The notes beneath the pieces were generated by a model that was not told the DNA's origin, ran no database searches, and saw only the letters and a list, made by a program, of their open reading frames with translations. Shown in pieces: positions 1 to 64,000 of a stretch of 64,000 nt of DNA. Made by a program: the position numbers and the translations under genes. The stretch comes from Shinella zoogloeoides (GTDB lineage: Bacteria > Pseudomonadota > Alphaproteobacteria > Rhizobiales > Rhizobiaceae). Where the stretch lies: contig NZ_CP086610.1 in NCBI RefSeq assembly GCF_020883495.1, positions 2,461,501-2,525,500 of the forward strand, written 5' to 3'. Each line of letters begins with the position of its first letter. Position 1 is the first letter of the stretch.

Positions 1-3000
1 CCGGACTGGACGATGGTCTCGCCCATATAGGTGTTGTTGCCGGCGAGGATCAGCGTGCCGAGGTCGCTCTTGACCAGGCCGCCGGCTCCGGTGAGGGCCG
101 AACTGATCGTGGTCGTCCAGTTGGCACCTGCCGACGTGCCGTCGCCGACGCGGATCGTGGTGTTGCCGCCCGCGCCGTTGAGTGCGACAGCATCGCCGGT
201 GACGGTCCAGCCCTGGCCGATGAACTGCATGCCGGTGGTGGAGATCGCACCGCCGCTGCCGTCGACGGTTACGGTGCCGGGGTTGTTCTGGAAGACGGCG
301 AAGTTGCCGCCCCATGCCGCGGCCGTCGCGCCAGCGGAATCTGTCCAGTTGGTCGGCCCCATGCGCCAGGTGCCGCTGCCGCCATGGATCGTGCCGTCGG
401 CGGTCGTGGTCGCGCCGTTCCAGAACTGCATGGTGGGGATCGGGCCGGGACCGCCATTGTCGACGACGAGGTTGACCTGATTGGCCATCGCCGTCTGCAC
501 GGTGGTGGTCGTGCCGGCCGGCAAGGTCGGCATCGTGCCGATGTCGAGCCCGTTGTCGGTGAGCGCGCCGGTATAGTTGACGATCCGGTAGACGCCCATG
601 CCGAAGCCGCCGGCATCGGTGACGTTCAGTGTGCCGTCGAGCGTCAGGTTGCCGTTGACCTGGAAGAGGCCCGCACCACCGGCCGCGCCGAGCGCTGCGT
701 TGATGGTCGCGCCGGAAGCGAGGACGAGATTGCCGGTGGTGAGCGTCTGGCCCTGTGCGCCCGCGAGGATGCCGCCATTGGCGACGGAGACGGTGCCGAC
801 CGTGCCGGAGCCCGTCAGCGTGCCGCCGGACATGACCGAGATGCCGCCGCCGAGCGTGCCGTTGACGCGCAGCGTGCCGGCGGCCACATCGGTTCCGCCG
901 GTGAAGGCGGCGGAGTTGCCGGTGAGCGTGGTCGTGCCGCTGCCCATCTGCCAGATGCCGCCGCTGCCCGAGATCTGACCGCCGAAGGTCAGGTCGTTCG
1001 AGCGGTTGAAGGCGAGCGTGCCGTTGTTCTGCACATTGCCGGCGATCGAGCCGGAGGTGCCGCCATTGCCGATCTGGAGCGTGCCGGCATTGATCGCCGT
1101 GCCGCCCGAATAGCTGTTGGCGCCGGTCAGGATCAGGGTACCGAGATCGTCCTTGACGAGACGGCTTGCGCCGGTGAGCGCGGAGGCGATGGTGGCGCTA
1201 TGGGCGGCATTGGTGCCGTCGCCGACGCGGATCGTGGTGTTGCCGCTCGCGCCGTTGAGCGCGACAGTATCGCCGGTGACGGTCCAGCCCTGGCCGATGA
1301 ACTGCATGCCGGTGGTGGAGATCGCGCCGCCGCTGCCGTCGACGGTCACGGTGCCGGGGTTGTTCTGGAAGATGGCGAACTGGCTGCCCCATGCCGCGGC
1401 GGTGGTGCCGTTCACATCGGTCCAGTTGGTCGGCCCCATGCGCCAGGTGCCGCTGCCGCCATGGATGGTGCCATCGGCGGTCGTCGTCGCGCCGTTCCAG
1501 AACTGCGTGTCGTTGGCCATGCCGGTGACGAGCAGGTTGACCTGATTGGCTACCGCCGTCTGCACCGTGCCGCTGGTGCCCGAGGGCATGGTGCCGACAT
1601 CGAGGCCCTGATCGTCCAGCGTGCCGCCATAGTCGAAGATGCGATAGACACCCTGACCAAAGCCGCCCGCATTGGTGACGTTAAGTGTACCGTCGAGGCG
1701 CAAGGCGGCATTCACGTTAAACAGCCCGGAGGCATTGCCGGGGGTGCCAAGCGAGACATTGATGTTTGCACCGCTCGACAAGCTGAGTTCGGAGAACGTA
1801 AGCGTATCGCCCTGAACACCGATCAAAGTGCCGCCATTATTTATCACGGCAAGTAAAATGGCGCCGTTACCGCTGAGCGTGCCATGCTCAAAGACGTCGA
1901 CATATCCATTGACGAGCGCGCCATTTTCGACGCGCAGCGTGCCGGTACCCTCGCTGCCTACGTTAAGCGAATAAAGGTTAGGGGCGCCGATGTTCCAGCG
2001 CGATCCCGCCCCGGTGACCAGCACTATGCCCGTGCCGCTCCCTCCAGCCGTCGCGGCGCCGATCGCCCCACCTTCTGTCGTGGTGAGGATGCCGCCTCCC
2101 GAAATTGTCATCGAACCAGTGCCATTGCCGCTGCCGATCCCTGCATTCTTGACATCGATAGTTGACGGGCCGTCCAAGAGGATGGTGCCGTTGCCACCGA
2201 CAGCTGTGCCAACAATGAGTGAGCCAGTCGACAAGAGTTGAGCGCCATTCTGGACCGTCAGGCTGCCGTTACCGGATAGGCCGACAGAAAGATTGTCGCC
2301 ACCGGCTAACCAGCGGGCATTAGCCCCTGACAACGTGACAGCGCCGCTGGAGCCGGATGAAACGCCGATGATGCCGCCCTGGGTTTCCAGCAACGCGCCG
2401 CTCTGGACATTCAAAATGCCGTTGCCGGCGTGGCCGACCCAGATTGGCACTACCATCGAGGACAGGCTTGCATTGTCGAACAGGTTGAGCGTGCCTGTTA
2501 CACTGGCACTCTCGCCGACAATGACCCGATTGCCCGCGCCCGCCACGTTGACTTGGGCGCGGTCGGAAATACTCAGGCTGCCATTGGCTGCTCCGCCGAC
2601 GACAAGGTTGCCGCCGGTGATCTGCCAATCGGTGCTGAGGCCCGTGACGGTCGCGGTGCCCTCATGCCCTGCGAACGAGCCGATCCGCACAGCGCCGCTG
2701 CTGATCTGTGCACCACCGCTGGCGACGAAATTCGCCGAAGTGCCGGCGGTCCCGACATGGATCTGATCGGCCAGCAGGCGGGCGTTATCCGCGATGGTGA
2801 CGCTCGCCGTTCCTTCATTGCCGACCGTCAGCACGCCGCCGGTGGCGTTCCATTCCGACTGATCGCCGGTGATGAGGACGGTGCCGCTGCCGCCTGCGTC
2901 CTGTCCGATGATGCCGCCCCAGGACCGGACCCTGCCCAGGTTCTCCACCGTGAGCGTACCGTCGCCATACTGCCCGACGACGAAGGTGCCGAGCGCCTCG

Positions 3001-4688
3001 AGCCTGGAATTGCCGCCGGTGACGGTGATGGTGCCGGTGGCGCCTAAGTCGAAGCCGGCGCGCACGATGCTGGCGCGGGCAAGGCCGCCATTGTCGATCG
3101 TCAGCGCGCCTGCGCCGGACGAGCCGACATTGATGGCGCGGGTTGCTGTGAGACCGGATGTCGCGCCGGTAACCCGCACGGTTCCGGTCGTGCCGGCGTT
3201 GAACCCGATATTGACGTCGTTGCTGAGGGTGGCGAAGCCGTTGTTCTGGATGGTGACTGTCGCGGAACCGCTTCCGCTGGCATCGAGGTTGAGATCGCGG
3301 GCATTGAAGGCGCCGTTGAATCCGACCGTGAGGCTGCCGTCGCCGTTGGCGCCACCCAACCAGACATCGCCGTTCTGGGCGTTCCAGATGGACTGAACCG
3401 ATCCGGCCGTGCCGATGTTGACCACGCCCGTGCCGCCATTGCCGACGTAGCCTCCGGTGGTCAGCAAGACGCCACCCGTGTCGATGTTCACCGTGCCGGT
3501 GCCGAAATCACCGACATTGAGCACGCCCGTGCTGTCCCAATAGCCTCTGTTCGAAACTGTCAGTGTTCCGACGCCCCCGGCGGGCGAGCCGACCTGAATG
3601 GCGCCACTGTTGACGATCGCCTCATTGGTCAGCGTCATCGTGCCGGTGCCGTCGCGCCCGACGGCGAAGGCGCCGCTATTGGCCCAATGCGTGCCGACGC
3701 CCGAAACCGTGGCCGTGCCGACGCCGCCGGTATTGCGCCCGATCGTCGCCTGCGCGCTCGTCATCTGCGCGCCACCTGACAGAGAGAGCGTGCCGGTGCC
3801 GGCAGCGCCGATGGTCACTGCTGTCCCGACGTCCCATTCGGCACCGCTGGTCAGCGAAACCGAGCCGTTCGAGCCGGCCTGTTGGCCAACGATCGCCGAG
3901 GTGCTGTCGATCTTGCCACCATTGCTTGCGGTGATCGTGCCCGTGCCCAAACGTCCAACGATGAGGGATTCCGAACTGAACAGCGAGCCAGCGCCATCGA
4001 CGGTGAGCAAGCCGGTGCCTTGCTCATAGAAACCCAGTGTTGCAATCTGCGACGTCACCGTGCCCGTGGACGCGATATTCAGCGTCCCGTCGCCCTGATA
4101 GCCCACGAACAGTTCGCGAGAATTGTTCCAGGTGCCGCCCGTCGTGACGTTGACGGTTCCCTTGCCGCCTTCGCGGTTGCTCAGATAGCCGTCCTGACTG
4201 GTCACGAGACCGCCGTCGGACAGGTTGAGGGTGCCGGTGCCGAGAAAACCGAGTTCCAGGTAATTGGCCAGATTCAACTGGCTCCCGCCGCCGGTGATCG
4301 TCACCGTGCCCGAGCTTGCGTCGTTAAAGCCGATCTCCATGGCGTCGGACGAATTGAGCTTGGCGCCATTACGGATCGTCAGGTTGGCACCGCTACCGTC
4401 CTTGCCGACCCAGATTCTGCCGATGTTGTGCGTGCCGCCGGTGATGATCGGCCAACCGGCCCCTTCATTGTCGATGGTGACGTCGCCGCCGGCGGGCACC
4501 GCTCCGCCCTGCCAGTTGCCGGCCGTCGCCCAGTTGGTCGATAGCGTGCCGGTCCATTCCTGCGCATGAAGCGTGGCCGGCATGGCGACGGCGAGAACGA
4601 CAAAGGAGGACGAGCATAGCCACTTCCTGAAGGAATGCCCGATGCGCGGACGGTGTTCTTTGGTCAATTCGGAAGCGGCCTTTTTCAT
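1..4688 (-). CDS. T5SS-repeat autotransporter-like adhesin, 3' end outside window
   Basis: The reading frame is open from the ATG at 4688 to the window edge, at least 1,562 codons, and no stop is reached. The first ~43 residues look like a long Sec signal peptide (basic start, hydrophobic SSFVVLAVAMPAT, then LHAQ). The next ~900 residues are many copies of a ~40-residue Gly/Thr/Ser repeat (patterns such as VGxxGTGTLTL and GGxLxSxxxxIG), typical of T5SS/PEP-CTERM-associated repeats. The distal part has autotransporter beta-strand repeats (GTLILAGNNTYMGET near base 30). The product is probably exported and displayed on the surface; the C-terminal barrel that would prove type V secretion is not visible. 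Two segments about 93% alike lie 1,077 bp apart (about 140-430 and 1218-1505). The many plus-strand frames here are antisense shadows. Confidence 0.85.
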   Translation of the reverse strand, partial: MKKAASELTKEHRPRIGHSFRKWLCSSSFVVLAVAMPATLHAQEWTGTLSTNWATAGNWQGGAVPAGGDVTIDNEGAGWPIITGGTHNIGRIWVGKDGSGANLTIRNGAKLNSSDAMEIGFNDASSGTVTITGGGSQLNLANYLELGFLGTGTLNLSDGGLVTSQDGYLSNREGGKGTVNVTTGGTWNNSRELFVGYQGDGTLNIASTGTVTSQIATLGFYEQGTGLLTVDGAGSLFSSESLIVGRLGTGTITASNGGKIDSTSAIVGQQAGSNGSVSLTSGAEWDVGTAVTIGAAGTGTLSLSGGAQMTSAQATIGRNTGGVGTATVSGVGTHWANSGAFAVGRDGTGTMTLTNEAIVNSGAIQVGSPAGGVGTLTVSNRGYWDSTGVLNVGDFGTGTVNIDTGGVLLTTGGYVGNGGTGVVNIGTAGSVQSIWNAQNGDVWLGGANGDGSLTVGFNGAFNARDLNLDASGSGSATVTIQNNGFATLSNDVNIGFNAGTTGTVRVTGATSGLTATRAINVGSSGAGALTIDNGGLARASIVRAGFDLGATGTITVTGGNSRLEALGTFVVGQYGDGTLTVENLGRVRSWGGIIGQDAGGSGTVLITGDQSEWNATGGVLTVGNEGTASVTIADNARLLADQIHVGTAGTSANFVASGGAQISSGAVRIGSFAGHEGTATVTGLSTDWQITGGNLVVGGAANGSLSISDRAQVNVAGAGNRVIVGESASVTGTLNLFDNASLSSMVVPIWVGHAGNGILNVQSGALLETQGGIIGVSSGSSGAVTLSGANARWLAGGDNLSVGLSGNGSLTVQNGAQLLSTGSLIVGTAVGGNGTILLDGPSTIDVKNAGIGSGNGTGSMTISGGGILTTTEGGAIGAATAGGSGTGIVLVTGAGSRWNIGAPNLYSLNVGSEGTGTLRVENGALVNGYVDVFEHGTLSGNGAILLAVINNGGTLIGVQGDTLTFSELSLSSGANINVSLGTPGNASGLFNVNAALRLDGTLNVTNAGGFGQGVYRIFDYGGTLDDQGLDVGTMPSGTSGTVQTAVANQVNLLVTGMANDTQFWNGATTTADGTIHGGSGTWRMGPTNWTDVNGTTAAAWGSQFAIFQNNPGTVTVDGSGGAISTTGMQFIGQGWTVTGDTVALNGASGNTTIRVGDGTNAAHSATIASALTGASRLVKDDLGTLILTGANSYSGGTAINAGTLQIGNGGTSGSIAGNVQNNGTLAFNRSNDLTFGGQISGSGGIWQMGSGTTTLTGNSAAFTGGTDVAAGTLRVNGTLGGGISVMSGGTLTGSGTVGTVSVANGGILAGAQGQTLTTGNLVLASGATINAALGAAGGAGLFQVNGNLTLDGTLNVTDAGGFGMGVYRIVNYTGALTDNGLDIGTMPTLPAGTTTTVQTAMANQVNLVVDNGGPGPIPTMQFWNGATTTADGTIHGGSGTWRMGPTNWTDSAGATAAAWGGNFAVFQNNPGTVTVDGSGGAISTTGMQFIGQGWTVTGDAVALNGAGGNTTIRVGDGTSAGANWTTTISSALTGAGGLVKSDLGTLILAGNNTYMGETIVQS

Positions 4689-4943
4689 CTTGTCCCCTAA
4701 AGTAAAACGAAGAACGCGACGGCGAGTCGCGCCCTGATAGATGTCTTGGCTTGCACTCCTGAACGATGAGAGGGTTCCGCGTCTCGCCACCAGAGGAACA
4801 GGCATTGACGCAGGAGGAACCAGAGCCGAAAAAGGCCCTCCATGTGCCGAAAATGCCGCACGAAATCTGGCATTTGGCGAGAAAGAGTTTGATCGGAGCG
4901 GCGGCTTTGCCTTACCCTTTTGAGGAACCGGCAAGGGGGTGCC

Positions 4944-5918
4944 ATGGACACTGAAGACAATGCGGCAGCAGCGCCATCGATAAGTTTCTCGGTGAACGAT
5001 ATTCCCGGCAAGAACCGTCGCGGCGCTATTCGTGACTATTTATCCGAGATGATGCATGTAGAAGTCGAGCCGGCGGATCTCGACATACCATTTCAATACA
5101 GTGCGGACTTACGCTTCCTGCCCGATGTGAGTTTCGGGCATGCGTTCTCGTCCGCGGTGGTGACGCATCGCACCCGCCAGCTCCTCAAGGACGCGCAGGA
5201 TGACCTGATGCTGGTGATGCCCGAGGCGCGCATGACGATCCTGATGCCCAACCGGGACGATCTTGTGATCGAGCCCGGAGGAGCGGCGCTGGTATCGCAG
5301 GCGCGCGAGATGCGCCTGGTTCATCACGAGACGGCGGCGAGCTGGGCGGTACGCATGCCGCACCGGAACATGGCGCGAATGCTGGTGGGGCTCAGTGCCG
5401 CGCCGGTGCTGGCATTGCCGCAGGGCACGCCGATGCTGGAGGTCCTGCGCCGGTTCCGGCGCGTGCTTGATGGCGATCCTCTCAGGCATGTCGCGGAGCG
5501 GGAGCTGACCTCGCGGCAATTGCAGGAAATCATCGCCGGCACGATCAGGCATTCGGCGGGTTATGTCGGCGAGGCGGAAGAGAATGGCCTGCTCGCCGTG
5601 CGGCTGAGAACGGTCAAGGCCGACATCGACGATAATCTCGGCAACATCCATCTCAACCTGGAATGGATCGCTGCGCGGCAGAAAGTATCGTCCCGTTATG
5701 TGCGCAAGCTGTTCGAACGGGAGGGAACGAGCTTTTCCGATCACCTGCGCAAGACGCGGCTCGCACGCGTCTATTCGATGCTGATCGACCCCCGCAACAG
5801 CGGCCGGACCATCAATTCGATCGCGCACGAATGCGGCTTTCCCGAAGCCTCGTCGATGAACCGCGCCTTCCGGGAAGAATATGGAATGACCCCGAGCGAC
5901 GTACGCGGGCGAAACTAG
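4944..5918 (+). CDS. AraC-family transcriptional regulator
   Basis: This 324-residue protein has an N-terminal ~200-residue sensing region of the AraC_binding_2 type and a C-terminal double helix-turn-helix (WIAARQKVSSRYVRKLFE, then NSIAHECGFPEASSMNRAFR and GMTPSDVRG), the usual AraC/XylS arrangement. The start at 4944 is preferred over an in-frame codon at 4920 because AAGGGGGT lies just upstream. It is transcribed divergently from the giant adhesin, with 255 bp between the two starts that must hold both promoters, so control of the adhesin is a reasonable but untested guess. The ligand cannot be deduced. Confidence 0.85.
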   Translation: MDTEDNAAAAPSISFSVNDIPGKNRRGAIRDYLSEMMHVEVEPADLDIPFQYSADLRFLPDVSFGHAFSSAVVTHRTRQLLKDAQDDLMLVMPEARMTILMPNRDDLVIEPGGAALVSQAREMRLVHHETAASWAVRMPHRNMARMLVGLSAAPVLALPQGTPMLEVLRRFRRVLDGDPLRHVAERELTSRQLQEIIAGTIRHSAGYVGEAEENGLLAVRLRTVKADIDDNLGNIHLNLEWIAARQKVSSRYVRKLFEREGTSFSDHLRKTRLARVYSMLIDPRNSGRTINSIAHECGFPEASSMNRAFREEYGMTPSDVRGRN

Positions 5919-6391
5919 TCCGCGTCTCCCATCTGCTTGAGGCGGTCACGGTATCTGCCGGACGCGCGTCGCAGCGTCGTGGGCGAAAGAAAGGCAGCAT
6001 GCAGTATCAGCAGAATCATACCGAGGCCGCCGAAGAGCGCGGCAGTGAAATAACGCCCCCAGAAGCCGTCAATCACGGCCTTGTCCGGGACTACCGGATC
6101 ATAGAGCACCGGAACCGGGGCCCCGCGGTCATAGGCCGGCGGGTTAGTCGAGACGGGCTCGACGAAACGGTGCATGGCGCCGCCTGCGTCCCTGAACTCC
6201 ACGACGGCGGCGAAGACGGTGCGCGTGGGAAAGCCCGGTCGCCTGTCCTGCACCAGATCGATGACGACGCCATCCGCGTGGGACGCCGAAAGCCCGAAGG
6301 CGATCTGGTCTATGGCCTGGTAGCCGGCAAAGGCGAGCATGGCGAGGCCAAGGATGAGGACGAGACGGCCCATGAGCCGGAATATGGTCAA
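5915..6391 (-). CDS. DUF3592 membrane protein
   Basis: This 158-residue protein has one hydrophobic helix near the N-terminus (MGRLVLILGLAMLAFAGY) and a second near the C-terminus (YFTAALFGGLGMILLILHAA). The ~80-residue soluble segment between them is beta-rich (GVVIDLVQDRR, FPTRTVFAAVVEFRD, PVPVLYDP). This is the layout of DUF3592 proteins, whose function is unknown. It overlaps the AraC gene end by four bases tail to tail. The start is probably TTG at 6391 with AGGAGAGG upstream; an ATG at 6373 is possible. It lies head to head with another DUF3592 gene at 6525. Confidence 0.75.
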   Translation of the reverse strand: MTIFRLMGRLVLILGLAMLAFAGYQAIDQIAFGLSASHADGVVIDLVQDRRPGFPTRTVFAAVVEFRDAGGAMHRFVEPVSTNPPAYDRGAPVPVLYDPVVPDKAVIDGFWGRYFTAALFGGLGMILLILHAAFLSPTTLRRASGRYRDRLKQMGDAD

Positions 6392-6524
6392 GCGCGTCGT
6401 CCTCTCCTGAAGGTATTGCCGATCCTGTCCGTTGCGCGCCGGTCGAGTCGCCGACGCTGTTCCTCTCCGCTATCAGGATGGGCGGCGCTTGTGGAGATAC
6501 CCGCATTTTTTTCGACGGTGATGC

Positions 6525-7028
6525 ATGCCCTGGTGGTCTAGCATTACATCGCGGATCAACGCGCCCAATGTTCTGGCGCTCTACGGTATCGGCATGGTGA
6601 TCTGGGGCACCGGATGGGTCGTCTGGTCGCTGATCGAGACAATCCCGCCGCAATCCTGGCCGGTCACGCAGGGCGAGGTGGTTCGGGCCTACTATGTCAC
6701 GGAGCCGTTCAGCACCAAGTTCGAGAGCGGCTATATCTATGTTCCCGTCATCCGGCATCGCTATGCTATCGGCAGCCAGAACTACAGGTCTGACACGACC
6801 TGGACCGGCAAGCGCGTGACATATCGCATTCTGGCGGAGACGGAGGCTTTCCTTGCGCGCTACCCCGCTGGCTCCAGGATCGCCGTCCGATATGATCCGG
6901 CAGCGCCGGAGCGCTCGACGCTGTTTGTCGAAACCGACTACGCGATGCTCGGAACGGCGGGCATGGGGCTTTTTCTCTTCCTGCTGAGTTGCCTGATGCG
7001 CTGGCCGGGAAAGCAAGAGGAGCCTTGA
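6525..7028 (+). CDS. DUF3592 membrane protein
   Basis: This 167-residue protein starts with a membrane segment (VLALYGIGMVIWGTGWVVWSL). It has a central extracytoplasmic-type region with the DUF3592 signature elements VTQGEVVRAYYVTE, YVPVIRHRYAIGSQNYRSD and AVRYDPAAPERS, and a final membrane helix (GTAGMGLFLFLLSCLM). It is similar in organisation to the divergent gene at 5915-6391, so the two are probably distant paralogues. Function is unknown. It is the last gene before the mobilisation block and converges with the relaxase gene. Confidence 0.75.
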   Translation: MPWWSSITSRINAPNVLALYGIGMVIWGTGWVVWSLIETIPPQSWPVTQGEVVRAYYVTEPFSTKFESGYIYVPVIRHRYAIGSQNYRSDTTWTGKRVTYRILAETEAFLARYPAGSRIAVRYDPAAPERSTLFVETDYAMLGTAGMGLFLFLLSCLMRWPGKQEEP

Positions 7029-7078
7029 ACCGGCCGTTGCCTGCGAAGCTGCAGGAGCTTTTCTTCCAGTGTCGCGGA

Positions 7079-9142
7079 TCAAATCCCGAGCCCACGCTGC
7101 CGGCCCAGCTGCCATGAGACTGATCCGCCCTGAACGACGCCACTGACCTCACGGCCAAGCTGGCGGTCGATGACCGGCCGCCACGGGACAAGGGTGAACT
7201 CGTGGCTCTGCTCGACCATGGCGAACTTTCCGCTCGATAGCTGCACGGTCCCGGTGAACTTGCCGGAGACGGTCTCGCCATCGGCGGCGGCGCGGAACGG
7301 CAGGCCCTTGGTCGCCGCCAGCTCGCCGCCGACGCGGGCAAGTTCGCGCTCGCGCAGCTTGGCCAGAAGGTTGCGCCGATAGGCGATACTGCCATTAGGC
7401 TGACGGGCCGCATCGCCCCGGTCGATATGATGCTCGCGGCGACGATCCATCGCGTCGCGCACCTCCCGGCCAAAGCCGGCGGGCGCGAGGTCCGATGTCT
7501 CCGCCGAGACCAAGCGGCGGTCGAGCCAGGTCGCGCCGTCCGCGCCGATCTGCTGTTCGAGGCGCGCGGTCGCGAGGATGCGGATATTGGCCTGCCGGTT
7601 TCGGCCCGCGTCATAAGCGGCGGCGCGCGCCTCATAGTCCTGCGGGATGCGCCATTGGTCGGCGTCGATCCGCTCGGCGATCCCGGCGCGGCGTAGCGCC
7701 TCCAGCCGCCGCACATGCGCATCGACATAGTCGTCATAGTCGCCGCCCGGCACGCGACCCTCGAACTTCGCCTGTTCGAAATGCCGGCTCGGCCGATAGA
7801 TGCCGCCTTCGGCAATCGTCGCGATGGTGCGATCTGACGGCCGGCTCGCGGTGTCGGGCGGGCCGATCTCGACGACGCTGCCGATCCGGGCGTCGGCAAC
7901 GCGGGTCGGGTCGATGCCGGCGACATGGTGCGTGCGTCCGTCGATGCCGTCCACCACCACGGTCAGGTTCTCACCCAGCTCGTCGGTCAGATATTTGTCG
8001 ATGACGCGGCCGGTGATCGGGACTTCCGGCGCGGCGTCGTGAATCTGGAAGGTCATGGGGTCACGGTCCAGCCCGTCGGCCTTTAGCGCCTTGTGCATGT
8101 TGCGGATGATGTCTCCACGCTCGCCCAACTCGCGCAGCGCCGGTTCCATCCGCTCGCCGAGTTCCCAGACGCCCGTCGCGTGCTCCGTGGCGAGGCCCAT
8201 CTTCTCCAGCTTGGCGAGGCGGCGCAGGCGCAGCGTCCGGTTGAACTGGCGCTTGGGATCGGTGGGCTCATGGCGCAGATCGAGAAAGCGGTCCTCGGCT
8301 TCCTCAGTCATGGCGCGGTCGATGCGGGTGAAGCGGTCTTGGTCGATCTCAGTCGAGAGCTTGCGGCTCTGCTCGATCTCGGTGACGGGACCGAGTTCGA
8401 GCGTGGCAAGATCGCTCGCCCGCTCGCGGATGCCGTTGGCGAGATAGGCGCCGTTGATGACGAGGTTTTCGCCCAGCTCGTCCTTGCCGCGCACGATGAC
8501 GTGGACATGCGGGTGGCCGGTGTTGTGGTGATTGACGGCGACCCAATCGAGCCGGGTGCCGAGATCGGTTTCGACCTGGCTCATGAGGTCTCGCGTGTAG
8601 GCCGTGAGATCGGACAGGTCCGCGCCGTCCTCGGGTGAGACGATGAACCGGAACTGGTGGCGATCGTCCACGCCGCGCTCGACGAAGGCGGTCCCGTCGG
8701 CTCGGTCCTCGGTCGCGGAATAGAGCTGGCCGCGCTCGCCGTCGCGCGAGGTGCCGTCGCGCTGGATGTAGCGCAGATGGGCGGCGGATTTCCCGTTCTT
8801 GCCCGCGCCCTGAACGTAGCGGGTTTTGACGATGACGCGGCGCTGGCCGGGCGCGCTGTGCTTCCATCCGCCCGAAAGGGTTCTAGCACGCACGAAGGCT
8901 GCGCCGCGTCCCCGTTTTAGGCCCGGCCCCCTGGCAGAGCGCGCGGCCTTGCCGCCCTTCGCGGCCGCCACCGATCTCAAACGAGACGACGTTGACGACG
9001 ATGACCGCGACGGGCTGTTGCTCTGCTGGCGCGCGATCTTCTTCGCCTGGGTGAGAAAGCTCTTGGCCTTGCCGAGCTTCGGCGTGTCGGCGCGGATGCG
9101 GCCGGGCTTCGGCCGGAAACGAAATTCGTCGTCGGCGCTCAA
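7079..9142 (-). CDS. Relaxase/mobilisation nuclease with DUF3363 domain
   Basis: This 687-residue protein has a basic, low-complexity first ~100 residues, then a relaxase domain whose metal-binding histidines are in NHHNTGHPHVHVIV at about residues 200-213. A long DUF3363-type C-terminal region follows. Such relaxases nick the transfer origin and lead the strand through the conjugation pore. The start is TTG at 9142 with GGAGG upstream. In related elements the gene is followed by a traG/virD4 coupling gene and trb genes; here the next gene downstream is an unrelated DUF3592 gene on the other strand, so the transfer module stops at this point. Confidence 0.88.
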   Translation of the reverse strand: MSADDEFRFRPKPGRIRADTPKLGKAKSFLTQAKKIARQQSNSPSRSSSSTSSRLRSVAAAKGGKAARSARGPGLKRGRGAAFVRARTLSGGWKHSAPGQRRVIVKTRYVQGAGKNGKSAAHLRYIQRDGTSRDGERGQLYSATEDRADGTAFVERGVDDRHQFRFIVSPEDGADLSDLTAYTRDLMSQVETDLGTRLDWVAVNHHNTGHPHVHVIVRGKDELGENLVINGAYLANGIRERASDLATLELGPVTEIEQSRKLSTEIDQDRFTRIDRAMTEEAEDRFLDLRHEPTDPKRQFNRTLRLRRLAKLEKMGLATEHATGVWELGERMEPALRELGERGDIIRNMHKALKADGLDRDPMTFQIHDAAPEVPITGRVIDKYLTDELGENLTVVVDGIDGRTHHVAGIDPTRVADARIGSVVEIGPPDTASRPSDRTIATIAEGGIYRPSRHFEQAKFEGRVPGGDYDDYVDAHVRRLEALRRAGIAERIDADQWRIPQDYEARAAAYDAGRNRQANIRILATARLEQQIGADGATWLDRRLVSAETSDLAPAGFGREVRDAMDRRREHHIDRGDAARQPNGSIAYRRNLLAKLRERELARVGGELAATKGLPFRAAADGETVSGKFTGTVQLSSGKFAMVEQSHEFTLVPWRPVIDRQLGREVSGVVQGGSVSWQLGRQRGLGI

Positions 9143-9455
9143 GGACGCGCCTCCGGCCCAACCTGCGGAAAACCGCCCGATTTCGGGCTATGGTGCCGGT
9201 CGAAACCCTGCAAAGCCAACGCTTTGCGCGAACACGCGGCACGCGGGCTCGAAAAGCAAGGTGCCGGAAACGGCGCTCCAAAACAGTGTGCAGACAAGGG
9301 CTTGCCCCGAAACCGCCGCCGCATGGTGCCGGTTTCCTTTATCTTGCCCTCCGCCTTCTCCGACCTTTCCTCCCTTCCGACCGGGAATGCAGCCAGGCGC
9401 GACCCTGCCTGACTGTACACCGGAACCAGCGCAAGCGGACGGGGGAACGCCATGC
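9143..9455. other. Intergenic stretch between transglycosylase and relaxase genes
   Basis: No supported gene is seen here. The short frames on both strands show no recognisable domains. The region must carry the translation signals of the relaxase gene and could hold a transfer origin, because oriT sites usually lie next to relaxase genes, but I cannot point to a nick-site motif. Confidence 0.4.
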
Positions 9456-10379
9456 TCATGGTACTCTCCCGTCGTCGGCACGCGCGACGAACATGCTGCC
9501 GTCACGCGGCTCCGCATCGCGACGCTCACGCACCGGAACGGTCGGGCGAGCCTCGCCTGATGTGCCGATAGTTTGCACCGGATCGGCGCTGCGCCTGTCG
9601 CCCGGACGCATGACGAAGAGCGGCGCATCGCGCCAGTCGGGCGGCGGCGCGGATTGCTTCTCCGGCGTCTCGACCGCGACCGCGCCGCCGAGCACCGGGG
9701 CGAGCGCGGCGACATAGGCACGGGTTTCGGCGGGCAACGGGCGGCCCGTCGTGCGATGATCGTCGTAGCGACCCGGACCGGCATTGTAGGCGGCGAGCAT
9801 TGCCGCGACATTGCCGTAGCGATCCCACATCTCGCGCAGATAGGCGGTGCCTGCGAGGATGTTGTCGCGGGGATCGTAGGGATCGCGGCCGAGACGATAG
9901 CGAGTGCGCAGGCCCGCCCAGGTATCGGGCATGACCTGCATCAGCCCGAGCGCGCCCGCCGACGAGATCGCGCGCACGTCGCCCGCGCTCTCGGCGCGCA
10001 GCACGGCGCGAATCCAGTGCTCGGGAATGCCGAAGCGCTGCGACGCCTCGGCGATGTGGCCGCCATGCGGATCGGTGGCGACTGTACGTGCGACCGGCGC
10101 GGACTGCGCCAGCGTAGCCGCCGGCCCCGTGCCGAGCACAAGCGCGCCAGCGATCAGGATAACGGCATAGCGCCGTGCTTGCCTTTCTCCACCCAACCAC
10201 CAGCCTGCCAGCGTGCTCGCTGCGGTCAAGGGTGCGCGCGAAGCGCCGGCCGGTGGCCGCCCTTGACCTTCGCTGCGCGCGCCGGCCGACTTGTGGTCGA
10301 GCGGGACGAAGGAATGAGACGGCTTTCCCGCGAACAAAGGAATGAGGGCTTGGAGCGCGATGATGACAGAGGACCGCAT
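9456..10379 (-). CDS. Lytic transglycosylase of the conjugation module
   Basis: This ~307-residue protein has a transmembrane or signal segment at about residues 70-92 (YAVILIAGALVLGTGPAATL), then an SLT/GEWL domain. The catalytic Glu is in VLRAESAGD (about residue 130), with family motifs ALGLMQVMPDTW, NILAGTAYLREM and MLAAYNAGPGRYDD. Enzymes of this kind open peptidoglycan locally for the transfer channel. The start at 10379 is chosen because it follows the DUF736 stop by a few bases; a later start nearer the hydrophobic segment is possible. The C-terminal tail contains PVQTIGTSGEARP, encoded by a copy of the repeat also found in repA (9553-9570). Confidence 0.8.
   Translation of the reverse strand: MRSSVIIALQALIPLFAGKPSHSFVPLDHKSAGARSEGQGRPPAGASRAPLTAASTLAGWWLGGERQARRYAVILIAGALVLGTGPAATLAQSAPVARTVATDPHGGHIAEASQRFGIPEHWIRAVLRAESAGDVRAISSAGALGLMQVMPDTWAGLRTRYRLGRDPYDPRDNILAGTAYLREMWDRYGNVAAMLAAYNAGPGRYDDHRTTGRPLPAETRAYVAALAPVLGGAVAVETPEKQSAPPPDWRDAPLFVMRPGDRRSADPVQTIGTSGEARPTVPVRERRDAEPRDGSMFVARADDGRVP
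9553..9570 (-). repeat. Isolated copy of the repA iteron-like repeat
   Basis: TCGCCTGATGTGCCGATA on the plus strand matches 17-18 bases of the three tandem copies inside repA at 12031-12096. It lies in the coding sequence of the transglycosylase about 2.5 kb away. A shared binding site for RepA is the simplest reading. Confidence 0.55.
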
Positions 10380-10383
10380 GGCT

Positions 10384-10719
10384 TCAGTCCCGCTCTTCGC
10401 GCGGTTTCGGGCGCGTCCAGTGCAGCGACCATGACGATCCCGCATCGTCGTCACGGAACAGGTTCGCGCGGATCGGCTGCGGCAAGGCGGGATCGTCGAG
10501 CAGCACCGACAGATATTCGCCGGCCTTCTCGCCGGTGCGTTTCCACGCCGCGCCGATCTCCGGGCCGTCGTCGGCCCCGTGATGGACGCGGTAGTCCGGC
10601 ATGCTCTCCGAGTCCGAAGGATCGGCGGGAACAATGGTGAGTTCGCGGTATAGCGTGAGCGTATGAACGCGCCCGGTGAAGCCGGACCCTTCGCGCGTGA
10701 ATTGACCGATTTGCGGCAT
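10384..10719 (-). CDS. DUF736 family protein
   Basis: This 111-residue protein starts MPQIGQFTREGSGFTGRVHTL, has a charged middle and contains AAWKRTGEKAGEYLSVLLDDP, the standard DUF736 pattern. These small beta-rich proteins are regular companions of alphaproteobacterial conjugative elements, but their role is unknown. The start at 10719 follows GGAGA at five bases; an ATG four codons upstream is less likely. A second DUF736 gene lies at 16298-16615. Confidence 0.85.
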   Translation of the reverse strand: MPQIGQFTREGSGFTGRVHTLTLYRELTIVPADPSDSESMPDYRVHHGADDGPEIGAAWKRTGEKAGEYLSVLLDDPALPQPIRANLFRDDDAGSSWSLHWTRPKPREERD

Positions 10720-10786
10720 GACTGTCTCCATGCGGTGGTGTTGGGAAAGCCATCGGCGGACACCGCTTCCATCGATGGGAAAGCGG

Positions 10787-11332
10787 TCAGTGGATCGGCG
10801 CGCGCCAGACGAAGCGGCCGTCGCCGTCTTCGTCGGTCCAGAGCGGCAGCGCGCGGCCGATGACGGAGCTTGCGGAGATCGGTCCGAAGTAGCGGCCGTC
10901 GAGGCTGTCGGGGACATCCCAATTCATGAGGAAGAGCTGGCCGTCGGCGATGACGCGGCAGCCCTGCCAGACCGGTAGAGCGCGGCCGATCCGGTCGCGG
11001 TCGAGCGTGTCACCCATCTCCACGCCATCGACCGTGATGGCGTGGCCGATGCGGCAAACACGCTGGCCGGGGAGACCGACGACGCGCTTCAAGAGCGGCA
11101 CGCCGCGCCCGACATAGCCGCGCGCGATCATGAAGCCGGCGAGCGGTTCCGGCGGCCTGACGGCGACCAGCTCCGGCACTTCGATCCGGTTGGCCGGCTC
11201 AATGATGTAGAAGCCGACCGGCGCGCTCGCTGTGGCATTCCAGAGGAGTTTTGTCGGCATATCGGCTGCGCTGGCGGCGGCGATGCCTATGACGGCGAGC
11301 AGCGTCACCGCGAGGATGCGGCGGCGGCTCAT
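10787..11332 (-). CDS. traF: S26 family conjugative transfer peptidase TraF
   Basis: This ~181-residue protein has an N-terminal membrane anchor (RRRILAVTLLAVIGIAAASAA). The S26 signal-peptidase motifs follow: TASAPVGFYII with the probable catalytic Ser, LLKRVVGLPGQRV with the Lys, and LFLMNWDVPDSLDGRYFG. TraF peptidases process the conjugative pilin or TrbC. The ATG at 11332 overlaps the stop of the DUF2840 gene in an ATGA, showing translational coupling. No pilin gene is present in the window. Confidence 0.85.
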   Translation of the reverse strand: MSRRRILAVTLLAVIGIAAASAADMPTKLLWNATASAPVGFYIIEPANRIEVPELVAVRPPEPLAGFMIARGYVGRGVPLLKRVVGLPGQRVCRIGHAITVDGVEMGDTLDRDRIGRALPVWQGCRVIADGQLFLMNWDVPDSLDGRYFGPISASSVIGRALPLWTDEDGDGRFVWRAPIH

Positions 11333-11847
11333 GGGTCGATCCTCCGGCGACCGATCCATGCGGCATGACGCTCGGGCGTGTAGGCGTTCGGCTCCAGTCC
11401 GGCGGAAAGCCGGTTATGGACGTGCCGCCAGTGATCGGGCGAAGCGTCGGCCGGATCGAGGCCGAGCGCTTCCACCGCGTCGATCGCGGCAAGCGCACGC
11501 TGGACCTTGGGCCAGCCGTCGATCCGCAAGAGGATGTCGCCACCAGGCCGGACGAAGGGCAGCGTCTGGAACGGCTCGCCGCGGCGGATGGCGCGCACGA
11601 TGTCGATGCGCGAGATGATCGTGCCATGCTCGCCCGCCGCCCATCGGACGAAGGCGAAGATGCTATCGGGCGCGAAGCCGACAACGCTGCGGCGACGGTC
11701 GAGGATCTGTTCGTAGCTCTTGCGCCCGAACCTGATCCAGTGCTCGACCTTGCGTTTCTCGAAGGTCAGCTCGGCCAGTGTGGTGAACGGCGCTGGCCCG
11801 TCCGTCAGCGGACGGCTATGCGCGCGATGGGCAGCCCTGTCGCTCAT
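11329..11847 (-). CDS. DUF2840 domain protein
   Basis: This 172-residue protein contains LTFEKRKVEHWIRFGRKSYEQILDRRRSVVGFAPDSIFAFVRW cut by family-typical spacing, and ends in TPERHAAWIGRRRIDP. It matches DUF2840 proteins, which sit between partition and traF genes in alphaproteobacterial conjugative elements. Function is unknown. Its ATG overlaps the repA stop and its stop overlaps the traF start, so three genes are translationally coupled. In most relatives parA lies between repA and this gene; here it is absent. Confidence 0.8.
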   Translation of the reverse strand: MSDRAAHRAHSRPLTDGPAPFTTLAELTFEKRKVEHWIRFGRKSYEQILDRRRSVVGFAPDSIFAFVRWAAGEHGTIISRIDIVRAIRRGEPFQTLPFVRPGGDILLRIDGWPKVQRALAAIDAVEALGLDPADASPDHWRHVHNRLSAGLEPNAYTPERHAAWIGRRRIDP

Positions 11848-12971
11848 GACCTGCCTCCATGGCGATCATCGGCGGCGAGCATGTCGCGCAGCACGTCGGC
11901 GATGGAACGAGCGGCACCGGCACCACGCCTCGCGTGCGCGTGCGTCAAAGAAGAAGAGTTAGATTCTCTGTTAGACTCTAGGTTAGCAGTCGGGTTCCGC
12001 TTTTCAGGCCATAGGCTTAGCTGCGGTCCTTGCGCCTGATGTGCCGATAGAGCTGCGCCCGATGTGCCGATACCCCGTGCGCCTGATGTGCCGATGGTAT
12101 TCACACCCTTTTCAACAGGCACTGTGGACAAGGTTTCCGGGCGGATGCGCAGCAGCTCGCGGCCGTGCTCCCGCTCGATCTCAAGGCGATAGCCGGGAAG
12201 CGGCTGGCGGGCGGCGATACGGCGCAGGTCGAGCGCGAAGTCGGAGACGCGGGCGAGACTGCCGGACTTCACATGAAGGTGCGCGACCTCGAACAGCCAG
12301 CCGTGGCGCTGGTGGCCGGCGTGCTTGCGGGCGACGCGATAGAGCCAGCGTTCGATGCCGCCGGTCAGCCGGAAATAGGCCGGGTCGATGGTGAGGACCA
12401 GCGAGCGGTCGACGACGCTGTTGTAGAACCATTCGGGCAGGACGAATTCCATGCCCTCGATCCGGCCGGAGCGCGTCGTCATCTCCTCCCATTCGTTGAT
12501 CCACGAGAATTGCCGACGCCGCCAATGCGGGCCGTTGCGGATCGTGGTGGCGATGACGGTGGATTGCAGGCGCGCGAGCGCGGCCTTCAGCAGCACATAT
12601 TGACGGTTGCCGGTCGGCCGCCCGATGGCGCGCAGCAGGTGATAGGGCGTGAAGCGGAAGAAGCGCGAGGTGCGCAGGCCATCGTTCTCGGCCGCCACGA
12701 TCTGCGAGGCGGCCCATATCAGCACGTCGGCATCCCAGATGGTCGCCATGCCGTGTTCGGGCATGGCGAGCACCTGCACCTCGACATCGGCGGCCTTGTA
12801 GAGAATGGGCTTGGTGCGCGGCGTCTTTGCCAGCGAGAAGAAAGGCCGCTCCATCAGGTCGCGCTGGTCGCGTGGGGCGGCGTCGCCGGTCGCGACCACG
12901 AAGGGGTTGAGGTGGCTGCGCTCGCTCGCATCGGCCGGCTGCGCGGGTCTATGATCGTCGTCGCGCAGCAT
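11844..12971 (-). CDS. repA: Plasmid-type replication initiator RepA (RPA family)
   Basis: This 375-residue protein carries the RPA-family core from about residue 40 (LMERPFFSLAKTPR, MATIWDADVLIWAASQIV, RFFRFTPYHLLRAIGR, GPHWRRRQFSWINEW, GGIERWLYRVARKHAGHQ). Such initiators allow an excised element to replicate. The C-terminal ~90 residues are low-complexity and encode three iteron-like DNA repeats (12031-12096), seen in the protein as NTIGTSGARGIGTSGAA. A second set of short repeats (NLESN, RESN) follows. The gene starts immediately after the AlpA-like gene stop and overlaps the DUF2840 start by four bases. Confidence 0.85.
   Translation of the reverse strand: MLRDDDHRPAQPADASERSHLNPFVVATGDAAPRDQRDLMERPFFSLAKTPRTKPILYKAADVEVQVLAMPEHGMATIWDADVLIWAASQIVAAENDGLRTSRFFRFTPYHLLRAIGRPTGNRQYVLLKAALARLQSTVIATTIRNGPHWRRRQFSWINEWEEMTTRSGRIEGMEFVLPEWFYNSVVDRSLVLTIDPAYFRLTGGIERWLYRVARKHAGHQRHGWLFEVAHLHVKSGSLARVSDFALDLRRIAARQPLPGYRLEIEREHGRELLRIRPETLSTVPVEKGVNTIGTSGARGIGTSGAALSAHQAQGPQLSLWPEKRNPTANLESNRESNSSSLTHAHARRGAGAARSIADVLRDMLAADDRHGGRS
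12031..12096 (-). repeat. Three tandem iteron-like 19-bp repeats inside repA
   Basis: Copies at 12031-12049, 12054-12072 and 12078-12096 read TGCGCC(T/C)GATGTGCCGAT(A/G) on the plus strand with 23-24 bp spacing, about two helical turns. A fourth copy is at 9553-9570. Regular spacing inside the 3' part of an initiator gene suggests RepA binding sites, i.e. an origin or a copy-control site. That the codons are read in different frames (NTIGTSG, GIGTSG, ALSAHQAQ) argues for selection on the DNA rather than the protein. Confidence 0.65.
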
Positions 12972-13241
12972 TCAGCACTTGCCCCGCTCTTCCGGCGTCA
13001 GGGGACGCGCGGGGAAAACCGTGCCGGCCGTCGTCTCGCGGGTGGATTTGCGGGTGCCGATCTCCGACCAGGATTCGAGATCGTGGACGGTGTAGAGGAC
13101 GCGGCCGCCGATCTTGCGATAGGTCGGGCCGGTTCCGTAGGTCCGGTGCTTCTCAAGGGTGCGGATGGAAATGCCGAGGAAGCGGGCGGCTTCCTGCGTG
13201 CGCAAGAGTCGTGGCGGCAGGCCCGCCAAGGGGTTGGCCAT
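12972..13241 (-). CDS. AlpA/excisionase-like helix-turn-helix protein
   Basis: This ~89-residue protein has a MerR/AlpA-like DNA-binding core (LLRTQEAARFLGISIRTLEKHRTYGTGPTYRKIGGRVLYTVHDLESW), given here only as a family-typical pattern. The start at 13241 is chosen for the upstream AGAGGTG; a longer frame reaching 13361 has no such site. Proteins of this type next to repA are thought to control excision or the downstream operon. It is followed without a gap by repA. Confidence 0.82.
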   Translation of the reverse strand: MANPLAGLPPRLLRTQEAARFLGISIRTLEKHRTYGTGPTYRKIGGRVLYTVHDLESWSEIGTRKSTRETTAGTVFPARPLTPEERGKC

Positions 13242-13376
13242 GGGATCACCTCTGGTTCGTCGTTGATGCGCGCGGCCTTCGTGGCGGCGGGCTGTGGCGA
13301 ACCATGGCGAGGCATCGGCGGCGGGTAGCGTGCCGAATTTGCGCATACGCGCTGACGGCACCCCTGATGCGGCGGG

Positions 13377-14108
13377 TTATTTGCGCGGGGACTTGATCGG
13401 ATAGTGGAGAAGAAGACGATAGCCGCCGCGCATCATGGCGATGCCGTTGGCGACAAGGCGGCGCACCTTGTTCTTACGGGGATCGACCTCCCAATCCTCC
13501 TTCGTGCCCTGAAAGCTAAGCAGGACTTCGGCGATGGCGCGATAGCTCTCGCCATGGAGCTTCGCGTCGAGAGCGCGCAGCGCGAGGATATGGAGTTGCC
13601 GGAGTTGCGAGGGCATTTCCCGAAAATCCCGGCCCGGAGGATCACCGCTGAAGGAGCGCCGGAGCCGCTGGGAGGCGTGCGCGCGCAGGTCGTGAAAGCC
13701 ATCCATCGGCAGGACCGAGGCGTAGAATGCAGGTACATCAGGCACGGCCTCGGCAAGCCAGAACTGATGCGTCACGCCACCGACCTGCCAGATGCCGTGC
13801 CAGCCATCGGCGGCGTGGCGCAGATCGAGGCCGGCGAGATGAGCGAGCGTGACAATCGGCTCCGTATCGCCGTCATGATGCTCAACGGGCAGCAGCTTCA
13901 CGGCCTGCGGCCGGACACTCGGATTCCAGAAGAGCGCCTGCTCGTCGGCGGATGTGTCAGGGTCGCTCGGGAAATCGCAACCCCCAGCGCCGCGTGAACG
14001 CCTCCAGCATATCGGCGCTGGGCTTCCGGTCACGGCTGATGGCCTGATAATCGCGATGGTAGTTCGCATCGCGGCGAAGATATTCCCAGGCGAAGCCGGC
14101 GGCAGCAA
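13377..14108 (-). CDS. DUF2285 domain protein, start uncertain, overlaps DUF6499 gene
   Basis: The frame codes 243 residues. Recognisable DUF2285 sequence begins only at about DFPSDPDTSADEQALFWNP and continues through the charged helical C-terminus (MPSQLRQLHILALRALDAKL, RGGYRLLLHYPI). The residues before it are antisense-like translation of the overlapping DUF6499 gene, so the true N-terminus is doubtful. In some relatives the two domains form one chain (WGLRFP followed by DP). Here that join needs a +1 shift at TTTCCCGAGC near 13980. Role unknown; the genes flank excision/replication functions. Confidence 0.7.
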   Translation of the reverse strand: MLPPASPGNIFAAMRTTIAIIRPSAVTGSPAPICWRRSRGAGGCDFPSDPDTSADEQALFWNPSVRPQAVKLLPVEHHDGDTEPIVTLAHLAGLDLRHAADGWHGIWQVGGVTHQFWLAEAVPDVPAFYASVLPMDGFHDLRAHASQRLRRSFSGDPPGRDFREMPSQLRQLHILALRALDAKLHGESYRAIAEVLLSFQGTKEDWEVDPRKNKVRRLVANGIAMMRGGYRLLLHYPIKSPRK

Positions 14109-14160
14109 TACTCTTGGTATGCTTGTATGCTGCCGCTGAACGCCAGTCGATGTTCAGCAT
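13957..14160 (-). CDS. DUF6499 (transcriptional-regulator-like) small protein
   Basis: This 67-residue protein (MLNIDWRSAAAYKHTKSIAA at the start, AWEYLRRDANYHRDYQAI in the middle, FTRRWGLRFPERP at the end) matches the DUF6499 domain found upstream of DUF2285 in conjugative elements. Its stop comes just after WGLRFP, the point at which the DUF2285 frame takes over. It is either a separate coupled gene or the first half of a frameshifted fusion. Confidence 0.7.
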   Translation of the reverse strand: MLNIDWRSAAAYKHTKSIAAAGFAWEYLRRDANYHRDYQAISRDRKPSADMLEAFTRRWGLRFPERP

Positions 14161-14463
14161 GGCGTTACCTCTTTACGCGGGTGATCTACGTCAAACCCGA
14201 GCAAAGAGTGTCCGATGCAAGTCTAAGTGGTTGAAGTTAGTGAAGCGAGAAACGTAATACGGCTCAGCCGACCGAGTGTGGTTACTCTATTCTTAACGTG
14301 AGAGCTGTTGTTTTGCGAGCCGGGCGCAGCACGGCGAGCGCGGCCATGATTTCGGGCATGGCCGCACCGCCGATCCGCAACGTCGGATCGGCGCGATTTT
14401 TCCGCCCCTGTCATCGCAGGAAGAGGCAGGGCCGCCGGGACGGCGGCCCTGTGGCGCTCGGGG
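14161..14463. other. Intergenic stretch with a strong hairpin
   Basis: No gene is seen. At 14427-14451 a perfect 10-bp stem (CAGGGCCGCC/GGCGGCCCTG) with a 5-base loop lies 13 bases past the end of the DUF932 gene and could end its transcript, although no T-run follows. The rest is AT-richer than its surroundings and probably contains the promoter of the DUF6499 operon. Confidence 0.5.
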
Positions 14464-15306
14464 TCAATTCCCCTTCAAACGCTGCATCCCCTCGGCGAGC
14501 GTCCAGAGTGCGCGATTGAGCCCGACATTCTGGTCGATGCCGTTAACGGCGCGGGTTTGGGTACGACGAATACGACCGTCCGATGTCTGGCGGCGCCCCC
14601 GCAAGCCGCCCTTCGTCAAATGCTCCTGAATGACATTGAAGGTGCTCCAGACGCTTTGCCCCGCATCCTCATGGCGGCGCGGCATGATAATCTGATCCGG
14701 CTGCACCGGGCTTTCCTCCTCGCCGTAGCGGGCGACAAGGCTGGCCTCTGCCAAAACCCGCTGCTCGTCCCGCGAAAGCCGCGTTTCCTTCATCGTCTCG
14801 GTGGCGTCGATGAGGCGCGGGAAATCCTCGGCGACTGTATAGACGCCTTCTATGATCTGATCCTGAATAGCGCCCTTGTGGGGAACGCGGATTTCCTCGA
14901 ACCGCTCGCCCGCGATCATGCTGTTGGTGCAGACGAAACGCAGCATCCCCGCGAACATCTGATAGGCGCTGGTCCCGTCATGGCTGTTGACGATGATGAC
15001 TTCCGCCGCCTCCGGCTTGCCGATGCCGCCATCCCGGCGAAGGCGCAGCATGTGCTTGGCGTGCCCGTGGCGCGAACCGTCACGCGGAACCGACTGCACG
15101 GCAAAGAACGGGAACCATCCTTCACGACGCAGGCCCTCCACGATGTCGATGGTGGGGACATAGACGTAACGCTCGGAACGGCTGTCATGGGCTTCGCTGG
15201 CGAAGATCGAAGGGACGTGCCGATAGAGGGCTTCGTTATCCAGCGGCTCGCGCCCGCTGATCTGATGGCTGTTGCGGCCGAACCGGGTGGCAAGCTGATG
15301 ATACAT
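14464..15306 (-). CDS. DUF932 domain protein
   Basis: This 280-residue protein begins MYHQLATRFG with AGGAGAAAGACC before the ATG at 15306. It contains the DUF932 elements RYVYVPTIDIVEGLRREGW, HMLRLRR, VIIVNSHDGTSAYQMFAGMLRFVC and NSMIAGERFEEIRVPHKG. DUF932 proteins are common in plasmids and integrative elements and have no established function. The gene shares a ~220-bp palindrome-containing leader with the parB-like gene at 18972-21071. Confidence 0.82.
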   Translation of the reverse strand: MYHQLATRFGRNSHQISGREPLDNEALYRHVPSIFASEAHDSRSERYVYVPTIDIVEGLRREGWFPFFAVQSVPRDGSRHGHAKHMLRLRRDGGIGKPEAAEVIIVNSHDGTSAYQMFAGMLRFVCTNSMIAGERFEEIRVPHKGAIQDQIIEGVYTVAEDFPRLIDATETMKETRLSRDEQRVLAEASLVARYGEEESPVQPDQIIMPRRHEDAGQSVWSTFNVIQEHLTKGGLRGRRQTSDGRIRRTQTRAVNGIDQNVGLNRALWTLAEGMQRLKGN

Positions 15307-15525
15307 GGTCTTTCTCCTATGGGCTTGGGTTGGAGCGCAGCGCTGCGCTGCAACCCTGGCCGTCGCCGAGACCGGGGTAGAAAGGTGCAAGGGCGACCGG
15401 GCCGGAGGGGGATCACCCGGCCTGCACGGAACGGCGGAACGACGTGGAGGAAGGCCGGGGAAACCGGCTTGGTCGAGCGTCAGCGATCCCTTGCGCCGCG
15501 CGAGGGCAGAGCCCTTAGTGTTCAA
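15307..15525 (-). repeat. Leader repeat, copy 1 (upstream of DUF932 gene)
   Basis: The bases directly upstream of the DUF932 start are clearly homologous to 21072-21310, upstream of the ParB gene. The copies share the ribosome-binding region, the palindrome and blocks such as GGGCGACCGG and GGGGGATCACCCGGCCTG. They share no coding function, so the conserved unit is regulatory. Confidence 0.75.
15329..15354. promoter_or_regulatory. 26-bp near-perfect palindrome in leader copy 1
   Basis: The core AGCGCAGCGCTGCGCT (15334-15349) is a perfect 16-bp palindrome and extends to 26 bp with one mismatched pair. It ends about 20 bases before the DUF932 start codon, so it could be an operator or an mRNA hairpin next to the ribosome-binding site. 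Confidence 0.6.
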
Positions 15526-15542
15526 TAGAAAAACGGCGCCGT

Positions 15543-16229
15543 ATGCGGCGCTCACTGAGTCGTTCGGAGTTTTTTGCTGTGAAGAAGCTGATTGGTTCGA
15601 CGCATCCGAACTGGGAAGATATGTCCCCGTTCGTCGTTCATTTCACGAAGAAGTCCGCGACAGGCAGCGAATACGCTAACTCGATCTCGATCCTCGCAAG
15701 CCGATGCCTTCAGGCGAAAAATCGTTTTGGCATGGGCAAGAATCACACGGAGTCGCCACCGTGCGTTTGTTTCAGCGAAGTGCCGCTGCACCAGCTCAAG
15801 CGCTTTGCCGACGCGCGCGGGCCATATGGGATCGTCTTCCGAAAGGAGTTCATTGTGGCACGCGACGGCGGGCCGATCCTCTATGCCTATCAGGATACAC
15901 CGCACGCCAAGGCCACGCGGATGCTAATTGAGGGGGCTGTGGGGAAACCCAACGATCCCATCTGGAAGATCGCGCCCTTTGTCGATCAGCCGGGGCACTA
16001 TGGAAGCTCGTCATACTTCTACGAGTGGGAGCGCGAATGGCGACACCCCGGCAATCTCGTTTTCAATGAAGCCGACCCCGCCTTCCTGATTATCCCCGAG
16101 GATCTTCACGAGGCAGCCCGAGACTTCTTCGACAACGCCGAGCGCGAACAACTCGGACCAAATTACAAGTGCCCCTTCATCGCCCCCTATTGGGGTCTGG
16201 AAAAAATCAAAGGCATCTTGAAGCCGTAG
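15543..16229 (+). CDS. AbiGi-like abortive infection protein
   Basis: This ~228-residue protein has the AbiGi pattern: an opening FVVHFTKK, a CVCFSEVPLHQLKRFADARGPYG-type segment broken here by family spacing, FRKEFIVARDGGPILYAY, then YEWEREWRHPGNLVF and a final PFIAPYWGLEKI. AbiGi proteins were described as partners in abortive phage resistance; the biochemical role is unclear. A GTG at 15579 is an alternative start. No AbiGii partner is adjacent. It converges with a DUF736 gene at a shared hairpin terminator. Placement among other defence genes supports the call. Confidence 0.65.
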   Translation: MRRSLSRSEFFAVKKLIGSTHPNWEDMSPFVVHFTKKSATGSEYANSISILASRCLQAKNRFGMGKNHTESPPCVCFSEVPLHQLKRFADARGPYGIVFRKEFIVARDGGPILYAYQDTPHAKATRMLIEGAVGKPNDPIWKIAPFVDQPGHYGSSSYFYEWEREWRHPGNLVFNEADPAFLIIPEDLHEAARDFFDNAEREQLGPNYKCPFIAPYWGLEKIKGILKP

Positions 16230-16257
16230 GCTTCGAGCGGCGGCGGGCATGAGTATG

Positions 16258-16285
16258 AAGAAGCCCCGCCGCGGCGGGGCTTCTT
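16258..16285. terminator. Perfect bidirectional hairpin terminator
   Basis: AAGAAGCCCCGCCG pairs perfectly with the following CGGCGGGGCTTCTT, with A-rich and T-rich ends on both strands. It lies between the convergent AbiGi-like and DUF736 genes and can serve both. Confidence 0.8.
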
Positions 16286-16297
16286 GAGGGGCCGGTC

Positions 16298-16615
16298 TCA
16301 GTCGCCGTTGCGGCGGGACCAGATGAGGTTGTGACCGCTGCCGTCCTCGGCTTCGATCAGGCTGGCGTAGATCGGGGCCGGGAAGCTCGGATCGTCCAGC
16401 TTGACCGAGAGGTATTCGCGCTGGGTCTCACGGGCGGTCTTCTTCCAGGCCGCGCCGAACTCGGTCGCGCCGGCGAAGATGCGGAAGTCCGGGCCGCGCT
16501 CGCTTTCGCCTTCCGAGGGGACGAACTTGGCCTTGACGTTGAGGGTCAGGGTCTTGACCGCGCCGGTGAAGCCCGCGCCGGTTTCGTTCTTGGTGAAGGT
16601 GCCGATGGTCGCCAT
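16298..16615 (-). CDS. DUF736 family protein (second copy)
   Basis: This 105-residue protein starts [20 protein letters not shown] at 16615 with AAAAGGA upstream and ends [10 protein letters not shown]. It is a paralogue of the product of 10384-10719 (shared AAWKxT and EYLSVxLDDPxxPxPI elements). The function is unknown. Two DUF736 genes are usual in this kind of element. Confidence 0.85.
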
Positions 16616-17551
16616 TGTCGTATTCCTTTTCCTGTCGGGCCGCTCCATTGCGACCTCGATGGGGGTCGTGAGACCGGGGACGATCGGCCCTGCACCCGAA
16701 GGGCTGGAACGAAGTGGAAGGCGGCTGGCGACGGCTTTTTTGCCTCGCGATGCAAAGCCGAAGGCGGCGGAAAAAAGTTGGCGACGGACGTTGCGGGAGA
16801 CGAGCGAGGCGAAGCCGGTCTTCGGTCAGACCCATGCCAATCGAGATCGCGGATGGAGCGCCCGTTTCAGGAAGTCGGGGGAATACGGCAATGGCGGCCG
16901 TCCCTACGCCTTGACGCTCGAGAACGGAAACGGCGTGGGCTTCGCTGGTCGATGCTCTGCCGCCTGACCTTCGTCGTCATGGCCCGGCAATCGCCCCCGG
17001 TTTGGCATGATCGACACTCGGCCCTGTTTTTCGCTCCCTCGTGGCATTGATCGCGTTCAGCGCTACCGAGCGACCGCGTATGAGATGCTGCATGGTTTCC
17101 TTGGCTCGCCGCGCCTATCCGGGTTCTTGGCGCTTCTCTGCTGCTTGCCTTTTATTGAGCGGGCGGCGCTGCCCCATCTCACTAGTCCCGCCGCAACGGC
17201 GACTAAGTCCAGCTTTCGGGAGCCTTGCCTACACGGGGCGCTCGCGAAATGACCGCCACCGTCTCCTGCGTTAGCGATTGAAGCCGAATGGCGGAAACGC
17301 GCCGCAGGCGTGGTTCCGGCGCAGCCGAAAGCGCGGCCCGCAGGGCAACGCGAAGATGCGTTTGCCGACGTATGATGCCTTGAAATTCAAGGTGCAGAAC
17401 ATCATCTTACGAATCGGGCTGGACACCTGTGACCTGTCGCCGGGTCAAACGTCCTGAACGGATAACGTTTCAACACATCTCAACACCTGCATCCCAACCA
17501 ATGGGCTGCTGCGTAATCGGCGAACAGCATGGCCCGATATGGAGATGCATC
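16616..17551. other. 936-bp stretch without a supported gene
   Basis: Short frames on both strands show no family features. The first ~120 bases upstream of the DUF736 start show weak similarity to the leaders at 15307 and 21072 (CCTGCAC and GGAACGA blocks). The rest may contain promoter sequence for the gene at 17552; nothing else could be recognised. Confidence 0.4.
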
Positions 17552-18358
17552 GTGTTTACTCTCACGATTCCTGTTTCGACGGATGGCCTCAGTGCAATCA
17601 AGGCCGACCTCACGCGCAAACTGCCTGATGTAAAATCCTCGCATCGCTGCGAGGCTATCGCGCGAGGGCTGGGTTTCCGCACCTATGCGACGGCTCTGGC
17701 GGCCGTGCAGGCGGGCGCTACAAGCACGACCCAGGTTCGCGGCGACCTCTTTGTCGCATACCTCGCGGAACACGCCTTCACTGTTTCACCGGCAGCTTTC
17801 TACCACGCTGCTGCAAAGCTAGCCCTTCGCGATGTCTGGGAACGCACGCCGAAGCTGACGATGTGGGGCATTGGCTCCGGCGGTCCACGGCGGAAGGACG
17901 ACGGGCGCTGGGAAGATTTCCGGGACATGAACGCCAGGTTCAAGGAAGCACGCTCGGAACTGCTCGGTGACGGCGCCGTGAAGCCGTTCCTTGCTTCGCT
18001 GGCCTTCCTCGGTCGGGTTACGCCGACAAAGACCATTCGGAAGGGAACGGGAAGCTACTGGCTGAAGCACATCGCGGAAAACTTCGCATGCAGCTACCCA
18101 GAGGGCGAAAAGCTCGGCCCGACCTATGTGGCGAACGGCGTGTTGATTGCGGCCGCGCTACACGCTGGCTTCAAGATGAAGACCTATGTCGATAATCTTG
18201 GCTATGATGAGTTGAACGTCAGCTTCAACATGTCGAAGCCTTGCCTTGAGGAACTCGACTATGAAGTGCGCCCAGACGGTGCGCGGGCGCAGGATCGACG
18301 GCACCGCGAGGCCATGAAGCGGAACCGGCACTATCCCTTTGGGTCAGCGACATTCTGA
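17552..18358 (+). CDS. Hypothetical island protein
   Basis: The start is taken as GTG at 17552 because GGAG lies seven bases upstream; the frame stays open to 17429. The 268-residue product begins MFTLTIPVSTDGLSAIKADL. Its first ~50 residues (LTRKLPDVKSSHRCEAIARG, LGFRTYATALAAV) resemble the small helical domain found at the start of many glyoxalase-superfamily-like plasmid proteins. The remainder, with AFYHAAAKLALRDVWERTPKL and ANGVLIAAALHAGFKMKTY, is not recognised. No function is proposed. Confidence 0.6.
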   Translation: MFTLTIPVSTDGLSAIKADLTRKLPDVKSSHRCEAIARGLGFRTYATALAAVQAGATSTTQVRGDLFVAYLAEHAFTVSPAAFYHAAAKLALRDVWERTPKLTMWGIGSGGPRRKDDGRWEDFRDMNARFKEARSELLGDGAVKPFLASLAFLGRVTPTKTIRKGTGSYWLKHIAENFACSYPEGEKLGPTYVANGVLIAAALHAGFKMKTYVDNLGYDELNVSFNMSKPCLEELDYEVRPDGARAQDRRHREAMKRNRHYPFGSATF

Positions 18359-18369
18359 TAGCCGCCAAT

Positions 18370-18404
18370 GTGGTCGCGCGGCGAACGAACGCTCGCGCGA
18401 CCAC
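18370..18404. terminator. Hairpin between convergent genes
   Basis: GTGGTCGCGCG (18370-18380) and CGCGCGACCAC (18394-18404) form an 11-bp perfect stem with a 13-base loop. It sits between the ends of the genes at 17552-18358 and 18433-18840. Confidence 0.55.
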
Positions 18405-18432
18405 GCCTTCTCTCCGCGATTGGCGGGGGGAA

Positions 18433-18840
18433 TCAGGCACGGGCTGACGTGATCAATCGCAGTAGCGCCGAAGTTCCGACAAATGCCCCACCGATGATGC
18501 AGAAGATTTGCCGCCAGATTTCGGACGGCACGGATTCCTTGGTGACGCCGTGGACGAGCGCATAGCCCGCGACGGCGGCGGGCGCGGCGAAGACCAGCGC
18601 CACGATCAGGCGCAGGATCGGTGAGCGCAGCGTGTCGAACAACAGCGCCAGCACGCCGAAGGCGGCGACGGCGGCGACAAAACCGACAAGGCCCGCGCCG
18701 ATGAATCCCGCGCCGGTGTGATAGGCGAACTGCGCAGCGGTAACGCCGAGCATAAAGGGCAAGGCATAGACGGCGAGCGTATAGGCCAGGATGCAAAGCC
18801 CGGCGATCAACACGACGCTCATCAGCATGACGGCAACCAT
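18433..18840 (-). CDS. Small multi-spanning membrane protein
   Basis: This 135-residue protein has about four hydrophobic helices (VVLIAGLCILAYTLAVYALP, GAGFIGAGLVGFVAAVAAFG, ILRLIVALVFAAPAAVAGYA, IFCIIGGAFVGTSALLRL). GGAGGAGAACC precedes the ATG at 18840. It lies just downstream of parB on the same strand, but a hairpin stands between them. No family could be named. Confidence 0.65.
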   Translation of the reverse strand: MVAVMLMSVVLIAGLCILAYTLAVYALPFMLGVTAAQFAYHTGAGFIGAGLVGFVAAVAAFGVLALLFDTLRSPILRLIVALVFAAPAAVAGYALVHGVTKESVPSEIWRQIFCIIGGAFVGTSALLRLITSARA

Positions 18841-18890
18841 GGTTCTCCTCCTTCATGGTGATTCCGACCGTGGCGACGGTCGAGGTGATC

Positions 18891-18921
18891 GGGCCGCGCG
18901 ACTGCGCGGCCCGCGATTTTT
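18891..18921. terminator. GC hairpin with T-run between parB-like and membrane-protein genes
   Basis: GGGCCGCGC pairs with GCGCGGCCC around a 4-base loop, followed on the plus strand by GCGATTTTTT. The T-run is on the plus strand while both neighbours are on the minus strand, so its use as a terminator for parB is uncertain. Confidence 0.45.
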
Positions 18922-18971
18922 TCGGACTGAAAGAAAGCCGGGGCCGCTTGCGCGCGCCCGGCCTGCCTTCT

Positions 18972-21071
18972 TCATTCCGCTGCGATGGCGAAATGGTCAT
19001 CATAGGCTTCCTGCGAGGATGCGGGCTCGACGGGTGCGAGGGCGAACGTCTCGGCCTGCTGGTCGGGCCATGCGGGACGCGCGGTGCGCAGCACGGGCGG
19101 GAGCCAGCCGGTCCCGGCCAGAAGCTGCTCGGCGGCTTCGGCCATCTCCACCTTCTTCTTGTCCGCGATCCGCTCCGCTGCCTCGTCGCCAAGGGCTTCG
19201 CGCACGGCGGCGAGGATATGGGCCTTGGTGACGCGCCCGAGATAGGTCCGCACGGTGGGCGTCCAGTGCGCCGTCATGTCGAGCGTCACCGCCGTCGCCA
19301 GCTTGTCCGCCGTTTCATGGGCGCGGCGCTTGCTGGTTTCCCACGGCAGCTTCACCGCATTGACGGTCAGCGAGGCGCAATGCGCGAGCAAGGCCATGAG
19401 GCTCGCATGGTCGAGACCGGCAACGAAGCTCCAGAGGTCGGCCACGTCGCGCGGCATATCCGCCGCCCATCCGGTGTGGCGGTCGTCCAGCATCTTCGCC
19501 ACCGCCGTGTCCTCGATGCCGTCCGCGTGGGCGGCGAGGTAATTGCTGGTCGGGCTGATTTCGAGGCAATGGGCCGTGCTGCCGCCCCGATAGAAGGTCT
19601 GCGCCGCCAGCGTGTTGATGACGGCGATCAACGCCATGTCCGGCTGCTCGCCAAGGGCGAGGCGCAGGCCAAGGGTGCGGTGCGCTGTCAGGTCGCGGAT
19701 GAGGGAATCGGGCAGCGGCTTGCCCGATTCCCCGGCGTCTTCTTCCGGCTCCGGTTCGGTTTCGGGAAGGTCATCGCCTTCGCCGTCCTCGCCGTCCCCG
19801 TCGAGGATTTCACCATCTGCGTTGACGCGCACGCCGCCGATGACGGTTTCACCGCTCTCGGCAAGTTCCGGCTCCGGCTCCGGTGCCTCGTCCTCGGCGC
19901 GTATGAAGCCGCGCTCGATCCGGGTTTCGCCGTTATGGGCAACGACGATGAACGCGCCGCCGCGCGCGATCTCTTGCGCATCGTAGGCATGGCGCTTGGC
20001 GTCGATCCGCTCGATCTCGGCTTCAAGCTCCGCGAGCCGCGCATCCACCTCGGGCGGGAGGTCAATATCGGCGTCTTCCCATTCCGCTGTCACGCGCTCA
20101 AGCTCGTCCTGCGCGGCGTCGTAGGCGGTGGCGTCTTCCTCCGAAAGCTCTACCGAATGCGGATAGACGCGGCGCATCCCATGCGCGTGGGGGAAGTCCA
20201 GATAGGCGGCGGTCCACTTCCACCCCTCGGCCTCCCGCACCTCGGCGGCGATCCGTTCCAGCTTCTCGACGGCAAGCCGCTCCAGAAGCACCGGGTCTTC
20301 AAAGAAGCCGCCGCGATCCTCGGTGAACAGGTCGCGGATGATGTTGCCGCCTGCCTCGGCATACGCTTGCGCGCCGACAAAGACCGCGCAGCGATCCGTC
20401 GCCGCGACGTTCATCTTGGTCAGGTCGCGCCGGATGATGGAGGGATCGCGGTTATAGGACAGGTTCTCATAGACGTGTTCCTGTCGCGCGTGATCGTCGG
20501 TGATGGCGAAGGCCATCAACTGGTCCAAGGTCAGTTCTCCGTCGCGATAGACCTGCAACAGCTTGGGGCTGACCGCGCCGAGCCGCATCCGCTGCTTCAC
20601 CACATGGGCGGTCACGCCGAACCGGGCGGCGATTTCCTCCGCGCCCCATCCCCGATCTTCCGAAAGCTCGCGGAACCGCTCGTACTGGTCGGCAGGGTGA
20701 AGGTCTTCGCGGGTCACGTTCTCGTCGAGGCTGATTTCCGCCGCGTCGTTCGCCGTATCGACGACGCAGCGGATGGGTTCGGTCTTCTTGATCTGCTTGC
20801 GCTTCACGCGCAGCATCTGCGCCAGTCTGCGGCCTTCTCCGATGCTGACGAGATAGAAGCCGGTCGGCGCGCCGTCCGCGTCCGCTTCCGGCTCGACCAC
20901 CAGATTTTGCAGGATACCCTTGGCGGCGATGCTCGCCGCCTTCGCCTCGATAGACGCCTCGCTGTGCGGGGTCTTGCGGGCATTCTTCGGGTGCTTCTTG
21001 AGCTTGTTGAGCGGGATGAAGACGGTCGCGCCGTGTTCGTCGGTCGGGGCGTTGGTTTCGGTCGTGGTCAT
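18972..21071 (-). CDS. ParB/RepB/Spo0J-like nuclease-domain protein
   Basis: This 699-residue protein starts at 21071 with AGGAGAAAGACC before the ATG. It has a ParB N-terminal domain (about 18-115: IPLNKLKKHPKNARKT, LVSIGEGRRLAQML) and a helix-turn-helix (AEEIAARFGVTAHVVKQRMR). A long acidic linker near the middle (DGDGEDGEGDDLPETEPEPE) and a helical C-terminus follow. It is much larger than chromosomal ParB (~290) and fits the large ParB-like proteins of plasmids and integrative elements, whose role may be transcriptional or in plasmid maintenance. No parA is adjacent. Confidence 0.82.
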   Translation of the reverse strand: MTTTETNAPTDEHGATVFIPLNKLKKHPKNARKTPHSEASIEAKAASIAAKGILQNLVVEPEADADGAPTGFYLVSIGEGRRLAQMLRVKRKQIKKTEPIRCVVDTANDAAEISLDENVTREDLHPADQYERFRELSEDRGWGAEEIAARFGVTAHVVKQRMRLGAVSPKLLQVYRDGELTLDQLMAFAITDDHARQEHVYENLSYNRDPSIIRRDLTKMNVAATDRCAVFVGAQAYAEAGGNIIRDLFTEDRGGFFEDPVLLERLAVEKLERIAAEVREAEGWKWTAAYLDFPHAHGMRRVYPHSVELSEEDATAYDAAQDELERVTAEWEDADIDLPPEVDARLAELEAEIERIDAKRHAYDAQEIARGGAFIVVAHNGETRIERGFIRAEDEAPEPEPELAESGETVIGGVRVNADGEILDGDGEDGEGDDLPETEPEPEEDAGESGKPLPDSLIRDLTAHRTLGLRLALGEQPDMALIAVINTLAAQTFYRGGSTAHCLEISPTSNYLAAHADGIEDTAVAKMLDDRHTGWAADMPRDVADLWSFVAGLDHASLMALLAHCASLTVNAVKLPWETSKRRAHETADKLATAVTLDMTAHWTPTVRTYLGRVTKAHILAAVREALGDEAAERIADKKKVEMAEAAEQLLAGTGWLPPVLRTARPAWPDQQAETFALAPVEPASSQEAYDDHFAIAAE

Positions 21072-21310
21072 GGTCTTTCTCCTATGGGCTTGGGTTGAAG
21101 CGCAGCGCTGCGCTGCAACCCTGCCCGTCGGCGAGACCGGGGGGTGTAAGGTGCAAGGGCGACCGGGACGGAGGGGGATCACCCGGCCTGCACAAGCGGA
21201 TCGAAGCCATGGCGAGAGTGGGAAACACGTATCCGCGCGGAAGGCTGGGGAGACCGTCTCGGTCGAGCGCCAGCGATCCCTTGCGCCGCGCCAGGGGGCA
21301 GAGCCCCCAA
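21072..21310 (-). repeat. Leader repeat, copy 2 (upstream of parB-like gene)
   Basis: Homologous to 15307-15525 over about 220 bases, with one insertion that accounts for the longer copy. It includes the ribosome-binding site and a palindrome at the same distance from the start codon. Confidence 0.75.
21094..21119. promoter_or_regulatory. 26-bp near-perfect palindrome in leader copy 2
   Basis: Same 16-bp perfect core (AGCGCAGCGCTGCGCT, 21099-21114) as at 15334, with flanks GTTG/CAAC. The flank mismatch differs between the two copies while the core is identical, which suggests selection on the core. Confidence 0.6.
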
Positions 21311-21552
21311 GCTAACGGCCCGGCCTGAGCGGAGCGGCGGCCGGGCGCAAGGACCGGATCAGGATGTGAAGGCCGATTCGCCCCGAACACCTCCATCCTG
21401 GTCTCCATCTTGTTCCGCCACGGTGCGACCATGCGAAAGCGCCCCGCGCGCAGGGGGCGTTGCGGGGTCTCCCCGCAGAAGGGGTCGGCCGAGACCCTGG
21501 CTCGGGCGCAGGGGAAGGCTTTCCCCATATCAGGCCGATCAGGCCGCTTCTT

Positions 21553-21669
21553 GCTCATATATTCATGAGCGACTTTTAGAAGTTTGCTCATGCCTGAGTG
21601 AGCAGTGTTAATTGTTTTGCTCACATATATATGTTAAAGATCGCCCGAAATGGACACATATATATGAGC
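21553..21669. promoter_or_regulatory. Multi-site operator of the Xre/Fic pair
   Basis: Four related elements built on GCTCA/TGAGC occur: an inverted pair GCTCATATATTCATGAGC (21553-21570), a weaker pair (21586-21603), GCTCACATATATATG (21619-21633) and its mirror CACATATATATGAGC (21655-21669). The start codon of the antitoxin-like gene (21664) lies inside the last one. This is the pattern of an autoregulated toxin-antitoxin promoter. The bases between 21311 and 21553 hold no gene that I can support. Confidence 0.6.
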
Positions 21670-22128
21670 GAAAAACAGGCCAGACTCGCCAGAAAGAACC
21701 TCGATAAACGGCTTTCTCCCCTGAGAGCCGACCGCATTCTGACGCCCTCGCGTGGCTGGACGAAAGCCATTCGGGAGGCCCTAGGCATGACCACTCGCCA
21801 GCTCGCCGAGCGCATGGGCGTGGCCCCCTCTCGCGTGACGACGATCGAAAAGGCGGAGGCCACGGGCGCGATCACCCTCAAGACCCTACGCGAGACGGCC
21901 GAAGCGCTCGACTGTCAGTTCGTCTATGCCTTTGTCCCGACCAAGGCCCTCGACGACATTCGCTACGATCAGGCCGAGCGCAAGGTGCGCAACGAACTCG
22001 CGCATCTCAATCACACGATGCGCCTCGAAAATCAGGCGGTGAACGCGGAAGACCTTGAAGGGCAAAAGCGTCGCATCGTGGCGGACTACCTCGCGCACTT
22101 TTCGCGGAAGCTGTGGGACAAGGAATGA
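21664..22128 (+). CDS. Mobile mystery protein A (Xre-family antitoxin-like)
   Basis: This 154-residue protein has a helix-turn-helix core (MTTRQLAERMGVAPSRVTTIEKAEATG) and the family pattern RLARKNLDKRL at the start and LKTLRETAEALDCQFVYAFVP after the HTH. The start ATG at 21664 lies in a repeat and lacks a good ribosome-binding site, so the mRNA may be nearly leaderless. The stop overlaps the next start (AATGA). Paired A/B genes of this kind are widespread on mobile elements and are treated as a Xre/Fic toxin-antitoxin unit. Confidence 0.85.
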   Translation: MSEKQARLARKNLDKRLSPLRADRILTPSRGWTKAIREALGMTTRQLAERMGVAPSRVTTIEKAEATGAITLKTLRETAEALDCQFVYAFVPTKALDDIRYDQAERKVRNELAHLNHTMRLENQAVNAEDLEGQKRRIVADYLAHFSRKLWDKE

Positions 22129-22715
22129 GCGATCCGCTTTTTGAGGGTGACGACGACGGAAACACACCGCTCGAAGCCGAGGAGCGCGAACAGCTCATTC
22201 CTTCCTACATCACGACGCGCGACGAGTTGAACGAGGCGGAGCTTGCCAACATCGCCGACGCCGTTCGTTGGGTCGGGCGGCGAAAGCGCAAGGTGCTCGA
22301 CCAAGATTTCCTGAACGAGTTGCATAAGCAGATGTATGGCGATGTCTGGAAGTGGGCGGGCACCTACCGCACGACGGCGCGCAACATCGGCATCGACGCC
22401 TATCGCATCCCGGTCGAGTATTATCAGGCGATTGACGATGCGAAATATTGGGCCGAGCACGCGACGTTTCCGCCGGATGAAATCGCGATCCGTTTCAGCC
22501 ACCGGGTTGTTGCGATCCATCCCTATCCCAACGGGAATGGCCGCTTCTCGCGCATGATCGGCGACCTGCTGGCGATCGAACTCGGCCAGCCGCGGTTCAC
22601 CTGGGGCCAGATCAATCTCGTCGATCCGTCCGCAACGCGGAAAGAGTATATCGCAGCACTCAAGGCCGCCGACGGGGGCGACTACGGCCCGCTCCTCGCG
22701 TTCGCCCGTTCTTAG
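22125..22715 (+). CDS. Mobile mystery protein B (Fic-domain protein)
   Basis: This 196-residue protein carries the Fic motif HPYPNGNGRFSR at about residues 131-142, with the catalytic His first. The upstream flap-like region is KQMYGDVWKWAGTYRTTARN. Fic enzymes usually transfer AMP from ATP to target proteins. Four-base overlap with the upstream Xre gene shows coupling, and the pair probably acts as toxin and regulator/antitoxin. No inhibitory S/T-xxxE-G/N helix was found in it, so inhibition may come from the partner protein. Confidence 0.87.
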   Translation: MSDPLFEGDDDGNTPLEAEEREQLIPSYITTRDELNEAELANIADAVRWVGRRKRKVLDQDFLNELHKQMYGDVWKWAGTYRTTARNIGIDAYRIPVEYYQAIDDAKYWAEHATFPPDEIAIRFSHRVVAIHPYPNGNGRFSRMIGDLLAIELGQPRFTWGQINLVDPSATRKEYIAALKAADGGDYGPLLAFARS

Positions 22716-22861
22716 CGCTCGCGTGCACGCACTTAGCGCGATAGCCCCGATATGGTTGCTTAAAGCGGCACATGCTGCCGATGGAGCGAGTGACGTTCCA
22801 CCGATTTGGGGCTAACTGTGAAATAGAAAAAATTTGTGATGGATGGCGCCGGGGGGCTGAG

Positions 22862-24676
22862 TTGAAGATTTACGCCGTTTCGATTGAGAATTTCAGGGGT
22901 ATCAGTTCAACCAAGCTGGTTCTGCCCGATCACGCTGTCCTTATCGGCGACAACAACACCGGCAAGTCCTCCGTTCTCGAAGCTATAGACCTTGCACTTG
23001 GGCCGGATCGACTGAGCCGCCGGCCTCCTGTCGACGAGCACGATTTCTACGAGGGCAAATATCTGCCCGGGGCTCCCGCTCCGGCCGAAGAGGGCGAAGC
23101 GCCAGCAGAGCCGCCGCCTGCACCGCAAATCACCGTCGAGGTGACGATCATCGGGCTGTCGGAGGAGCAGGAAGCCCGGTTTGGTGGCAATATCGAGTGG
23201 CTCAACGTCGAGACCGGAGACTTCTTCACGGAAGCAAATCCCGCTGGCGTGGATGCGGCGAATATCAAGGCGGCGCTGCGCGTCACGTTCATCGGCGCAT
23301 ACGACGGCGAAGAGGACGATTTCGTCGGCAATACCTATTACGCGCGCAGCCTGACGGATGAGGAGACACCAACGCCCTTCTCCAAGAAGGACAAGCAGCA
23401 TTGCGGCTTCCTCTTCCTGCGCTCGCTGCGAACCGGCTCGCGTGCGCTCAGTCTGGAGCATGGCAGCCTGCTCGACATCATCCTGCGGCTGAAGGAAATC
23501 CGACCGCAAATGTGGGAAGGCACGATCGGCACGCTCGCCGGATTCGATGTCGCGAGCGATCCTGCAATCGGCATTTCGGGCGTGCTGGAGAGCATCGACA
23601 AGTCGCTGAAGAAATATGTGCCGCGGGAATGGGGCGTGAAGCCGCATCTCAAGGTCTCGAACCTCACGCGCGAGCATCTGCGCAAGGTCGTGACCGCCTT
23701 CATAGCCACCGGCGATGGCGCACATGCCGCGCCCTTCTTCCGGCAGGGCACCGGCACGATCAACATGCTGGTGCTGGCGATGCTGTCGCAGATCGCCGAG
23801 GACAAGCAGAACGTCATCTTCGCGATGGAGGAGGTCGAGACCGCAATCCCGCCCTATGCCCAGAAGCGGATCGTTCACGAGCTGCGCAAGCTGGCAGCCC
23901 AGTCGATCGTCACCTCGCACTCGCCCTATGTCCTTGAGGAGTTCAAGCTCGACGAGACCGTGATCCTGTCGCGGGCGAATGATGGCATTCTCAAGCAGGC
24001 GCAGATCGCGCTGCCCGACAGCGTGAAGCACAAGCGCTATCGTCAGGAGTTTCGGACGCGGTTTTGCGAGGGCCTGCTGTCACGGCGCGTTCTAATCGCC
24101 GAGGGCGCGACCGAGGCGAGTTCCTTTCCGGTCGCGGCCCGCCGGCTCTCTGAACTGAACCCCGGCGTCTATGCCTCGCTCGAAGCGCTCGGCATCTGCA
24201 TCATCGATGCGGGCACCGAGTCGCAGATCGCCGATCTCGCTGGTCTCTATAAGGGCCTCGGCAAGCGGACGTTCGCACTGTGCGACAAGCAAACCGACCC
24301 CGCGAAGGCCGCAATCGAAGCCCAGGTCGAGCGCCTGTTCATGCACGAGGAAAAGGGCATCGAGGATCTAATCCTCAAGAATACGACCCAGGCCGCGCTT
24401 GAGCGTTTTTCAGATGCGCTCGATTGGCCCCCACATCTGTTGCAAAAGTTTCCCGATCCGAAGATCAATCTCGTCGCCGCGCTGAAGGAATATTTCGGGT
24501 GGGCGAAGGGCAACTGGGGGATCGCGGATTTCCTTGGTCAATGTTCGGAGGCTGAAATCCCGTCGTGGATTCGCGACGCTTGTGTGAGCCTGAGGGCGCT
24601 CTGCGATCCGCCGCCTGCACCGCCGGCTCCTCCGCAGGAGAATGGCGAGGACACCGCCGTCGAACTGGGCGAATAG
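22862..24676 (+). CDS. gajA: Gabija protein GajA (OLD-family ATPase/nuclease)
   Basis: This ~604-residue protein has an SMC/RecF-like start (LKIYAVSIENFRG), Walker A GDNNTGKSS at about 29-37 and a Walker-B-type FAMEEVETAIPP near 320. A TOPRIM nuclease domain follows, with LIAEGATEASSFP near 410 and DKQTDP near 474. GajA is a sequence-specific DNA nickase kept inactive by nucleotides and released when phage replication depletes them. The start is taken as TTG at 22862 behind GGGGGG; the frame is open to an ATG at 22772. It is followed nine bases later by the gajB helicase, the defining Gabija pair. Confidence 0.87.
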   Translation: MKIYAVSIENFRGISSTKLVLPDHAVLIGDNNTGKSSVLEAIDLALGPDRLSRRPPVDEHDFYEGKYLPGAPAPAEEGEAPAEPPPAPQITVEVTIIGLSEEQEARFGGNIEWLNVETGDFFTEANPAGVDAANIKAALRVTFIGAYDGEEDDFVGNTYYARSLTDEETPTPFSKKDKQHCGFLFLRSLRTGSRALSLEHGSLLDIILRLKEIRPQMWEGTIGTLAGFDVASDPAIGISGVLESIDKSLKKYVPREWGVKPHLKVSNLTREHLRKVVTAFIATGDGAHAAPFFRQGTGTINMLVLAMLSQIAEDKQNVIFAMEEVETAIPPYAQKRIVHELRKLAAQSIVTSHSPYVLEEFKLDETVILSRANDGILKQAQIALPDSVKHKRYRQEFRTRFCEGLLSRRVLIAEGATEASSFPVAARRLSELNPGVYASLEALGICIIDAGTESQIADLAGLYKGLGKRTFALCDKQTDPAKAAIEAQVERLFMHEEKGIEDLILKNTTQAALERFSDALDWPPHLLQKFPDPKINLVAALKEYFGWAKGNWGIADFLGQCSEAEIPSWIRDACVSLRALCDPPPAPPAPPQENGEDTAVELGE

Positions 24677-24684
24677 AGGGACGG

Positions 24685-26508
24685 ATGGTCGATCTGACTC
24701 TCGCGCAGAAGAATGTTCTGAAAGAAGACGGTCACCAGCTCGTCGTGGGCGGCCCCGGTTCCGGCAAGACCACTGTGTCCATCCTGAAGGCGGCGAAGAT
24801 TGCCCGCGAGAAACTCAGGCCGGGCCAGCGCATCCTGTTCCTGAGCTTTGCGCGCGCAACGGTTTCGCGCGTCTTCGAGGCGATCGACGAAGAGCAGTCC
24901 GTCACAAAGGAGGAGAAGAAGCGGATCGAGGTCGACACGTATCACTCCTTCTTCTGGCGCATTCTCAAGGCGCACGGCTATCTGGTCGGTTTTCCACGCC
25001 GGATGACAATTCTGACGCCGCCCAACGAGGCGATCGCGCTGTCAGCGATCCGCAGCGGCTTCAAGGCGCCGTCTAAGCTCACGGACGAGGAGAAGGCGCA
25101 GAAGGCCGCGCTGGAGATTGCCGAGAGAATGCGGTTGGCGACCGAGGAAGGCAAAATCTGCTTCGACCTGTTCGCGGAGCGCGTGGCTCTCCTGTTGCAC
25201 GGCTCCGCCAAGGTCCGCGATCTCGTATCGACCATGTACCCTTTCATCATCCTCGACGAGTTTCAGGATACCAGCGCCCAGCAGTGGCGCGCGGTCGAGG
25301 CCATCGGGAAGAGCAGCACGCTGATCGCTCTGGCCGATCCCGAGCAGCGCATCTTCGATTTCATCGGCGCGGACCCGGAGCGTCTCGACCACTTCAGAGA
25401 GGCTTTCAAGCCTTCCGAGCACGATTTGGCCGGAGACAACCATCGCAGCAAGGGGACGGACATTGCCTTGTTCGGCAACCACCTTCTAACCGGCAAATTT
25501 CGGGAAGAAGCATATCAGGGCATCGACTACGAGGGGTTTGCCTCGAATCCTAATCAGGCTTTCGCCTCGCTTGTCGCTCAGGTTCTGAAAGCGCGTAAGC
25601 GGCTAATCGCGACGGGCCGCCGGGACTGGTCGCTTGCGATTCTGGTGCCGACGAAGCGTATGACCCGGCTGGTCTCCGATAATCTGCGCGAGCCCTTCGG
25701 CAACGTGCCTCCGATCGCGCACACGGCGGCCGTCGACATGGAAGGCCCGATCCTGGCCGCGGAGGTGATCGCCTTCCTTCTCCAGCAGCGAAGTCACGCC
25801 GGCTGCTTTGACGAATTCGTCGATGTGCTTTGCAGCTATTTCAGCGGCCGAGGAGGCCAGGCGCCGACGAAGGGCGATCTGACGGAAGCGGCGCGTTTCC
25901 GCTCGGCGCTGGGCAAGTGGAATGACTGCCTCGTGAAGGGAAAGGCCGTTCCGGCAAACAGCGTCTTGCAAGCCACGTTCGCGGTCCACGAAGCTGCAAT
26001 GGCTGTTGCGCTGACTGGACAACCCGACGGCGACTGGACCGCGGTTCGAGCGGTGCTTGAGGCTGGTGCTTGCACTCGGCTCGCCGAGGTTGCGAAGGAG
26101 GCGCGCAACGTCCGGATTCTCGAACGCGGAACGCAGCTCCGGCAAGGCCTGTCGCAGGACTGGCGTGATACCGGCGGATACAAGAACGCGCTGGCTGTCA
26201 CTCGCCAAGCGTTCGTGCAGGAGCATTTCGCGACCGCTCACAAGCCGGAGTCGGGTGTCGTCGTGATGAACATGCACAAGGCCAAGGGCAAGCAATTCGA
26301 TGAAGTTATCATCTTCGAAGGGTGGCCGAAGCGCTACAGGGGCGAGATCGTCGGTAACCCGGATCGCATTGTGGGCGGCAATGTCCGCGCGGGAGCGATG
26401 ACGCAAGCTCGCCAGAATTTCCGCGTGAGTGTGACGCGTGCGAAAACCCGCACGACGATCATGTCTCCCAACGATGATGTTTGTGTGCTCCTGCTCCCTG
26501 CAGAGTGA
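24685..26508 (+). CDS. gajB: Gabija protein GajB (UvrD-like helicase)
   Basis: This 607-residue SF1 helicase has Walker A VGGPGSGKTT (about 21-30), LFLSFARATVSRV (motif Ia region), ILDEFQDTSAQQW (motif II, about 187), LADPEQRIFDFIGA (motif III), a motif V region MNMHKAKGKQFDEVI and motif VI VSVTRAKTRT. GajB senses DNA ends or single strands from GajA nicking and, in the known system, destroys nucleotides or DNA. The start at 24685 has GAGGGACGG upstream; a longer frame begins inside gajA. The motifs look intact, so the system may be functional. Confidence 0.88.
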   Translation: MVDLTLAQKNVLKEDGHQLVVGGPGSGKTTVSILKAAKIAREKLRPGQRILFLSFARATVSRVFEAIDEEQSVTKEEKKRIEVDTYHSFFWRILKAHGYLVGFPRRMTILTPPNEAIALSAIRSGFKAPSKLTDEEKAQKAALEIAERMRLATEEGKICFDLFAERVALLLHGSAKVRDLVSTMYPFIILDEFQDTSAQQWRAVEAIGKSSTLIALADPEQRIFDFIGADPERLDHFREAFKPSEHDLAGDNHRSKGTDIALFGNHLLTGKFREEAYQGIDYEGFASNPNQAFASLVAQVLKARKRLIATGRRDWSLAILVPTKRMTRLVSDNLREPFGNVPPIAHTAAVDMEGPILAAEVIAFLLQQRSHAGCFDEFVDVLCSYFSGRGGQAPTKGDLTEAARFRSALGKWNDCLVKGKAVPANSVLQATFAVHEAAMAVALTGQPDGDWTAVRAVLEAGACTRLAEVAKEARNVRILERGTQLRQGLSQDWRDTGGYKNALAVTRQAFVQEHFATAHKPESGVVVMNMHKAKGKQFDEVIIFEGWPKRYRGEIVGNPDRIVGGNVRAGAMTQARQNFRVSVTRAKTRTTIMSPNDDVCVLLLPAE

Positions 26509-26682
26509 GAACGGATGAAACTTGGCATCTTGCTGGCGGCAATGAGAGGACGGCACCGATCATCATCGCTAAGCTCCGCGCGCCAAATGCTCCCGAATTG
26601 GTGTTGATTGCGACCGCCTAACACCACCGATATCCGCATAAAATCGACGCAACATAACACCAACGCCGCGTCGACCGACATT

Positions 26683-27106
26683 CTAAGCACAGGATTCAGC
26701 TATCGCCGAATGAAGGAGCGTCAGTGATGGGCTTCTTTCCCGCCATAAGATCTTGCAGCATGGGGCGGGCTTGTCGGTGACGCTGACGCTCACGTGAGCC
26801 GCGTCCCCAGAAATATCGCGATAGCTGCGATAAAGTCGATCGAAGTCGCTGCCCTCCAGGAGCGTACCGAGTTGGATTGCCTTCGCGCCCTGAAGCCCTT
26901 GATCGACAAATTCCTGTAGCTGTTGCCTGACGTCGTCGGTGCCGCTGAACGTCTTTGCATCGAGATGAAGAGCAGCGCGCGAATGCCGGCTCTTGAAGTC
27001 GTCGTCCTTCATTTTTGCGACGAAAGCGGGATTTCGGTCCAGCGCGATGAGGTACATCGTGGCCTCGAGGACGCCGCGGGAATGGATTCGAAAATCAAGC
27101 TGTCGG
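26683..27106 (-). pseudogene. 3' part of DUF5677-like gene interrupted by IS66
   Basis: The frame reads LDFRIHSRGVLEATMYLIAL onwards and ends with LLHSAIAESCA at 26683. It includes FDRLYRSYRDISGDAAHVSV, which resembles DUF5677 proteins (helical, His-containing, often HEPN-like). It begins directly at the IS66 insertion. Removal of 27107-30329 and one target duplication joins it in frame to the 5' part at 30330-30540 (ENDRQ + LDFRIH). The uninterrupted gene would have encoded about 205 residues. Family assignment is tentative; the split itself is clear. Confidence 0.75.
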
Positions 27107-27144
27107 GTAACCGTCCGGTCTCGGCCCTGTGAGCTTTAGCGCTC

Positions 27145-27834
27145 TCAGTTGAGACCGCAGCATTTTTTGTGTTTCTTGCCGGAGCCGCAGGGGCACGGGT
27201 CGTTTCGCCCGACCTTCTGAGCCGGAGCGGCGAAGGGGTTTGATCGGGTGGTCATGGTCGGCGCCGGGGCGGCGTTGGCGAGGCGCCAGTCGTTGAGTTC
27301 GATCACCCAGTCGGCGATCTTGTCGTGAGCGGTGGCGGTGATGGCGTCGATTTGCTCGTCGGAGAAGCGGGGATCGCGGCGGGCGACATCGGCGAGCATC
27401 ATCAGGCCGGTCCAGGCCCTGGCGGCCTCGATATCGGCTGTGGCGAGGGGCACCCAGGCTTCGGGCTTCAGCTTGACGGCCTTTTCGAAGCCTTCGATCC
27501 AGATCTCCCACAGGATCTCGCCATTGCGCCTGTCGATGCTGACGATCGGACCATAGCGCTCGGGTTGGTCGAAGAGCGTGCGCGCGACGTCGTTGTAGTA
27601 CGCCATCACCAGGCCCATCACCTTGTTGGCGTGGTCGAGGCTCTCGAACACCGGCTCGCCCTTTGCGTCGGCGCTGTTCCAGACCCATGGCAGCCAGGCG
27701 CTGGGAGGGATCATCTGCGGGCAGACGAGGAGGCCGGCAATGAAGCCGTCCAGTTCCTCGATCAGCATCGCCTCTTCATCGAGGTCCAGCAGCGCCTTCG
27801 ACAACTGCTTCTGTTGGCGCGACAGTCCGGGCAT
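27145..27834 (-). CDS. UPF0149 family protein with SEC-C motif, IS66 passenger
   Basis: This ~229-residue protein has a YecA/UPF0149 domain ([20 protein letters not shown] at the start, [21 protein letters not shown] later) and a C-terminal SEC-C zinc motif ([20 protein letters not shown]). The start at 27834 overlaps the end of tnpC by 59 bases; the frame extends further upstream without support. Genes of this type occur as the last gene in several alphaproteobacterial IS66 elements. The role in transposition is unknown. Confidence 0.8.
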
Positions 27835-29386
27835 GGCTCGTCCAGTTCCAGGGGGCGAGTTCACCGACGCGGTTGATGGGATGGTCGCCGATGCGGGCCA
27901 GAACATCCCGGAGATAGGCCTGGGGATCAAGGCCATTGAGCCTGGCGGTCCCGATCAGGGTGTAGATGACGGCGGCGCGCTCGCCGCCCTTGTCGGAACC
28001 GGCGAAGAGCCAGTTCTTGCGGCCGATGGCGAGCGGCCGGATCGCGCGCTCGGCGGCGTTGTTGTCGATCTCCAGATCGCCGCGGTCGGCATAGCGGGTG
28101 AGCGCGGGCCAGCGCGACAGGCCGTAGCGGATCGCCCTGGCGAGTTCACTCTTGCCCGACAGCTTGGGCAGGGTCGTGTCGAACCAGGTCCGCAGATTGG
28201 CGAGCCGTGGAACGGCGTGCTCCTGCCGCGATCGTCGCCGTTCGTCGGGCGGGCGGCCACGGACGGCGTCCTCGACCTGGTAGAGCTCCCCGATCCGGCG
28301 CAAGGCCTCGGCTGCGACCGGCGAGGCGTTGGCCTGGTGGATATCGAAGAACTTGCGCCGGACATGGGCCCAGCAGGCGACCTCGGCGATCGCGGCGCGC
28401 TTACCGGGGCTGCCGGCATAGAGCTTGTCGAAGCCGGCATATCCGTCGGCGTGGAGATATCCGGCGAAGCCCTGGAGATGGCCTTGCGGGCGCACGCCCT
28501 TCCGATCCGGCGTATAGCGATAGAGGACGGCTGGCGCGGCATCTCCGGCATGGGGGCGCTCGTCGCGGACATAGACCCAAAGGCGGCCCGTCGCGGTCTT
28601 GCCGAACCCGGGGGCGAGCACCGGCACGGGCGTGTCGTCGGCGTGAAGCGCGCGCCCGGCCATGGCATGCTTGCCGATCGCCTCGGCCAGGGGTGTCAGC
28701 AGCGCCGCCGCCGATCCGACCCAATCGGCCAGGGTGGAACGGTCGAGATCGACGCCTTCGCGGGCATAGACCTCGGACTGGCGGTACAGCGGCAGATGGT
28801 CGGCATACTTGGCCACCAGCACATGGGCGAGCAATCCAGGGCCCGGCCGCCCGCGCTCGATCGGCAGGGACGGCATCGGCGCCTGCACGATCGCTTCACA
28901 CAGGCGGCAGACGATCTTGGGGCGGATATGCCGGACGACCTTGAACTGGGTGACGCGCTCCAGCACCTCGGTCTCGTCCTGGCCGAGCCGGCGCAACTGT
29001 CCGCCGCAAGCCTGGCAACCACAGCCGAGATCGCCATCGGCGATGCCCGCTGGCCAATGCACGATCTCCTCGCGCGGCAGATGATCGGGCAAGGGACGAC
29101 GAACCGGATGCTGCCGGGCGTCGGGAGTTGCCGGCATGACCGCGCGCTCCAGAACCGTCCGCGCCGCCGTGCCCTCCTCGACATCCTCGAGCGCCAGCTC
29201 CAACTGGTGGATGGCGGCGTCGAGCTTCTCCGACGACTGCCCGAACTGCATCCGGCGCAGCTTCGCCAGTTGCGCCTTCAGCTTCTCGATCATGAGCAGA
29301 TGGGCGGCCGTCTCGGCCCGTGCCGCGATCAGCAGCGCCTGAAGCGTCGCCACGTCGTCGGGAAGGTCTGCGGAGGCGCTCGCCAT
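27776..29386 (-). CDS. tnpC: IS66 transposase TnpC
   Basis: This 536-residue protein has an N-terminal leucine-zipper-like helix ([20 protein letters not shown] followed by [10 protein letters not shown]), a zinc-binding segment (CGCQACGG) and the DDE-type catalytic region with [25 protein letters not shown] and [12 protein letters not shown], ending [16 protein letters not shown]. It catalyses transposition of the element. The start at 29386 has GAAAGGACC upstream. No disruption is seen. Confidence 0.93.
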
Positions 29387-29486
29387 GGTCCTTTCGAGAT
29401 TATCCCGAGGCCGGCGGCCAAGCCATTGAATCATGGTCGATCTTGACCGCGGACCACAGTCCTGAATCGGCTCGAAGCACCTCGCT

Positions 29487-29834
29487 TCACAGCGCCAGGC
29501 TGGGGCGATCGGTTCGAATCGGCGCGCGCCAATCGATCCCCTCCAGCAGCATGGAGAGCTGCGCCGGCGTCAGCCGCACCACGCCGTCGGTCGTCACCGG
29601 CCAGATGAAGCGGCCCTTCTCCAATCGCTTGGCGAACAGGCAGAAGCCTTGTCCATCCCAGTACAACACCTTCAGAAGATCGCCCCGGCGGCCACGAAAG
29701 ACGAACAGGTGGCCGGAGAACGGATCCTGCTGCAGCGCCTGCTGCGCCAGAGCGGCCAGACCGTCGAAACCCTTGCGCATATCCGTCGGGCCCATCGCGA
29801 GATAGACCCGCATCCCGGCAGGGATCGCGATCAT
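29487..29834 (-). CDS. tnpB: IS66 accessory protein TnpB
   Basis: This 115-residue protein ([20 protein letters not shown], then [20 protein letters not shown] and [14 protein letters not shown]) is a typical IS66 Orf2/TnpB. Its ATG overlaps the tnpA stop in an ATGA. It is required with TnpA for IS66 transposition, although its biochemical role is not known. Confidence 0.93.
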
Positions 29835-30250
29835 CGCCGGTCCAGCACGTCGAGCACCCGCCGCAGCGCGTCCGCGTCGACATCGCGGTCGACCCGCAGC
29901 CTGCGGCCAGAACCGAGCGCAATCTCGATGATGCCGGACAAACGACGGCTCCGGCGCGCGGGCTCTGTGCAGGCAACCTCGGACGCCGACGTGGGCGGGA
30001 CGTCGGTCACGACAGGAGCCAGTTCGACGGGCAGCAGAAGCGGCGCCGGGCTGCCGCCGCCCAACTGCCCCAGCTTCGCCTGACGCCGCCACGTGAAAAC
30101 CAGGCTTGCCGCGACCCCGTTGCGTCGCGCGACATCCGTCACCGTCACACCCGCCGAAAAACTCTCCTCGACGATCCGGACCTTGTCCTCATAGCGCCAG
30201 CGCCGCCGCCGCTCGATCGCGCCCAGAACCTCAGCCCGAACCATCGCCAT
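29831..30250 (-). CDS. tnpA: IS66 accessory protein TnpA (HTH)
   Basis: This 139-residue protein has an N-terminal helix-turn-helix ([19 protein letters not shown] and [19 protein letters not shown]), the usual IS66 Orf1/TnpA. It is the first gene of the IS operon and is translationally coupled to tnpB. A 60-base gap separates it from the right inverted repeat. Confidence 0.92.
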
Positions 30251-30329
30251 GACCTTAAAGCTAGACTTAAGGTCACACCGTTCGGGAAATGCCGCCCACC
30301 GCGCAAGGCGGCCGAGACCGGACGGTTAC

Positions 30330-30540
30330 GCTGTCGGTCGTTTTCGAGCAGGAGCAGGGCGCCCTCGAACAGCGTCAGCGCTCGGGCGTAGAGCGCCATT
30401 TTTAGCGCTATCAGCTCCCGCTCTTCGTCTGATGCAACATCGACCGGATCTTCTGAAGTGAACCGCCTGGCAGCGTCGACATAGTCATTCATCCAGGCAA
30501 GCCATTGCGATGAGCGCGATTGTTGTTCGGTCACGGACAA
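30330..30540 (-). pseudogene. 5' part of DUF5677-like gene interrupted by IS66
   Basis: The sequence encodes MSVTEQQSRSSQWLAWMNDY and continues to LLLENDRQ at the target duplication; beyond that the frame runs into the IS. Its continuation is at 26683-27106. The ATG at 30540 is the only plausible start. The intact gene would have converged with gajB, so it may be a lost member of the defence cluster. Confidence 0.75.
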
Positions 30541-30709
30541 TAGCTCCGAAAAAATTGGTATGGCTGGGGTTTCCTGGCAGGATTTGGCGGGAGGCCTATG
30601 CCATCAGCGCGCATATTGGAAAAGCAAAGAGCGTTGGGTTTCGTATTCTTGCTGCCGAATTCGGTTTTCACGTCGCGGTCCCGATTTTCATTGAGGTATT
30701 TCATGGTAG

Positions 30710-31231
30710 ATGAATGTCATGAGGGATGATTTGCAAGAAATACTTTCAGTATTCGCGGCTGCGGTGCGTGCACTTCTGCAGGATAAGGATCTTGCCTATG
30801 CGGATCCTGCCGAGCGCGCGCTTGTCGCTCGGATTCGGGATCTCCTGCATGGGGAATATGCCGGCTGGTCAATCGATTTGGAATGGAATCGCCGCGAGGA
30901 CGTGATCAAGCGCCTTCGCTATGACCTGAGCGATGACGAGTTGATTGGGAAGGATGCGATTGTCCCTGACCTCATCGTACATCGGGTCGGCAAGCGTGAA
31001 AATTTGCTCGTCGTCGAGGTCAAGAAGTCGACCAACAAGGACTTCGATGGGGACATCTGGAAGCTCAAGGGAATGACGGAACAGGCCGGGGCTTACGGGT
31101 ATCTGGTTGGGCTTCATCTGGTGATCGACGTGAAGGCGGGGATCGCGCCGCGTTGCGACGTCTATGTCGACGCTGCGTTGGACGACGAGTTGACAGAGTG
31201 GATGCGCGCTGAGCTGGGGAAGGCAAGATGA
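30710..31231 (+). CDS. PD-(D/E)XK nuclease-like protein
   Basis: This 173-residue protein has the restriction-endonuclease-like core: an acidic helix (AERALVARIRDLLHGEYAGW), then VPDLIVHRVGKRENLLVVEVKK, where D and E-V-K fit the PD-(D/E)XK catalytic pattern. It continues with QAGAYGYLVGLHLVIDVK. No DNA-recognition domain is visible. The stop overlaps the next start (ATGA). The two genes and the AbiH gene 57 bases further form a likely operon. Confidence 0.65.
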   Translation: MNVMRDDLQEILSVFAAAVRALLQDKDLAYADPAERALVARIRDLLHGEYAGWSIDLEWNRREDVIKRLRYDLSDDELIGKDAIVPDLIVHRVGKRENLLVVEVKKSTNKDFDGDIWKLKGMTEQAGAYGYLVGLHLVIDVKAGIAPRCDVYVDAALDDELTEWMRAELGKAR

Positions 31232-31917
31232 CTGGGGATCCCGTCGAGATCGTCAAACTGCTCGGTCGCTTTACCGGGCCGGATTTGACGCAGACACTGT
31301 CGCGCATCGAAGGCGCGGTACGAGGTGTGTCGGCCAGCGATTGCACGGGCTTCCTCGAAAATGCCGGGGCTGGCCGTGAGGTGCTTGCGGCCGCGGCCGG
31401 CATGAAGCGGCTGGCCGGACAGATCAATGTCACGATCCATGCGCTCGGCATCCTCATGTGCCTGCCGCATATTCTCGAACCGGACGAGCGCGTCGAATCT
31501 GTGTCTCTCGGTGCGGGAAATACGGGCCGCGATTTCGATCTGGAGACGAATGTTCGGGTTGCCGAGTTCAAATTCATCCAGTGGAGAGGCGGACCAGAGA
31601 CGATTCGCCAGAATGCAGTTTTCAAGGACTACCTGCTGCTTGCGGAGCATCCGACGGCAAAGCGTAAGCACCTCTATTTGCTCGGAACGGAGCATGCGAT
31701 CAGGTTCTTGCGTGGTGGTCGCGCGATGTCGAGCGTCCTGAGCAGAAACGCCAAGCTGCAGAGGATGTTTACGGAACGGTTCGGGAAGCGCTTCGGGACA
31801 GTCGGTGACTATTACGCGGCGCACGCCAACGCGGTTCAGATCGATGATGTTTCGCCCTGGCTTTCGGAATTGGCGGAGGAGTTGATCGCGGAGGCGGATA
31901 TGGAGATTAGCGATTGA
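31228..31917 (+). CDS. Nuclease-like protein coupled to the PD-(D/E)XK gene
   Basis: This 229-residue protein contains GRDFDLETNVRVAEFKFIQW, where D, E and K are spaced like a second PD-(D/E)XK active site, followed by a long helical region (VFKDYLLLAEHPTAKRKHLY, LLGTEHAIRFLRGG). I cannot name its family. Four-base overlap with the upstream gene suggests that the two products are made in fixed ratio and may act together, perhaps as a heteromeric nuclease. Confidence 0.55.
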   Translation: MTGDPVEIVKLLGRFTGPDLTQTLSRIEGAVRGVSASDCTGFLENAGAGREVLAAAAGMKRLAGQINVTIHALGILMCLPHILEPDERVESVSLGAGNTGRDFDLETNVRVAEFKFIQWRGGPETIRQNAVFKDYLLLAEHPTAKRKHLYLLGTEHAIRFLRGGRAMSSVLSRNAKLQRMFTERFGKRFGTVGDYYAAHANAVQIDDVSPWLSELAEELIAEADMEISD

Positions 31918-31973
31918 AGAGCAGCGCAAATGAGCGAATGCGTTGGCGAACGGGAAAACACTGAAGGGCTGGG

Positions 31974-32822
31974 ATGGGGAAAACGCTTTACATCATCGGA
32001 AACGGCTTCGATCTCCACCACGGAATTCCGTCATCCTATAAGGCGTTCGGAGAGTATCTCCGGCGGTCGGATGCCAAGACCTATGATGTCGTCGAGAAAT
32101 ACTTTTCGATGGATGCGCAGTTTTGGGCCGAATTCGAGGATCGGTTGGCCTCTTTCGACAGCGATTCACTGATTGAGGACGCGGCCAACTTTCTGGTCGG
32201 ATATGGCGCCGACGATTGGAGCGACGCATACCACCACGATTACCAGTACGAGATACAACAAGCGGTCGAGGCGATCTCGACGACGTTGCGGTTGCGCTTC
32301 GCCGAATGGATACGCCAGCTCCCTGTGCCATGGGCTGCTGAGTTCAGCGGGCAGCGCGTTCGGGTGGATCGCTCGGGGACCTTCTTGAACTTCAATTACA
32401 CCCCGTCGCTACAACGATTGTACGCGGTTCCCGACATCAACGTGTTGCATATCCATGGAGCGGCCGCGAACCCAACGGAGACGTTGGTGCTGGGCCATGG
32501 ATGGGAGCCTGTTCCAAACCTGGATCCCTACCGTTTCCACCAGGATCCGGAGGATGCGGATATGCGTGTCGTCGAAGGGCAGGGGATTGTCGACGACTAC
32601 TTCAAGGACACGTTCAAACCCACCGCCAAAGTCATCGAGAAAAACGCAGCCTTCTTTGCCGGGCTGTCGGATGTCGATCGGATCGTCGTGATGGGACATT
32701 CGGTGTCGGAGGTCGATCACCCGTATTTTGAGGAGGTCATCGCGAATATCGACGTCAACCGGGTGCGCTGGAAGGTTACGCGACGAGCGCCAAGCGATCA
32801 TGTCCGCATCACACACAGCTAG
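31974..32822 (+). CDS. abiH: AbiH family abortive infection protein
   Basis: This 282-residue protein starts with the family hallmark LYIIGNGFDLHHGIPSSY. It also has FLNFNYTPSLQRLY, VLHIHGAAANPTETLVLGHG and, near the end, IVVMGHSVSEVDHPYFEEV, the usual AbiH signature blocks. AbiH proteins confer abortive phage resistance by an unknown mechanism. The gene follows the two nuclease-like genes on the same strand and may belong to their operon. The length is typical of the shorter AbiH members. Confidence 0.85.
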   Translation: MGKTLYIIGNGFDLHHGIPSSYKAFGEYLRRSDAKTYDVVEKYFSMDAQFWAEFEDRLASFDSDSLIEDAANFLVGYGADDWSDAYHHDYQYEIQQAVEAISTTLRLRFAEWIRQLPVPWAAEFSGQRVRVDRSGTFLNFNYTPSLQRLYAVPDINVLHIHGAAANPTETLVLGHGWEPVPNLDPYRFHQDPEDADMRVVEGQGIVDDYFKDTFKPTAKVIEKNAAFFAGLSDVDRIVVMGHSVSEVDHPYFEEVIANIDVNRVRWKVTRRAPSDHVRITHS

Positions 32823-32846
32823 GACTTTTCCTATCCAGGCCTCCAA

Positions 32847-32890
32847 TTGTCAGGTTTATATTATCATATATTGACTTTGTCAGATTTTAT
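32847..32890 (+). promoter_or_regulatory. Promoter region of the QueC-like operon with direct repeats
   Basis: TTGTCAG(G/A)TTTAT-like direct repeats begin at 32847 and 32877, 30 bases apart, with an AT-rich core (TATATTATCATATATTGAC) between them. This is the only AT-rich segment before the operon. It is a candidate operator for the operon's own Xre-ImmA protein. Confidence 0.5.
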
Positions 32891-32918
32891 GCGCATATTG
32901 CCGACATGGGAGGCTGTC

Positions 32919-33494
32919 ATGACCGATGGGCCATTCAGAAATGCAGAACTGAGCAGCCGCTGGAAACGGTACGGGCAAGACCTGGTCAGCGACGCGGTCA
33001 GCGCGGAAGAGCGGACGATGCAGGCTTGTCACAGCATGATTGGTGACGTCGACATGAACGCATTCAGCCCGCTTTTCGGCGACCTCAAGGCGCATGCGGA
33101 ACGCACGCAAATGGATCTAGACCCGGTGTCGGAGGTCGAAACGATTTTCGAGAGTCACCCAACCTCGCCTCTGGCGGATGCGCTTCAGCGGCATTTGATC
33201 GCGAACCTGCGTGACCAGATGCCTATCGACGAGGCTCTCAACCGATCGCTCGAAAGCACGGCGAAAGACTGGATCGGCACCACCAAGAACAGGCTCGACG
33301 AAGAGTGCATTCGCGCCCGCGAGCTCGGCGACATGAAGCGAGAGGATTATCACAAGGGCATAGAACGGAACCGCGAGACGTTTGCGGCCATCAAGCCCAA
33401 CGAGCTCTGCGATGCCCTGGCCACCGGTAGCAAGAGCGCTTTCCGGCTGGCAGTTCAAAAGAAAGCCGGCGTGGACGAGGGGCCGGAAGAGTGA
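32919..33494 (+). CDS. Alpha-helical protein, first gene of QueC-like operon
   Basis: This 191-residue protein (MTDGPFRNAELSSRWKRYGQ at the start) appears almost entirely helical and charged, without a recognisable catalytic motif. The start at 32919 has GGGAGG upstream; a longer frame opens at 32847 within the promoter region. Its stop overlaps the next start in a GTGA, so it is coupled to the QueC-like gene. A role as substrate or scaffold for that enzyme is possible; function unknown. Confidence 0.6.
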   Translation: MTDGPFRNAELSSRWKRYGQDLVSDAVSAEERTMQACHSMIGDVDMNAFSPLFGDLKAHAERTQMDLDPVSEVETIFESHPTSPLADALQRHLIANLRDQMPIDEALNRSLESTAKDWIGTTKNRLDEECIRARELGDMKREDYHKGIERNRETFAAIKPNELCDALATGSKSAFRLAVQKKAGVDEGPEE

Positions 33495-34876
33495 GCGCCC
33501 GTACGCATGAGGCACCCGTATCGGGCAAGCACCTGTTCGTTATCGAAAAGGGGCAGAAGCCCGGCCGCGCTCTCCCGAAGGGCGCCGTAACGGCGGAAGT
33601 CGGCCGGCACATTCGCTTCAATGCTGCGGTTCTGGATACGTTCGACGTGAAGGGGTTCCAGCCGCTGCATTACGACATGTTGGTCTTGTGCGCCGCCATT
33701 GAGTTTGCTGACCGACGTTGGAAGCGCCCGCTTGGGTGGCGCCGGACCCTGGAAGTGACTGTTCCGGTCATCGACCTCAAAAGTTGGCAGAAGCCGGAGG
33801 TTTTGAAGAGCCTGCATGGCGTCTTGAACCACCTGACCGGCGACACGTGGCGGTTTTCCTTCGTTGGAGCGAAAGACCGCTCGCCCATCGGTTCGCGGCA
33901 AATTCCGCTGGACTTCGGCAAGACCAAGACCTTTGCCGTCGCTTACAGCGACGGCTTGGATTCGCGTGCGGTCTCTGCGTTGAGTGGCGACCAGGACGAG
34001 GCCCTATGCATTCGGATCGCCGGCAAGCGCCAACGCCGGAAAACCGGAGACAGTTTTTTCACGCAGATCCCGTTCAAGGTGCAGGGATATCGCGGACACG
34101 AAAGCAGCTTCCGTTCGCGCGGATTCCAGTTCGCGGCGGTAACGACAATTGCCGCGCAGCTTTCTAGCGTGGCGCGTATCATAGTGCCCGAGAGCGGCCA
34201 GGGTGCGCTTGGACCCGTATTGCTGCCTCTGCACAACATCTATCCCGACTATCGCAACCATCCGACGTTCTTCCGAAAGATGGAGCGGTTCATCACGGCA
34301 CTGCTAGGCTATCGGGGCAAGTTTGAGCAGCCACGTTTGTGGTCGACGAAAGGGCAGACGCTACGAGCATTCCTGGACATTCCCGGAAAGACCGAACGGC
34401 ACCTGACAAGCACTCATTCCTGCTGGCAGAGCCGCCGCGTGGTGAATGTTGGGGGGCGAAAGCATTGTGGCTTGTGTGCTGCCTGTTTGCTCAGGCGCGT
34501 TAGTTTGCATGCAGCTGGTGTTAACGAGGCGCGAGACGCTTATGTCGTGTCCGATCTGGCCGCCACTGACGCGAGCGGCGCACTATCCGTCATACCCCTG
34601 AAGGCCGATCGGGACATCATGGTCGAATATGGGAGCGTGGGCGCACGGCACCTGCAGCACCTTGCCGAGCTCGCCAGCTTGCCTGATGACGCCCTTCGCG
34701 TCCACGCCTCGCAGATCGGGGCGGTAATCGGGGAAAGCACTGAGAAAGCGCTGACGAAGCTAAGGACAATGTTGGGTACGCATGCCGTGGAATGGCGGGC
34801 ATTTCTGTCCGCGCAAGGAGAACAAAGCTTTTTGAAGAGCTGGATGGATGGAGGGCGCTATGGCCGATTTGAATGA
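33491..34876 (+). CDS. QueC-like PP-loop ATPase with zinc motif, defence-type
   Basis: This 461-residue protein has a ~145-residue N-terminal region without clear homology, a PP-loop (AVAYSDGLDSRAV, about 149-161) and a QueC-type zinc site: C311, then HCGLCAAC at 325-332. QueC makes 7-cyano-7-deazaguanine, but the housekeeping enzyme is ~230 residues; long QueC-like proteins occur in the Qat system and type IV CBASS. The P-loop has SDGLDS where QueC has SGGxDS. The GTG start overlaps the upstream stop, and the last 17 bases overlap the next gene. No other deazaguanine pathway gene is near, which argues for a changed role. Confidence 0.7.
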   Translation: MSARTHEAPVSGKHLFVIEKGQKPGRALPKGAVTAEVGRHIRFNAAVLDTFDVKGFQPLHYDMLVLCAAIEFADRRWKRPLGWRRTLEVTVPVIDLKSWQKPEVLKSLHGVLNHLTGDTWRFSFVGAKDRSPIGSRQIPLDFGKTKTFAVAYSDGLDSRAVSALSGDQDEALCIRIAGKRQRRKTGDSFFTQIPFKVQGYRGHESSFRSRGFQFAAVTTIAAQLSSVARIIVPESGQGALGPVLLPLHNIYPDYRNHPTFFRKMERFITALLGYRGKFEQPRLWSTKGQTLRAFLDIPGKTERHLTSTHSCWQSRRVVNVGGRKHCGLCAACLLRRVSLHAAGVNEARDAYVVSDLAATDASGALSVIPLKADRDIMVEYGSVGARHLQHLAELASLPDDALRVHASQIGAVIGESTEKALTKLRTMLGTHAVEWRAFLSAQGEQSFLKSWMDGGRYGRFE

Positions 34877-36050
34877 GCTGAGCGCGCAAGAAATAGGACG
34901 CCGACTGCGCATCGCGCGGGAGAACGCGGATATCCGGCAGGATGACGCGGCCCAGGTCATAGGCATGTCTCGCCCGACGTTGGTATCCATCGAGAAGGGT
35001 GTGCGCCGTGTGCGCATCCAGGAAATCCAGATGCTGGCTCGTCACTACGGCGTGTCTGTGAACGCCCTCCTTCGCAGAGAAGCCGTCCACACCGATTTGA
35101 TGCCCCGCTTCCGGAAACTGCGTGAGACGGAGGACGCACACACCACCGAGGCCATTCTGCTCTTCAACGATCTGATCAAGGCGGACGTTGAAATGGAGAA
35201 CATCCTAGGGATCCAGCGGCGGAGAAATTACCCGCCGGCGCGCGGCATCAATGACGGTGATGTTGTTGCGTTGGCTGAAACGCATGCCAAGGAACTGCGC
35301 CACTGGCTGGGTCTCGGCCCAGGGCCGATTGCCGATATCTTTTCGGTTATCGAGCTGGGCCTCGGCATCCGCTTGTATCAGCGCCGCCTTTCTTCGAACT
35401 CGAAGGTGGCGGGGCTGTTCACTTACGATGAAAGCATCGGCGCCTGCATTCTTCTCAACGCCAACCATCCATTGCCACGTCGCATCCAATCCGCGGCTCA
35501 TGAAATCGGCCATTTCTATGGCACTCGGCAAACCCCGGAAGTGCTCGAGGATGATGAGAGATTCTTGTCGCGCGATGAACGCTACGCAAACGCCTTTGGC
35601 CGCGCGTTCCTGACGCCTGCTGAAAGCTTCTCGGAAAGCTTTCGCCAACTGAAGGAGATAACCGGCAAGACGACCCGACGCCTGATCATCCTCCTTGCCC
35701 AACAGTATAACATCTCGCGCCAAGCTTGCGGTCTCAGGCTCGAAGAATTGGGTCTCGTCAAGCGCGGCACTTGGGCCTGGTTCGAGAACAACGGCGGCAT
35801 CACCGACGACCATGTTCGGGAGGTCCTGGGCGAAATGACGGATCGCCGCGATCCGTCAAAGAGTGACGCCGATCGACCGATCTCGCACCGCCTGAGCCTC
35901 ATGGCGCACGCCGCCTGGAAACGCGGACTGATGTCGGAAGGACAATTGGCAGAATTGCTGAAGGTGGGGCGAGTGGAGCTTCGCGGCATTGTTGATCAAA
36001 TCGAGCTTGAGGAAAGAGAGACGGATGAGTTGCTCAAGCTCCCTGATTAA
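34860..36050 (+). CDS. Xre-family HTH protein with ImmA/IrrE metallopeptidase domain
   Basis: This 396-residue protein has an N-terminal Xre HTH (about 10-70: EIGRRLRIARENADIRQDDA, MSRPTLVSIEKG) and a COG2856 peptidase domain with zinc motif HEIGH at 214-218 and the downstream acidic ligand region SRDERYANAFGRAFLTP. ImmA-type peptidases cleave repressors or antitoxins when triggered. The start at 34860 has GGAGGG upstream. It probably represses the operon and may release it by proteolysis under phage or DNA stress. Confidence 0.8.
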   Translation: MADLNELSAQEIGRRLRIARENADIRQDDAAQVIGMSRPTLVSIEKGVRRVRIQEIQMLARHYGVSVNALLRREAVHTDLMPRFRKLRETEDAHTTEAILLFNDLIKADVEMENILGIQRRRNYPPARGINDGDVVALAETHAKELRHWLGLGPGPIADIFSVIELGLGIRLYQRRLSSNSKVAGLFTYDESIGACILLNANHPLPRRIQSAAHEIGHFYGTRQTPEVLEDDERFLSRDERYANAFGRAFLTPAESFSESFRQLKEITGKTTRRLIILLAQQYNISRQACGLRLEELGLVKRGTWAWFENNGGITDDHVREVLGEMTDRRDPSKSDADRPISHRLSLMAHAAWKRGLMSEGQLAELLKVGRVELRGIVDQIELEERETDELLKLPD

Positions 36051-36690
36051 TATCGCGGACCCGCTGGTTCTCGACACCAGTGTTCTGATCAACCTCCACG
36101 CCTGCAAATACGGCGAACGGATGCTCGCAGCCATTCCCAACGATATTCTCGTCCCCGAGATTGTGGCTGGAGAACTGGAACACGAGACGAGCCGCAGGAA
36201 CGGGGAGCACGGTTTCCTGTACAGTCTCGTCGCGAATGGAACCGTGACGCTCGCCCGCCTGACCGAGGTGGAGTACGAGATTTTCTACGAACTCACGTCG
36301 ATCGCGCCTTCGCTGGACGATGGCGAAGCGGCAACGATCGCTGTTGCCTCGACCAGAAACTTCGTACCCGTCATCGACGAAAAAAGAGGACGAGCTCGCG
36401 CTCTCGCCAAAGCGCGAGCGGCGGGCTGGTCACTGGATATCTTCCGTCATCCATCCGCGCTTTCCACGCTCGGCGATCAATCCGCCATCGACGCGCTCTA
36501 TCTCGCCCTTCGCGACGGCCGCATGCGAATACCCCCGGAAAGCGCGGATAGCGTGATTGGGATTATTGGTATCGAGCGTTCACGCGATTGCACCTGCCTC
36601 CCCGGCTACCGGGACCGATTTGCAGGGATGCGTAATCGATCCATCGACGTGGAAGCTATCGCCGCCGCAGATCTGGAGGCCGGAGAATGA
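36025..36690 (+). CDS. PIN-like nuclease, last gene of QueC-like operon
   Basis: This 221-residue protein contains LVLDTSVLINLHACKYG, LVPEIVAGELEHE, SLDDGEAATIAVAST and FVPVIDEKRGRARA, whose acidic residues fit the PIN-domain metal site (D, E, D, D order). PIN proteins cut RNA. It overlaps the ImmA-type gene by 26 bases. Pairs of Xre-COG2856 and PIN genes have been predicted as toxin-antitoxin modules. The C-terminal ~60 residues (RSRDCTCLPGYRDRFAGM) are not part of a standard PIN fold. Confidence 0.65.
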   Translation: MSCSSSLINIADPLVLDTSVLINLHACKYGERMLAAIPNDILVPEIVAGELEHETSRRNGEHGFLYSLVANGTVTLARLTEVEYEIFYELTSIAPSLDDGEAATIAVASTRNFVPVIDEKRGRARALAKARAAGWSLDIFRHPSALSTLGDQSAIDALYLALRDGRMRIPPESADSVIGIIGIERSRDCTCLPGYRDRFAGMRNRSIDVEAIAAADLEAGE

Positions 36691-37094
36691 TTGCTCGATC
36701 ATTCGGCCGAATCTGAGTGATCTATTGTGCCGATCTCCGTATGCACAACTCCCCGATCGTAGCCATCAAGGTCGGCTTGAAATGATGAACAGCGAGCTGT
36801 CCATCAAGCTCCGGGGGGCTGCAGGCCTCGTTTCTCGCCAAAGGAGGGCCTTAGAGGGCTATGGAGTAGATAAAGTTGTCTTCTTCACCCGGTGCGGCGC
36901 GCCACCGAACTAATTGATTTGATTGACGTATCAGTCTTTGCTTGATCTCTTACATTGCAGAAATAAGCTAGCACAGTCCTAGCCCAGTCGCATTTTTGCG
37001 TTGGAAAAAACTCAAGCTTTTCAATGCCGGTGAAAACTGTGCGGGACGCCCGTTAGCACAGTCTTAGCGCAGTCGCGCTATCGTAGTAACACCA
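36691..37094. other. Intergenic stretch upstream of the integrase
   Basis: No supported gene. A short frame ending at 36913 shows no family features. The second half is AT-rich and carries two doubled decamers (36969 and 37054) described separately. Confidence 0.5.
36969..37076 (+). repeat. Doubled decamers upstream of int (two copies)
   Basis: 36969-36991 and 37054-37076 each contain TAGCNCAGTC twice in tandem (TAGCACAGTC + TAGC(C/G)CAGTC, 11-base period). The same units recur at 44001-44022 and 44147-44169 beside the tRNA fragment. Clustered direct repeats beside int and att are typical arm-type sites for tyrosine recombinases. Confidence 0.65.
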
Positions 37095-37109
37095 TTGGAA
37101 ACCGGGTTC

Positions 37110-37859
37110 ATGTTACAGCGTACCAAGCAGCCTTTCGTTCTTTTCCAGCGCCCAGGCACGAAAAACTGGTCCATGAGATACAGTTTGGACGGCAAGCAGA
37201 TCAAAAAATCCCTACAAACGCCTGATGAAGCAGAAGCCTTGCGCCTAGCCAATCAGATTTGGCACGAACAGACTTATCGTTTGAAGCAGGGCCTCACCAT
37301 TGACGAGCAGCCTTTCTCGAAGGTGGCGGAAGAATTCATGAAGAAGGTCGAGTTCGAGGCATCCGCCGACGAACGCAGCAAGTATCACCCGATCTATTGG
37401 CCTCCGATCATCCGCCGTTTCCCAATGGCTTATTTCGGCGATAAGCCCATCGACACGATCACGTCGGCCGACCTCGAACGCTATCTGCTATGGCGCAAGA
37501 CCTATTGGACATCTGGCCACGGAACGAAGATCGAGAAAATTCGCTGCGAGCGTAATGGTCGAATCTATAGTCGTGCTGCACCTCGAAAGGTGGCCGCGCT
37601 CAGCACCCTGAATGGCGAGATGGTCATCATTCGCGGTATATTCGAGCAAGCGGCTCGTTGGGGGTATTGTCAGCCACTCGTCATGCCGTCCACGAAAACC
37701 CGCAAACGAGTGGATAACCGTCGCCCGAGCTTCACAGGTACGGAATACAACACATTGCTCCGCGTTTGCGAAAAGCGCATCTATGAGAGCTTTACGGGCG
37801 AAAGACAGGTTCAGGAGAGGTGGCTCGGTTTGTCTGAACAGCTTCGGGCGTTTCGCTAA
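37110..37859 (+). pseudogene. Tyrosine integrase, truncated by IS insertion
   Basis: The 249 remaining residues are an integrase N-terminus: a beta-hairpin arm-binding region (FVLFQRPGTKNWSMRYSLDG) and the helical core-binding domain (FSKVAEEFMKKVEFE, LNGEMVIIRGIFEQAARWGY). The frame stops at 37859 where IS3 sequence begins; the catalytic R...H-x-R...Y domain is absent from the window. An ATG at 37110 is preferred to a TTG at 37095. The upstream decamer repeats and the tRNA fragment at 44226 suggest that this was the island's integrase. Confidence 0.75.
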
Positions 37860-37876
37860 GTGGATTTCCGCCTCGA

Positions 37877-38372
37877 TTATGCCGCCACCATCATTGGTGT
37901 CAGCGCGTTGAAGTAGGCCTGATCCGGCGTCCGCCGGTCAAGGGATGAATGTGGGCGTCTGGTGTTGTAGAAGTTCAGATATCGGCCGATGCCAGCGCGT
38001 GCCTCGGACACAGTCTTGTAGGCATGGAGGTAGACTTCCTCGTATTTGATCGAACGCCAGAGCCGCTCGACGAAGACATTGTCTCGCCACGCACCCTTGC
38101 CATCCATCGAGATGGCGATCTGTGACCTCTTCAGCACGGCGGTGAAGTCGATGGAGGTGAACTGCGATCCCTGGTCGGTATTGAAGATTTCCGGCCTGCC
38201 ATGACGGGCAAGTGCCTCCTCCACCGCCTCGATGCAGAAGGCTGCTTCCATCGTGATCGACAACCGCCATGACAAGACCTTCCGGCTGAACCAGTCCACG
38301 ACGGCGCACAGATAGACAAATCCCCGCGCCATGGGGATGTAGGTCAGGTCCATTGCCCAGACCTGATTGGGG
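37877..38372 (-). pseudogene. IS3-family OrfB transposase, C-terminal half
   Basis: In-frame sequence VWAMDLTYIPMARGFVYLCA, FNTDQGSQFTSIDF, WRDNVFVERLWRSIKYEEVY and YLNFYNTRRPHSSL gives the rve integrase core with its DDE residues. The gene is cut by the IS256 element; its N-terminal half continues at 39791. Removing 38373-39790 and one 8-bp duplication restores LAVTRPNQVWAMDLTYIP in frame. Confidence 0.88.
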
Positions 38373-39790
38373 ATAGCGTCCGTCAAGTTGGTGTAATTTC
38401 GGGTGTAGGACCGGGCCGTCATGATCAGGCGGCTCTGGGTGTAATCTGAAGTGTAGTTTCCTCTTCGATTGTTGGTGGGTTTAGCTCGGCCATTGCCTCG
38501 ACCTGCATGTATCGGCTCAGGAGCTGCCATTCGTCGTTGGCTTCGAGCAGAACCGCGCCGATGAGGCGAACGATGCTGTCCTCGTTGGGGAAGATGCCGA
38601 CGACATCGGCACGGCGCTTGACCTCCTTGTTGAGGCGTTCGAGTGGATTCGTTGAATGTAATTTCGTGCGGTGCTGGGCGGGGAAGGCCATGTAGGCCAG
38701 CACGTCGGCTTCGGCATTGTCCATGAAGGTACCGAGCTTGGGCCATCTGGCGCGGAGCTGGTCGGCGACATGCCGCCAGGTCTGCACGGCATTGTCATGG
38801 TCGGGCTGGATGAAAGCCTGACGGATCGCGGCGGCGACCATGGTGTGCTGGCCCTTGGGAACGTAGGCCAGCGCATTGCGTGTCGCATGAACACGGCAGC
38901 GCTGCCATGTCGCGCTGAGGATACGGGTAATGGCCGCTTTCAGCCCTTCATGGGCATCGGAGATGACCAGCTTGACGCCGGTGAGGCCTCGGCGGACCAG
39001 ATCACGCAGGAAGCTCGTCCAGAACGGCTCGGCTTCGGAGGGGCCGATGTGCAGGCCGACAATCTCCCTCTTCCCGTCCGTGTTGACCGCCACCGCGATT
39101 ATCGCCGCCACCGACACGATGCGACCGCCCTCACGCACCTTCAGATAGGTGGCGTCGAGCCAGAGGTATGGCCAGTCACCGGAAAGGGGGCGCTTGAGGA
39201 AGGCGTTCACCCGCTCGTCGATATCCTTGCACAGCTTGGAGACGGAGGATTTGGAGATGCCGGTCATGCCCATGGCCTGCACCAGCTCATCGACCTTGCG
39301 CGTCGAGACGCCGTTGATCCACGCCTCCTGGATCACGGCCACCAGCGCCTTCTCCACCATCTTCCTCGGCTCCAGAAAGCCGGGAAAGTAGGCTCCCTGT
39401 CGCATCTTCGGTATCTTCAGGTTCAGCGTGCCGAGCCGGGTGTCGAGCGAGCGGTCGCGGTAGCCGTTGCGCCATGTCTGGCGGCTGTCGCCACGTTCAT
39501 AGCGCCCAGCGCCGATCAGGCCATCAACATCGGCTTCCATGATCAGTTGCAGCACGCTTTCGGCAATCGTGCGCAGAAAATCGCTATCGCCACTCTTCGC
39601 GGCAAGCTCGGAAAGAGCTAATCTGTCGTCGGTCATCGGGGTTCCTTTCGGCTGGTTGAAGCTTTGCAACTCCACCTTCTCCGACAGGCCCGGTGCCCAC
39701 CTTGCGCTCAACGAATTCGGCAGCTCATTCTCCACCGCCGTTTCCACCTCAATGCGCCTCCGAAATTACACCACGTGCGCGGACGCTACC
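38373..39790 (-). mobile_element. IS256-family element inserted in IS3 orfB
   Basis: A 1,418-bp element with imperfect inverted ends (GATAGCGTCCG left, GGTAGCGTCCG on the complement of the right end; both followed within 20 bases by TGGTGTAATTTCG). It is flanked by the 8-bp target duplication TGATTGGG (38365-38372, 39791-39798). It holds one transposase gene. Confidence 0.9.
38425..39636 (-). CDS. IS256-family transposase
   Basis: This 403-residue protein contains IMEADVDGLIGAGRYERGDS, NGYRDRSLDTRLGTLNLKIP, the first catalytic Asp in YLWLDATYLKVR, VISDAHEGLKAAI, QRCRVHATRNALAYVPK and the last acidic region TNPLERLNKEVKRR, all standard for the Mutator/IS256 class. The start at 39636 has GAAAGGA upstream. 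It looks intact. Confidence 0.92.
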   Translation of the reverse strand: MTDDRLALSELAAKSGDSDFLRTIAESVLQLIMEADVDGLIGAGRYERGDSRQTWRNGYRDRSLDTRLGTLNLKIPKMRQGAYFPGFLEPRKMVEKALVAVIQEAWINGVSTRKVDELVQAMGMTGISKSSVSKLCKDIDERVNAFLKRPLSGDWPYLWLDATYLKVREGGRIVSVAAIIAVAVNTDGKREIVGLHIGPSEAEPFWTSFLRDLVRRGLTGVKLVISDAHEGLKAAITRILSATWQRCRVHATRNALAYVPKGQHTMVAAAIRQAFIQPDHDNAVQTWRHVADQLRARWPKLGTFMDNAEADVLAYMAFPAQHRTKLHSTNPLERLNKEVKRRADVVGIFPNEDSIVRLIGAVLLEANDEWQLLSRYMQVEAMAELNPPTIEEETTLQITPRAA

Positions 39791-40049
39791 TGATTGGGCC
39801 GGGTGACTGCCAGCTTTCGTAGGAGGTAGGGATAAATTTTGTGCCCTGGCGCTGGTTTCGAGGTGTTCGGGCGGCGGTAGATCGCCTCGATGCCCATCTT
39901 CTTCATCAGCGTGGCGACGTGTCGCCGCCCGGTCTCCAGACCTTCTCCTCTCAAGAGCCCTTGCAACATCCGACTTCCGGCAAAGGGGTAGTCGAGATGC
40001 AATTCGTCAATCCGGCGCATAAGGGCCAGATCGCCGTCAGACACCGGAT
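39791..40049 (-). pseudogene. IS3-family OrfB transposase, N-terminal half
   Basis: The sequence PVSDGDLALMRRIDELHLDY, RMLQGLLRGEGLETGRRHVA and MGIEAIYRRPNTSKP is the HTH_21-type N-terminus of IS3 OrfB. It is cut on one side by IS256 and on the other, at 40050, by the end of the IS21 element, which removed the true start and the orfA gene. Confidence 0.85.
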
Positions 40050-40161
40050 TGTTGATTGCCACTGAGAACTGACCCGGCGTGGCCTGATATTTCCATTGAG
40101 AATTGACCCATGTTCCAACCTTCCCTCGCATGTTTTCAGCGGGGGCTATGGAGTGATCGAC

Positions 40162-41688
40162 ATGGCGTTATTGAGCGTGATCCGACGCTGGCATTTTCGA
40201 GAAGAACTATCGATCCGGGAGATTTGCCGCAGGACTGGCCTGTCCCGGAATACCATCCGCAAATACCTGCGCCTGGACGGCGTGGAGCCGAAGTTCAAAG
40301 TCCCGGAGCGGCCAAGCAAGCTTGATCCTTTTGCTGATCGGTTGTCTGCCTGGCTGAAGAGCGAATCCAAGAAGAACCGCAAGCAGAAGCGGACGATGAA
40401 GCAGTTGCATGCCGATCTGATGAGCCTTGGCTACGAGGGCTCCTACAATCGGGTTGCGGCATTTGCTCGGGAATGGCGTGATGATCGGCAGAGAGAATTG
40501 CAGACGACGGGCCGCGGGACATATGTGCCCCTGGCGTTTGACCCCGGCGAAGCCTTCCAGTTCGATTGGTCGGAAGATTGGGCCATCATCGGCAATGAGC
40601 GCACCAAACTGCAGGTGGCGCACACGAAGCTGAGCTACAGCCGCGCCTTCATCGTTCGGGCCTATCTCCTGCAGACGCATGAGATGCTGTTCGATGCCCA
40701 TAATCATGCATTCCGGGTCTTCGGCGGCATCCCCGGCCGCGGAATCTACGACAACATGCGCACGGCGATCGACAAGGTCGGCCGCGGGAAAGAGCGCGAC
40801 GTCAATGTCCGTTTCCTGGCGATGGCCAGTCACTACGTATTCGAGCCGGAGTTCTGCAATCCCGCGTCTGGTTGGGAGAAAGGGCAGGTCGAGAAGAATG
40901 TTCAGGATGCGCGTCATCGCTTCTTCCAACCTGTTCCGCGCTTTCCATCATTGGATGCCCTGAACGACTGGCTGGAGCTTCGGTGCAAGGAATTCTGGGC
41001 AAAGACCCCACACGGACAGATGCGCGGCACCATTGCCGACATCTGGGCTGAGGAAGCTTTGGCATTGATGCCTGTTACCCGTCCGTTCGACGGCTTCGTG
41101 GAGTATACGAAGCGGGTCACGCCAACCTGCCTCGTCCATCTGGAGCGCAATCGCTACAGCGTGCCGGCATCCTTCGCCAATCGACCGGTGAGCCTGCGGG
41201 TCTATCCGGATCGTGTCGTGGTTGCTGCGGAAGGCCAGATCGTCTGCGAGCATCGTCGCGTCATCGATCGCTCTCACGACCGACCGGGACAGACGATCTA
41301 CGACTGGCGGCACTATCTGGCGGTCGTGCAACGCAAGCCAGGCGCGCTTCGCAACGGTGCACCCTTTGCCGAGCTACCGGACGCGTTCCGGACCTTGCAG
41401 CAATACCTCCTGAAGAAGCCGGGTGGCGACCGCGAGATGGTCGATATCCTGGCCCTTGTTCTCCAGCACGACGAACAGGCCGTGCTATCGGCGGTCGACA
41501 TGGCGCTGAAGTCCGGCGTCCCCACGAAGACCCACGTGCTGAACCTGCTGCATCGCCTCGTCGACGGCAAATCCTTCACACCGCCCACCATCGATGCACC
41601 TCAGGCCCTGACGCTCGTCAACGAGCCCAAGGCCAATGTCGAACGATACGATGCGCTGAGAAAGACGGAGGCCCGCCATGCGTCATAA
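40162..41688 (+). CDS. istA: IS21 transposase IstA
   Basis: This 508-residue protein starts [20 protein letters not shown] with an HTH ([20 protein letters not shown]) and has the rve core: [27 protein letters not shown] and [14 protein letters not shown]. It continues with a Mu-type C-terminal region ([19 protein letters not shown]). The start at 40162 is favoured by GGAG upstream and by homologues beginning at the same point. It overlaps istB by 11 bases. Confidence 0.92.
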
Positions 41689-42490
41689 TCCAGCAAGCGG
41701 CGCTGTCGTCATCATGCTGCGGCAACTGAAGATGCACGGCATGGCCCAGGCCGTCGGCGAACTCACCGAGCAGGGATCGCCGGCATTCGAGGCGGCAATC
41801 CCGATCCTGTCGCAGCTCCTCAAGGCGGAGACCGCGGAACGTGAAGTTCGATCGACGGCCTACCAGCTCAAGACGGCACGCTTTCCAGCCTATCGTGACC
41901 TGAACGGCTTCGACTTCACCAGCAGTGAGATCAACGAGGCGCTGGCCCGTCAGCTTCATCGCTGCGACTTCCTGGACGACGCCAACAACATTGTCCTGGT
42001 CGGCGGTCCCGGCACGGGCAAGACGCATATCGCCACGGCCATCGGTGTCCAGGCCATCGAACATCATCACAAGCGGGTTCGGTTCTTCTCGACCGTGGAA
42101 CTGGTCAACGCGCTCGAGCAGGAGAAGTCCCAAGGTCGCTCAGGCCAGATCGCCAACCGCCTGGCACACTCCGATCTCGTCATCCTCGACGAGCTCGGTT
42201 ATCTGCCGTTCAGTGCTTCAGGCGGTGCGATGCTGTTCCATCTGCTGAGCAAGCTCTATGAGCACACGAGCGTCATCATCACCACCAACCTGAGCTTCAG
42301 CGAATGGGCCAGTGTCTTCGGCGATGCCAAGATGACAACCGCGCTGCTCGACCGGCTCACCCATCATTGCCACATCCTCGAGACCGGCAACGACAGCTTC
42401 CGCTTCAAGAACAGCTCCGCGCACGACACCAAAACGACAAAGGAGAAAACGAGGAACTTGACCACGACCGCAGAGCCGAAACATACCTAA
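41678..42490 (+). CDS. istB: IS21 helper ATPase IstB
   Basis: This 270-residue DnaC-like AAA+ ATPase has Walker [15 protein letters not shown], Walker [17 protein letters not shown] and sensor region [20 protein letters not shown]. IstB directs IstA to the target DNA. The start overlaps istA, as usual. The gene looks intact. Confidence 0.93.
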
Positions 42491-42545
42491 TAAGCGGGTC
42501 AATTCTCGGTGGAAACGCCGGGTCAGTTCTCAGTGGCAATCAACA

Positions 42546-42733
42546 ATATTGTCGAGAATATCGATGGGAATGTCGTCCCGGGTGGACTGGCACGCGGCTC
42601 TCACGAGGTCCTCCCGGTGCGGCGAATACTCGGGATCCGTCAGCAGATCGTTGGGCTCGGAGAAGACCCGGTACAGGTCGCCAACGATCTGCCGAACCTG
42701 GGTACTTTCGAAGAAGTTGTCGAAGTCGGGCAT
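42546..42733 (-). pseudogene. Gene fragment cut by IS21
   Basis: A start at 42733 opens MPDFDNFFESTQVRQIVGDL, continuing through RVFSEPNDLLTDPEYSPHRE. The frame runs into the IS21 end after about 60 residues. The remainder is not found on the other side of the IS. No family recognised. Confidence 0.55.
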
Positions 42734-42917
42734 CGGTTTGGCCTCTGGTGGCGATCTGGAACGATGGCATAACGGGCAGAATTCCCGCGCCCGCAAGTCT
42801 TTTCAACCGCCGGGTCTTGGCATGGAGCATTCGCCGGGCCGATGAACGGCTTGGCTGCGGCGGTAAGGCTCATGTTCTCGATGCTGCCGGTTCGCCTTTC
42901 GTGGCTGTGATTGCCGA

Positions 42918-43409
42918 TCAGGGCTTCGAGGGGGAGGCTTTTTCCAGCCGCTGAACGGCTTTCGCGTCGGAAGCCGTTTTGTGCAGCGTGTCCCAATCGT
43001 CAGGTGGATTGCCGTCGTCCAGCATTCCCTTGAACACTTTGTACGCGTCCGCTTTGGACCCATAGGTCCGCAAGGTGTTCTCGTCGTTCACCCAGGCAAA
43101 GATGATGACCTTGCTGGCGCTGCTGTACCGGAAGAACAGCCGGAAACGGCCATTGCCGAACTTGGCGCGGAACCAGTGCTTGCGATCATCGCCGAGGGTC
43201 GAGCCTTGGCGATACATGGCGGCTGTCGGGTCCGATGGCACCGTGACGGTGACGAGTTGGACCAACGCGGCGAGCAGCTTGGCGTCGGCGGATTTCTGAT
43301 ATTCGCCCGGCTTCTTTGCCTTGAGCGTGTCGACCGCCTCGATCAGCTTTTCCCACTGATCGAGGAAGAGAGGGTGTGCGAGGACGGTCCAGCCGTTGAT
43401 CGTCAGCAT
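42918..43409 (-). CDS. yhaV: YhaV-type toxin (endoribonuclease)
   Basis: This 163-residue protein (MLTINGWTVLAHPLFLDQWE at the start, GDDRKHWFRAKFGNGRFRLF in the middle, VIIFAWVNDENTLRTYGSK later) matches YhaV, a RelE-superfamily ribosome-associated RNase. The start at 43409 lies next to the stop of the prlF gene. In the known system YhaV is neutralised by PrlF. Confidence 0.88.
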   Translation of the reverse strand: MLTINGWTVLAHPLFLDQWEKLIEAVDTLKAKKPGEYQKSADAKLLAALVQLVTVTVPSDPTAAMYRQGSTLGDDRKHWFRAKFGNGRFRLFFRYSSASKVIIFAWVNDENTLRTYGSKADAYKVFKGMLDDGNPPDDWDTLHKTASDAKAVQRLEKASPSKP

Positions 43410-43410
43410 G

Positions 43411-43746
43411 TCAGATCGAGACGTCTCCCTCGATCTCAGCATCGAGATCGACCGTCATGCCCGCCGTCAGGGCGACAGCCCGGTCCAGCAGGGCTTTCGG
43501 GAACGGCTGGACAGACTTCTCGGGGTTCTTCGCCATATCCTGAGCAAGGAATTCGAGAAAGCGGTCGATTACGGGATCGGCAGTTTCTTCCACTTCCGCC
43601 TTCTGGACATAGACGCGACGGTGCTCATCTACGAAAAAGGCAATGCGCCCGCCATAATCGACACCCAGCGCCTGCCGAACAGACTTCGGCACGGTAGTCT
43701 GTCCCTTGGCGGTGATCGTGCTTTCTTCTTTTAGTAGTGCTCCCAT
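43411..43746 (-). CDS. prlF: PrlF-type antitoxin (AbrB fold)
   Basis: This 111-residue protein has an N-terminal AbrB/SpoVT swapped-hairpin pattern (ESTITAKGQTTVPKSVRQAL) and a helical C-terminus with VIDRFLEFLAQDMAKNPE, as in PrlF/SohA. GGAGG precedes the ATG. It binds the toxin and represses the operon. The palindrome at 43778 is its probable operator. Confidence 0.88.
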   Translation of the reverse strand: MGALLKEESTITAKGQTTVPKSVRQALGVDYGGRIAFFVDEHRRVYVQKAEVEETADPVIDRFLEFLAQDMAKNPEKSVQPFPKALLDRAVALTAGMTVDLDAEIEGDVSI

Positions 43747-43777
43747 AGCGAGCCTCCAAAAATCCTTCAGGCGGAAT

Positions 43778-43795
43778 GTAAGGAGTAATCCTTAC
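43778..43795. promoter_or_regulatory. Palindromic operator of prlF-yhaV
   Basis: GTAAGGA and TCCTTAC are separated by four bases and lie 32 bases upstream of the prlF start, the expected place for autoregulation by the AbrB-type antitoxin. Confidence 0.6.
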
Positions 43796-43858
43796 AAAAT
43801 CAAGGAATGCTTGTAGCCTCTCGACCCGGCCGGTGACGCTCTTGTGTTACAGGTTGCC

Positions 43859-43996
43859 ATGCTACCCACCAGATACAGCAGCGCGAAGCAGATCACGCGT
43901 CAGCTGGACGAGGCAGTCGTCGCCAAGTTTCACGAAACCGGCAAGAGCTGGCAGGGGCGAATGAACGAGACACTGAGAAAAGCCGCGAGCCTGTAA
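43859..43996 (+). CDS. BrnA-like antitoxin, short or truncated
   Basis: This 45-residue frame (MLPTRYSSAKQITRQLDEAV, then VAKFHETGKSWQGRMNETLR) resembles the C-terminal ribbon-helix-helix part of BrnA antitoxins (LDxxVVxxFxxxGxxWQxRMN). Full BrnA is ~80-100 residues and is preceded by the BrnT toxin; neither is present, so this is probably a remnant. It lies between prlF and the decamer repeats. Confidence 0.5.
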   Translation: MLPTRYSSAKQITRQLDEAVVAKFHETGKSWQGRMNETLRKAASL

Positions 43997-44000
43997 AACT

Positions 44001-44169
44001 TAGCGCAGTCGCAGCGCAGTTGAAATATGCCTCCTGTAAGATCAATAACCTATAACCAATTTCTACCAATTCCGATGACGCGGATTTGCCGTGCTAAAAT
44101 TTTCTGTACTGAGCTAATTTCCCCTCGACCGCAGAGGAGCGCAAGGTAGCGCAGTTCTAGTCCAGTTTC
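44001..44169 (+). repeat. Doubled decamers beside the attachment site (two copies)
   Basis: 44001-44022 (TAGCGCAGTC + CAGCGCAGTT) and 44147-44169 (TAGCGCAGTT + TAGTCCAGTT) are variants of the repeats upstream of int at 36969 and 37054. They lie 60-260 bases from the tRNA fragment on the element side. Confidence 0.6.
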
Positions 44170-44225
44170 GAGCGCGCATCATATACAACAATAGCTTAGA
44201 ACCATAGATAACCAATTCCGATTCC

Positions 44226-44260
44226 AAAGGTCACAGGTTCGAATCCTGTCGGGTGCGCCA
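44226..44260 (+). other. 3' tRNA fragment, probable attachment site (attR)
   Basis: The bases form a T-arm (ACAGGTTCGAATCCTGT, 5-bp stem) followed by the 3' acceptor strand CGGGTGC, G and CCA. The 5' acceptor, D-arm and anticodon arm are absent, so this is not a gene. The acceptor sequence would suit a tRNA beginning GCACCCG, perhaps tRNA-Arg. Such fragments are left at one end of elements integrated into tRNA genes. Confidence 0.75.
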
Positions 44261-44451
44261 TTAAATTCCACCATTTGTGGATATCTCGACAACCGCTAGA
44301 ACTCTCTCGGAGTGAGACAGATGCGTTGACCTGTTCCCGCAAGCTCATATGACCGCGGGGCAGTATCTAGGAAAATACGGCATCCGCCCGAATATCTGAA
44401 ATCCGAGCATCTGAGCGCACGCATGCTTTAAGGGAGGCTGTACGCCCTTCC

Positions 44452-45648
44452 TCAAAGCAGGTTGAACTGCGGGAAGGATTTGCGGTCGATGTGGTAGACC
44501 GCGAGGTAGTCGTTCGACCGGAAGAAGCCCGGGGCCTGGGCGTAGGCGTAGGCATTCGTCCAGCGGACAGGGCCGATGTCGCGGTGAACCGTGGCCACCA
44601 CGCCCGCATTGCTGAATTCCAGCGAATGCGCCAGCCCGTTCACCAGCTTGATCTCGAAGCCGCAGTGGAGCGCGGTGTAGAACTGGTAGGTGATGTGGTC
44701 GAAAATGCTGTGCCCCAGCCGCTCCACGAACTGGAGGTTGGCGCTCCAGCCGATCCAGTCGAGGAAGCCGGGAACGGTTTTCGCGTCATAGACCGGCAGA
44801 TCCCACCACCAGGTATAGAGACCCCAGTCGTGTGAAAGCGCGCGGATTTTCTCGTGCTCGGCGGCGGGCGCAAGGCCCAGCGAGGAGGCGTGCATGATCT
44901 GACGCTCGGCCATGTGCGTTTCGGTGAGCACGCCGCCATACCAGCAGGCATCCGACACGATCTTCGCCGCCGCTTCGGTCCAGCCGGTCGGGCGCAGGAT
45001 GAAGGTCTCCGCGTCGACGCAGAGGATGTGGTCGTAGGAGGCGTGTACCAGCGAGATCGCCAGGAACTTCTTGACTGTCGGCCAGACATTGCGCTCGGCA
45101 ACGAGCCTGAGCGCGCTTCCGCTGAAATGATCGTCGAGCACGATCGAATGGTAGTCGAGGAAGGAGGAAGCCTGGTGCATCGCGGCGAAGGCGCGGCGGT
45201 CGGCATCGGTGGAGAAGACGAAGACGATATCGTAGTCCGACCCCATGCTTTGATAGAGCAGATTGATGCCGTAGATGAAATAGGCGTCGTGGATGGGCAC
45301 GACGAGCGCCGTGCGGTTCTTCGGGCGTTCCAGCGCCTCGTCTTCCTTGAGGTAGTGCAGATGACCCGGCCCGCCCAGGCGGAAGGGGCCCTCCATCTCA
45401 TGGCGGCCGTCGACGGATGTCATCCGGCTGAATCGGGTCGAGACCTGCCCGTTCTCCGTCACGAATTCGATTGCCCCGCCCTTGACGCGCCAGGTGCTTT
45501 CATTCGGATGGGTGTAGCCGAGGATGCGCCCGCCGCTCGCCAGCGTCAGCGATTGGGAAAAGACGTCGCCGGTCGATGCGTTTCCGAACGTCCAGGTACG
45601 GCCCTTCGCCAGCTTTTCGAGCGAAAAGTCGTTGATATCGACACTCAT
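44452..45648 (-). CDS. Glycosyltransferase-like protein of unknown specificity
   Basis: This 398-residue protein has an N-terminal beta-rich ~110 residues. A GT-A-like region follows: ALVVPIHDAYFIYGINLLYQ, DYDIVFVFSTDADRRAF, and YDHILCVDAETFILRP, where DAE may take the place of the DxD metal motif. It ends AVYHIDRKSFPQFNLL. The next gene upstream on the strand encodes a DUF3431 protein, also sugar-transferase-like. Substrate and pathway cannot be deduced. Confidence 0.55.
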   Translation of the reverse strand: MSVDINDFSLEKLAKGRTWTFGNASTGDVFSQSLTLASGGRILGYTHPNESTWRVKGGAIEFVTENGQVSTRFSRMTSVDGRHEMEGPFRLGGPGHLHYLKEDEALERPKNRTALVVPIHDAYFIYGINLLYQSMGSDYDIVFVFSTDADRRAFAAMHQASSFLDYHSIVLDDHFSGSALRLVAERNVWPTVKKFLAISLVHASYDHILCVDAETFILRPTGWTEAAAKIVSDACWYGGVLTETHMAERQIMHASSLGLAPAAEHEKIRALSHDWGLYTWWWDLPVYDAKTVPGFLDWIGWSANLQFVERLGHSIFDHITYQFYTALHCGFEIKLVNGLAHSLEFSNAGVVATVHRDIGPVRWTNAYAYAQAPGFFRSNDYLAVYHIDRKSFPQFNLL

Positions 45649-45756
45649 TCATCCATTCCTTGTCCAAACCCGTAACGCGCGGGCGCTTGCGGCCAGCCGC
45701 CCCATGCTAGGAAGCCCCTCTTGCCTCAGGCTTGTGAGGCGAGGGAGCCGTTTGCC

Positions 45757-46536
45757 TTAAAGCGGCTGCGGCAGAAGCTTCGGCAGAACGAATTTCTCGC
45801 CGAAGAGGTGCAGCCAGAGACGCTCGAGGATGTAGCCGTAGACCGCGATGCCGGAGACGGAGAGGTTGCGCAGGGCCTCGATGGCCTCGGGGGGAACGGC
45901 GGCGACGTGCCGGTTGCGAACGGCGAAGATGGCGCCGTAGGAGAAAACGCCCAGCGTGTGCCGCGCAGCCTCGTCGGCCATCGCCTCCAGCCCGGCGAGC
46001 CGCAGGAAATGGCTGGCGATATTGGTGCCGTCGGGCAGGCCGCCATGGATGGCGCGGTAGACGTTGCCCATGCCCCAGGCGCCCTGGTCGATAAAATCGA
46101 TCGGCCCCCAGGTGAGCAGCGAGAAGTGCTCGAGGCGCACGCGCGGGCGGCCGAACAGACCCCGCTCATATTCCGACAGGAGAAGCGCCGGCGGCACCTT
46201 TTTCTCGGCGATCCACTGCCAGGACATCGGCTGCAGGTCGCCCCAGTTCCTCCAGGTGTGCAGAAGGTTGATGAAATCCGGGCTGTGCTCGAAGGGGCCG
46301 GCCTGGGCATAGACGGTGAAATCGTCGTCGTCCCGCCGCTCGGTCAGCATGTGGTGGAGATAGGTTTCCGATTCCCGCCCCTCGTTCGGCCGGTCGACGA
46401 TGGTGGAGGCGCGCCGGATGACGTCGGGGGATTCGATCCGGTCGCCCTTGTTGTAGATGACGACCTCGAAATCCTCGGGAATGAGTTTGATCCACTCCAG
46501 GGGTTCGGCATAACGCGCAAGCACGACACGGTTCAT
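45757..46536 (-). CDS. DUF3431 domain protein
   Basis: This 259-residue protein has the DUF3431 pattern (VVLARYAEPLEWIKLIPEDF, VVIYNKGDR, NEGRESETYLHHMLTERRDD, FTVYAQAGPFEHSPDF). The start at 46536 has GGAGG upstream; the frame remains open to 46608. The family is common near cell-surface polysaccharide genes and is thought to be glycosyltransferase-related, but no activity is established. It is probably in one unit with the gene at 44452. Confidence 0.8.
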   Translation of the reverse strand: MNRVVLARYAEPLEWIKLIPEDFEVVIYNKGDRIESPDVIRRASTIVDRPNEGRESETYLHHMLTERRDDDDFTVYAQAGPFEHSPDFINLLHTWRNWGDLQPMSWQWIAEKKVPPALLLSEYERGLFGRPRVRLEHFSLLTWGPIDFIDQGAWGMGNVYRAIHGGLPDGTNIASHFLRLAGLEAMADEAARHTLGVFSYGAIFAVRNRHVAAVPPEAIEALRNLSVSGIAVYGYILERLWLHLFGEKFVLPKLLPQPL

Positions 46537-46732
46537 AAAAGCCTCCAGCGACAGGGCACCTGAAAGGAGGCTCGTCATGAGCCTGAGGCCCGGGCCGCAT
46601 CCATCCATTCCGGCCCCAGCCTATGGCACGAAAATCTTGCTCGTGGCTGGAAGCCGGCAGGCCCTTCCCGCCCCTTGACGGCCAGCCCGGATCGCCTATT
46701 CCTCGACACGGATACGATCCGAAGGAGCCGGC

Positions 46733-47155
46733 ATGGACGCGGTCATCTATCACAATGAAAGATGCGGCACGTCGCGCAATACGCTGGCGCTCATCCGCAA
46801 TGCGGGCGTGACGGCGACAATCGTCGACTACCTCGCCTCGCCGCCTTCGAAGGAGGCGCTGCGGGCGTTGATTGCCGCCGCGGGCCTGACCGTGCGGGCG
46901 GCCCTGCGCGAGAAGGAGACGCCCTATGCGGCGCTCGGCCTCGACGATCCTGCGCTTTCCGACGACGCCCTGCTCGACCATATGATCGCGCAGCCGATCC
47001 TCATCAACCGCCCCTTCGTGACGACGCCGCTCGGAACGCGGCTGTGCCGCCCCTCCGAAACGGTGCTGGATATCCTGCCGGATACGCACAAGGGGCCCTT
47101 CGCCAAGGAGGATGGCGAGAAGGTGATCGGCGAGGACGGCAAGCGGCTCGTCTAA
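46733..47155 (+). CDS. arsC: Glutaredoxin-dependent arsenate reductase
   Basis: This 140-residue protein has the ArsC N-terminus YHNERCGTSRNTLAL with catalytic Cys11, LREKETPYAALGL, the ILINRPFV motif, GTRLCRPSETVLDILP and a final IGEDGKRLV. It reduces arsenate to arsenite with glutathione/glutaredoxin. GGAGCCGGC precedes the ATG. No other ars gene is nearby, so it is a stand-alone copy. It overlaps the end of the convergent glycosyltransferase gene by four bases. Confidence 0.93.
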   Translation: MDAVIYHNERCGTSRNTLALIRNAGVTATIVDYLASPPSKEALRALIAAAGLTVRAALREKETPYAALGLDDPALSDDALLDHMIAQPILINRPFVTTPLGTRLCRPSETVLDILPDTHKGPFAKEDGEKVIGEDGKRLV

Positions 47156-48258
47156 GGCCGCGCAAGGCCGAGGGCGGCGCGAAGCGTCGCCTCGCTCTTC
47201 TCCGCAAAACGCAGCGCCGCCAGATGGCCGCCTTCGGCATCGCGCGGCGGCAACGGACCGGCGAGCCGTCCGGTGACCGTCTCCGGGCTAGCCGCGATAT
47301 GCGGCAGGCTTTCGGCGGCGCACAGGCGATGCGCAAGCGAGCCTTGCCGCACGACGACGGGAATGCCGAGCTGCGCCGCCCGCCCGAGAATGCCGGACGC
47401 ATGGTCGCCGACCGGCGGATAAAGGCACCAGACCGCATCGCTCGCGGCATAGGTGCCGAGCAGTTCGGCATCGGAAAGCACCCGGTCGACCAGCACGCCG
47501 CCGGCCTCGACCAGAACGGCGGCATGCTCCCCCGCCGCCGGCACGACACGGCCACAGGCAATGAACTGGCAGCGCGCGCGCAGGCCAGCGGAGCGGGCAT
47601 AGACATCGGCGAACAGGTCGATGCCCTTTTCCGGGCTCTGCGTGCCGATGGCGCTCACCACCGGGCGCTCGCCCATCCGTCGCTCATCGCGCAGCGCCTC
47701 GATGGCCCTGCGCTCCTCCTCCGTCACATCCCAGAGCTGGAAGTCGTAGATCCAGCCATCCGCAATGGAGGCGAAAGCCGGGAAGATGCCGAAGGGCAGC
47801 ACAGTGAGCGTCTGGATGGAGCGCCAGCGCTTCAGCCGGCGCAGCACGGCCCGCCGCAAGCCATGGTGCCAGCGGGCGGAAACGGCGAGCGTCCTGGGCC
47901 GGGCCAGCAGGCCCACCGTGCGCCGCCCGATCATCGCCCGCAGCAGGCCGACGACGACATAGAGGAGGAACGCCTCCTCCACCATCAGGAACAGCACCGG
48001 AGCACGGGAAAGGAAGAGATCGCGCCGCCGACCCGCGCGGCGCGCACCGAACAGGCGCTCCAGAACCCGCAGATACGAACGACGCCGGCCGGTTTCGAGC
48101 CGGGTGTAGACCAGCGGCGCGCCCTGCCCGCTACCGGCTACGCCGCGTTCCGCCCCAACCGGCAGAAACCGCTGGCCGGCCTCCGCCGCAGGTTCCTCCG
48201 GCCATAGATCGGCGCGGGCAAACGAACCCGCCGCCGGCAGCATCGAGCCAACCAGCAT
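47152..48258 (-). CDS. GT-B type glycosyltransferase family protein
   Basis: This 368-residue protein begins MLVGSMLPAAGSFARADLWP after GGGGAGGGGG; a longer frame to 48387 lacks support. A membrane-associated hydrophobic stretch (FLMVEEAFLLYVVVGLLRAM) precedes the C-terminal Rossmann half with VVSAIGTQSPEKGIDLFADV and ASDAVWCLYPPVGDHASGIL, where the Glu-containing EX7E-like region is degenerate. Acceptor unknown. Confidence 0.65.
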   Translation of the reverse strand: MLVGSMLPAAGSFARADLWPEEPAAEAGQRFLPVGAERGVAGSGQGAPLVYTRLETGRRRSYLRVLERLFGARRAGRRRDLFLSRAPVLFLMVEEAFLLYVVVGLLRAMIGRRTVGLLARPRTLAVSARWHHGLRRAVLRRLKRWRSIQTLTVLPFGIFPAFASIADGWIYDFQLWDVTEEERRAIEALRDERRMGERPVVSAIGTQSPEKGIDLFADVYARSAGLRARCQFIACGRVVPAAGEHAAVLVEAGGVLVDRVLSDAELLGTYAASDAVWCLYPPVGDHASGILGRAAQLGIPVVVRQGSLAHRLCAAESLPHIAASPETVTGRLAGPLPPRDAEGGHLAALRFAEKSEATLRAALGLARP

Positions 48259-48428
48259 GCCCCCTCCCCGAAAACGTCGCAGGCATTGCCGGAAAGGCTT
48301 CCCTGCAGATGACAGGCGAGCGGACCAGCCCCATGGCCCGTATCGTCGCAACAGATCGGGATCGGGCGAAAACGCACCCACACACAACCATATCGCTAAT
48401 ATTTAGACTTTAACGTGCCGTTTACCGA

Positions 48429-48443
48429 TTTCAAGCGCTTTCA
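48429..48443. promoter_or_regulatory. LacI-type operator upstream of the lacI-family gene
   Basis: TTTCAAGCGCTTTCA (complement TGAAAGCGCTTGAAA) has the central CG-containing palindrome typical of LacI-family operators. It resembles the site at 51423-51440 and lies ~100 bases before the regulator gene, so autoregulation is likely. Confidence 0.5.
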
Positions 48444-48544
48444 CAACTCCTGCGGATTACCCGCGCGCATCCTTCGCGGCGCTTGCTGCACAGGGCCGAA
48501 GGGTTCATAAATGACACCCGGTCGCCCGCAGCAGAGAAGACAGC

Positions 48545-49561
48545 ATGAACCTCAAGGAATTCGCCGCGCGCATCGGCCTGTCTCAGACGACGGTCAGCCG
48601 GGCGATGAGCGGATATCCGGAGGTGAAGCCCGAGACGCGGGCGCGCGTGCTGGAAGCGGCCGAAAAGCTCGGCTACCGGCCGAACATCAGCGCACAGAGG
48701 CTCGCCACCGGCCGGGCCGGCGCCATCGGCATCGTCTTCCAGGGCGGCGGGCGCTTCGGCCCCCATTCCAGCGAGTTCATGGGCGGCCTCTCGACGCGCC
48801 TGCAGAAGGACGGCATCGATATCCTCGTCTCCACCGTGGAAACGCAGGACGAGGAGGAGGCCGCCTATCGCCGCCTTGCCGCCAGCAAGCGCGTGGACGC
48901 GGTGATCGTCCATACCACCGCCTGTACGGATACGCGCATCGCCCTGCTGCAGGCGCAGGGCCTGCCCTTCATCGTGCATGGCCGCAGCGAGGCGCAGGAA
49001 CCGTTCGCCTTCCTCGATATCGACAATTTCGGCGCCATCGAAGCCGCGACGCGGCATCTGGCGGGCCTCGGCCACCGCCGCATCGCCCTCATCAACGGCG
49101 ATATCGCGCACACCTATGCCCGCGACCGCGATGCGGCCTATCGCGCGACGCTTGCCGCCCACGGCCTTGCCCTAGACCCGGCGCTCGCCGGCCACGGCGA
49201 GTTCACGGACGAAACGGGTTTCCGGCTGATGCAGGCCTTCCTCGCCCTTCCCTCACCGCCGACAGCCGTGATCGCCGGCTCGATGATGTCGGCGCTCGGG
49301 GCCATGCGGGCGATCCGCATCGCCGGGCTTGCGGTGGGTGTGGACGTTTCGCTCATCGCCCATGATGATGTCTTCCCCTATCTCAGCCCCGACAATCTCG
49401 TGCCGGCGCTCACCACGACGCATTCGCCGATCCGCGCGGCGGGCGAGCGGATCGGCGACATGGTGCTGCGGCTGTTGCAAGGGGAAGCGCCCGAGACCTT
49501 GCAGGAGATCTGGCCGGTCGATTTCATCGTACGCGGCTCGACGGGTCCCGCCCCGGCCTAA
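48545..49561 (+). CDS. LacI-family transcriptional regulator
   Basis: This 338-residue protein has the LacI HTH and hinge (MNLKEFAARIGLSQTTVSRA, GYRPNISAQRLATG) and a periplasmic-binding-protein-like sensor domain (GAIGIVFQGGG, VDAVIVHTTACTD, FAFLDIDNFGAIEAATRHLA, VSLIAHDDVFPYLSP). It converges with the thuA/thuB-like pair, which has a LacI-type operator upstream. Sugar-controlled repression of that pair is the most likely role. Confidence 0.88.
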   Translation: MNLKEFAARIGLSQTTVSRAMSGYPEVKPETRARVLEAAEKLGYRPNISAQRLATGRAGAIGIVFQGGGRFGPHSSEFMGGLSTRLQKDGIDILVSTVETQDEEEAAYRRLAASKRVDAVIVHTTACTDTRIALLQAQGLPFIVHGRSEAQEPFAFLDIDNFGAIEAATRHLAGLGHRRIALINGDIAHTYARDRDAAYRATLAAHGLALDPALAGHGEFTDETGFRLMQAFLALPSPPTAVIAGSMMSALGAMRAIRIAGLAVGVDVSLIAHDDVFPYLSPDNLVPALTTTHSPIRAAGERIGDMVLRLLQGEAPETLQEIWPVDFIVRGSTGPAPA

Positions 49562-50605
49562 TCAGACCTTCCGTTCGCGGCGCTCCTTCTCGGTCTCGAT
49601 GGCAAGGTCGAGAACCTTCTGAAGCTCGGCCGCATGGCGGAAGCCGGGTTCTATCGCTTGGCGGGCGGCGACGGCGGCGGCGAAGCGCTGGTAGTTGGTC
49701 GGCACCGTGCCGGCGTCGATCTCCCTCCACACGGCCGCCTCCACATCCTCGCCAAGGCAGGCGCGCAGGCTCGATCCCTCGGTCGAATGGATCACCTCCA
49801 GCGCGCCGCGATCGCCATGCAGGCGAAGGCGCAGCTCGTTGAGGTGGCCGGTCGCCCAGCGGCTGGAATGAATGACCCCGAGCGCGCCATTGGCGAAGTC
49901 GACGGTCATGGCGAAGCTGTCATTGGCGTCGAGATCGTATTCGCCGATGCGGTTGCCCGGCGCCTTGTCGAAGGCCTTCAGGCGCGCGAAGACATGCTCC
50001 ACATCGCTTCCCGCACCGTAGCTGGCGAAGTCGAGGATGTGGATGCCGACATCGCCGAGAACGCCGTTTGAGCCGTGCTTCGTGGACAGCCGCCAGAGCC
50101 ACTGGCTTTCCGTCGCCCAGTCGCCCCACGCCTTCGAGACGAGCCAGCTTTGCAGATAGGACGCCTCGACATGGCGCACCTGACCGATCGCGCCGGCCAG
50201 CACCATCTCGCGCGCCTTCTGCAGCGGCGCGACATTGCGATAGGTAAGGTTCACCATGGTGACGAGGCCGGAGGCCTCCGCCGCGCGGGCCATCTCGTCC
50301 GCCTTGGCGTAGTTCTCCGCCAGCGGCTTTTCGCACATCACATGCTTGCCCGCCGCCAGCAGCGCCAGCGTGGTCGGATGGTGCGCCCGGTCGGGCGTCA
50401 CATTGGTCGCCGCATCGAAGTCGCCCCAGGCGATGGCCTCTTCCAGCGAGGTGAAGACATGCGCGATGCCATGCTGCGCGGCGAAGGCTTTCGCCCGCGC
50501 GGGATCGACATCGACGGCGCCGACGAGTTCGACGCCGTCGATTGCGGCAAAGTGCTCGGCATGGGTATTGGCCATGCCGCCGGTTCCAAGAACGAGAAGT
50601 CGCAT
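49562..50605 (-). CDS. Gfo/Idh/MocA family oxidoreductase (ThuB-like)
   Basis: This 347-residue protein has an N-terminal NAD(P)-binding Rossmann motif (LLVLGTGGMANTHAEHF), the EKP motif in HVMCEKPLAENYAKADEMAR, and a C-terminal sugar-oxidoreductase domain with GDVGIHILDFASYGAG. The ATG at 50605 has GAGGCAGG upstream and lies nine bases after the ThuA-like stop. ThuA and ThuB oxidise trehalose-type disaccharides at the 3' position in Sinorhizobium. The exact substrate here is unproven. Confidence 0.82.
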   Translation of the reverse strand: MRLLVLGTGGMANTHAEHFAAIDGVELVGAVDVDPARAKAFAAQHGIAHVFTSLEEAIAWGDFDAATNVTPDRAHHPTTLALLAAGKHVMCEKPLAENYAKADEMARAAEASGLVTMVNLTYRNVAPLQKAREMVLAGAIGQVRHVEASYLQSWLVSKAWGDWATESQWLWRLSTKHGSNGVLGDVGIHILDFASYGAGSDVEHVFARLKAFDKAPGNRIGEYDLDANDSFAMTVDFANGALGVIHSSRWATGHLNELRLRLHGDRGALEVIHSTEGSSLRACLGEDVEAAVWREIDAGTVPTNYQRFAAAVAARQAIEPGFRHAAELQKVLDLAIETEKERRERKV

Positions 50606-50613
50606 GGCCTGCC

Positions 50614-51399
50614 TCAACGGTAACCGGCTTCGCCGGCTTCATGCAGCTTCGGCCCGCGCTCGACGATCGGCTCCAGCGCCGTTTCCACCGGCACGTTCGG
50701 CGCGTCGTGGATCGCCGTATAGGCGCTCTGCGGGTTGAAGGCCCATTTCACGCCGTTGACCAGAACCTTCTGCACGGTGGCGTCATGATAGGTCGGGTAG
50801 GTCTCGTGGCCCGGGCGGAAATAGAAGATATTGCCCGCGCCGCGCCGCCAGGTGAGGCCCGAACGGAACACCTCGCCGCCGGCGAACCAGGAGATGAACA
50901 CCGTCTCCAGCGGCTCGGGCACGGAGAACTGCTCGCCGTACATTTCCTCATTCTCCAGAACGAAGTTCTCGCCGAGACCCTCGGCGATGGGATGGCGCGG
51001 ATTGACGACCCAGACACGCTCCCGCTCACCGGCCTCGCGCCATTTCAGCGCGCAGGGCGTGCCCATCAGGCGCTTGAAGATCTTGGAGAAATGGCCGGAA
51101 TGGAGGACGAGAAGGCCCATGCCCTCCCACACGCGCTTCGCCACGCGTTCCACCACCACGTCGCTTACAGCGCCGTGGTTCTGGTGGCCCCACCAGGTCA
51201 GCACGTCCGTCTCGGCCAAACGCGCCTCCGTCAGGCCGTGCTCCGGTTCCTGCAGGGTGGCCGTCGTGGCCGTGATCGCGGGGTCCCGGTTGAGCGCGTC
51301 CGCGATCGTGTTGTGCATGCCGTTCGGATAGATCGAGCGGACGACCGCGTTCGTCTGCTCGTGGATGTTCTCACCCCATACGATGGTGCGTATTGCCAT
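50614..51399 (-). CDS. ThuA-domain protein (trehalose utilisation family)
   Basis: This 261-residue protein has the ThuA glutamine-amidotransferase-like fold: [75 protein letters not shown] and [20 protein letters not shown]. It is the first gene of a two-gene unit with the oxidoreductase at 49562 and has a LacI-type operator 24 bases upstream. In the known pathway it works with ThuB in disaccharide 3-keto metabolism. Confidence 0.85.
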
Positions 51400-51422
51400 G
51401 TGCCATTTCCTCGAAACTGAAA

Positions 51423-51440
51423 ATTGAAACCGCTTTCAAT
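51423..51440. promoter_or_regulatory. LacI-type operator upstream of thuA-like gene
   Basis: ATTGAAACCGCTTTCAAT is an 18-bp palindrome with a single central mismatch, in the GAAANCGNTTTC form usual for LacI-family repressors. It lies directly before the thuA-like gene. Confidence 0.65.
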
Positions 51441-51517
51441 TCCGGGAAATGGATAGAGGCAGCGCCGCCCTTTGGCAAGTGGGTCCCTGGCGGCTCCTTG
51501 CCGATTCCGGCTTTCGT

Positions 51518-51859
51518 TCAGTGGAATGTCGACTTGGAGAAGAGGTTCAGCACGACGACGCCGGCGATGATGAGGCCAAGGCCGAGGATCGCGGCCGGAT
51601 CGAGCTTCTGGCCGAAGACGAAATAGCCGACGAGCGAGATCAGCACGATGCCAAGCCCGCTCCAGATCGCATAGGCGATGCCGACCGGCACGAAACGCAG
51701 GCTCCAGGACAGGAAATAGAAGGCGATGGCGTAGCAGACCACCATCGTCGCCGTCGGCACGAGGCGGGTGAAGTGCTGGGCCGCCTGCATGGCGGAGGTG
51801 CCGAGCACCTCGAAGACGATGGCGACGACGAGAACGGCGTAGACGGCGGTAAGGTTCAT
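51518..51859 (-). CDS. Small multidrug resistance (SMR) efflux protein
   Basis: This 113-residue protein has four membrane helices and the SMR signature: YAVLVVAIVFEVLGTSAMQA with the essential Glu in helix 1, ATMVVCYAIAFYFLSWSLRF, PVGIAYAIWSGLGIVLISLV and AAILGLGLIIAGVVVLNLFS. It exports quaternary ammonium-type cations in exchange for protons. The start MNLTAVY is chosen over an upstream codon that would add an unlikely basic extension. It is preceded on the same strand by a tetR gene. Confidence 0.9.
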   Translation of the reverse strand: MNLTAVYAVLVVAIVFEVLGTSAMQAAQHFTRLVPTATMVVCYAIAFYFLSWSLRFVPVGIAYAIWSGLGIVLISLVGYFVFGQKLDPAAILGLGLIIAGVVVLNLFSKSTFH

Positions 51860-51919
51860 GGCAGGTCTCCGGCGCGGGCCGCGCCAACGGGCGCCGCGGG
51901 GCATAAATTCAAGGAGGCG

Positions 51920-52480
51920 TCAAAGACGCGACAGCACCATCAGCCGCTCCAGCATGGCCGCGCGCGCCGGCGGGTCCATGACCGGCGCGCCGAGCAGGTC
52001 GGCCAGCCAGAGCCCGTCCACCGCGTAGCGCACCAGCATGGCGTCGAGCGCGGAATCCGTGCCGACATTCTCGGCAAGCTGCCGCTCCACCCATTGTCGC
52101 CAGCGCTCGCGCAGGTGCGGCTCGGAGATGAGCGCGACGATCAGCACCTTCCACTGGTCGCCGTCCGCCATACCCTCCGGCAGGAACCAGATGGCGACAT
52201 AGGCCCGCGTGAAGCGCCCCTTCGGCTCCGGATCGTCCCGCATCCTTTCGGCAAGAGCCCGGTCGAACTTGCCCGTCAGGTCGTCGAACAGGCCGTCGAG
52301 CAGCGACAGCTTGTTGGGGAAATGGTGCAGCAGGCCGCCCTTGCTGACGCCCGCCGCCTGCGAGACCGCATCGAGCGTCACGCTCGACGGCCCCTTCTCC
52401 AGCGACAGCTTCGCCGCGACCTCCAGCAATTGCTGGCGGACGGCTTCGGGGTGCTTCTTGCGGTGATGTGCTTGGCTCAT
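51920..52480 (-). CDS. TetR-family repressor, probably of the SMR gene
   Basis: This 186-residue protein has the TetR HTH (SSVTLDAVSQAAGVSKGGLL, HHFPNKLSLLDGL) and a helical ligand domain. The start at 52480 excludes an N-terminal extension running through the operator. It lies 60 bases upstream of the SMR gene on the same strand, a common repressor/efflux arrangement. Confidence 0.87.
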   Translation of the reverse strand: MSQAHHRKKHPEAVRQQLLEVAAKLSLEKGPSSVTLDAVSQAAGVSKGGLLHHFPNKLSLLDGLFDDLTGKFDRALAERMRDDPEPKGRFTRAYVAIWFLPEGMADGDQWKVLIVALISEPHLRERWRQWVERQLAENVGTDSALDAMLVRYAVDGLWLADLLGAPVMDPPARAAMLERLMVLSRL

Positions 52481-52491
52481 GCGAAAAACAT

Positions 52492-52505
52492 ACCGTCCAG
52501 ACGGT
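52492..52505. promoter_or_regulatory. TetR-type operator
   Basis: ACCGTCCAGACGGT is a palindrome (ACCGTC, two bases, GACGGT) located 11 bases upstream of the tetR start, matching operators common for this TetR subfamily. Autoregulation of tetR and the SMR gene is expected. Confidence 0.65.
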
Positions 52506-52624
52506 TTCTTGTCAATCGACGGCAAGGCGGGTAACGGGAAGGCGGGCGCGTTTCGTCGCGGCCTCGCGGCCGGCATTGCGCCCTCAGCGCGCCGGCGCTA
52601 AGACCGGAGCGAACGGGAAACATC

Positions 52625-53041
52625 ATGACGGACACGACGGAAGACCAGCAGCGGCAGGGCGAGACGGTCACCCTCTACGAGGCCATCGGCGGCGACGCTG
52701 CGGTGCGCGCGCTGACGCGCCGCTTCTACGAGCTGATGGATACCCTGCCGGAAGCCGCCCGCTGCCGGGCCGTCCACCCGCCGGACCTGACCGGCAGCGA
52801 GGAAAAACTCTACGAATACCTGACGGGCTGGCTCGGCGGCCCGCCGCTCTATACGCAAAAGCGCGGGCACCCCATGCTGCGCCGCCGCCATTTCGCCGCC
52901 CCGATCGGTCCGGCGGAGCGGGACGAATGGCTGCTCTGCTTCGTGCGCGCGCTGGAGGAAACGGTGCCGGGCGAGGGTCTGCGCGCCGTCATCCTCGAAC
53001 CCGTGACGCGGCTCGCCCACCACATGCAGAACCAGGAATAA
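52625..53041 (+). CDS. Group II truncated haemoglobin
   Basis: This 138-residue globin has TLYEAIGGDAAVRALTRRFY with the B10 Tyr, the proximal His in RRRHFAAPIG and the G8 Trp in RDEWLLCF, the group II (trHbO) pattern. These proteins bind O2 or NO and are linked to redox or nitrosative stress. The next gene (DUF423) starts four bases after its stop. Confidence 0.88.
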   Translation: MTDTTEDQQRQGETVTLYEAIGGDAAVRALTRRFYELMDTLPEAARCRAVHPPDLTGSEEKLYEYLTGWLGGPPLYTQKRGHPMLRRRHFAAPIGPAERDEWLLCFVRALEETVPGEGLRAVILEPVTRLAHHMQNQE

Positions 53042-53045
53042 TCCG

Positions 53046-53411
53046 ATGTCCTTTTCGCTCCGCTCGGCAAGCCTTCTCGTCGCCGGCCTGATGGGCCTTG
53101 CCGGCGTCGCCGCGGCCGCAGCCGCATCCCATGGCAGCGATCCGCGCCTGATGGCCGGCGCTTCCGCCATGTGCCTCGCCCATGCGCCGACGCTGATCGC
53201 GCTTCATGCCGCATGGCCCACGGTGCGCACCGCGCCGCTTGCGGCCCTGCTTCTCATCGTCGGCACGGCGCTCTTTGCCGGCGACCTTATCTTCCGCCAT
53301 TCGGCAGGCCACGGCCTCTTCCCCATGTCCGCGCCGACCGGCGGGTTCCTCATGATGGCGGGATGGCTGGCGGTGGCGCTGGGCGCTTTCCTGCCGCGCG
53401 GCAACGCCTGA
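53046..53411 (+). CDS. DUF423 membrane protein
   Basis: This 121-residue protein has about four membrane helices and the family motifs LMGLAGVAAAAAASHG and LFAGDLIFRHSAGHGLFPMS-like blocks (GTALFAGDLI, APTGGFLMMAGWLAVALGAF). Function unknown. It is co-transcribed with the truncated haemoglobin gene. Confidence 0.85.
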   Translation: MSFSLRSASLLVAGLMGLAGVAAAAAASHGSDPRLMAGASAMCLAHAPTLIALHAAWPTVRTAPLAALLLIVGTALFAGDLIFRHSAGHGLFPMSAPTGGFLMMAGWLAVALGAFLPRGNA

Positions 53412-53412
53412 G

Positions 53413-53784
53413 TCAGCACTGCGGGATACGGCCGAAGCGCAGCAGGTTGCCGTGCGGATCGTGGATGTAGAATTCTTCCATGTTCCACGGCCGCACGCTC
53501 ATCGGCGTCAGCCCCGGCACATCGCGCGCGGTGAATTCGCGGTGAAGATCGCCGATGCCGCCGCCGCGCAGGTAGACGGAGGTGCGCTCGCAAAGCGTCC
53601 GGTCGTCGGTCAGCCAGAAATGCAGCTCCATGCCGGGACGGCGGACGATGAGATAATCGCCCGTCTCATAGACCAGTTCGGCAAAGCCGAGCTTGCCGGC
53701 GTAGAAATCCCGTGTCTCGGCAATGTCGAGCGACGGCAGGACAGGCAGGACCTCGATGCGGTCCGGATCGTCGAGCGCGCTCAT
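53413..53784 (-). CDS. VOC family (glyoxalase/bleomycin resistance-like) protein
   Basis: This 123-residue protein has the paired beta-alpha-beta-beta-beta VOC fold: LPVLPSLDIAETRDFYAGKL and FYIHDPHGNLLRFGRI. It resembles bleomycin-resistance-type binding proteins. Its ATG overlaps the stop of the haem monooxygenase gene, so it is the last gene of the operon beginning at 55003. Its ligand is unknown. Confidence 0.82.
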   Translation of the reverse strand: MSALDDPDRIEVLPVLPSLDIAETRDFYAGKLGFAELVYETGDYLIVRRPGMELHFWLTDDRTLCERTSVYLRGGGIGDLHREFTARDVPGLTPMSVRPWNMEEFYIHDPHGNLLRFGRIPQC

Positions 53785-54095
53785 GCGCCGACAACGGCGG
53801 TGAAGCCCTCGAATTTCGGCGGGCCGAGATAGATGCCGCGATTGTCGCCGGCATTCTTGTGAGCCTGCCGAAAATTCTCCGACTGCGTCCAGGCGGTGAA
53901 ATCGTCCTTGCTCGCCCAGACCGTATGGGAGGCGAAGAGCGTATAGCCTTCCTCCGCATTGGTATCGCCGCGCAGGAGATGGAAGGTCCTGAAGCCGGGC
54001 ATTTCCGCAAGGCTCGATTCCCGGCCCTTCCAGATATTCTCGAAGCTCTCCTCATGGCCGACGGCGATGCGGAAACGGTTCATGGCGACAAACAT
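53781..54095 (-). CDS. hmuQ: HmuQ/IsdG-like haem-degrading monooxygenase
   Basis: This 104-residue ABM-fold protein has the Asn (MNRFRIAVGHE), Trp (HTVWASKDDFTAW) and His (NFRQAHKNAG) characteristic of IsdG-type haem oxygenases. In rhizobia, HmuQ-type enzymes open haem taken up by the Hmu transporter. The start has GGGAGG upstream. Its position in an operon with an iron box, close to hmuSTUV, supports the role. Confidence 0.78.
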   Translation of the reverse strand: MFVAMNRFRIAVGHEESFENIWKGRESSLAEMPGFRTFHLLRGDTNAEEGYTLFASHTVWASKDDFTAWTQSENFRQAHKNAGDNRGIYLGPPKFEGFTAVVGA

Positions 54096-54110
54096 GCGAC
54101 CTCCCTCGTC

Positions 54111-54371
54111 TCAATCCCGCCGCGCGCGACGCGGCGCGGGGAAGGCTACGACATTGTCGTTGCGCGCTTCAAGGGCAGGCACGCCCTCGAAGGCGGGCCG
54201 GGCCGGCGGCCGGGCGCTGTGCAGCGGGAATTCCGTGACATTCGCGCTTTCCAGGGCATCCGCCCGGCGCGTCAGCAGGGCGTAGAGTTCCGGCACGAGG
54301 CCGTCGCCGTTCTGCGAGGCCAGCTTGTGCAGGCCGATCATCATGAAGGCTTCGGGTCTTTCGTCATTCAC
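54111..54371 (-). CDS. Small hypothetical protein in the haem-linked operon
   Basis: An 86-residue protein beginning at a GTG that overlaps the DUF2325 stop in GTGA. It reads MNDERPEAFMMIGLHKLASQ at the start, LYALLTRRADALESANVTEF in the middle and ends VVAFPAPRRARRD. A larger frame to 55007 is antisense-like overlap with DUF2325. No family recognised; its tight position between DUF2325 and hmuQ shows that it is real. Confidence 0.65.
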   Translation of the reverse strand: MNDERPEAFMMIGLHKLASQNGDGLVPELYALLTRRADALESANVTEFPLHSARPPARPAFEGVPALEARNDNVVAFPAPRRARRD

Positions 54372-55003
54372 TGGGTACTGTCTCCCTGGCTCATGCTCTG
54401 CAGGGCGCGCTCGAAGGAGGATTTGCTGCCGTTGCGCAGCGGCACGAAGGCCTTCTCCCACTTCTTGCAGCCCGTCTTCACGCGGATGCAGGCATCGTGG
54501 CTGATACAGTCGATGGGGCAGAAGACGCAGTCGACCGAAGGCAGCACATTGTCGATGCGCGAAACCGCCTCGCGCAGCCCGCCGTCGTGGTGGATGAGGT
54601 TCGCGCCGTAGGAGCTGGCGATCTGGCGCAGATGCGCCACCTGGCAGTCGCGCCCGCCGACATAAAGGAAGCTGCGCCCTTCGAGGCCGACCTTGTCGCC
54701 CTTCTGGGCGTCGCTGTCCTGCTGGCGGGCCTGCTGCTGTTGCCTGTGCTTCTCGCGCATCGCCTTCCTCTCCGCTTCGCCGGTCCGGCGCTTCACCTTG
54801 GTGACTTCCACGCTGCGCGGCGCCTGCGGCGCCTTCACCTCGACCCGCGCCACGGCCGGCGCTGCGATACCCGGCTCCGACGCGCCGGCCATCTGCTTCT
54901 TGAGCGCGGCAAGCTGGCGCTCCAGGTCCGCGATGCGCCGGTCGCGCTCGGCGATCATTGCCTTCAGGACCGATTCCATGCGGCCCGCAGTCATCGAATT
55001 CAT
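54368..55003 (-). CDS. DUF2325 domain protein
   Basis: This 211-residue protein has a coiled-coil N-terminus (AMIAERDRRIADLERQLAAL), a basic middle, and a C-terminal DUF2325 domain (FLYVGGRDCQVAHLRQIASS, VDCVFCPIDCISHDACIRVK). The start at 55003 follows GGGGAG. The function is unknown; cysteines in the domain suggest metal or redox binding. It heads an operon with hmuQ and has an iron box upstream. Confidence 0.82.
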   Translation of the reverse strand: MNSMTAGRMESVLKAMIAERDRRIADLERQLAALKKQMAGASEPGIAAPAVARVEVKAPQAPRSVEVTKVKRRTGEAERKAMREKHRQQQQARQQDSDAQKGDKVGLEGRSFLYVGGRDCQVAHLRQIASSYGANLIHHDGGLREAVSRIDNVLPSVDCVFCPIDCISHDACIRVKTGCKKWEKAFVPLRNGSKSSFERALQSMSQGDSTQ

Positions 55004-55090
55004 GCAACTCCCCTTTGGCACTCCGCGAAGGGCGGAGCCTCGGTTCGGGGGCAACCTACAAAACTTGATTTTCAGAGTAAAGTATAAACA

Positions 55091-55105
55091 TGACTAAGTT
55101 AGTCA
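55091..55105. promoter_or_regulatory. RirA-type iron box upstream of the DUF2325-hmuQ operon
   Basis: TGACTAAGTTAGTCA is a perfect palindrome and fits TGA-N9-TCA, the iron-responsive operator recognised by RirA in Rhizobiaceae. On the minus strand it overlaps the -35 side of a TATACT -10 element, ~90 bases before the DUF2325 start. Confidence 0.7.
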
Positions 55106-55116
55106 TATTTTCGCGC

Positions 55117-55147
55117 AAAAAAATCCCGCCGGTTGGAGGCCGGCGGG
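55117..55147 (-). terminator. Rho-independent terminator of tonB
   Basis: On the minus strand CCCGCCGG and CCGGCGGG form an 8-bp stem with a 7-base loop followed by ATTTTTTT, 11 bases after the tonB stop. Confidence 0.85.
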
Positions 55148-55157
55148 AAGGAAACAC

Positions 55158-56066
55158 TCAGTTGAAGAGGATCGGCACGTCGAAGGCCCAGGAGGAGCGC
55201 CCCGCCCCTTCGGGAATCTTCGCGAAGGGCGCGGCGCGGCGCACCGTATCGACCGCCGCCTTGTCGAGCGCGGCGCTGCCCGACGAGCGCGCCAGACGAA
55301 TGCCACTCGCCTGCCCGCTCGCGCCGACGACGAAGCTCACCACGGCCGTGCCCCTCTCGCCGTTACGTCCGCCGCGCTTTGCCCGGTTGATCTTGTTGCG
55401 CACCTTGCCCGGATAATTGCTGACGGCGGCATTGCCCGCCATCGACGAATTGCCCTTCTGCTGGCCGCCGACCGACGCGGTCTTCACATCCGCCGAGCCG
55501 TCGACCTCGCCCTTGGTGGCGTTGGCCTTGGCATTGCCCTTCTCGCCGGCCTTCTTGACGACCTTCTGCTTCGGCTTCTTGCGCTCGACCTTCTTGACCG
55601 GCTTTTCCTTCTTCACCTGCGGAACGGGCTTGACCTCTTCCTCAGGTTCGATCAGCGGCTTGATGTCGGGAACGGGAACCGCGGCGATCTCCACCTCGGA
55701 AGAGGGCACGACGAGTTCCGGGACGGCCTCAGACACGACCGGATCGACCGGCGCGATTTCCGTTACTTCGGGCTGGATCTCGGCCGGCTGGATTTCCGCC
55801 ACCTCCTGCGGCTGCGGTTCGACGATATCGGGCTGGATCGCCTCGGGCGTGATGGCGTCCTCGGGATTGCCCGATTCCACCGCCTCGAACGCGCCGTTGC
55901 CGAGCATCGCCACTTCCGCGACGACCCCGCCGGCGATCAGCGCTTCCTCGTCCTGCTGCGCAGGCGTCATCGTAAGGATTGCCGCCGCCCCGGCATGGGC
56001 GAGCAGGGACAGGACGCCCCCACTGATCCAGAGCCATTTGCTTCCAGCCATCGTCCTGTCCGCCAT
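55158..56066 (-). CDS. tonB: Energy transducer TonB
   Basis: This 302-residue protein has a membrane anchor (ISGGVLSLLAHAGAAAILTM), a long Pro/Glu/Lys-rich periplasm-spanning region (PLIEPEEEVKPVPQVKKEKP) and a C-terminal TonB domain (NYPGKVRNKINRAKRG, GTAVVSFVVGASGQASGIRL, LDKAAVDTVRRAAPF). It energises outer-membrane haem and siderophore receptors. It lies 43 bases after a secreted protein gene and divergent from hmuS. ExbB/ExbD and the receptor are not in the window. Confidence 0.88.
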   Translation of the reverse strand: MADRTMAGSKWLWISGGVLSLLAHAGAAAILTMTPAQQDEEALIAGGVVAEVAMLGNGAFEAVESGNPEDAITPEAIQPDIVEPQPQEVAEIQPAEIQPEVTEIAPVDPVVSEAVPELVVPSSEVEIAAVPVPDIKPLIEPEEEVKPVPQVKKEKPVKKVERKKPKQKVVKKAGEKGNAKANATKGEVDGSADVKTASVGGQQKGNSSMAGNAAVSNYPGKVRNKINRAKRGGRNGERGTAVVSFVVGASGQASGIRLARSSGSAALDKAAVDTVRRAAPFAKIPEGAGRSSWAFDVPILFN

Positions 56067-56109
56067 TCCGTTTCCCGCGCCGCAGCCTCATGCGCGGCGC
56101 TACTCAAAC

Positions 56110-56541
56110 TCAGCCTTCGAGACCCGCCGCCGCCTTGCTGCGCGTGACGATACCATCCATGCAGGCGCCCTTGGCCAGCCCCTCGCCCTCGCAGGCCGGC
56201 GCATCGTTGATCAGAAGGTTCTTCACGGCCTCGCACTTGATGCCCGGCACGTCGAACTGGCGCACCTTGGCCTTGCCCGACGGCAGGTCGCGGAAGTCGA
56301 GCAGCGCAAGGCGCTCGACCGTGCCCTTGTCGTTGAAGATCACGACCTCGAAGGAGACCTTCGCGATATCCTGCGCAAGACCGCTCTGCGCCACGAAGGT
56401 GAAGAGGCAACCCTTCTGCGAGGCGGCAAGCGCATTCAATTCGACGGTCAGCCCCTTGGCCTTGGCGGCCTCCTCGGCCGCTGCGCCGGAAACCGCGGCC
56501 GCGGACATCAGCGCAGAGAGAAGAAGGATGCGTACGGTCAT
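56110..56541 (-). CDS. Secreted hypothetical protein of the hmu locus
   Basis: This ~143-residue protein has a signal peptide (MTVRILLLSALMSAAAVSGA), then GLTVELNALAASQKGCLFTF and DIAKVSFEVVIFNDKGTVER. It carries about four cysteines that may form disulfides (QKGCLF, GIKCEA, PACEGE, GACMDG). A conserved rhizobial gene of this kind stands between hmuS and tonB; role unknown. It shares the divergent control region with hmuS. Confidence 0.7.
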   Translation of the reverse strand: MTVRILLLSALMSAAAVSGAAAEEAAKAKGLTVELNALAASQKGCLFTFVAQSGLAQDIAKVSFEVVIFNDKGTVERLALLDFRDLPSGKAKVRQFDVPGIKCEAVKNLLINDAPACEGEGLAKGACMDGIVTRSKAAAGLEG

Positions 56542-56641
56542 TGGCTCGCCTGTCTCGCGTATCGGTTCCATATCTCACGAGGCCGCCGGGCAAAGAATTA
56601 ACATGACCTTGCGGCTCCGGTATTGCGTGCATAAAGAAATA

Positions 56642-56656
56642 TGAGTTATGAAGTCA
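56642..56656. promoter_or_regulatory. RirA-type iron box between hmuS and tonB units
   Basis: TGAGTTATGAAGTCA fits TGA-N9-TCA exactly and lies between the divergent starts at 56541 and 56765. It can control both directions. Confidence 0.65.
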
Positions 56657-56764
56657 AGATAGCAAACCGCAAAATCCCGGTCAAACCCCTGTTCCACCAA
56701 GAAAATCCACCGGTTGGAACAGCATGAGGGAATGACGCAACGCATTTCGATGAAGGCCGCGCCC

Positions 56765-57811
56765 ATGAGCAACACGACCCGACCGACCCCCGCCGAGATC
56801 CGCGCCTTCCGCGCCGAGAACCCGAAGATGCGCGAGCGCGACATCGCCGCCCAGCTCGGCATTTCGGAAGCCGCCCTTGTCGCGGCCGAAGTCGGCCTGA
56901 CGGCCGTGCGCATCGACGGCGACGCCAACCGTTTCCTGGAGCGCTCGGAAGCGCTCGGCGAGGTCATGGCCCTCACCCGCAACGAGAGCGTCGTACACGA
57001 GAAGATCGGCGTCTTCGAGAAGATCAACACCGGCAAGCACGCCTCCATCGTGCTCGGAGAGAACATCGACCTGCGCATCTTCCCCGGCACCTGGGCGCAC
57101 GGCTTTGCCGTCACCAAGACGGATGGCGATCAGGTCCGCCGCAGCCTGCAGTTCTTCGACAAGGCGGGCGAAGCCGTACACAAGGTTCACCTGCGCCCGG
57201 CCTCCAATCTCGAAGCCTATGAAGCCATCGTCGCCGACTTCCGCCTGGAGGACCAGTCGCAGGAATTCGTCGAGGTCGTCACGGAAAAGACCGTCGAGAC
57301 CGGCCCCGTCGATGTCGACGCGCTGCGCGAAGGCTGGAGCGCCATGACGGACACCCATCAGTTCTTCGGCCTCCTGCGCAAGCTCAAGGTCGCCCGCCAG
57401 GACGCCGTGCGCAGCGTCGGCGAGGACTTCGCCCATGAGGTGCGCGCCGATGCCGTCAGCGAACTGCTGCGCGCCTCGGCCGAGCGCGAGGCCGAGATCA
57501 TGTGCTTCGTCGGCAACCACGGCACGATCCAGATCCACACCGGCCCGGTGAAGAACATCCAGCCGATGTGTCCGTGGATCAACGTGCTCGACCCGACCTT
57601 CCACATGCACCTGCGCACGGACCACATCGCCGAGTGCTGGGTGGTGCGCAAGCCGACCACCGATGGCCATGTCACCTCGCTGGAAGCCTATGACGCCAGC
57701 GGCGAGATGATCATCCAGTTCTTCGGCAAGCGGAAGGAAGGCATGGTGGAGCGCGCCGACTGGCGCGAGATCCTCGCGAACCTGCCGCGCCCGGACAGCG
57801 CGGCCGCCTGA
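56765..57811 (+). CDS. hmuS: Haem-handling protein HmuS
   Basis: This 348-residue protein matches HemS/HmuS over its full length: RPTPAEIRAFRAENPKMRER, AQLGISEAALVAAEVG, and in the second repeat GNHGTIQIHTGPVKNIQPMC and DPTFHMHLRTDHIAECWVVR with the likely haem-contacting residues. It receives or degrades haem in the cytoplasm. The start at 56765 is preferred by family alignment over 56714. It is the first gene of hmuSTUV. Confidence 0.9.
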   Translation: MSNTTRPTPAEIRAFRAENPKMRERDIAAQLGISEAALVAAEVGLTAVRIDGDANRFLERSEALGEVMALTRNESVVHEKIGVFEKINTGKHASIVLGENIDLRIFPGTWAHGFAVTKTDGDQVRRSLQFFDKAGEAVHKVHLRPASNLEAYEAIVADFRLEDQSQEFVEVVTEKTVETGPVDVDALREGWSAMTDTHQFFGLLRKLKVARQDAVRSVGEDFAHEVRADAVSELLRASAEREAEIMCFVGNHGTIQIHTGPVKNIQPMCPWINVLDPTFHMHLRTDHIAECWVVRKPTTDGHVTSLEAYDASGEMIIQFFGKRKEGMVERADWREILANLPRPDSAAA

Positions 57812-57876
57812 GCCGAACCAAGCAACGGGTCCTTGCGCCGCGCGCGGGGACCCCGCAAACGCCGAAGGATCGTCCG

Positions 57877-58827
57877 ATGAGCAAGAGCCTCGATTTCCGC
57901 CGCGCCCGCCCCTGGGAAGTGGCCCTCACCCTCCTTGCGCTTGCCGCACCCATCGCCCTGCCCTTCACGGCGGGCGGCGACGGCGGCTTCATCCGCAAGG
58001 CGGTCGCGCAGGAGATGCAGCAGGCCGATACCTCCCGGCTGGTGACGATCGGCGGCGCGCTCACCGAGATCGTCTATGCGCTCGGCGAGGAAAAGCGGCT
58101 CGTCGCGCGCGACAGCACCAGCATGTATCCGGAAGAGGCGATGAAGCTGCCGGATGTCGGCTACATGCGCGCGCTTTCGCCGGAAGGCGTCATCGCCGTC
58201 AACCCGACCGCGATCCTCGCCGTGGAGGGCAGCGGCCCGGCCGACGCCCTTGCCGTGCTGAAGAGCGCCGGCATCCCGTTCGAAACCGTGCCGGAAGGCT
58301 ACGACCGCGCGGCGATCCTCAAGAAGATCGACGCCGTCGGCACTTTCCTCGGCGTGCAGGAAAAGGCCAAGGCGCTTGAGGAGAAGGTCGGCGCGGAACT
58401 CGACGCCGCCATCGCCGACGCGGCCAAGCGGCCGGAAAGCGAGCGCAAGCGCGTGCTCTTCATCCTCAGCGTCCAGAACGGCCGCATCATGGCCGCCGGC
58501 GGCCACACCGCCGCGGACGGCATCATCGGCCTTGCCGGCGCGATCAACGCGACGGACGGCGCATTCGAGGGCTACAAGCCGCTCACCGACGAAGCGGTGA
58601 TCAACGCCAAGCCGGATGTCATCATGGTCATGCGGCGTCCCGGCGCGGACAGCTCGGACGAGGAAATCCTCGCCCATCCGGCGATCTCCGTCACCCCGGC
58701 CGGCCAGAACAAGGCCATCCTGCGCATGAACAGCCTGCACCTGCTCGGCTTCGGCCCGCGCACCGCCTCGGCCATCAGCGGCCTCAACAAAGAACTCTAC
58801 GGCAAATCCGGCAATGTCTCTCAATGA
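57877..58827 (+). CDS. hmuT: Haemin ABC transporter substrate-binding protein HmuT
   Basis: This 316-residue protein has a long N-terminal export segment (VALTLLALAAPIALPFTAGG, cleavage near KAVAQE). A class III binding-protein fold follows (VTIGGALTEIVYALGEEKRL, IAVNPTAILAVEGSGPADAL, AGGHTAADGIIGLAGAINAT). It carries haem from the receptor to HmuUV in the periplasm. It overlaps hmuU by 14 bases. Confidence 0.92.
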   Translation: MSKSLDFRRARPWEVALTLLALAAPIALPFTAGGDGGFIRKAVAQEMQQADTSRLVTIGGALTEIVYALGEEKRLVARDSTSMYPEEAMKLPDVGYMRALSPEGVIAVNPTAILAVEGSGPADALAVLKSAGIPFETVPEGYDRAAILKKIDAVGTFLGVQEKAKALEEKVGAELDAAIADAAKRPESERKRVLFILSVQNGRIMAAGGHTAADGIIGLAGAINATDGAFEGYKPLTDEAVINAKPDVIMVMRRPGADSSDEEILAHPAISVTPAGQNKAILRMNSLHLLGFGPRTASAISGLNKELYGKSGNVSQ

Positions 58828-59935
58828 TGCCGTGCGCGCGCCGATCGCCCGCGGTTCCTTCCTGATGCGCGCCGGAACGGCCCGGGCCACCGGCGACCGG
58901 ACGGCCATCGCGCGCCTGACGCTCGCCGTCCTCGTCGTTCTCTCCGTCGTCGCCCTCGCCCTTTCCATCGCGACCGGCGCGTCGGACGCCTCGGCCGTGG
59001 GCGTCATCGGCGCGCTGCTGAGCGGGGCGGAAGACACCGCCCTCAGCCTGCGCGACCGCATCATCGTCTTCGATATCCGCATGCCCCGCGCCCTGCTCGG
59101 CTTCCTCATCGGCGCGGCGCTCGCCATGTCCGGCGCGGTCATGCAGGGCCTGTTCCGCAATCCGCTCGCCGATCCCGGCCTCGTCGGCATCTCCTCCGGC
59201 TCGGCGCTCGGCGCGGTGCTGATGATCGTGCTCGGCAGTGCCCTGCCGACCGGCCTGATGCTGACGCTCGGCCCCTATGCGCTGCCCGTCGCCGCCTTCG
59301 TCGGCGGCCTGCTGACGACGCTGCTGCTCTACCGCATCGCCACGCGCGGCGGCCAGACCTCCGTCGCCACCATGCTGCTCGCCGGCATCGCCATCGCCGC
59401 GCTCGCCGGGGCCGTCACCGGCATCCTCATCTACATGGCCGACGACAAGCAGCTCCGCGACATCACCTTCTGGGGCCTCGGCTCGCTCTCCGGCATGACC
59501 TGGACGAAACTCTTCGCCGCCGGCCCGATCATCCTCGCCGCGCTGCTCGTCGTGCCCTTCCTCTCGCGCGGCCTCAACGCCATCACCCTCGGCGAGGCCG
59601 CCGCCTTCCATATGGGCGTGAAGGTGCAACGGCTGAAATACATCGCCATCGTCGCCGTCGCCGGCGCGGTCGGCGCGTCGGTCGCCGTCAGCGGCGGCAT
59701 CGGCTTCGTCGGCATCGTCGTGCCGCATCTCCTGCGCATCGTCATCGGGCCGGACCACCGCTACCTGCTGCCGGCCTCGGCCCTGCTCGGCGGCGTGCTG
59801 CTGCTGGGCGCGGATATGCTGGCGCGCGTCATCGTCGCCCCCGCCCAATTGCCGATCGGCATCATCACGGCGCTGGCCGGCGCACCCTTCTTCCTCTGGG
59901 TGCTGCTGCGCGACCGCACGCGGAACGGCTGGTAA
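58814..59935 (+). CDS. hmuU: Haemin ABC transporter permease HmuU
   Basis: This 373-residue FecCD-family permease has ~10 membrane helices and the family motifs RMPRALLGFLIGAALAMSGA, GLFRNPLADPGLVGISSGSA, GLGSLSGMTWTKL and GGIGFVGIVVPHLLRIVIGP. The start is inside the end of hmuT. It forms the membrane channel with HmuV. Confidence 0.93.
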   Translation: MSLNDAVRAPIARGSFLMRAGTARATGDRTAIARLTLAVLVVLSVVALALSIATGASDASAVGVIGALLSGAEDTALSLRDRIIVFDIRMPRALLGFLIGAALAMSGAVMQGLFRNPLADPGLVGISSGSALGAVLMIVLGSALPTGLMLTLGPYALPVAAFVGGLLTTLLLYRIATRGGQTSVATMLLAGIAIAALAGAVTGILIYMADDKQLRDITFWGLGSLSGMTWTKLFAAGPIILAALLVVPFLSRGLNAITLGEAAAFHMGVKVQRLKYIAIVAVAGAVGASVAVSGGIGFVGIVVPHLLRIVIGPDHRYLLPASALLGGVLLLGADMLARVIVAPAQLPIGIITALAGAPFFLWVLLRDRTRNGW

Positions 59936-59939
59936 CATC

Positions 59940-60728
59940 ATGATCACCGCATCGAACCTTTCGGTCAGCCTTTCCGGCAAGCCTATCGTGCATGGCGTCT
60001 CGCTCGTCGCAAAGCCCGGCGAGGTCACCGCCATCGTCGGCCCCAACGGCTCCGGCAAGACGACGACGCTGAAAGCCATCGCCGGGGAACTCGCCAGCAA
60101 GGGCGACATCACCCTCAACGGCCACGACATTCGCGCGCTCGAACCCTGGCAGCTCGCCGTCAAGCGCGCCGTGCTGCCGCAGGCCGCGACCATCGCCTTC
60201 CCCTTCACCGTGCGCGAAATCGTCCGCCTCGGCCTCACCGTCGGTCCGAACCGCCATGCCGAGCGCATCGACGCGGTCACCGCCGAGGCGCTGGCCGCCG
60301 TCGACCTTGCGGGCTTTGCCGGCCGCCTCTATCAGGAGCTTTCCGGCGGCGAACAGCAGCGCGTGCAGCTTGCCCGCGTGCTCTCGCAGATCTGGGAGCC
60401 GGTGCTCGACGGGGAACCCTGCTTCCTCCTGCTCGACGAGCCGGTCTCGGCCCTCGACATCCGCCACCAGCTCACCATCATGCAGCTTGCCCGCCGCTAC
60501 TGCGTGGCCGGCGGCGGCGTGATCGCCGTCATGCACGACCTCAACCTCACCGCCATGTTCGCCGACCATATGGTGATGATGAAGGAGGGCCGCATCGAGC
60601 GGTCCGGCGCGCCCGCCGATGTGATGACGGACGACGCTATGGAGACCGTCTTCGGCTGTCGCATGCGCATCAACGGCGTGCCCTCCGGCGGCGTGCCCTT
60701 CGTGCTGCCCCACACCGCCTCGGCCTGA
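59940..60728 (+). CDS. hmuV: Haemin ABC transporter ATPase HmuV
   Basis: This 262-residue ATPase has Walker A GPNGSGKT (34-41), signature LSGGEQQR (134-141), Walker B LLLDEP (163-168) and switch His in VMHDLN. It energises haem import. It starts four bases after hmuU and is the last gene of the hmuSTUV unit. Confidence 0.94.
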   Translation: MITASNLSVSLSGKPIVHGVSLVAKPGEVTAIVGPNGSGKTTTLKAIAGELASKGDITLNGHDIRALEPWQLAVKRAVLPQAATIAFPFTVREIVRLGLTVGPNRHAERIDAVTAEALAAVDLAGFAGRLYQELSGGEQQRVQLARVLSQIWEPVLDGEPCFLLLDEPVSALDIRHQLTIMQLARRYCVAGGGVIAVMHDLNLTAMFADHMVMMKEGRIERSGAPADVMTDDAMETVFGCRMRINGVPSGGVPFVLPHTASA

Positions 60729-60746
60729 TCCCGCCGCCGCCCGGCG

Positions 60747-60772
60747 GAACCTTTTGCCCCGCCCCCGCGTTT
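60747..60772 (+). promoter_or_regulatory. EcfG (RpoE2)-type promoter
   Basis: GGAAC at 60747-60751 and CGTT at 60769-60772 give GGAAC-N19-TT, the form recognised by the general stress sigma factor in Sinorhizobium. It lies 57-80 bases upstream of the gene at 60829 and just after hmuV. The genome's EcfG is encoded 2.5 kb away. Confidence 0.65.
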
Positions 60773-60828
60773 CCTTGCCGAAAACCGCTCGCCGCAAGGC
60801 GGGCGGCGTCCGCAAAAGGAGAAACGGC

Positions 60829-61215
60829 ATGGCCACTGGACTGTTTTCGTCCCGCAGCAAGACCCTTCACGATGACGCCCACGCAGTCGAGGAGCAGATC
60901 GCCGAACTGCGCGAGGAGATCGCCGCGCTCGCCCGCACGCTCGCCGACGACGCCTCCAAGGGCGCCGGCAGCATCCGCCGGAAGGCCCGCGCCGCCAAGG
61001 CCGAGGCAAGCGAGGCCGCCCATGGCCTCAAGGACCGCGCGGAAAACGACATCCGCGACATGATCGCCGCCGGCGAAGACATGCTCGCCGAGCTACAGGG
61101 CCGCTACCAGGACTCCGGCCGCAAGGCACGCCAGGCGGTGCAGGACCATCCGCTCACCACGCTCGGCATCGCTGCCGTCGCCGGCTTCGCGCTCGCCGCC
61201 CTGCTGCGCCGCTGA
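60829..61215 (+). CDS. YqjD/ElaB-like (DUF883) stress-type membrane-anchored protein
   Basis: This 128-residue protein is a long amphipathic coiled coil (DDAHAVEEQIAELREEIAAL, AAKAEASEAAHGLKDRAEND) ending in a C-terminal membrane anchor (PLTTLGIAAVAGFALAALLR), the DUF883 layout. Relatives bind ribosomes at the membrane in stationary phase. AAAAGGAG precedes the ATG. An EcfG-type promoter upstream fits a stress role. Confidence 0.75.
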   Translation: MATGLFSSRSKTLHDDAHAVEEQIAELREEIAALARTLADDASKGAGSIRRKARAAKAEASEAAHGLKDRAENDIRDMIAAGEDMLAELQGRYQDSGRKARQAVQDHPLTTLGIAAVAGFALAALLRR

Positions 61216-61280
61216 TTTCCCGCCTTCACGTCCGAAGCTGCCCGCGCGGCGGCTTCCTTTCCATACGGAGAACAGACGGC

Positions 61281-61712
61281 ATGCTGTCATTGGGGGCCAT
61301 TCTCGTCCAGAACCTCGTCACCCGCGTCACCGACCGGGTGGACGAGACGCTGGACAGCGCGAAGCGCAACGCGATTGCCGGCCTCCTCGTCGGCGTCCTG
61401 CTCGTCACAGCCTATGCCCTCGCCCTTGCCGGGGCGACGGTGGCGCTGGCCGAGCGCTACGGAACCGTGCCCGCCCTCTTCGGCCTTGCCGGCGGCTTCC
61501 TGCTTCTGGCGCTGATCGTGCTGGCCATCGTCGCGGCCCGCAATAGGCGCGAACGCGAATTGCGCCGCATCCGCCGCCGGCAGCTTGCCGCCCGGCGCGA
61601 CCTGCTGGCTGCCGCAGCCACCGCGGCCACCCGCAAGCCCTTCGCCGCAACGGCCGTGGCCCTCGCGCTCGGTTTTCTCCTCGCGCCGAAATCCCGCCGC
61701 GACGACGATTGA
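61281..61712 (+). CDS. Membrane protein, phage-holin-superfamily-like
   Basis: This 143-residue protein has two central membrane helices (IAGLLVGVLLVTAYALALAG, GLAGGFLLLALIVLAIVAAR) and a hydrophobic C-terminus (FAATAVALALGFLLAPKS). It resembles DUF1469/holin-like proteins that usually follow YqjD-type genes, and it is probably co-transcribed with the gene at 60829. Function unknown. Confidence 0.7.
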   Translation: MLSLGAILVQNLVTRVTDRVDETLDSAKRNAIAGLLVGVLLVTAYALALAGATVALAERYGTVPALFGLAGGFLLLALIVLAIVAARNRRERELRRIRRRQLAARRDLLAAAATAATRKPFAATAVALALGFLLAPKSRRDDD

Positions 61713-61742
61713 TCGCCAGTCTTTTTCGGAAAACGACGCCGC

Positions 61743-63248
61743 TTAAAGCGGCATGCGCACGACCGCCGTCACGCCCTTCGGCAGATATTCGACATGCACA
61801 CTGCTGCCGAGGATCTTGTCGAGGCTCCGCTCGATCAGCACCGAACCGAAACCGCGCCGACCGACCGGATCGACGGGCGGCCCGCCGACCTCGTGCCAGG
61901 TCATGTTGAGCACGCGCTGGCCATCCTCGTTCACCACGCGGGCGGTGATCACCACCTTGCCGGATCGCACGGACAGGGCCCCGTATTTGCGGGCATTGGT
62001 GGCAAGCTCGTGCAGCACGAGGCCAAGACCGACCGCCTGGTCCGGTCCCAGTTCCACCTCGTCCTTGTGGATTTCGATCTGGTTCTCGTAGTCCATCGCA
62101 TAGGGCATGATCTGCTTCTGCAACAGCATCTTCAGGTGGATCACGCCCCATTCATGGTCGCTGAGCAGGCCATGCGCCTCCGACAGCGATTGCAGGCGGC
62201 CGGCGAAAGCCTCCATGAACTCCACCGGATCGCTGGTCTGGCGAAGGGTCTGGCGCGCCAGCGATTGCAGCATGGCGAGCGTGTTCTTCACCCGATGGTT
62301 CAGCTCCCGCAGCAGAAGGCGCGTCCGCTCGGAGGCGAGCTGGCCGTCGGTGACATCCACATTGATGCCGAGAAACACGGTCGGGCGTCCCGCCGCATCC
62401 CATTCATGCACACGGCCGCGGCCGAGCAGCCAGCGGCCGGTTTTCGCCGCCCGGAACAGGCCGTCATATTCCTTGCCGGTGGCAAGCGCGCTGCGCAGGC
62501 GGTCGATGGTGACCTTGCGGTCGGCCGGATGCACGGAGGTGAAGAATTTCCGCGCGCTCATCGGCTTTGCCGGCCTGACGCCGAGCATGCGGTAGAAGGT
62601 TTCGTTGCCGGAGACGATGCCGGTGGAGATATCCCAGAGCCAGCTCGCCACATTGGCAGCGTCGAGCGCCAGCGCATGGCGCTTCTCCTCGCGCGAGAGC
62701 GCCTCGGCGGCCAGCGTGCGCCGCCGCGCCTCGTCCTTCAGCGTGATGAGGGAAGCCGCAAGCCCCGCAAGCCGCTGCAACCGCGACAGCAGGTCCCCGG
62801 CAAGGCCGGCATGCGGCTCCACGTCGAAGACGCAGACCGTGCCGATGGCCCGGCCGCCGAGCAGGATCGGCGCACCGGCGTAAAAGCGCAGGCGCGGCTC
62901 GCCCGTCACGCTCGGCAGGCCGGCAAAGCGCGGATCGCGATGCGTGTCGGCAACGGCCATCGGCTCGCCGGGACAGGCCGCCAGCATGCGCGCGCAGAAG
63001 GAATCTTCCGATGGCGCGCGGATTTCCGGTGTGCCCTGTCGGGCAAGGAACCACTGGTCCTTGCGGCCGAGCACGGTGACGAGGGCGATCGGCACGACAA
63101 AGAGCGCGGCGGCGAGCGCGGCGATATCGTCGAAATCGGGATCGGGACCGAGAAAGACCGGCATGGCCGCGTCGAGCGCCGCCAGACGGTCGGGCGCGCC
63201 CAGAACCGCAGCGACTTCGGATGGCAATGGCTGGATATTGTCCTTCAT
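61743..63248 (-). CDS. HWE/HisKA_2 sensor histidine kinase (RsiC-like)
   Basis: This 501-residue soluble kinase has a GAF domain (about 25-165), a PAS domain (about 190-300) and a HWE/HisKA_2 dimerisation helix with the phospho-acceptor His318 in LLRELNHRVKNTLAML. An ATPase domain follows (VGLGLVLHELATNARKYGAL, RRGFGSVLIERSLDKILGS). Kinases of this class beside ecfG control the PhyR-NepR-EcfG stress switch. The start at 63248 is supported by GGGAAGAG. Confidence 0.88.
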   Translation of the reverse strand: MKDNIQPLPSEVAAVLGAPDRLAALDAAMPVFLGPDPDFDDIAALAAALFVVPIALVTVLGRKDQWFLARQGTPEIRAPSEDSFCARMLAACPGEPMAVADTHRDPRFAGLPSVTGEPRLRFYAGAPILLGGRAIGTVCVFDVEPHAGLAGDLLSRLQRLAGLAASLITLKDEARRRTLAAEALSREEKRHALALDAANVASWLWDISTGIVSGNETFYRMLGVRPAKPMSARKFFTSVHPADRKVTIDRLRSALATGKEYDGLFRAAKTGRWLLGRGRVHEWDAAGRPTVFLGINVDVTDGQLASERTRLLLRELNHRVKNTLAMLQSLARQTLRQTSDPVEFMEAFAGRLQSLSEAHGLLSDHEWGVIHLKMLLQKQIMPYAMDYENQIEIHKDEVELGPDQAVGLGLVLHELATNARKYGALSVRSGKVVITARVVNEDGQRVLNMTWHEVGGPPVDPVGRRGFGSVLIERSLDKILGSSVHVEYLPKGVTAVVRMPL

Positions 63249-63331
63249 CTCTTCCCGGTACGCGATTCTGCCCCTGTTTTCACCCGTTAAACGCGTGGCG
63301 GGCTGCATATTCGCCTCTCCCCCTTACGCTT

Positions 63332-63360
63332 GCGCCGCCCGCCGGAAGGGCGGGCGGCGC
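63332..63360. terminator. GC-rich hairpin after the sigma factor gene
   Basis: GCGCCGCCCGCC and GGCGGGCGGCGC form a 12-bp perfect stem with a 5-base loop immediately after the ecfG stop. No T-run follows, so it may slow or end transcription or protect the mRNA. Confidence 0.5.
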
Positions 63361-63368
63361 ACCGTTTC

Positions 63369-63923
63369 TCAAGATGCGAAGGCGCGCGACGTGATGGGCG
63401 CGGATATCGCATCCGGCCCGTAGTCGCTTTCCCCGCTCACCTGCAGAAGCTCCTGCAGGCGCTGGCGGGCGCGGTTCACGCGGCTCTTGATCGTGCCGAG
63501 CGCGCAGCCGCAGATTTCCGCCGCCTCCTCGTAGGAGAAGCCGGAAGCACCGACGAGGATGATCGCCTCGCGCTGCTCGTCCGGCAACTGCTCCAGCGCC
63601 TTCTTGAAATCCTGCATGTCGAGCGAGCCGTATTGCGAGGGATGCTGCGCGAGGTTCTCGGTGAAGATACCGTCGCTGTCCTGCACCTCGCGGCCGCGCT
63701 TGCGCAGCTTGCTGTAAAGCTCGTTGCGCAGGATCGTGAAGAGCCAGGCCTTCATGTTCGTGCCCATCTCGAACTGTTCCTGCTTGGCCCAGGCCTTCAT
63801 GATCGTGTCCTGCACGAGATCGTCCGCCTGGTCGTGGCGGCCGATCAGGGAGATCGCGAAGGCGCGAAGGCTCGGCAGAACGGCCAGCATCTCGCGCTTG
63901 AAAGTGGTCTGTTCCCGGTCCAT
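63369..63923 (-). CDS. ecfG: General stress response sigma factor EcfG/RpoE2
   Basis: This 184-residue ECF sigma factor has region 2 (FAISLIGRHDQADDLVQDTI, MKAWLFTILRNELYSKLRKR) and region 4 (ALEQLPDEQREAIILVGASG, YEEAAEICGCALGTIKSRVN). It matches the EcfG group, which is held by NepR and released by PhyR. The adjacent nepR upstream confirms the group. It ends in a C-terminal tail GPDAISAPITSRAFAS. Confidence 0.93.
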   Translation of the reverse strand: MDREQTTFKREMLAVLPSLRAFAISLIGRHDQADDLVQDTIMKAWAKQEQFEMGTNMKAWLFTILRNELYSKLRKRGREVQDSDGIFTENLAQHPSQYGSLDMQDFKKALEQLPDEQREAIILVGASGFSYEEAAEICGCALGTIKSRVNRARQRLQELLQVSGESDYGPDAISAPITSRAFAS

Positions 63924-63930
63924 CGCGCCC

Positions 63931-64000
63931 TCACTCGGCCCGTTGCACGCTGCCTTCGACAGCGTCCAATTTTTCGAGAAGATCCAGGAACCTCTGGGGA
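63931..64000 (-). CDS. nepR: NepR anti-sigma factor, C-terminus only
   Basis: The frame reads PQRFLDLLEKLDAVEGSVQR and ends AE before a TGA at 63931, seven bases before the ecfG start. The FLDLLEKL element is the conserved NepR helix that binds the sigma factor and PhyR. The start lies outside the window. Confidence 0.85.
   Translation of the reverse strand, partial: PQRFLDLLEKLDAVEGSVQRAE

Follow-up and report, generated by a model that had tools for sequence, protein, structure and literature searches.

A Qat-related four-gene operon with a QueC-like enzyme, a fused Xre-ImmA protein and a putative PIN nuclease as a candidate defence system

Canonical QueC serves the modification of tRNA and DNA, while Cap9 of type IV CBASS comprises about 185 residues and carries no extensions (PMC13329287, in its accessible part). 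In the Qat system, defence depends on the QatC extensions, which in part bind QatB, and QatBC by itself protects against some phages; Cap9 and QueC have in common a Tyr/Asp pair that recognises CDG, 7-carboxy-7-deazaguanine (PMC13279940, accessible part). Fused Xre-COG2856 proteins next to PIN genes form a predicted toxin-antitoxin class (Makarova 2009, PMC2701414, accessible part). PprI/DdrO is a protease–repressor switch with an ImmA/IrrE-type metallopeptidase (PMC10904395, accessible part).

The window, a stretch of 64,000 nucleotides of Shinella zoogloeoides DNA, contains four overlapping genes (Table 1): g1, a QueC-like gene, an Xre-ImmA gene (gene 3) and a PIN-like gene (gene 4). The reading frames given in the initial annotation are exact to the base, with overlaps of 4, 17 and 26 bases; an alternative ATG start of gene 3 at 34848 is also possible. 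On balance, the whole is best explained as one defence-type operon, composed of a QatB/QatC-like N-terminal conjugation core, an Xre-ImmA switch and a PIN nuclease. Gene content, linkage, the predicted QueC-like fold, invariant catalytic residues, the near-invariant N-terminus of g1 and the conserved operator are all read from the sequence.

Table 1. Features of the four-gene unit and its upstream region (positions within the window).
Feature	Position	Strand	Basis
GTCA half-site upstream of the operator	32849..32852	+	By eye; shared by relatives with an M[TS]DGPF start of g1
Candidate operator, conserved inverted repeat TTGACTTTGTCAG, TGAC-N3-GTCA, overlapping the -35 box	32871..32883	+	Conserved across loci
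Presumed, probable sigma70-type promoter: -35 TTGACT (32871-32876), 17-bp spacer, -10-like CATATT (32894-32899)	32871..32899	+	
g1, 191 aa, N-terminus MTDGPF	32919..33494	+	Reading frame read from sequence
N-terminal motif of g1, M-[ST]-D-G-P-[FH]-[RK]-[NS], here MTDGPFRN	32919..32942	+	Homologue alignments
QueC/QatC-like PP-loop enzyme, 461 aa, GTG start	33491..34876	+	Frame, profile matches, fold prediction, tree
SDGLDS pyrophosphate-binding loop, residues 153-158	33947..33964	+	S153, G155, D157, S158 invariant in 53 sequences
YPDYRNHP, residues 251-258	34241..34264	+	YxDYR as canonical QueC YPDCR; QatC has TRTTHP
Zinc cysteines C311, C326, C329, C332 (C311...HCGLCAAC)	34421..34486	+	Invariant in 53-sequence alignment
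Xre-type HTH fused to ImmA/IrrE (M78) metallopeptidase, 396 aa (gene 3)	34860..36050	+	Frame, profile matches
HEIGH zinc motif, H214, E215, H218	35499..35513	+	Each in 50/50 aligned sequences
Likely third zinc ligand E240	35577-35579	+	Invariant, 50/50 aligned sequences
PIN-like nuclease (putative), 221 aa (gene 4)	36025..36690	+	Frame, sub-threshold Pfam match

Of 34 genome loci fetched, 33 retain the gene order and the remaining one is a contig that stops within gene 3; the four genes are found together across many genera and on plasmids, which bears out the co-occurrence put forward initially. Over 41 loci, the pairwise distances of the four proteins rise together (Spearman 0.89-0.96). Given the recurrent order, these correlated distances and the invariant expected catalytic residues in genes 3 and 4, the arrangement is not due to chance. 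AbiH, the two ORFs preceding it and an integrase-like ORF, used as queries, have no matches in the 34 loci (E ≤ 1e-4); the unit therefore consists of the four genes and the promoter/operator immediately upstream, the latter having been missing from the unit of four genes first delineated. Some observations weigh against the favoured reading: broken copies exist (L024, L031, L035 and L036), gene 3 is split into two pieces in L029, and L041 is a distant copy that starts VRDGIW (from GTG) and has an altered operator and active-site stretch.

In principle, two independent modules could be travelling together, one a QatBC-like pair, the other a conventional toxin-antitoxin pair of the Xre-COG2856/PIN type. 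As in the predicted class (PMC2701414, accessible part), an HTH fused to an HExxH protease adjoins and overlaps a PIN gene, and gene 3 is the best conserved of the four (median identity 72% versus 34-51% for the others). This reading is nevertheless improbable: in the samples searched, the Xre-ImmA gene is never free-standing and always accompanied by g1 and the QueC-like gene. All 10 close Xre-ImmA matches (E ≤ 1e-40) in the order sample of 397 genomes adjoin a QueC-like gene, as do those in 4 of 4 genomes with a close Xre match in the phylum sample (G000, G143 and G171 being common to both samples). On plasmids, a close Xre-ImmA match (E ≤ 1e-30) occurs in 25 records, in all of which it adjoins the QueC-like gene, and these are exactly the records whose QueC-like match spans 80% or more of the query. 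The single promoter/operator, the overlapping genes and the correlated distances likewise count against it.

The QueC-like protein matches Pfam QueC (29.8 bits, cut-off 22) and the PADLOC QatC profile (E 1.3e-30); NCBIfam QatC gives 116.5 bits (E 1.3e-33), under its curated cut-off of 280 bits, and canonical QueC TIGR00364 gives 21.9 bits against a cut-off of 150.3. In the tree, the family lies beside QatC on its own branch (support 96/96), and the predicted fold is that of full-length QatC, including the N- and C-terminal extensions. Since the enzyme branches beside QatC and shares this fold, the unit is to be counted among the relatives of Qat and not as an entirely separate type. The proposal of an undescribed system has thus to be narrowed: g1 lacks a match in PADLOC 2023 and the four-gene arrangement is not described in the literature searched (mainly open-access, with few preprints, and defence catalogues to PADLOC 2023), but the QueC-like enzyme ties it to Qat.

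The resemblance to Qat extends to a helical partner gene immediately upstream, to the PP-loop with four cysteines and to a partner whose extreme N-terminus is conserved and followed by a conserved Trp (W15 in g1, W18 in QatB; PMC13279940, accessible part). Unlike Qat, the unit also contains Xre-ImmA and PIN genes, the loop reads S[DEN]GxDS instead of SGGxDS, and g1 starts M[ST]DGP, whereas QatB starts MGTS. A further difference is YxDYRN in place of the TRTTHP of QatC; TRT[TA]HP occurs in 11 of 12 QatC-like rows, the twelfth being a partial ORF, and TRTTHP is absent from the present family. Of 51 family rows, in which one gene appears twice, 49 carry YxD[YF]RN[HFY]P; the others are L050 (SVDYRNHP) and L041 (PDLRTHP). 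Across the 53-row alignment, D253, Y254, R255, N256 and P258 do not vary. A conserved YPDY including the proline was considered and discarded, as YPD is present in just 41 of 121 rows.

At E ≤ 1e-3, neither of two QatB queries has a match in the 50 loci of the family, whereas they match 5 and 6 of 14 QatC-type loci. QatA (KAP ATPase) and QatD (TatD) have no match within or next to the operon in 50 loci, 12 of which extend less than 6 kb, so that wider flanks lie outside view. QatA in 4/50 and QatD in 2/50 loci are all from Bradyrhizobium, incomplete, 4-8 kb away and on the other strand; the absence of both genes noted initially thus holds for the operon, but not for the surroundings of these four Bradyrhizobium loci, with their incomplete QatA stretches. 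A CD-NTase had also been noted as absent, in agreement with scans of the four proteins and the three preceding ORFs of the window copy, none of which matches such an enzyme at E ≤ 1 in any of Pfam, NCBIfam and PADLOC; nor did scans of the window copy against these collections reveal a Cap10 (transglycosylase-like) domain. In this respect the unit differs from type IV CBASS, as it does in the size of its enzyme compared with Cap9 (PMC13329287, accessible part) and in the start of the partner, MGGS in type IV CBASS (PMC13279940, accessible part). Both have a QueC-fold enzyme beside a partner with a conserved N-terminus, and possibly N-terminal conjugation. The second residue is Gly in QatB and CdnD, and Thr or Ser in g1, a difference that weighs against the favoured reading.

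g1 is an all-helical protein for which a sequence search finds 230 homologues and a profile search 919 (the best 120 of each being listed). It has no match in Pfam or PADLOC 2023 at E ≤ 1, hhalign detects no sequence relation to QatB (probability 0.9% and 0.2%), which likewise speaks against that reading, and no clear relative emerged from structural comparison. Among 121 rows chosen without regard to the motif, 92 start MTDG and 15 MSDG; the motif stands at the annotated start of 56 of 62 further proteins, and D3, G4 and P5 are identical in 122/122 sequences, a set itself selected by motif. The corresponding D-G-P codons vary freely. This conservation strengthens the initial guess that the first protein is modified at its MTDGPF end, and suggests that g1 is probably the substrate of the QueC-like enzyme. 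A functional C-terminal tail was considered as well, because [DN][DEQ]G occurs near the end in 61/62 proteins and, among the matches listed, in 113/120. It is doubted, since the overlapping QueC-like gene must have its ribosome-binding site at this place; 18 of 27 codon stretches matching a similar motif hold a Shine-Dalgarno-like purine tetramer (35 distinct loci examined). The N-terminal D-G-P is free of this doubt. In another QueC-like branch (L051, L054, L061, L062), the upstream partner starts MGHQ or MGHI; its LP....W spacing resembles that of MSDGPH partners, and profiles show no relation.

What might be attached to g1 is a matter of the donor. One possible, though doubtful, answer is the chemistry of type IV CBASS, in which host-made CDG would be conjugated to g1 to give an NDG-type end. 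Profile alignment places the family YxD[YF]R stretch on canonical QueC YPDCR, whose Tyr/Asp pair recognises CDG in Cap9/QueC (PMC13279940, accessible part), and QatC-like rows carry TRT[TA]HP there instead. However, a QatC alignment anchored on the common HP displaces Y251/D253 by two, which renders the equivalence to the CDG-binding pair ambiguous. Moreover, 4 of 10 operon hosts, including that of the window, have no QueC above cut-off and no QueD or QueE match, so host-made CDG seems unavailable there, and the pathway is not enriched in hosts (QueC above cut-off in 6/10 versus 172/387 other genomes, Fisher p 0.35; PTPS/QueD in 6/10 versus 223/387, p 1.0). Tentatively, and with considerable doubt, a new protein modification can be envisaged, in which a QueC-fold ligase caps a Thr/Ser-Asp-Gly-Pro N-terminus, using a donor other than host-made CDG, in hosts unable to make 7-deazaguanines. 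In a variant, the donor would appear only upon infection, for example as CDG from phages building 7-deazaguanine DNA, and the modification would then act as an alarm in its own right. That the enzyme instead targets nucleic acid, with g1 as a mere adaptor or delivery subunit, is very unlikely. Canonical QueC has such a role (PMC13329287, accessible part) and TGT is found in 9/10 hosts; yet the unit has no transglycosylase gene in Pfam, NCBIfam and PADLOC scans, the full QatC fold includes the extensions that in QatC serve defence and partly QatB binding (PMC13279940, accessible part), and such a role would hardly account for the conservation at the very N-terminus of g1.

Gene 3 is matched by Pfam Peptidase_M78 and HTH_3/HTH_31, and by the profiles of both CapH and CapP. 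CapH/CapP is a switch of an HTH repressor and an ImmA/IrrE-type metallopeptidase; gene 3 combines the same two parts as CapH/CapP and PprI/DdrO, here in one fused protein. For gene 4, the Pfam PIN match (19.8 bits, E 0.0013) is under the cut-off of 23.6, and the acidic residues D17 and E50 are present in 49/49, and D99 and E101 in 48/48, aligned sequences. Upstream of g1, TGACNNNGTCA is found within 110 nt in 41 of 45 loci (the window copy and close relatives counted), 34-38 nt before the ATG, as against a mean of 0.045 loci per shuffled set. TTGACNNTGTCAG is found once in the 4.85-Mb host genome, and so is a reversed control pattern. Judging from this conservation, the Xre protein is probably the autorepressor of its own operon, a role that the initial annotation did not include. 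In that annotation, the ImmA-type protein would sense stress and set free a PIN RNase, a reading that is conjectural.

For the favoured defence-type operon, we infer that g1 is modified, that the operon is autorepressed until a signal relieves it, that the PIN protein is active and that the unit protects against phages; these steps might be connected as follows. The QueC-like enzyme would activate a small carboxylate with ATP and attach it to g1 at the free N-terminus that removal of Met exposes, Thr/Ser followed by Asp-Gly-Pro; modified g1 might then act with the complex or signal for it. The Xre-ImmA protein would keep the operon off via the operator overlapping the -35 box, until a stress or infection signal, possibly single-stranded DNA by analogy with PprI/IrrE, turns on its protease. 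The activated protease would remove the repressor and raise expression, and the PIN protein would be the nuclease arm, leading to growth arrest or RNA cleavage. If true, defence by QueC-type N-terminal conjugation would come in a third architecture, in addition to those of Qat and type IV CBASS, distinguished by a partner protein and an on-switch of its own. The unit also bears on what QatC-type enzymes attach, given a YxD pair as in canonical QueC, yet several hosts seemingly without CDG synthesis.

An unlikely alternative, which draws on the genomic setting, is that the unit serves plasmids and islands as a stability or addiction module and has no antiphage function. Transposase genes surround the window copy, and the 25 plasmid records comprise 14 conjugative, 6 mobilizable and 5 non-mobilizable ones. 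Against this, the window copy is set among defence genes. To our knowledge, addiction pairs are unlike the two-protein QatBC-like core. The known protection by QatBC alone (PMC13279940, accessible part) points the same way. A survey of flanking defence genes, made without a control set, listed at least 25 families. Viral contigs, in a search sensitive to close relatives only, and phage records yielded no relatives. One PHROG of phage QueC-like proteins is a distant match (E 2.2e-8), and the unit occurs in soil and water bacteria.

The four genes form a real, conserved unit, with the coordinates and the overlaps of 4, 17 and 26 bases given in the initial annotation. In Pfam, gene 2 is a QueC protein, gene 3 combines an HTH with Peptidase_M78, and gene 4 is a PIN protein below cut-off, although it keeps D17, E50, D99 and E101. 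The 191-residue first protein, g1, has no match in Pfam, NCBIfam, PADLOC (E ≤ 1) or PHROGs (E ≤ 0.1). Recurrence in other genomes, proposed earlier as a sign of a system, was found: a genome scan gave 34 loci, and by tblastn all four genes keep the same order in 33 of them, the exception being L030, where the contig ends within gene 3. Record titles include Rhizobium, Bradyrhizobium, Paraburkholderia, Sphingomonas and Hydrocarboniphaga, among others; the named genera we take to be Alpha-, Beta- and Gammaproteobacteria, and one locus is titled Latescibacterota. Copies L024, L031, L035 and L036 are broken, and gene 3 of L029 is split in two pieces.

QueC-like matches (E ≤ 1e-8) were found in 20 of 397 genomes from the host's order; of the 22 places matched, 10 show 38–100% identity and 12 show 28–33%. 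Xre-ImmA matches (E ≤ 1e-40) occur in 10 genomes, and all 10 adjoin a QueC-like gene of the 38–100% group. Of 72,556 plasmid records, 105 have a QueC-like match and 25 an Xre-ImmA match (E ≤ 1e-30); when the two lists are compared, the 25 are exactly those in which the QueC-like match spans 80% or more of the query. A phylum sample of 359 genomes gave four Xre-ImmA matches, three already in the order sample; the fourth, locus L079, carries genes for a QueC-like and a PIN protein as well. Across 41 loci the four proteins diverge in step (Spearman 0.89–0.96 for their pairwise distances). Neighbouring ORFs used as queries, namely the integrase-like one, AbiH and the two that precede AbiH, had no match in the 34 related loci.

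The initial annotation regarded the unit as a candidate undescribed defence system. PADLOC 2023 recognises the QueC-like part, as QatC, and for genes 3 and 4 gives generic relatives only; no description was found in the literature searched. By the features tested, the unit is neither Qat nor CBASS but a variant on QueC-type defence, and its defence role is one that we infer. Most likely it works like QatBC, extended by a PIN nuclease and a switch of the protease-repressor type.

According to PMC13279940 and PMC11996544, QatB starts with MGTS and the CBASS CD-NTase with MGGS; changing Gly2 abolished defence in both, and Gly2 of the CD-NTase is the site of N-terminal 7-deazaguanine. The start of g1 is likewise conserved (M[ST]DGP), which, with this parallel, is the strongest support for the earlier idea that g1 is the substrate; no sequence relation between g1 and QatB was found. 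Searches returned 230 g1 homologues from a single sequence and 919 from a profile, the best 120 of each being listed. Among rows taken without motif selection, 92/121 start with MTDG and 15/121 with MSDG, the others being mostly longer or shorter start calls; the motif stands at the annotated start in 56 of 62 newly found homologues. In motif-picked non-redundant proteins, M1, D3, G4 and P5 are identical in 122/122 and W15 is present in 119/122. Identity over the full length of g1 is as low as 12% among the 41 loci, with a median of 34%. Aspartate, glycine and proline of the motif use two, four and four codons, so the constraint is on the protein. The family has two subfamilies, M[ST]DGPF and MSDGPH, which hhalign shows to be homologous (probability 98.1, E 8.6e-14). 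The structure predicted for g1 is all-helical (pLDDT 87.7). A conserved C-terminal D[DE]G[PV], in g1 and its relatives, falls where the next gene has its ribosome-binding region; it may reflect either protein function or a translation signal.

The sharpest question concerns the donor. In the host genome, which is 100% complete, TGT is present, but a search for the other genes gave neither a QueC above cut-off nor a PTPS-family QueD nor a QueE match, QueE having been sought with a single query. This pattern recurs in G039, G247 and G228, hence in 4 of 10 operon-bearing genomes; a further genome, G101, has QueC, a weak PTPS match and no QueE match. Neither QueC (6/10 versus 172/387, p 0.35) nor QueD (6/10 versus 223/387, p 1.0) sets the operon hosts apart from the other genomes of the order. 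It is therefore unlikely that the unit needs host-made 7-carboxy-7-deazaguanine (CDG) in every host, even though its active site looks nearer to that of QueC than QatC's does.

The region upstream of g1 carries TTGAC-N3-GTCAG, an almost perfect inverted repeat that overlaps the −35 box. The pattern TGACNNNGTCA is found 34–38 nt from the start codon in 41 of 45 upstream regions (window and close relatives counted), compared with 0.045 per set of shuffled sequences; the other four have near variants. TTGACNNTGTCAG occurs once in the host genome, at this operon, but its uniqueness alone says little because a reversed control pattern also occurs once. Gene 3 joins an HTH to HExxH...E, invariant in 50/50, and on a plain reading its product would repress its own operon. 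Repression may be relieved by proteolysis, as suggested by matches of both CapH and CapP profiles to gene 3 and by PprI/DdrO, whose protease is activated by ssDNA according to PMC10904395. In the Roseomonas copy (locus L041), a divergent partner (5405–5953) starts with VRDGIWKGLPLPREW, the operator is altered to CGACATTGTCGG and the enzyme has PDLRTHP.

As a whole, the window is an island of defence genes and mobile elements; it holds IS66 and IS21 genes, and a Gabija pair lies roughly 6 kb before the operon. The integrase-like ORF is so named by reading of its sequence; Pfam gives DUF6538 alone, below cut-off.

Features of the four-gene unit and its surroundings in the window
Feature	Position	Remark
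Gabija pair, complete-looking	22772–24676, 24565–26508	GajA E 1.3e-267, GajB E 1.9e-238
PD-Lambda-3_A-like ORF, unassigned ORF overlapping it by 4 bases, AbiH	30710–32822	directly upstream of operon
Four-gene unit	32919–36690	+ strand
g1 C-terminal D[DE]G[PV]	33459–33494	
Integrase-like ORF, then putative transposase genes, IS21 pair	37095–42490	IS21 pair 40096–42490

Among 150 ORFs flanking 17 other loci, the commonest of the PADLOC families (25 of 223 listed) include mad3 (5), AriA (4), GajB (3) and AbiEii (3), as raw counts without a control set. Four Bradyrhizobium loci (L006, L008, L025 and L035; about 17–21 kb) carry an incomplete QatA on the other strand, 4–8 kb downstream of the operon, two of them with QatD too. 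Loci L051, L054, L061 and L062 belong to another QueC-like branch, with no QatD match within the sequence examined; their upstream partner has 262–264 residues and starts MGHQ/MGHI.LG, and this branch, too, may represent a QueC-type system in which the N-terminus of the partner is conserved.
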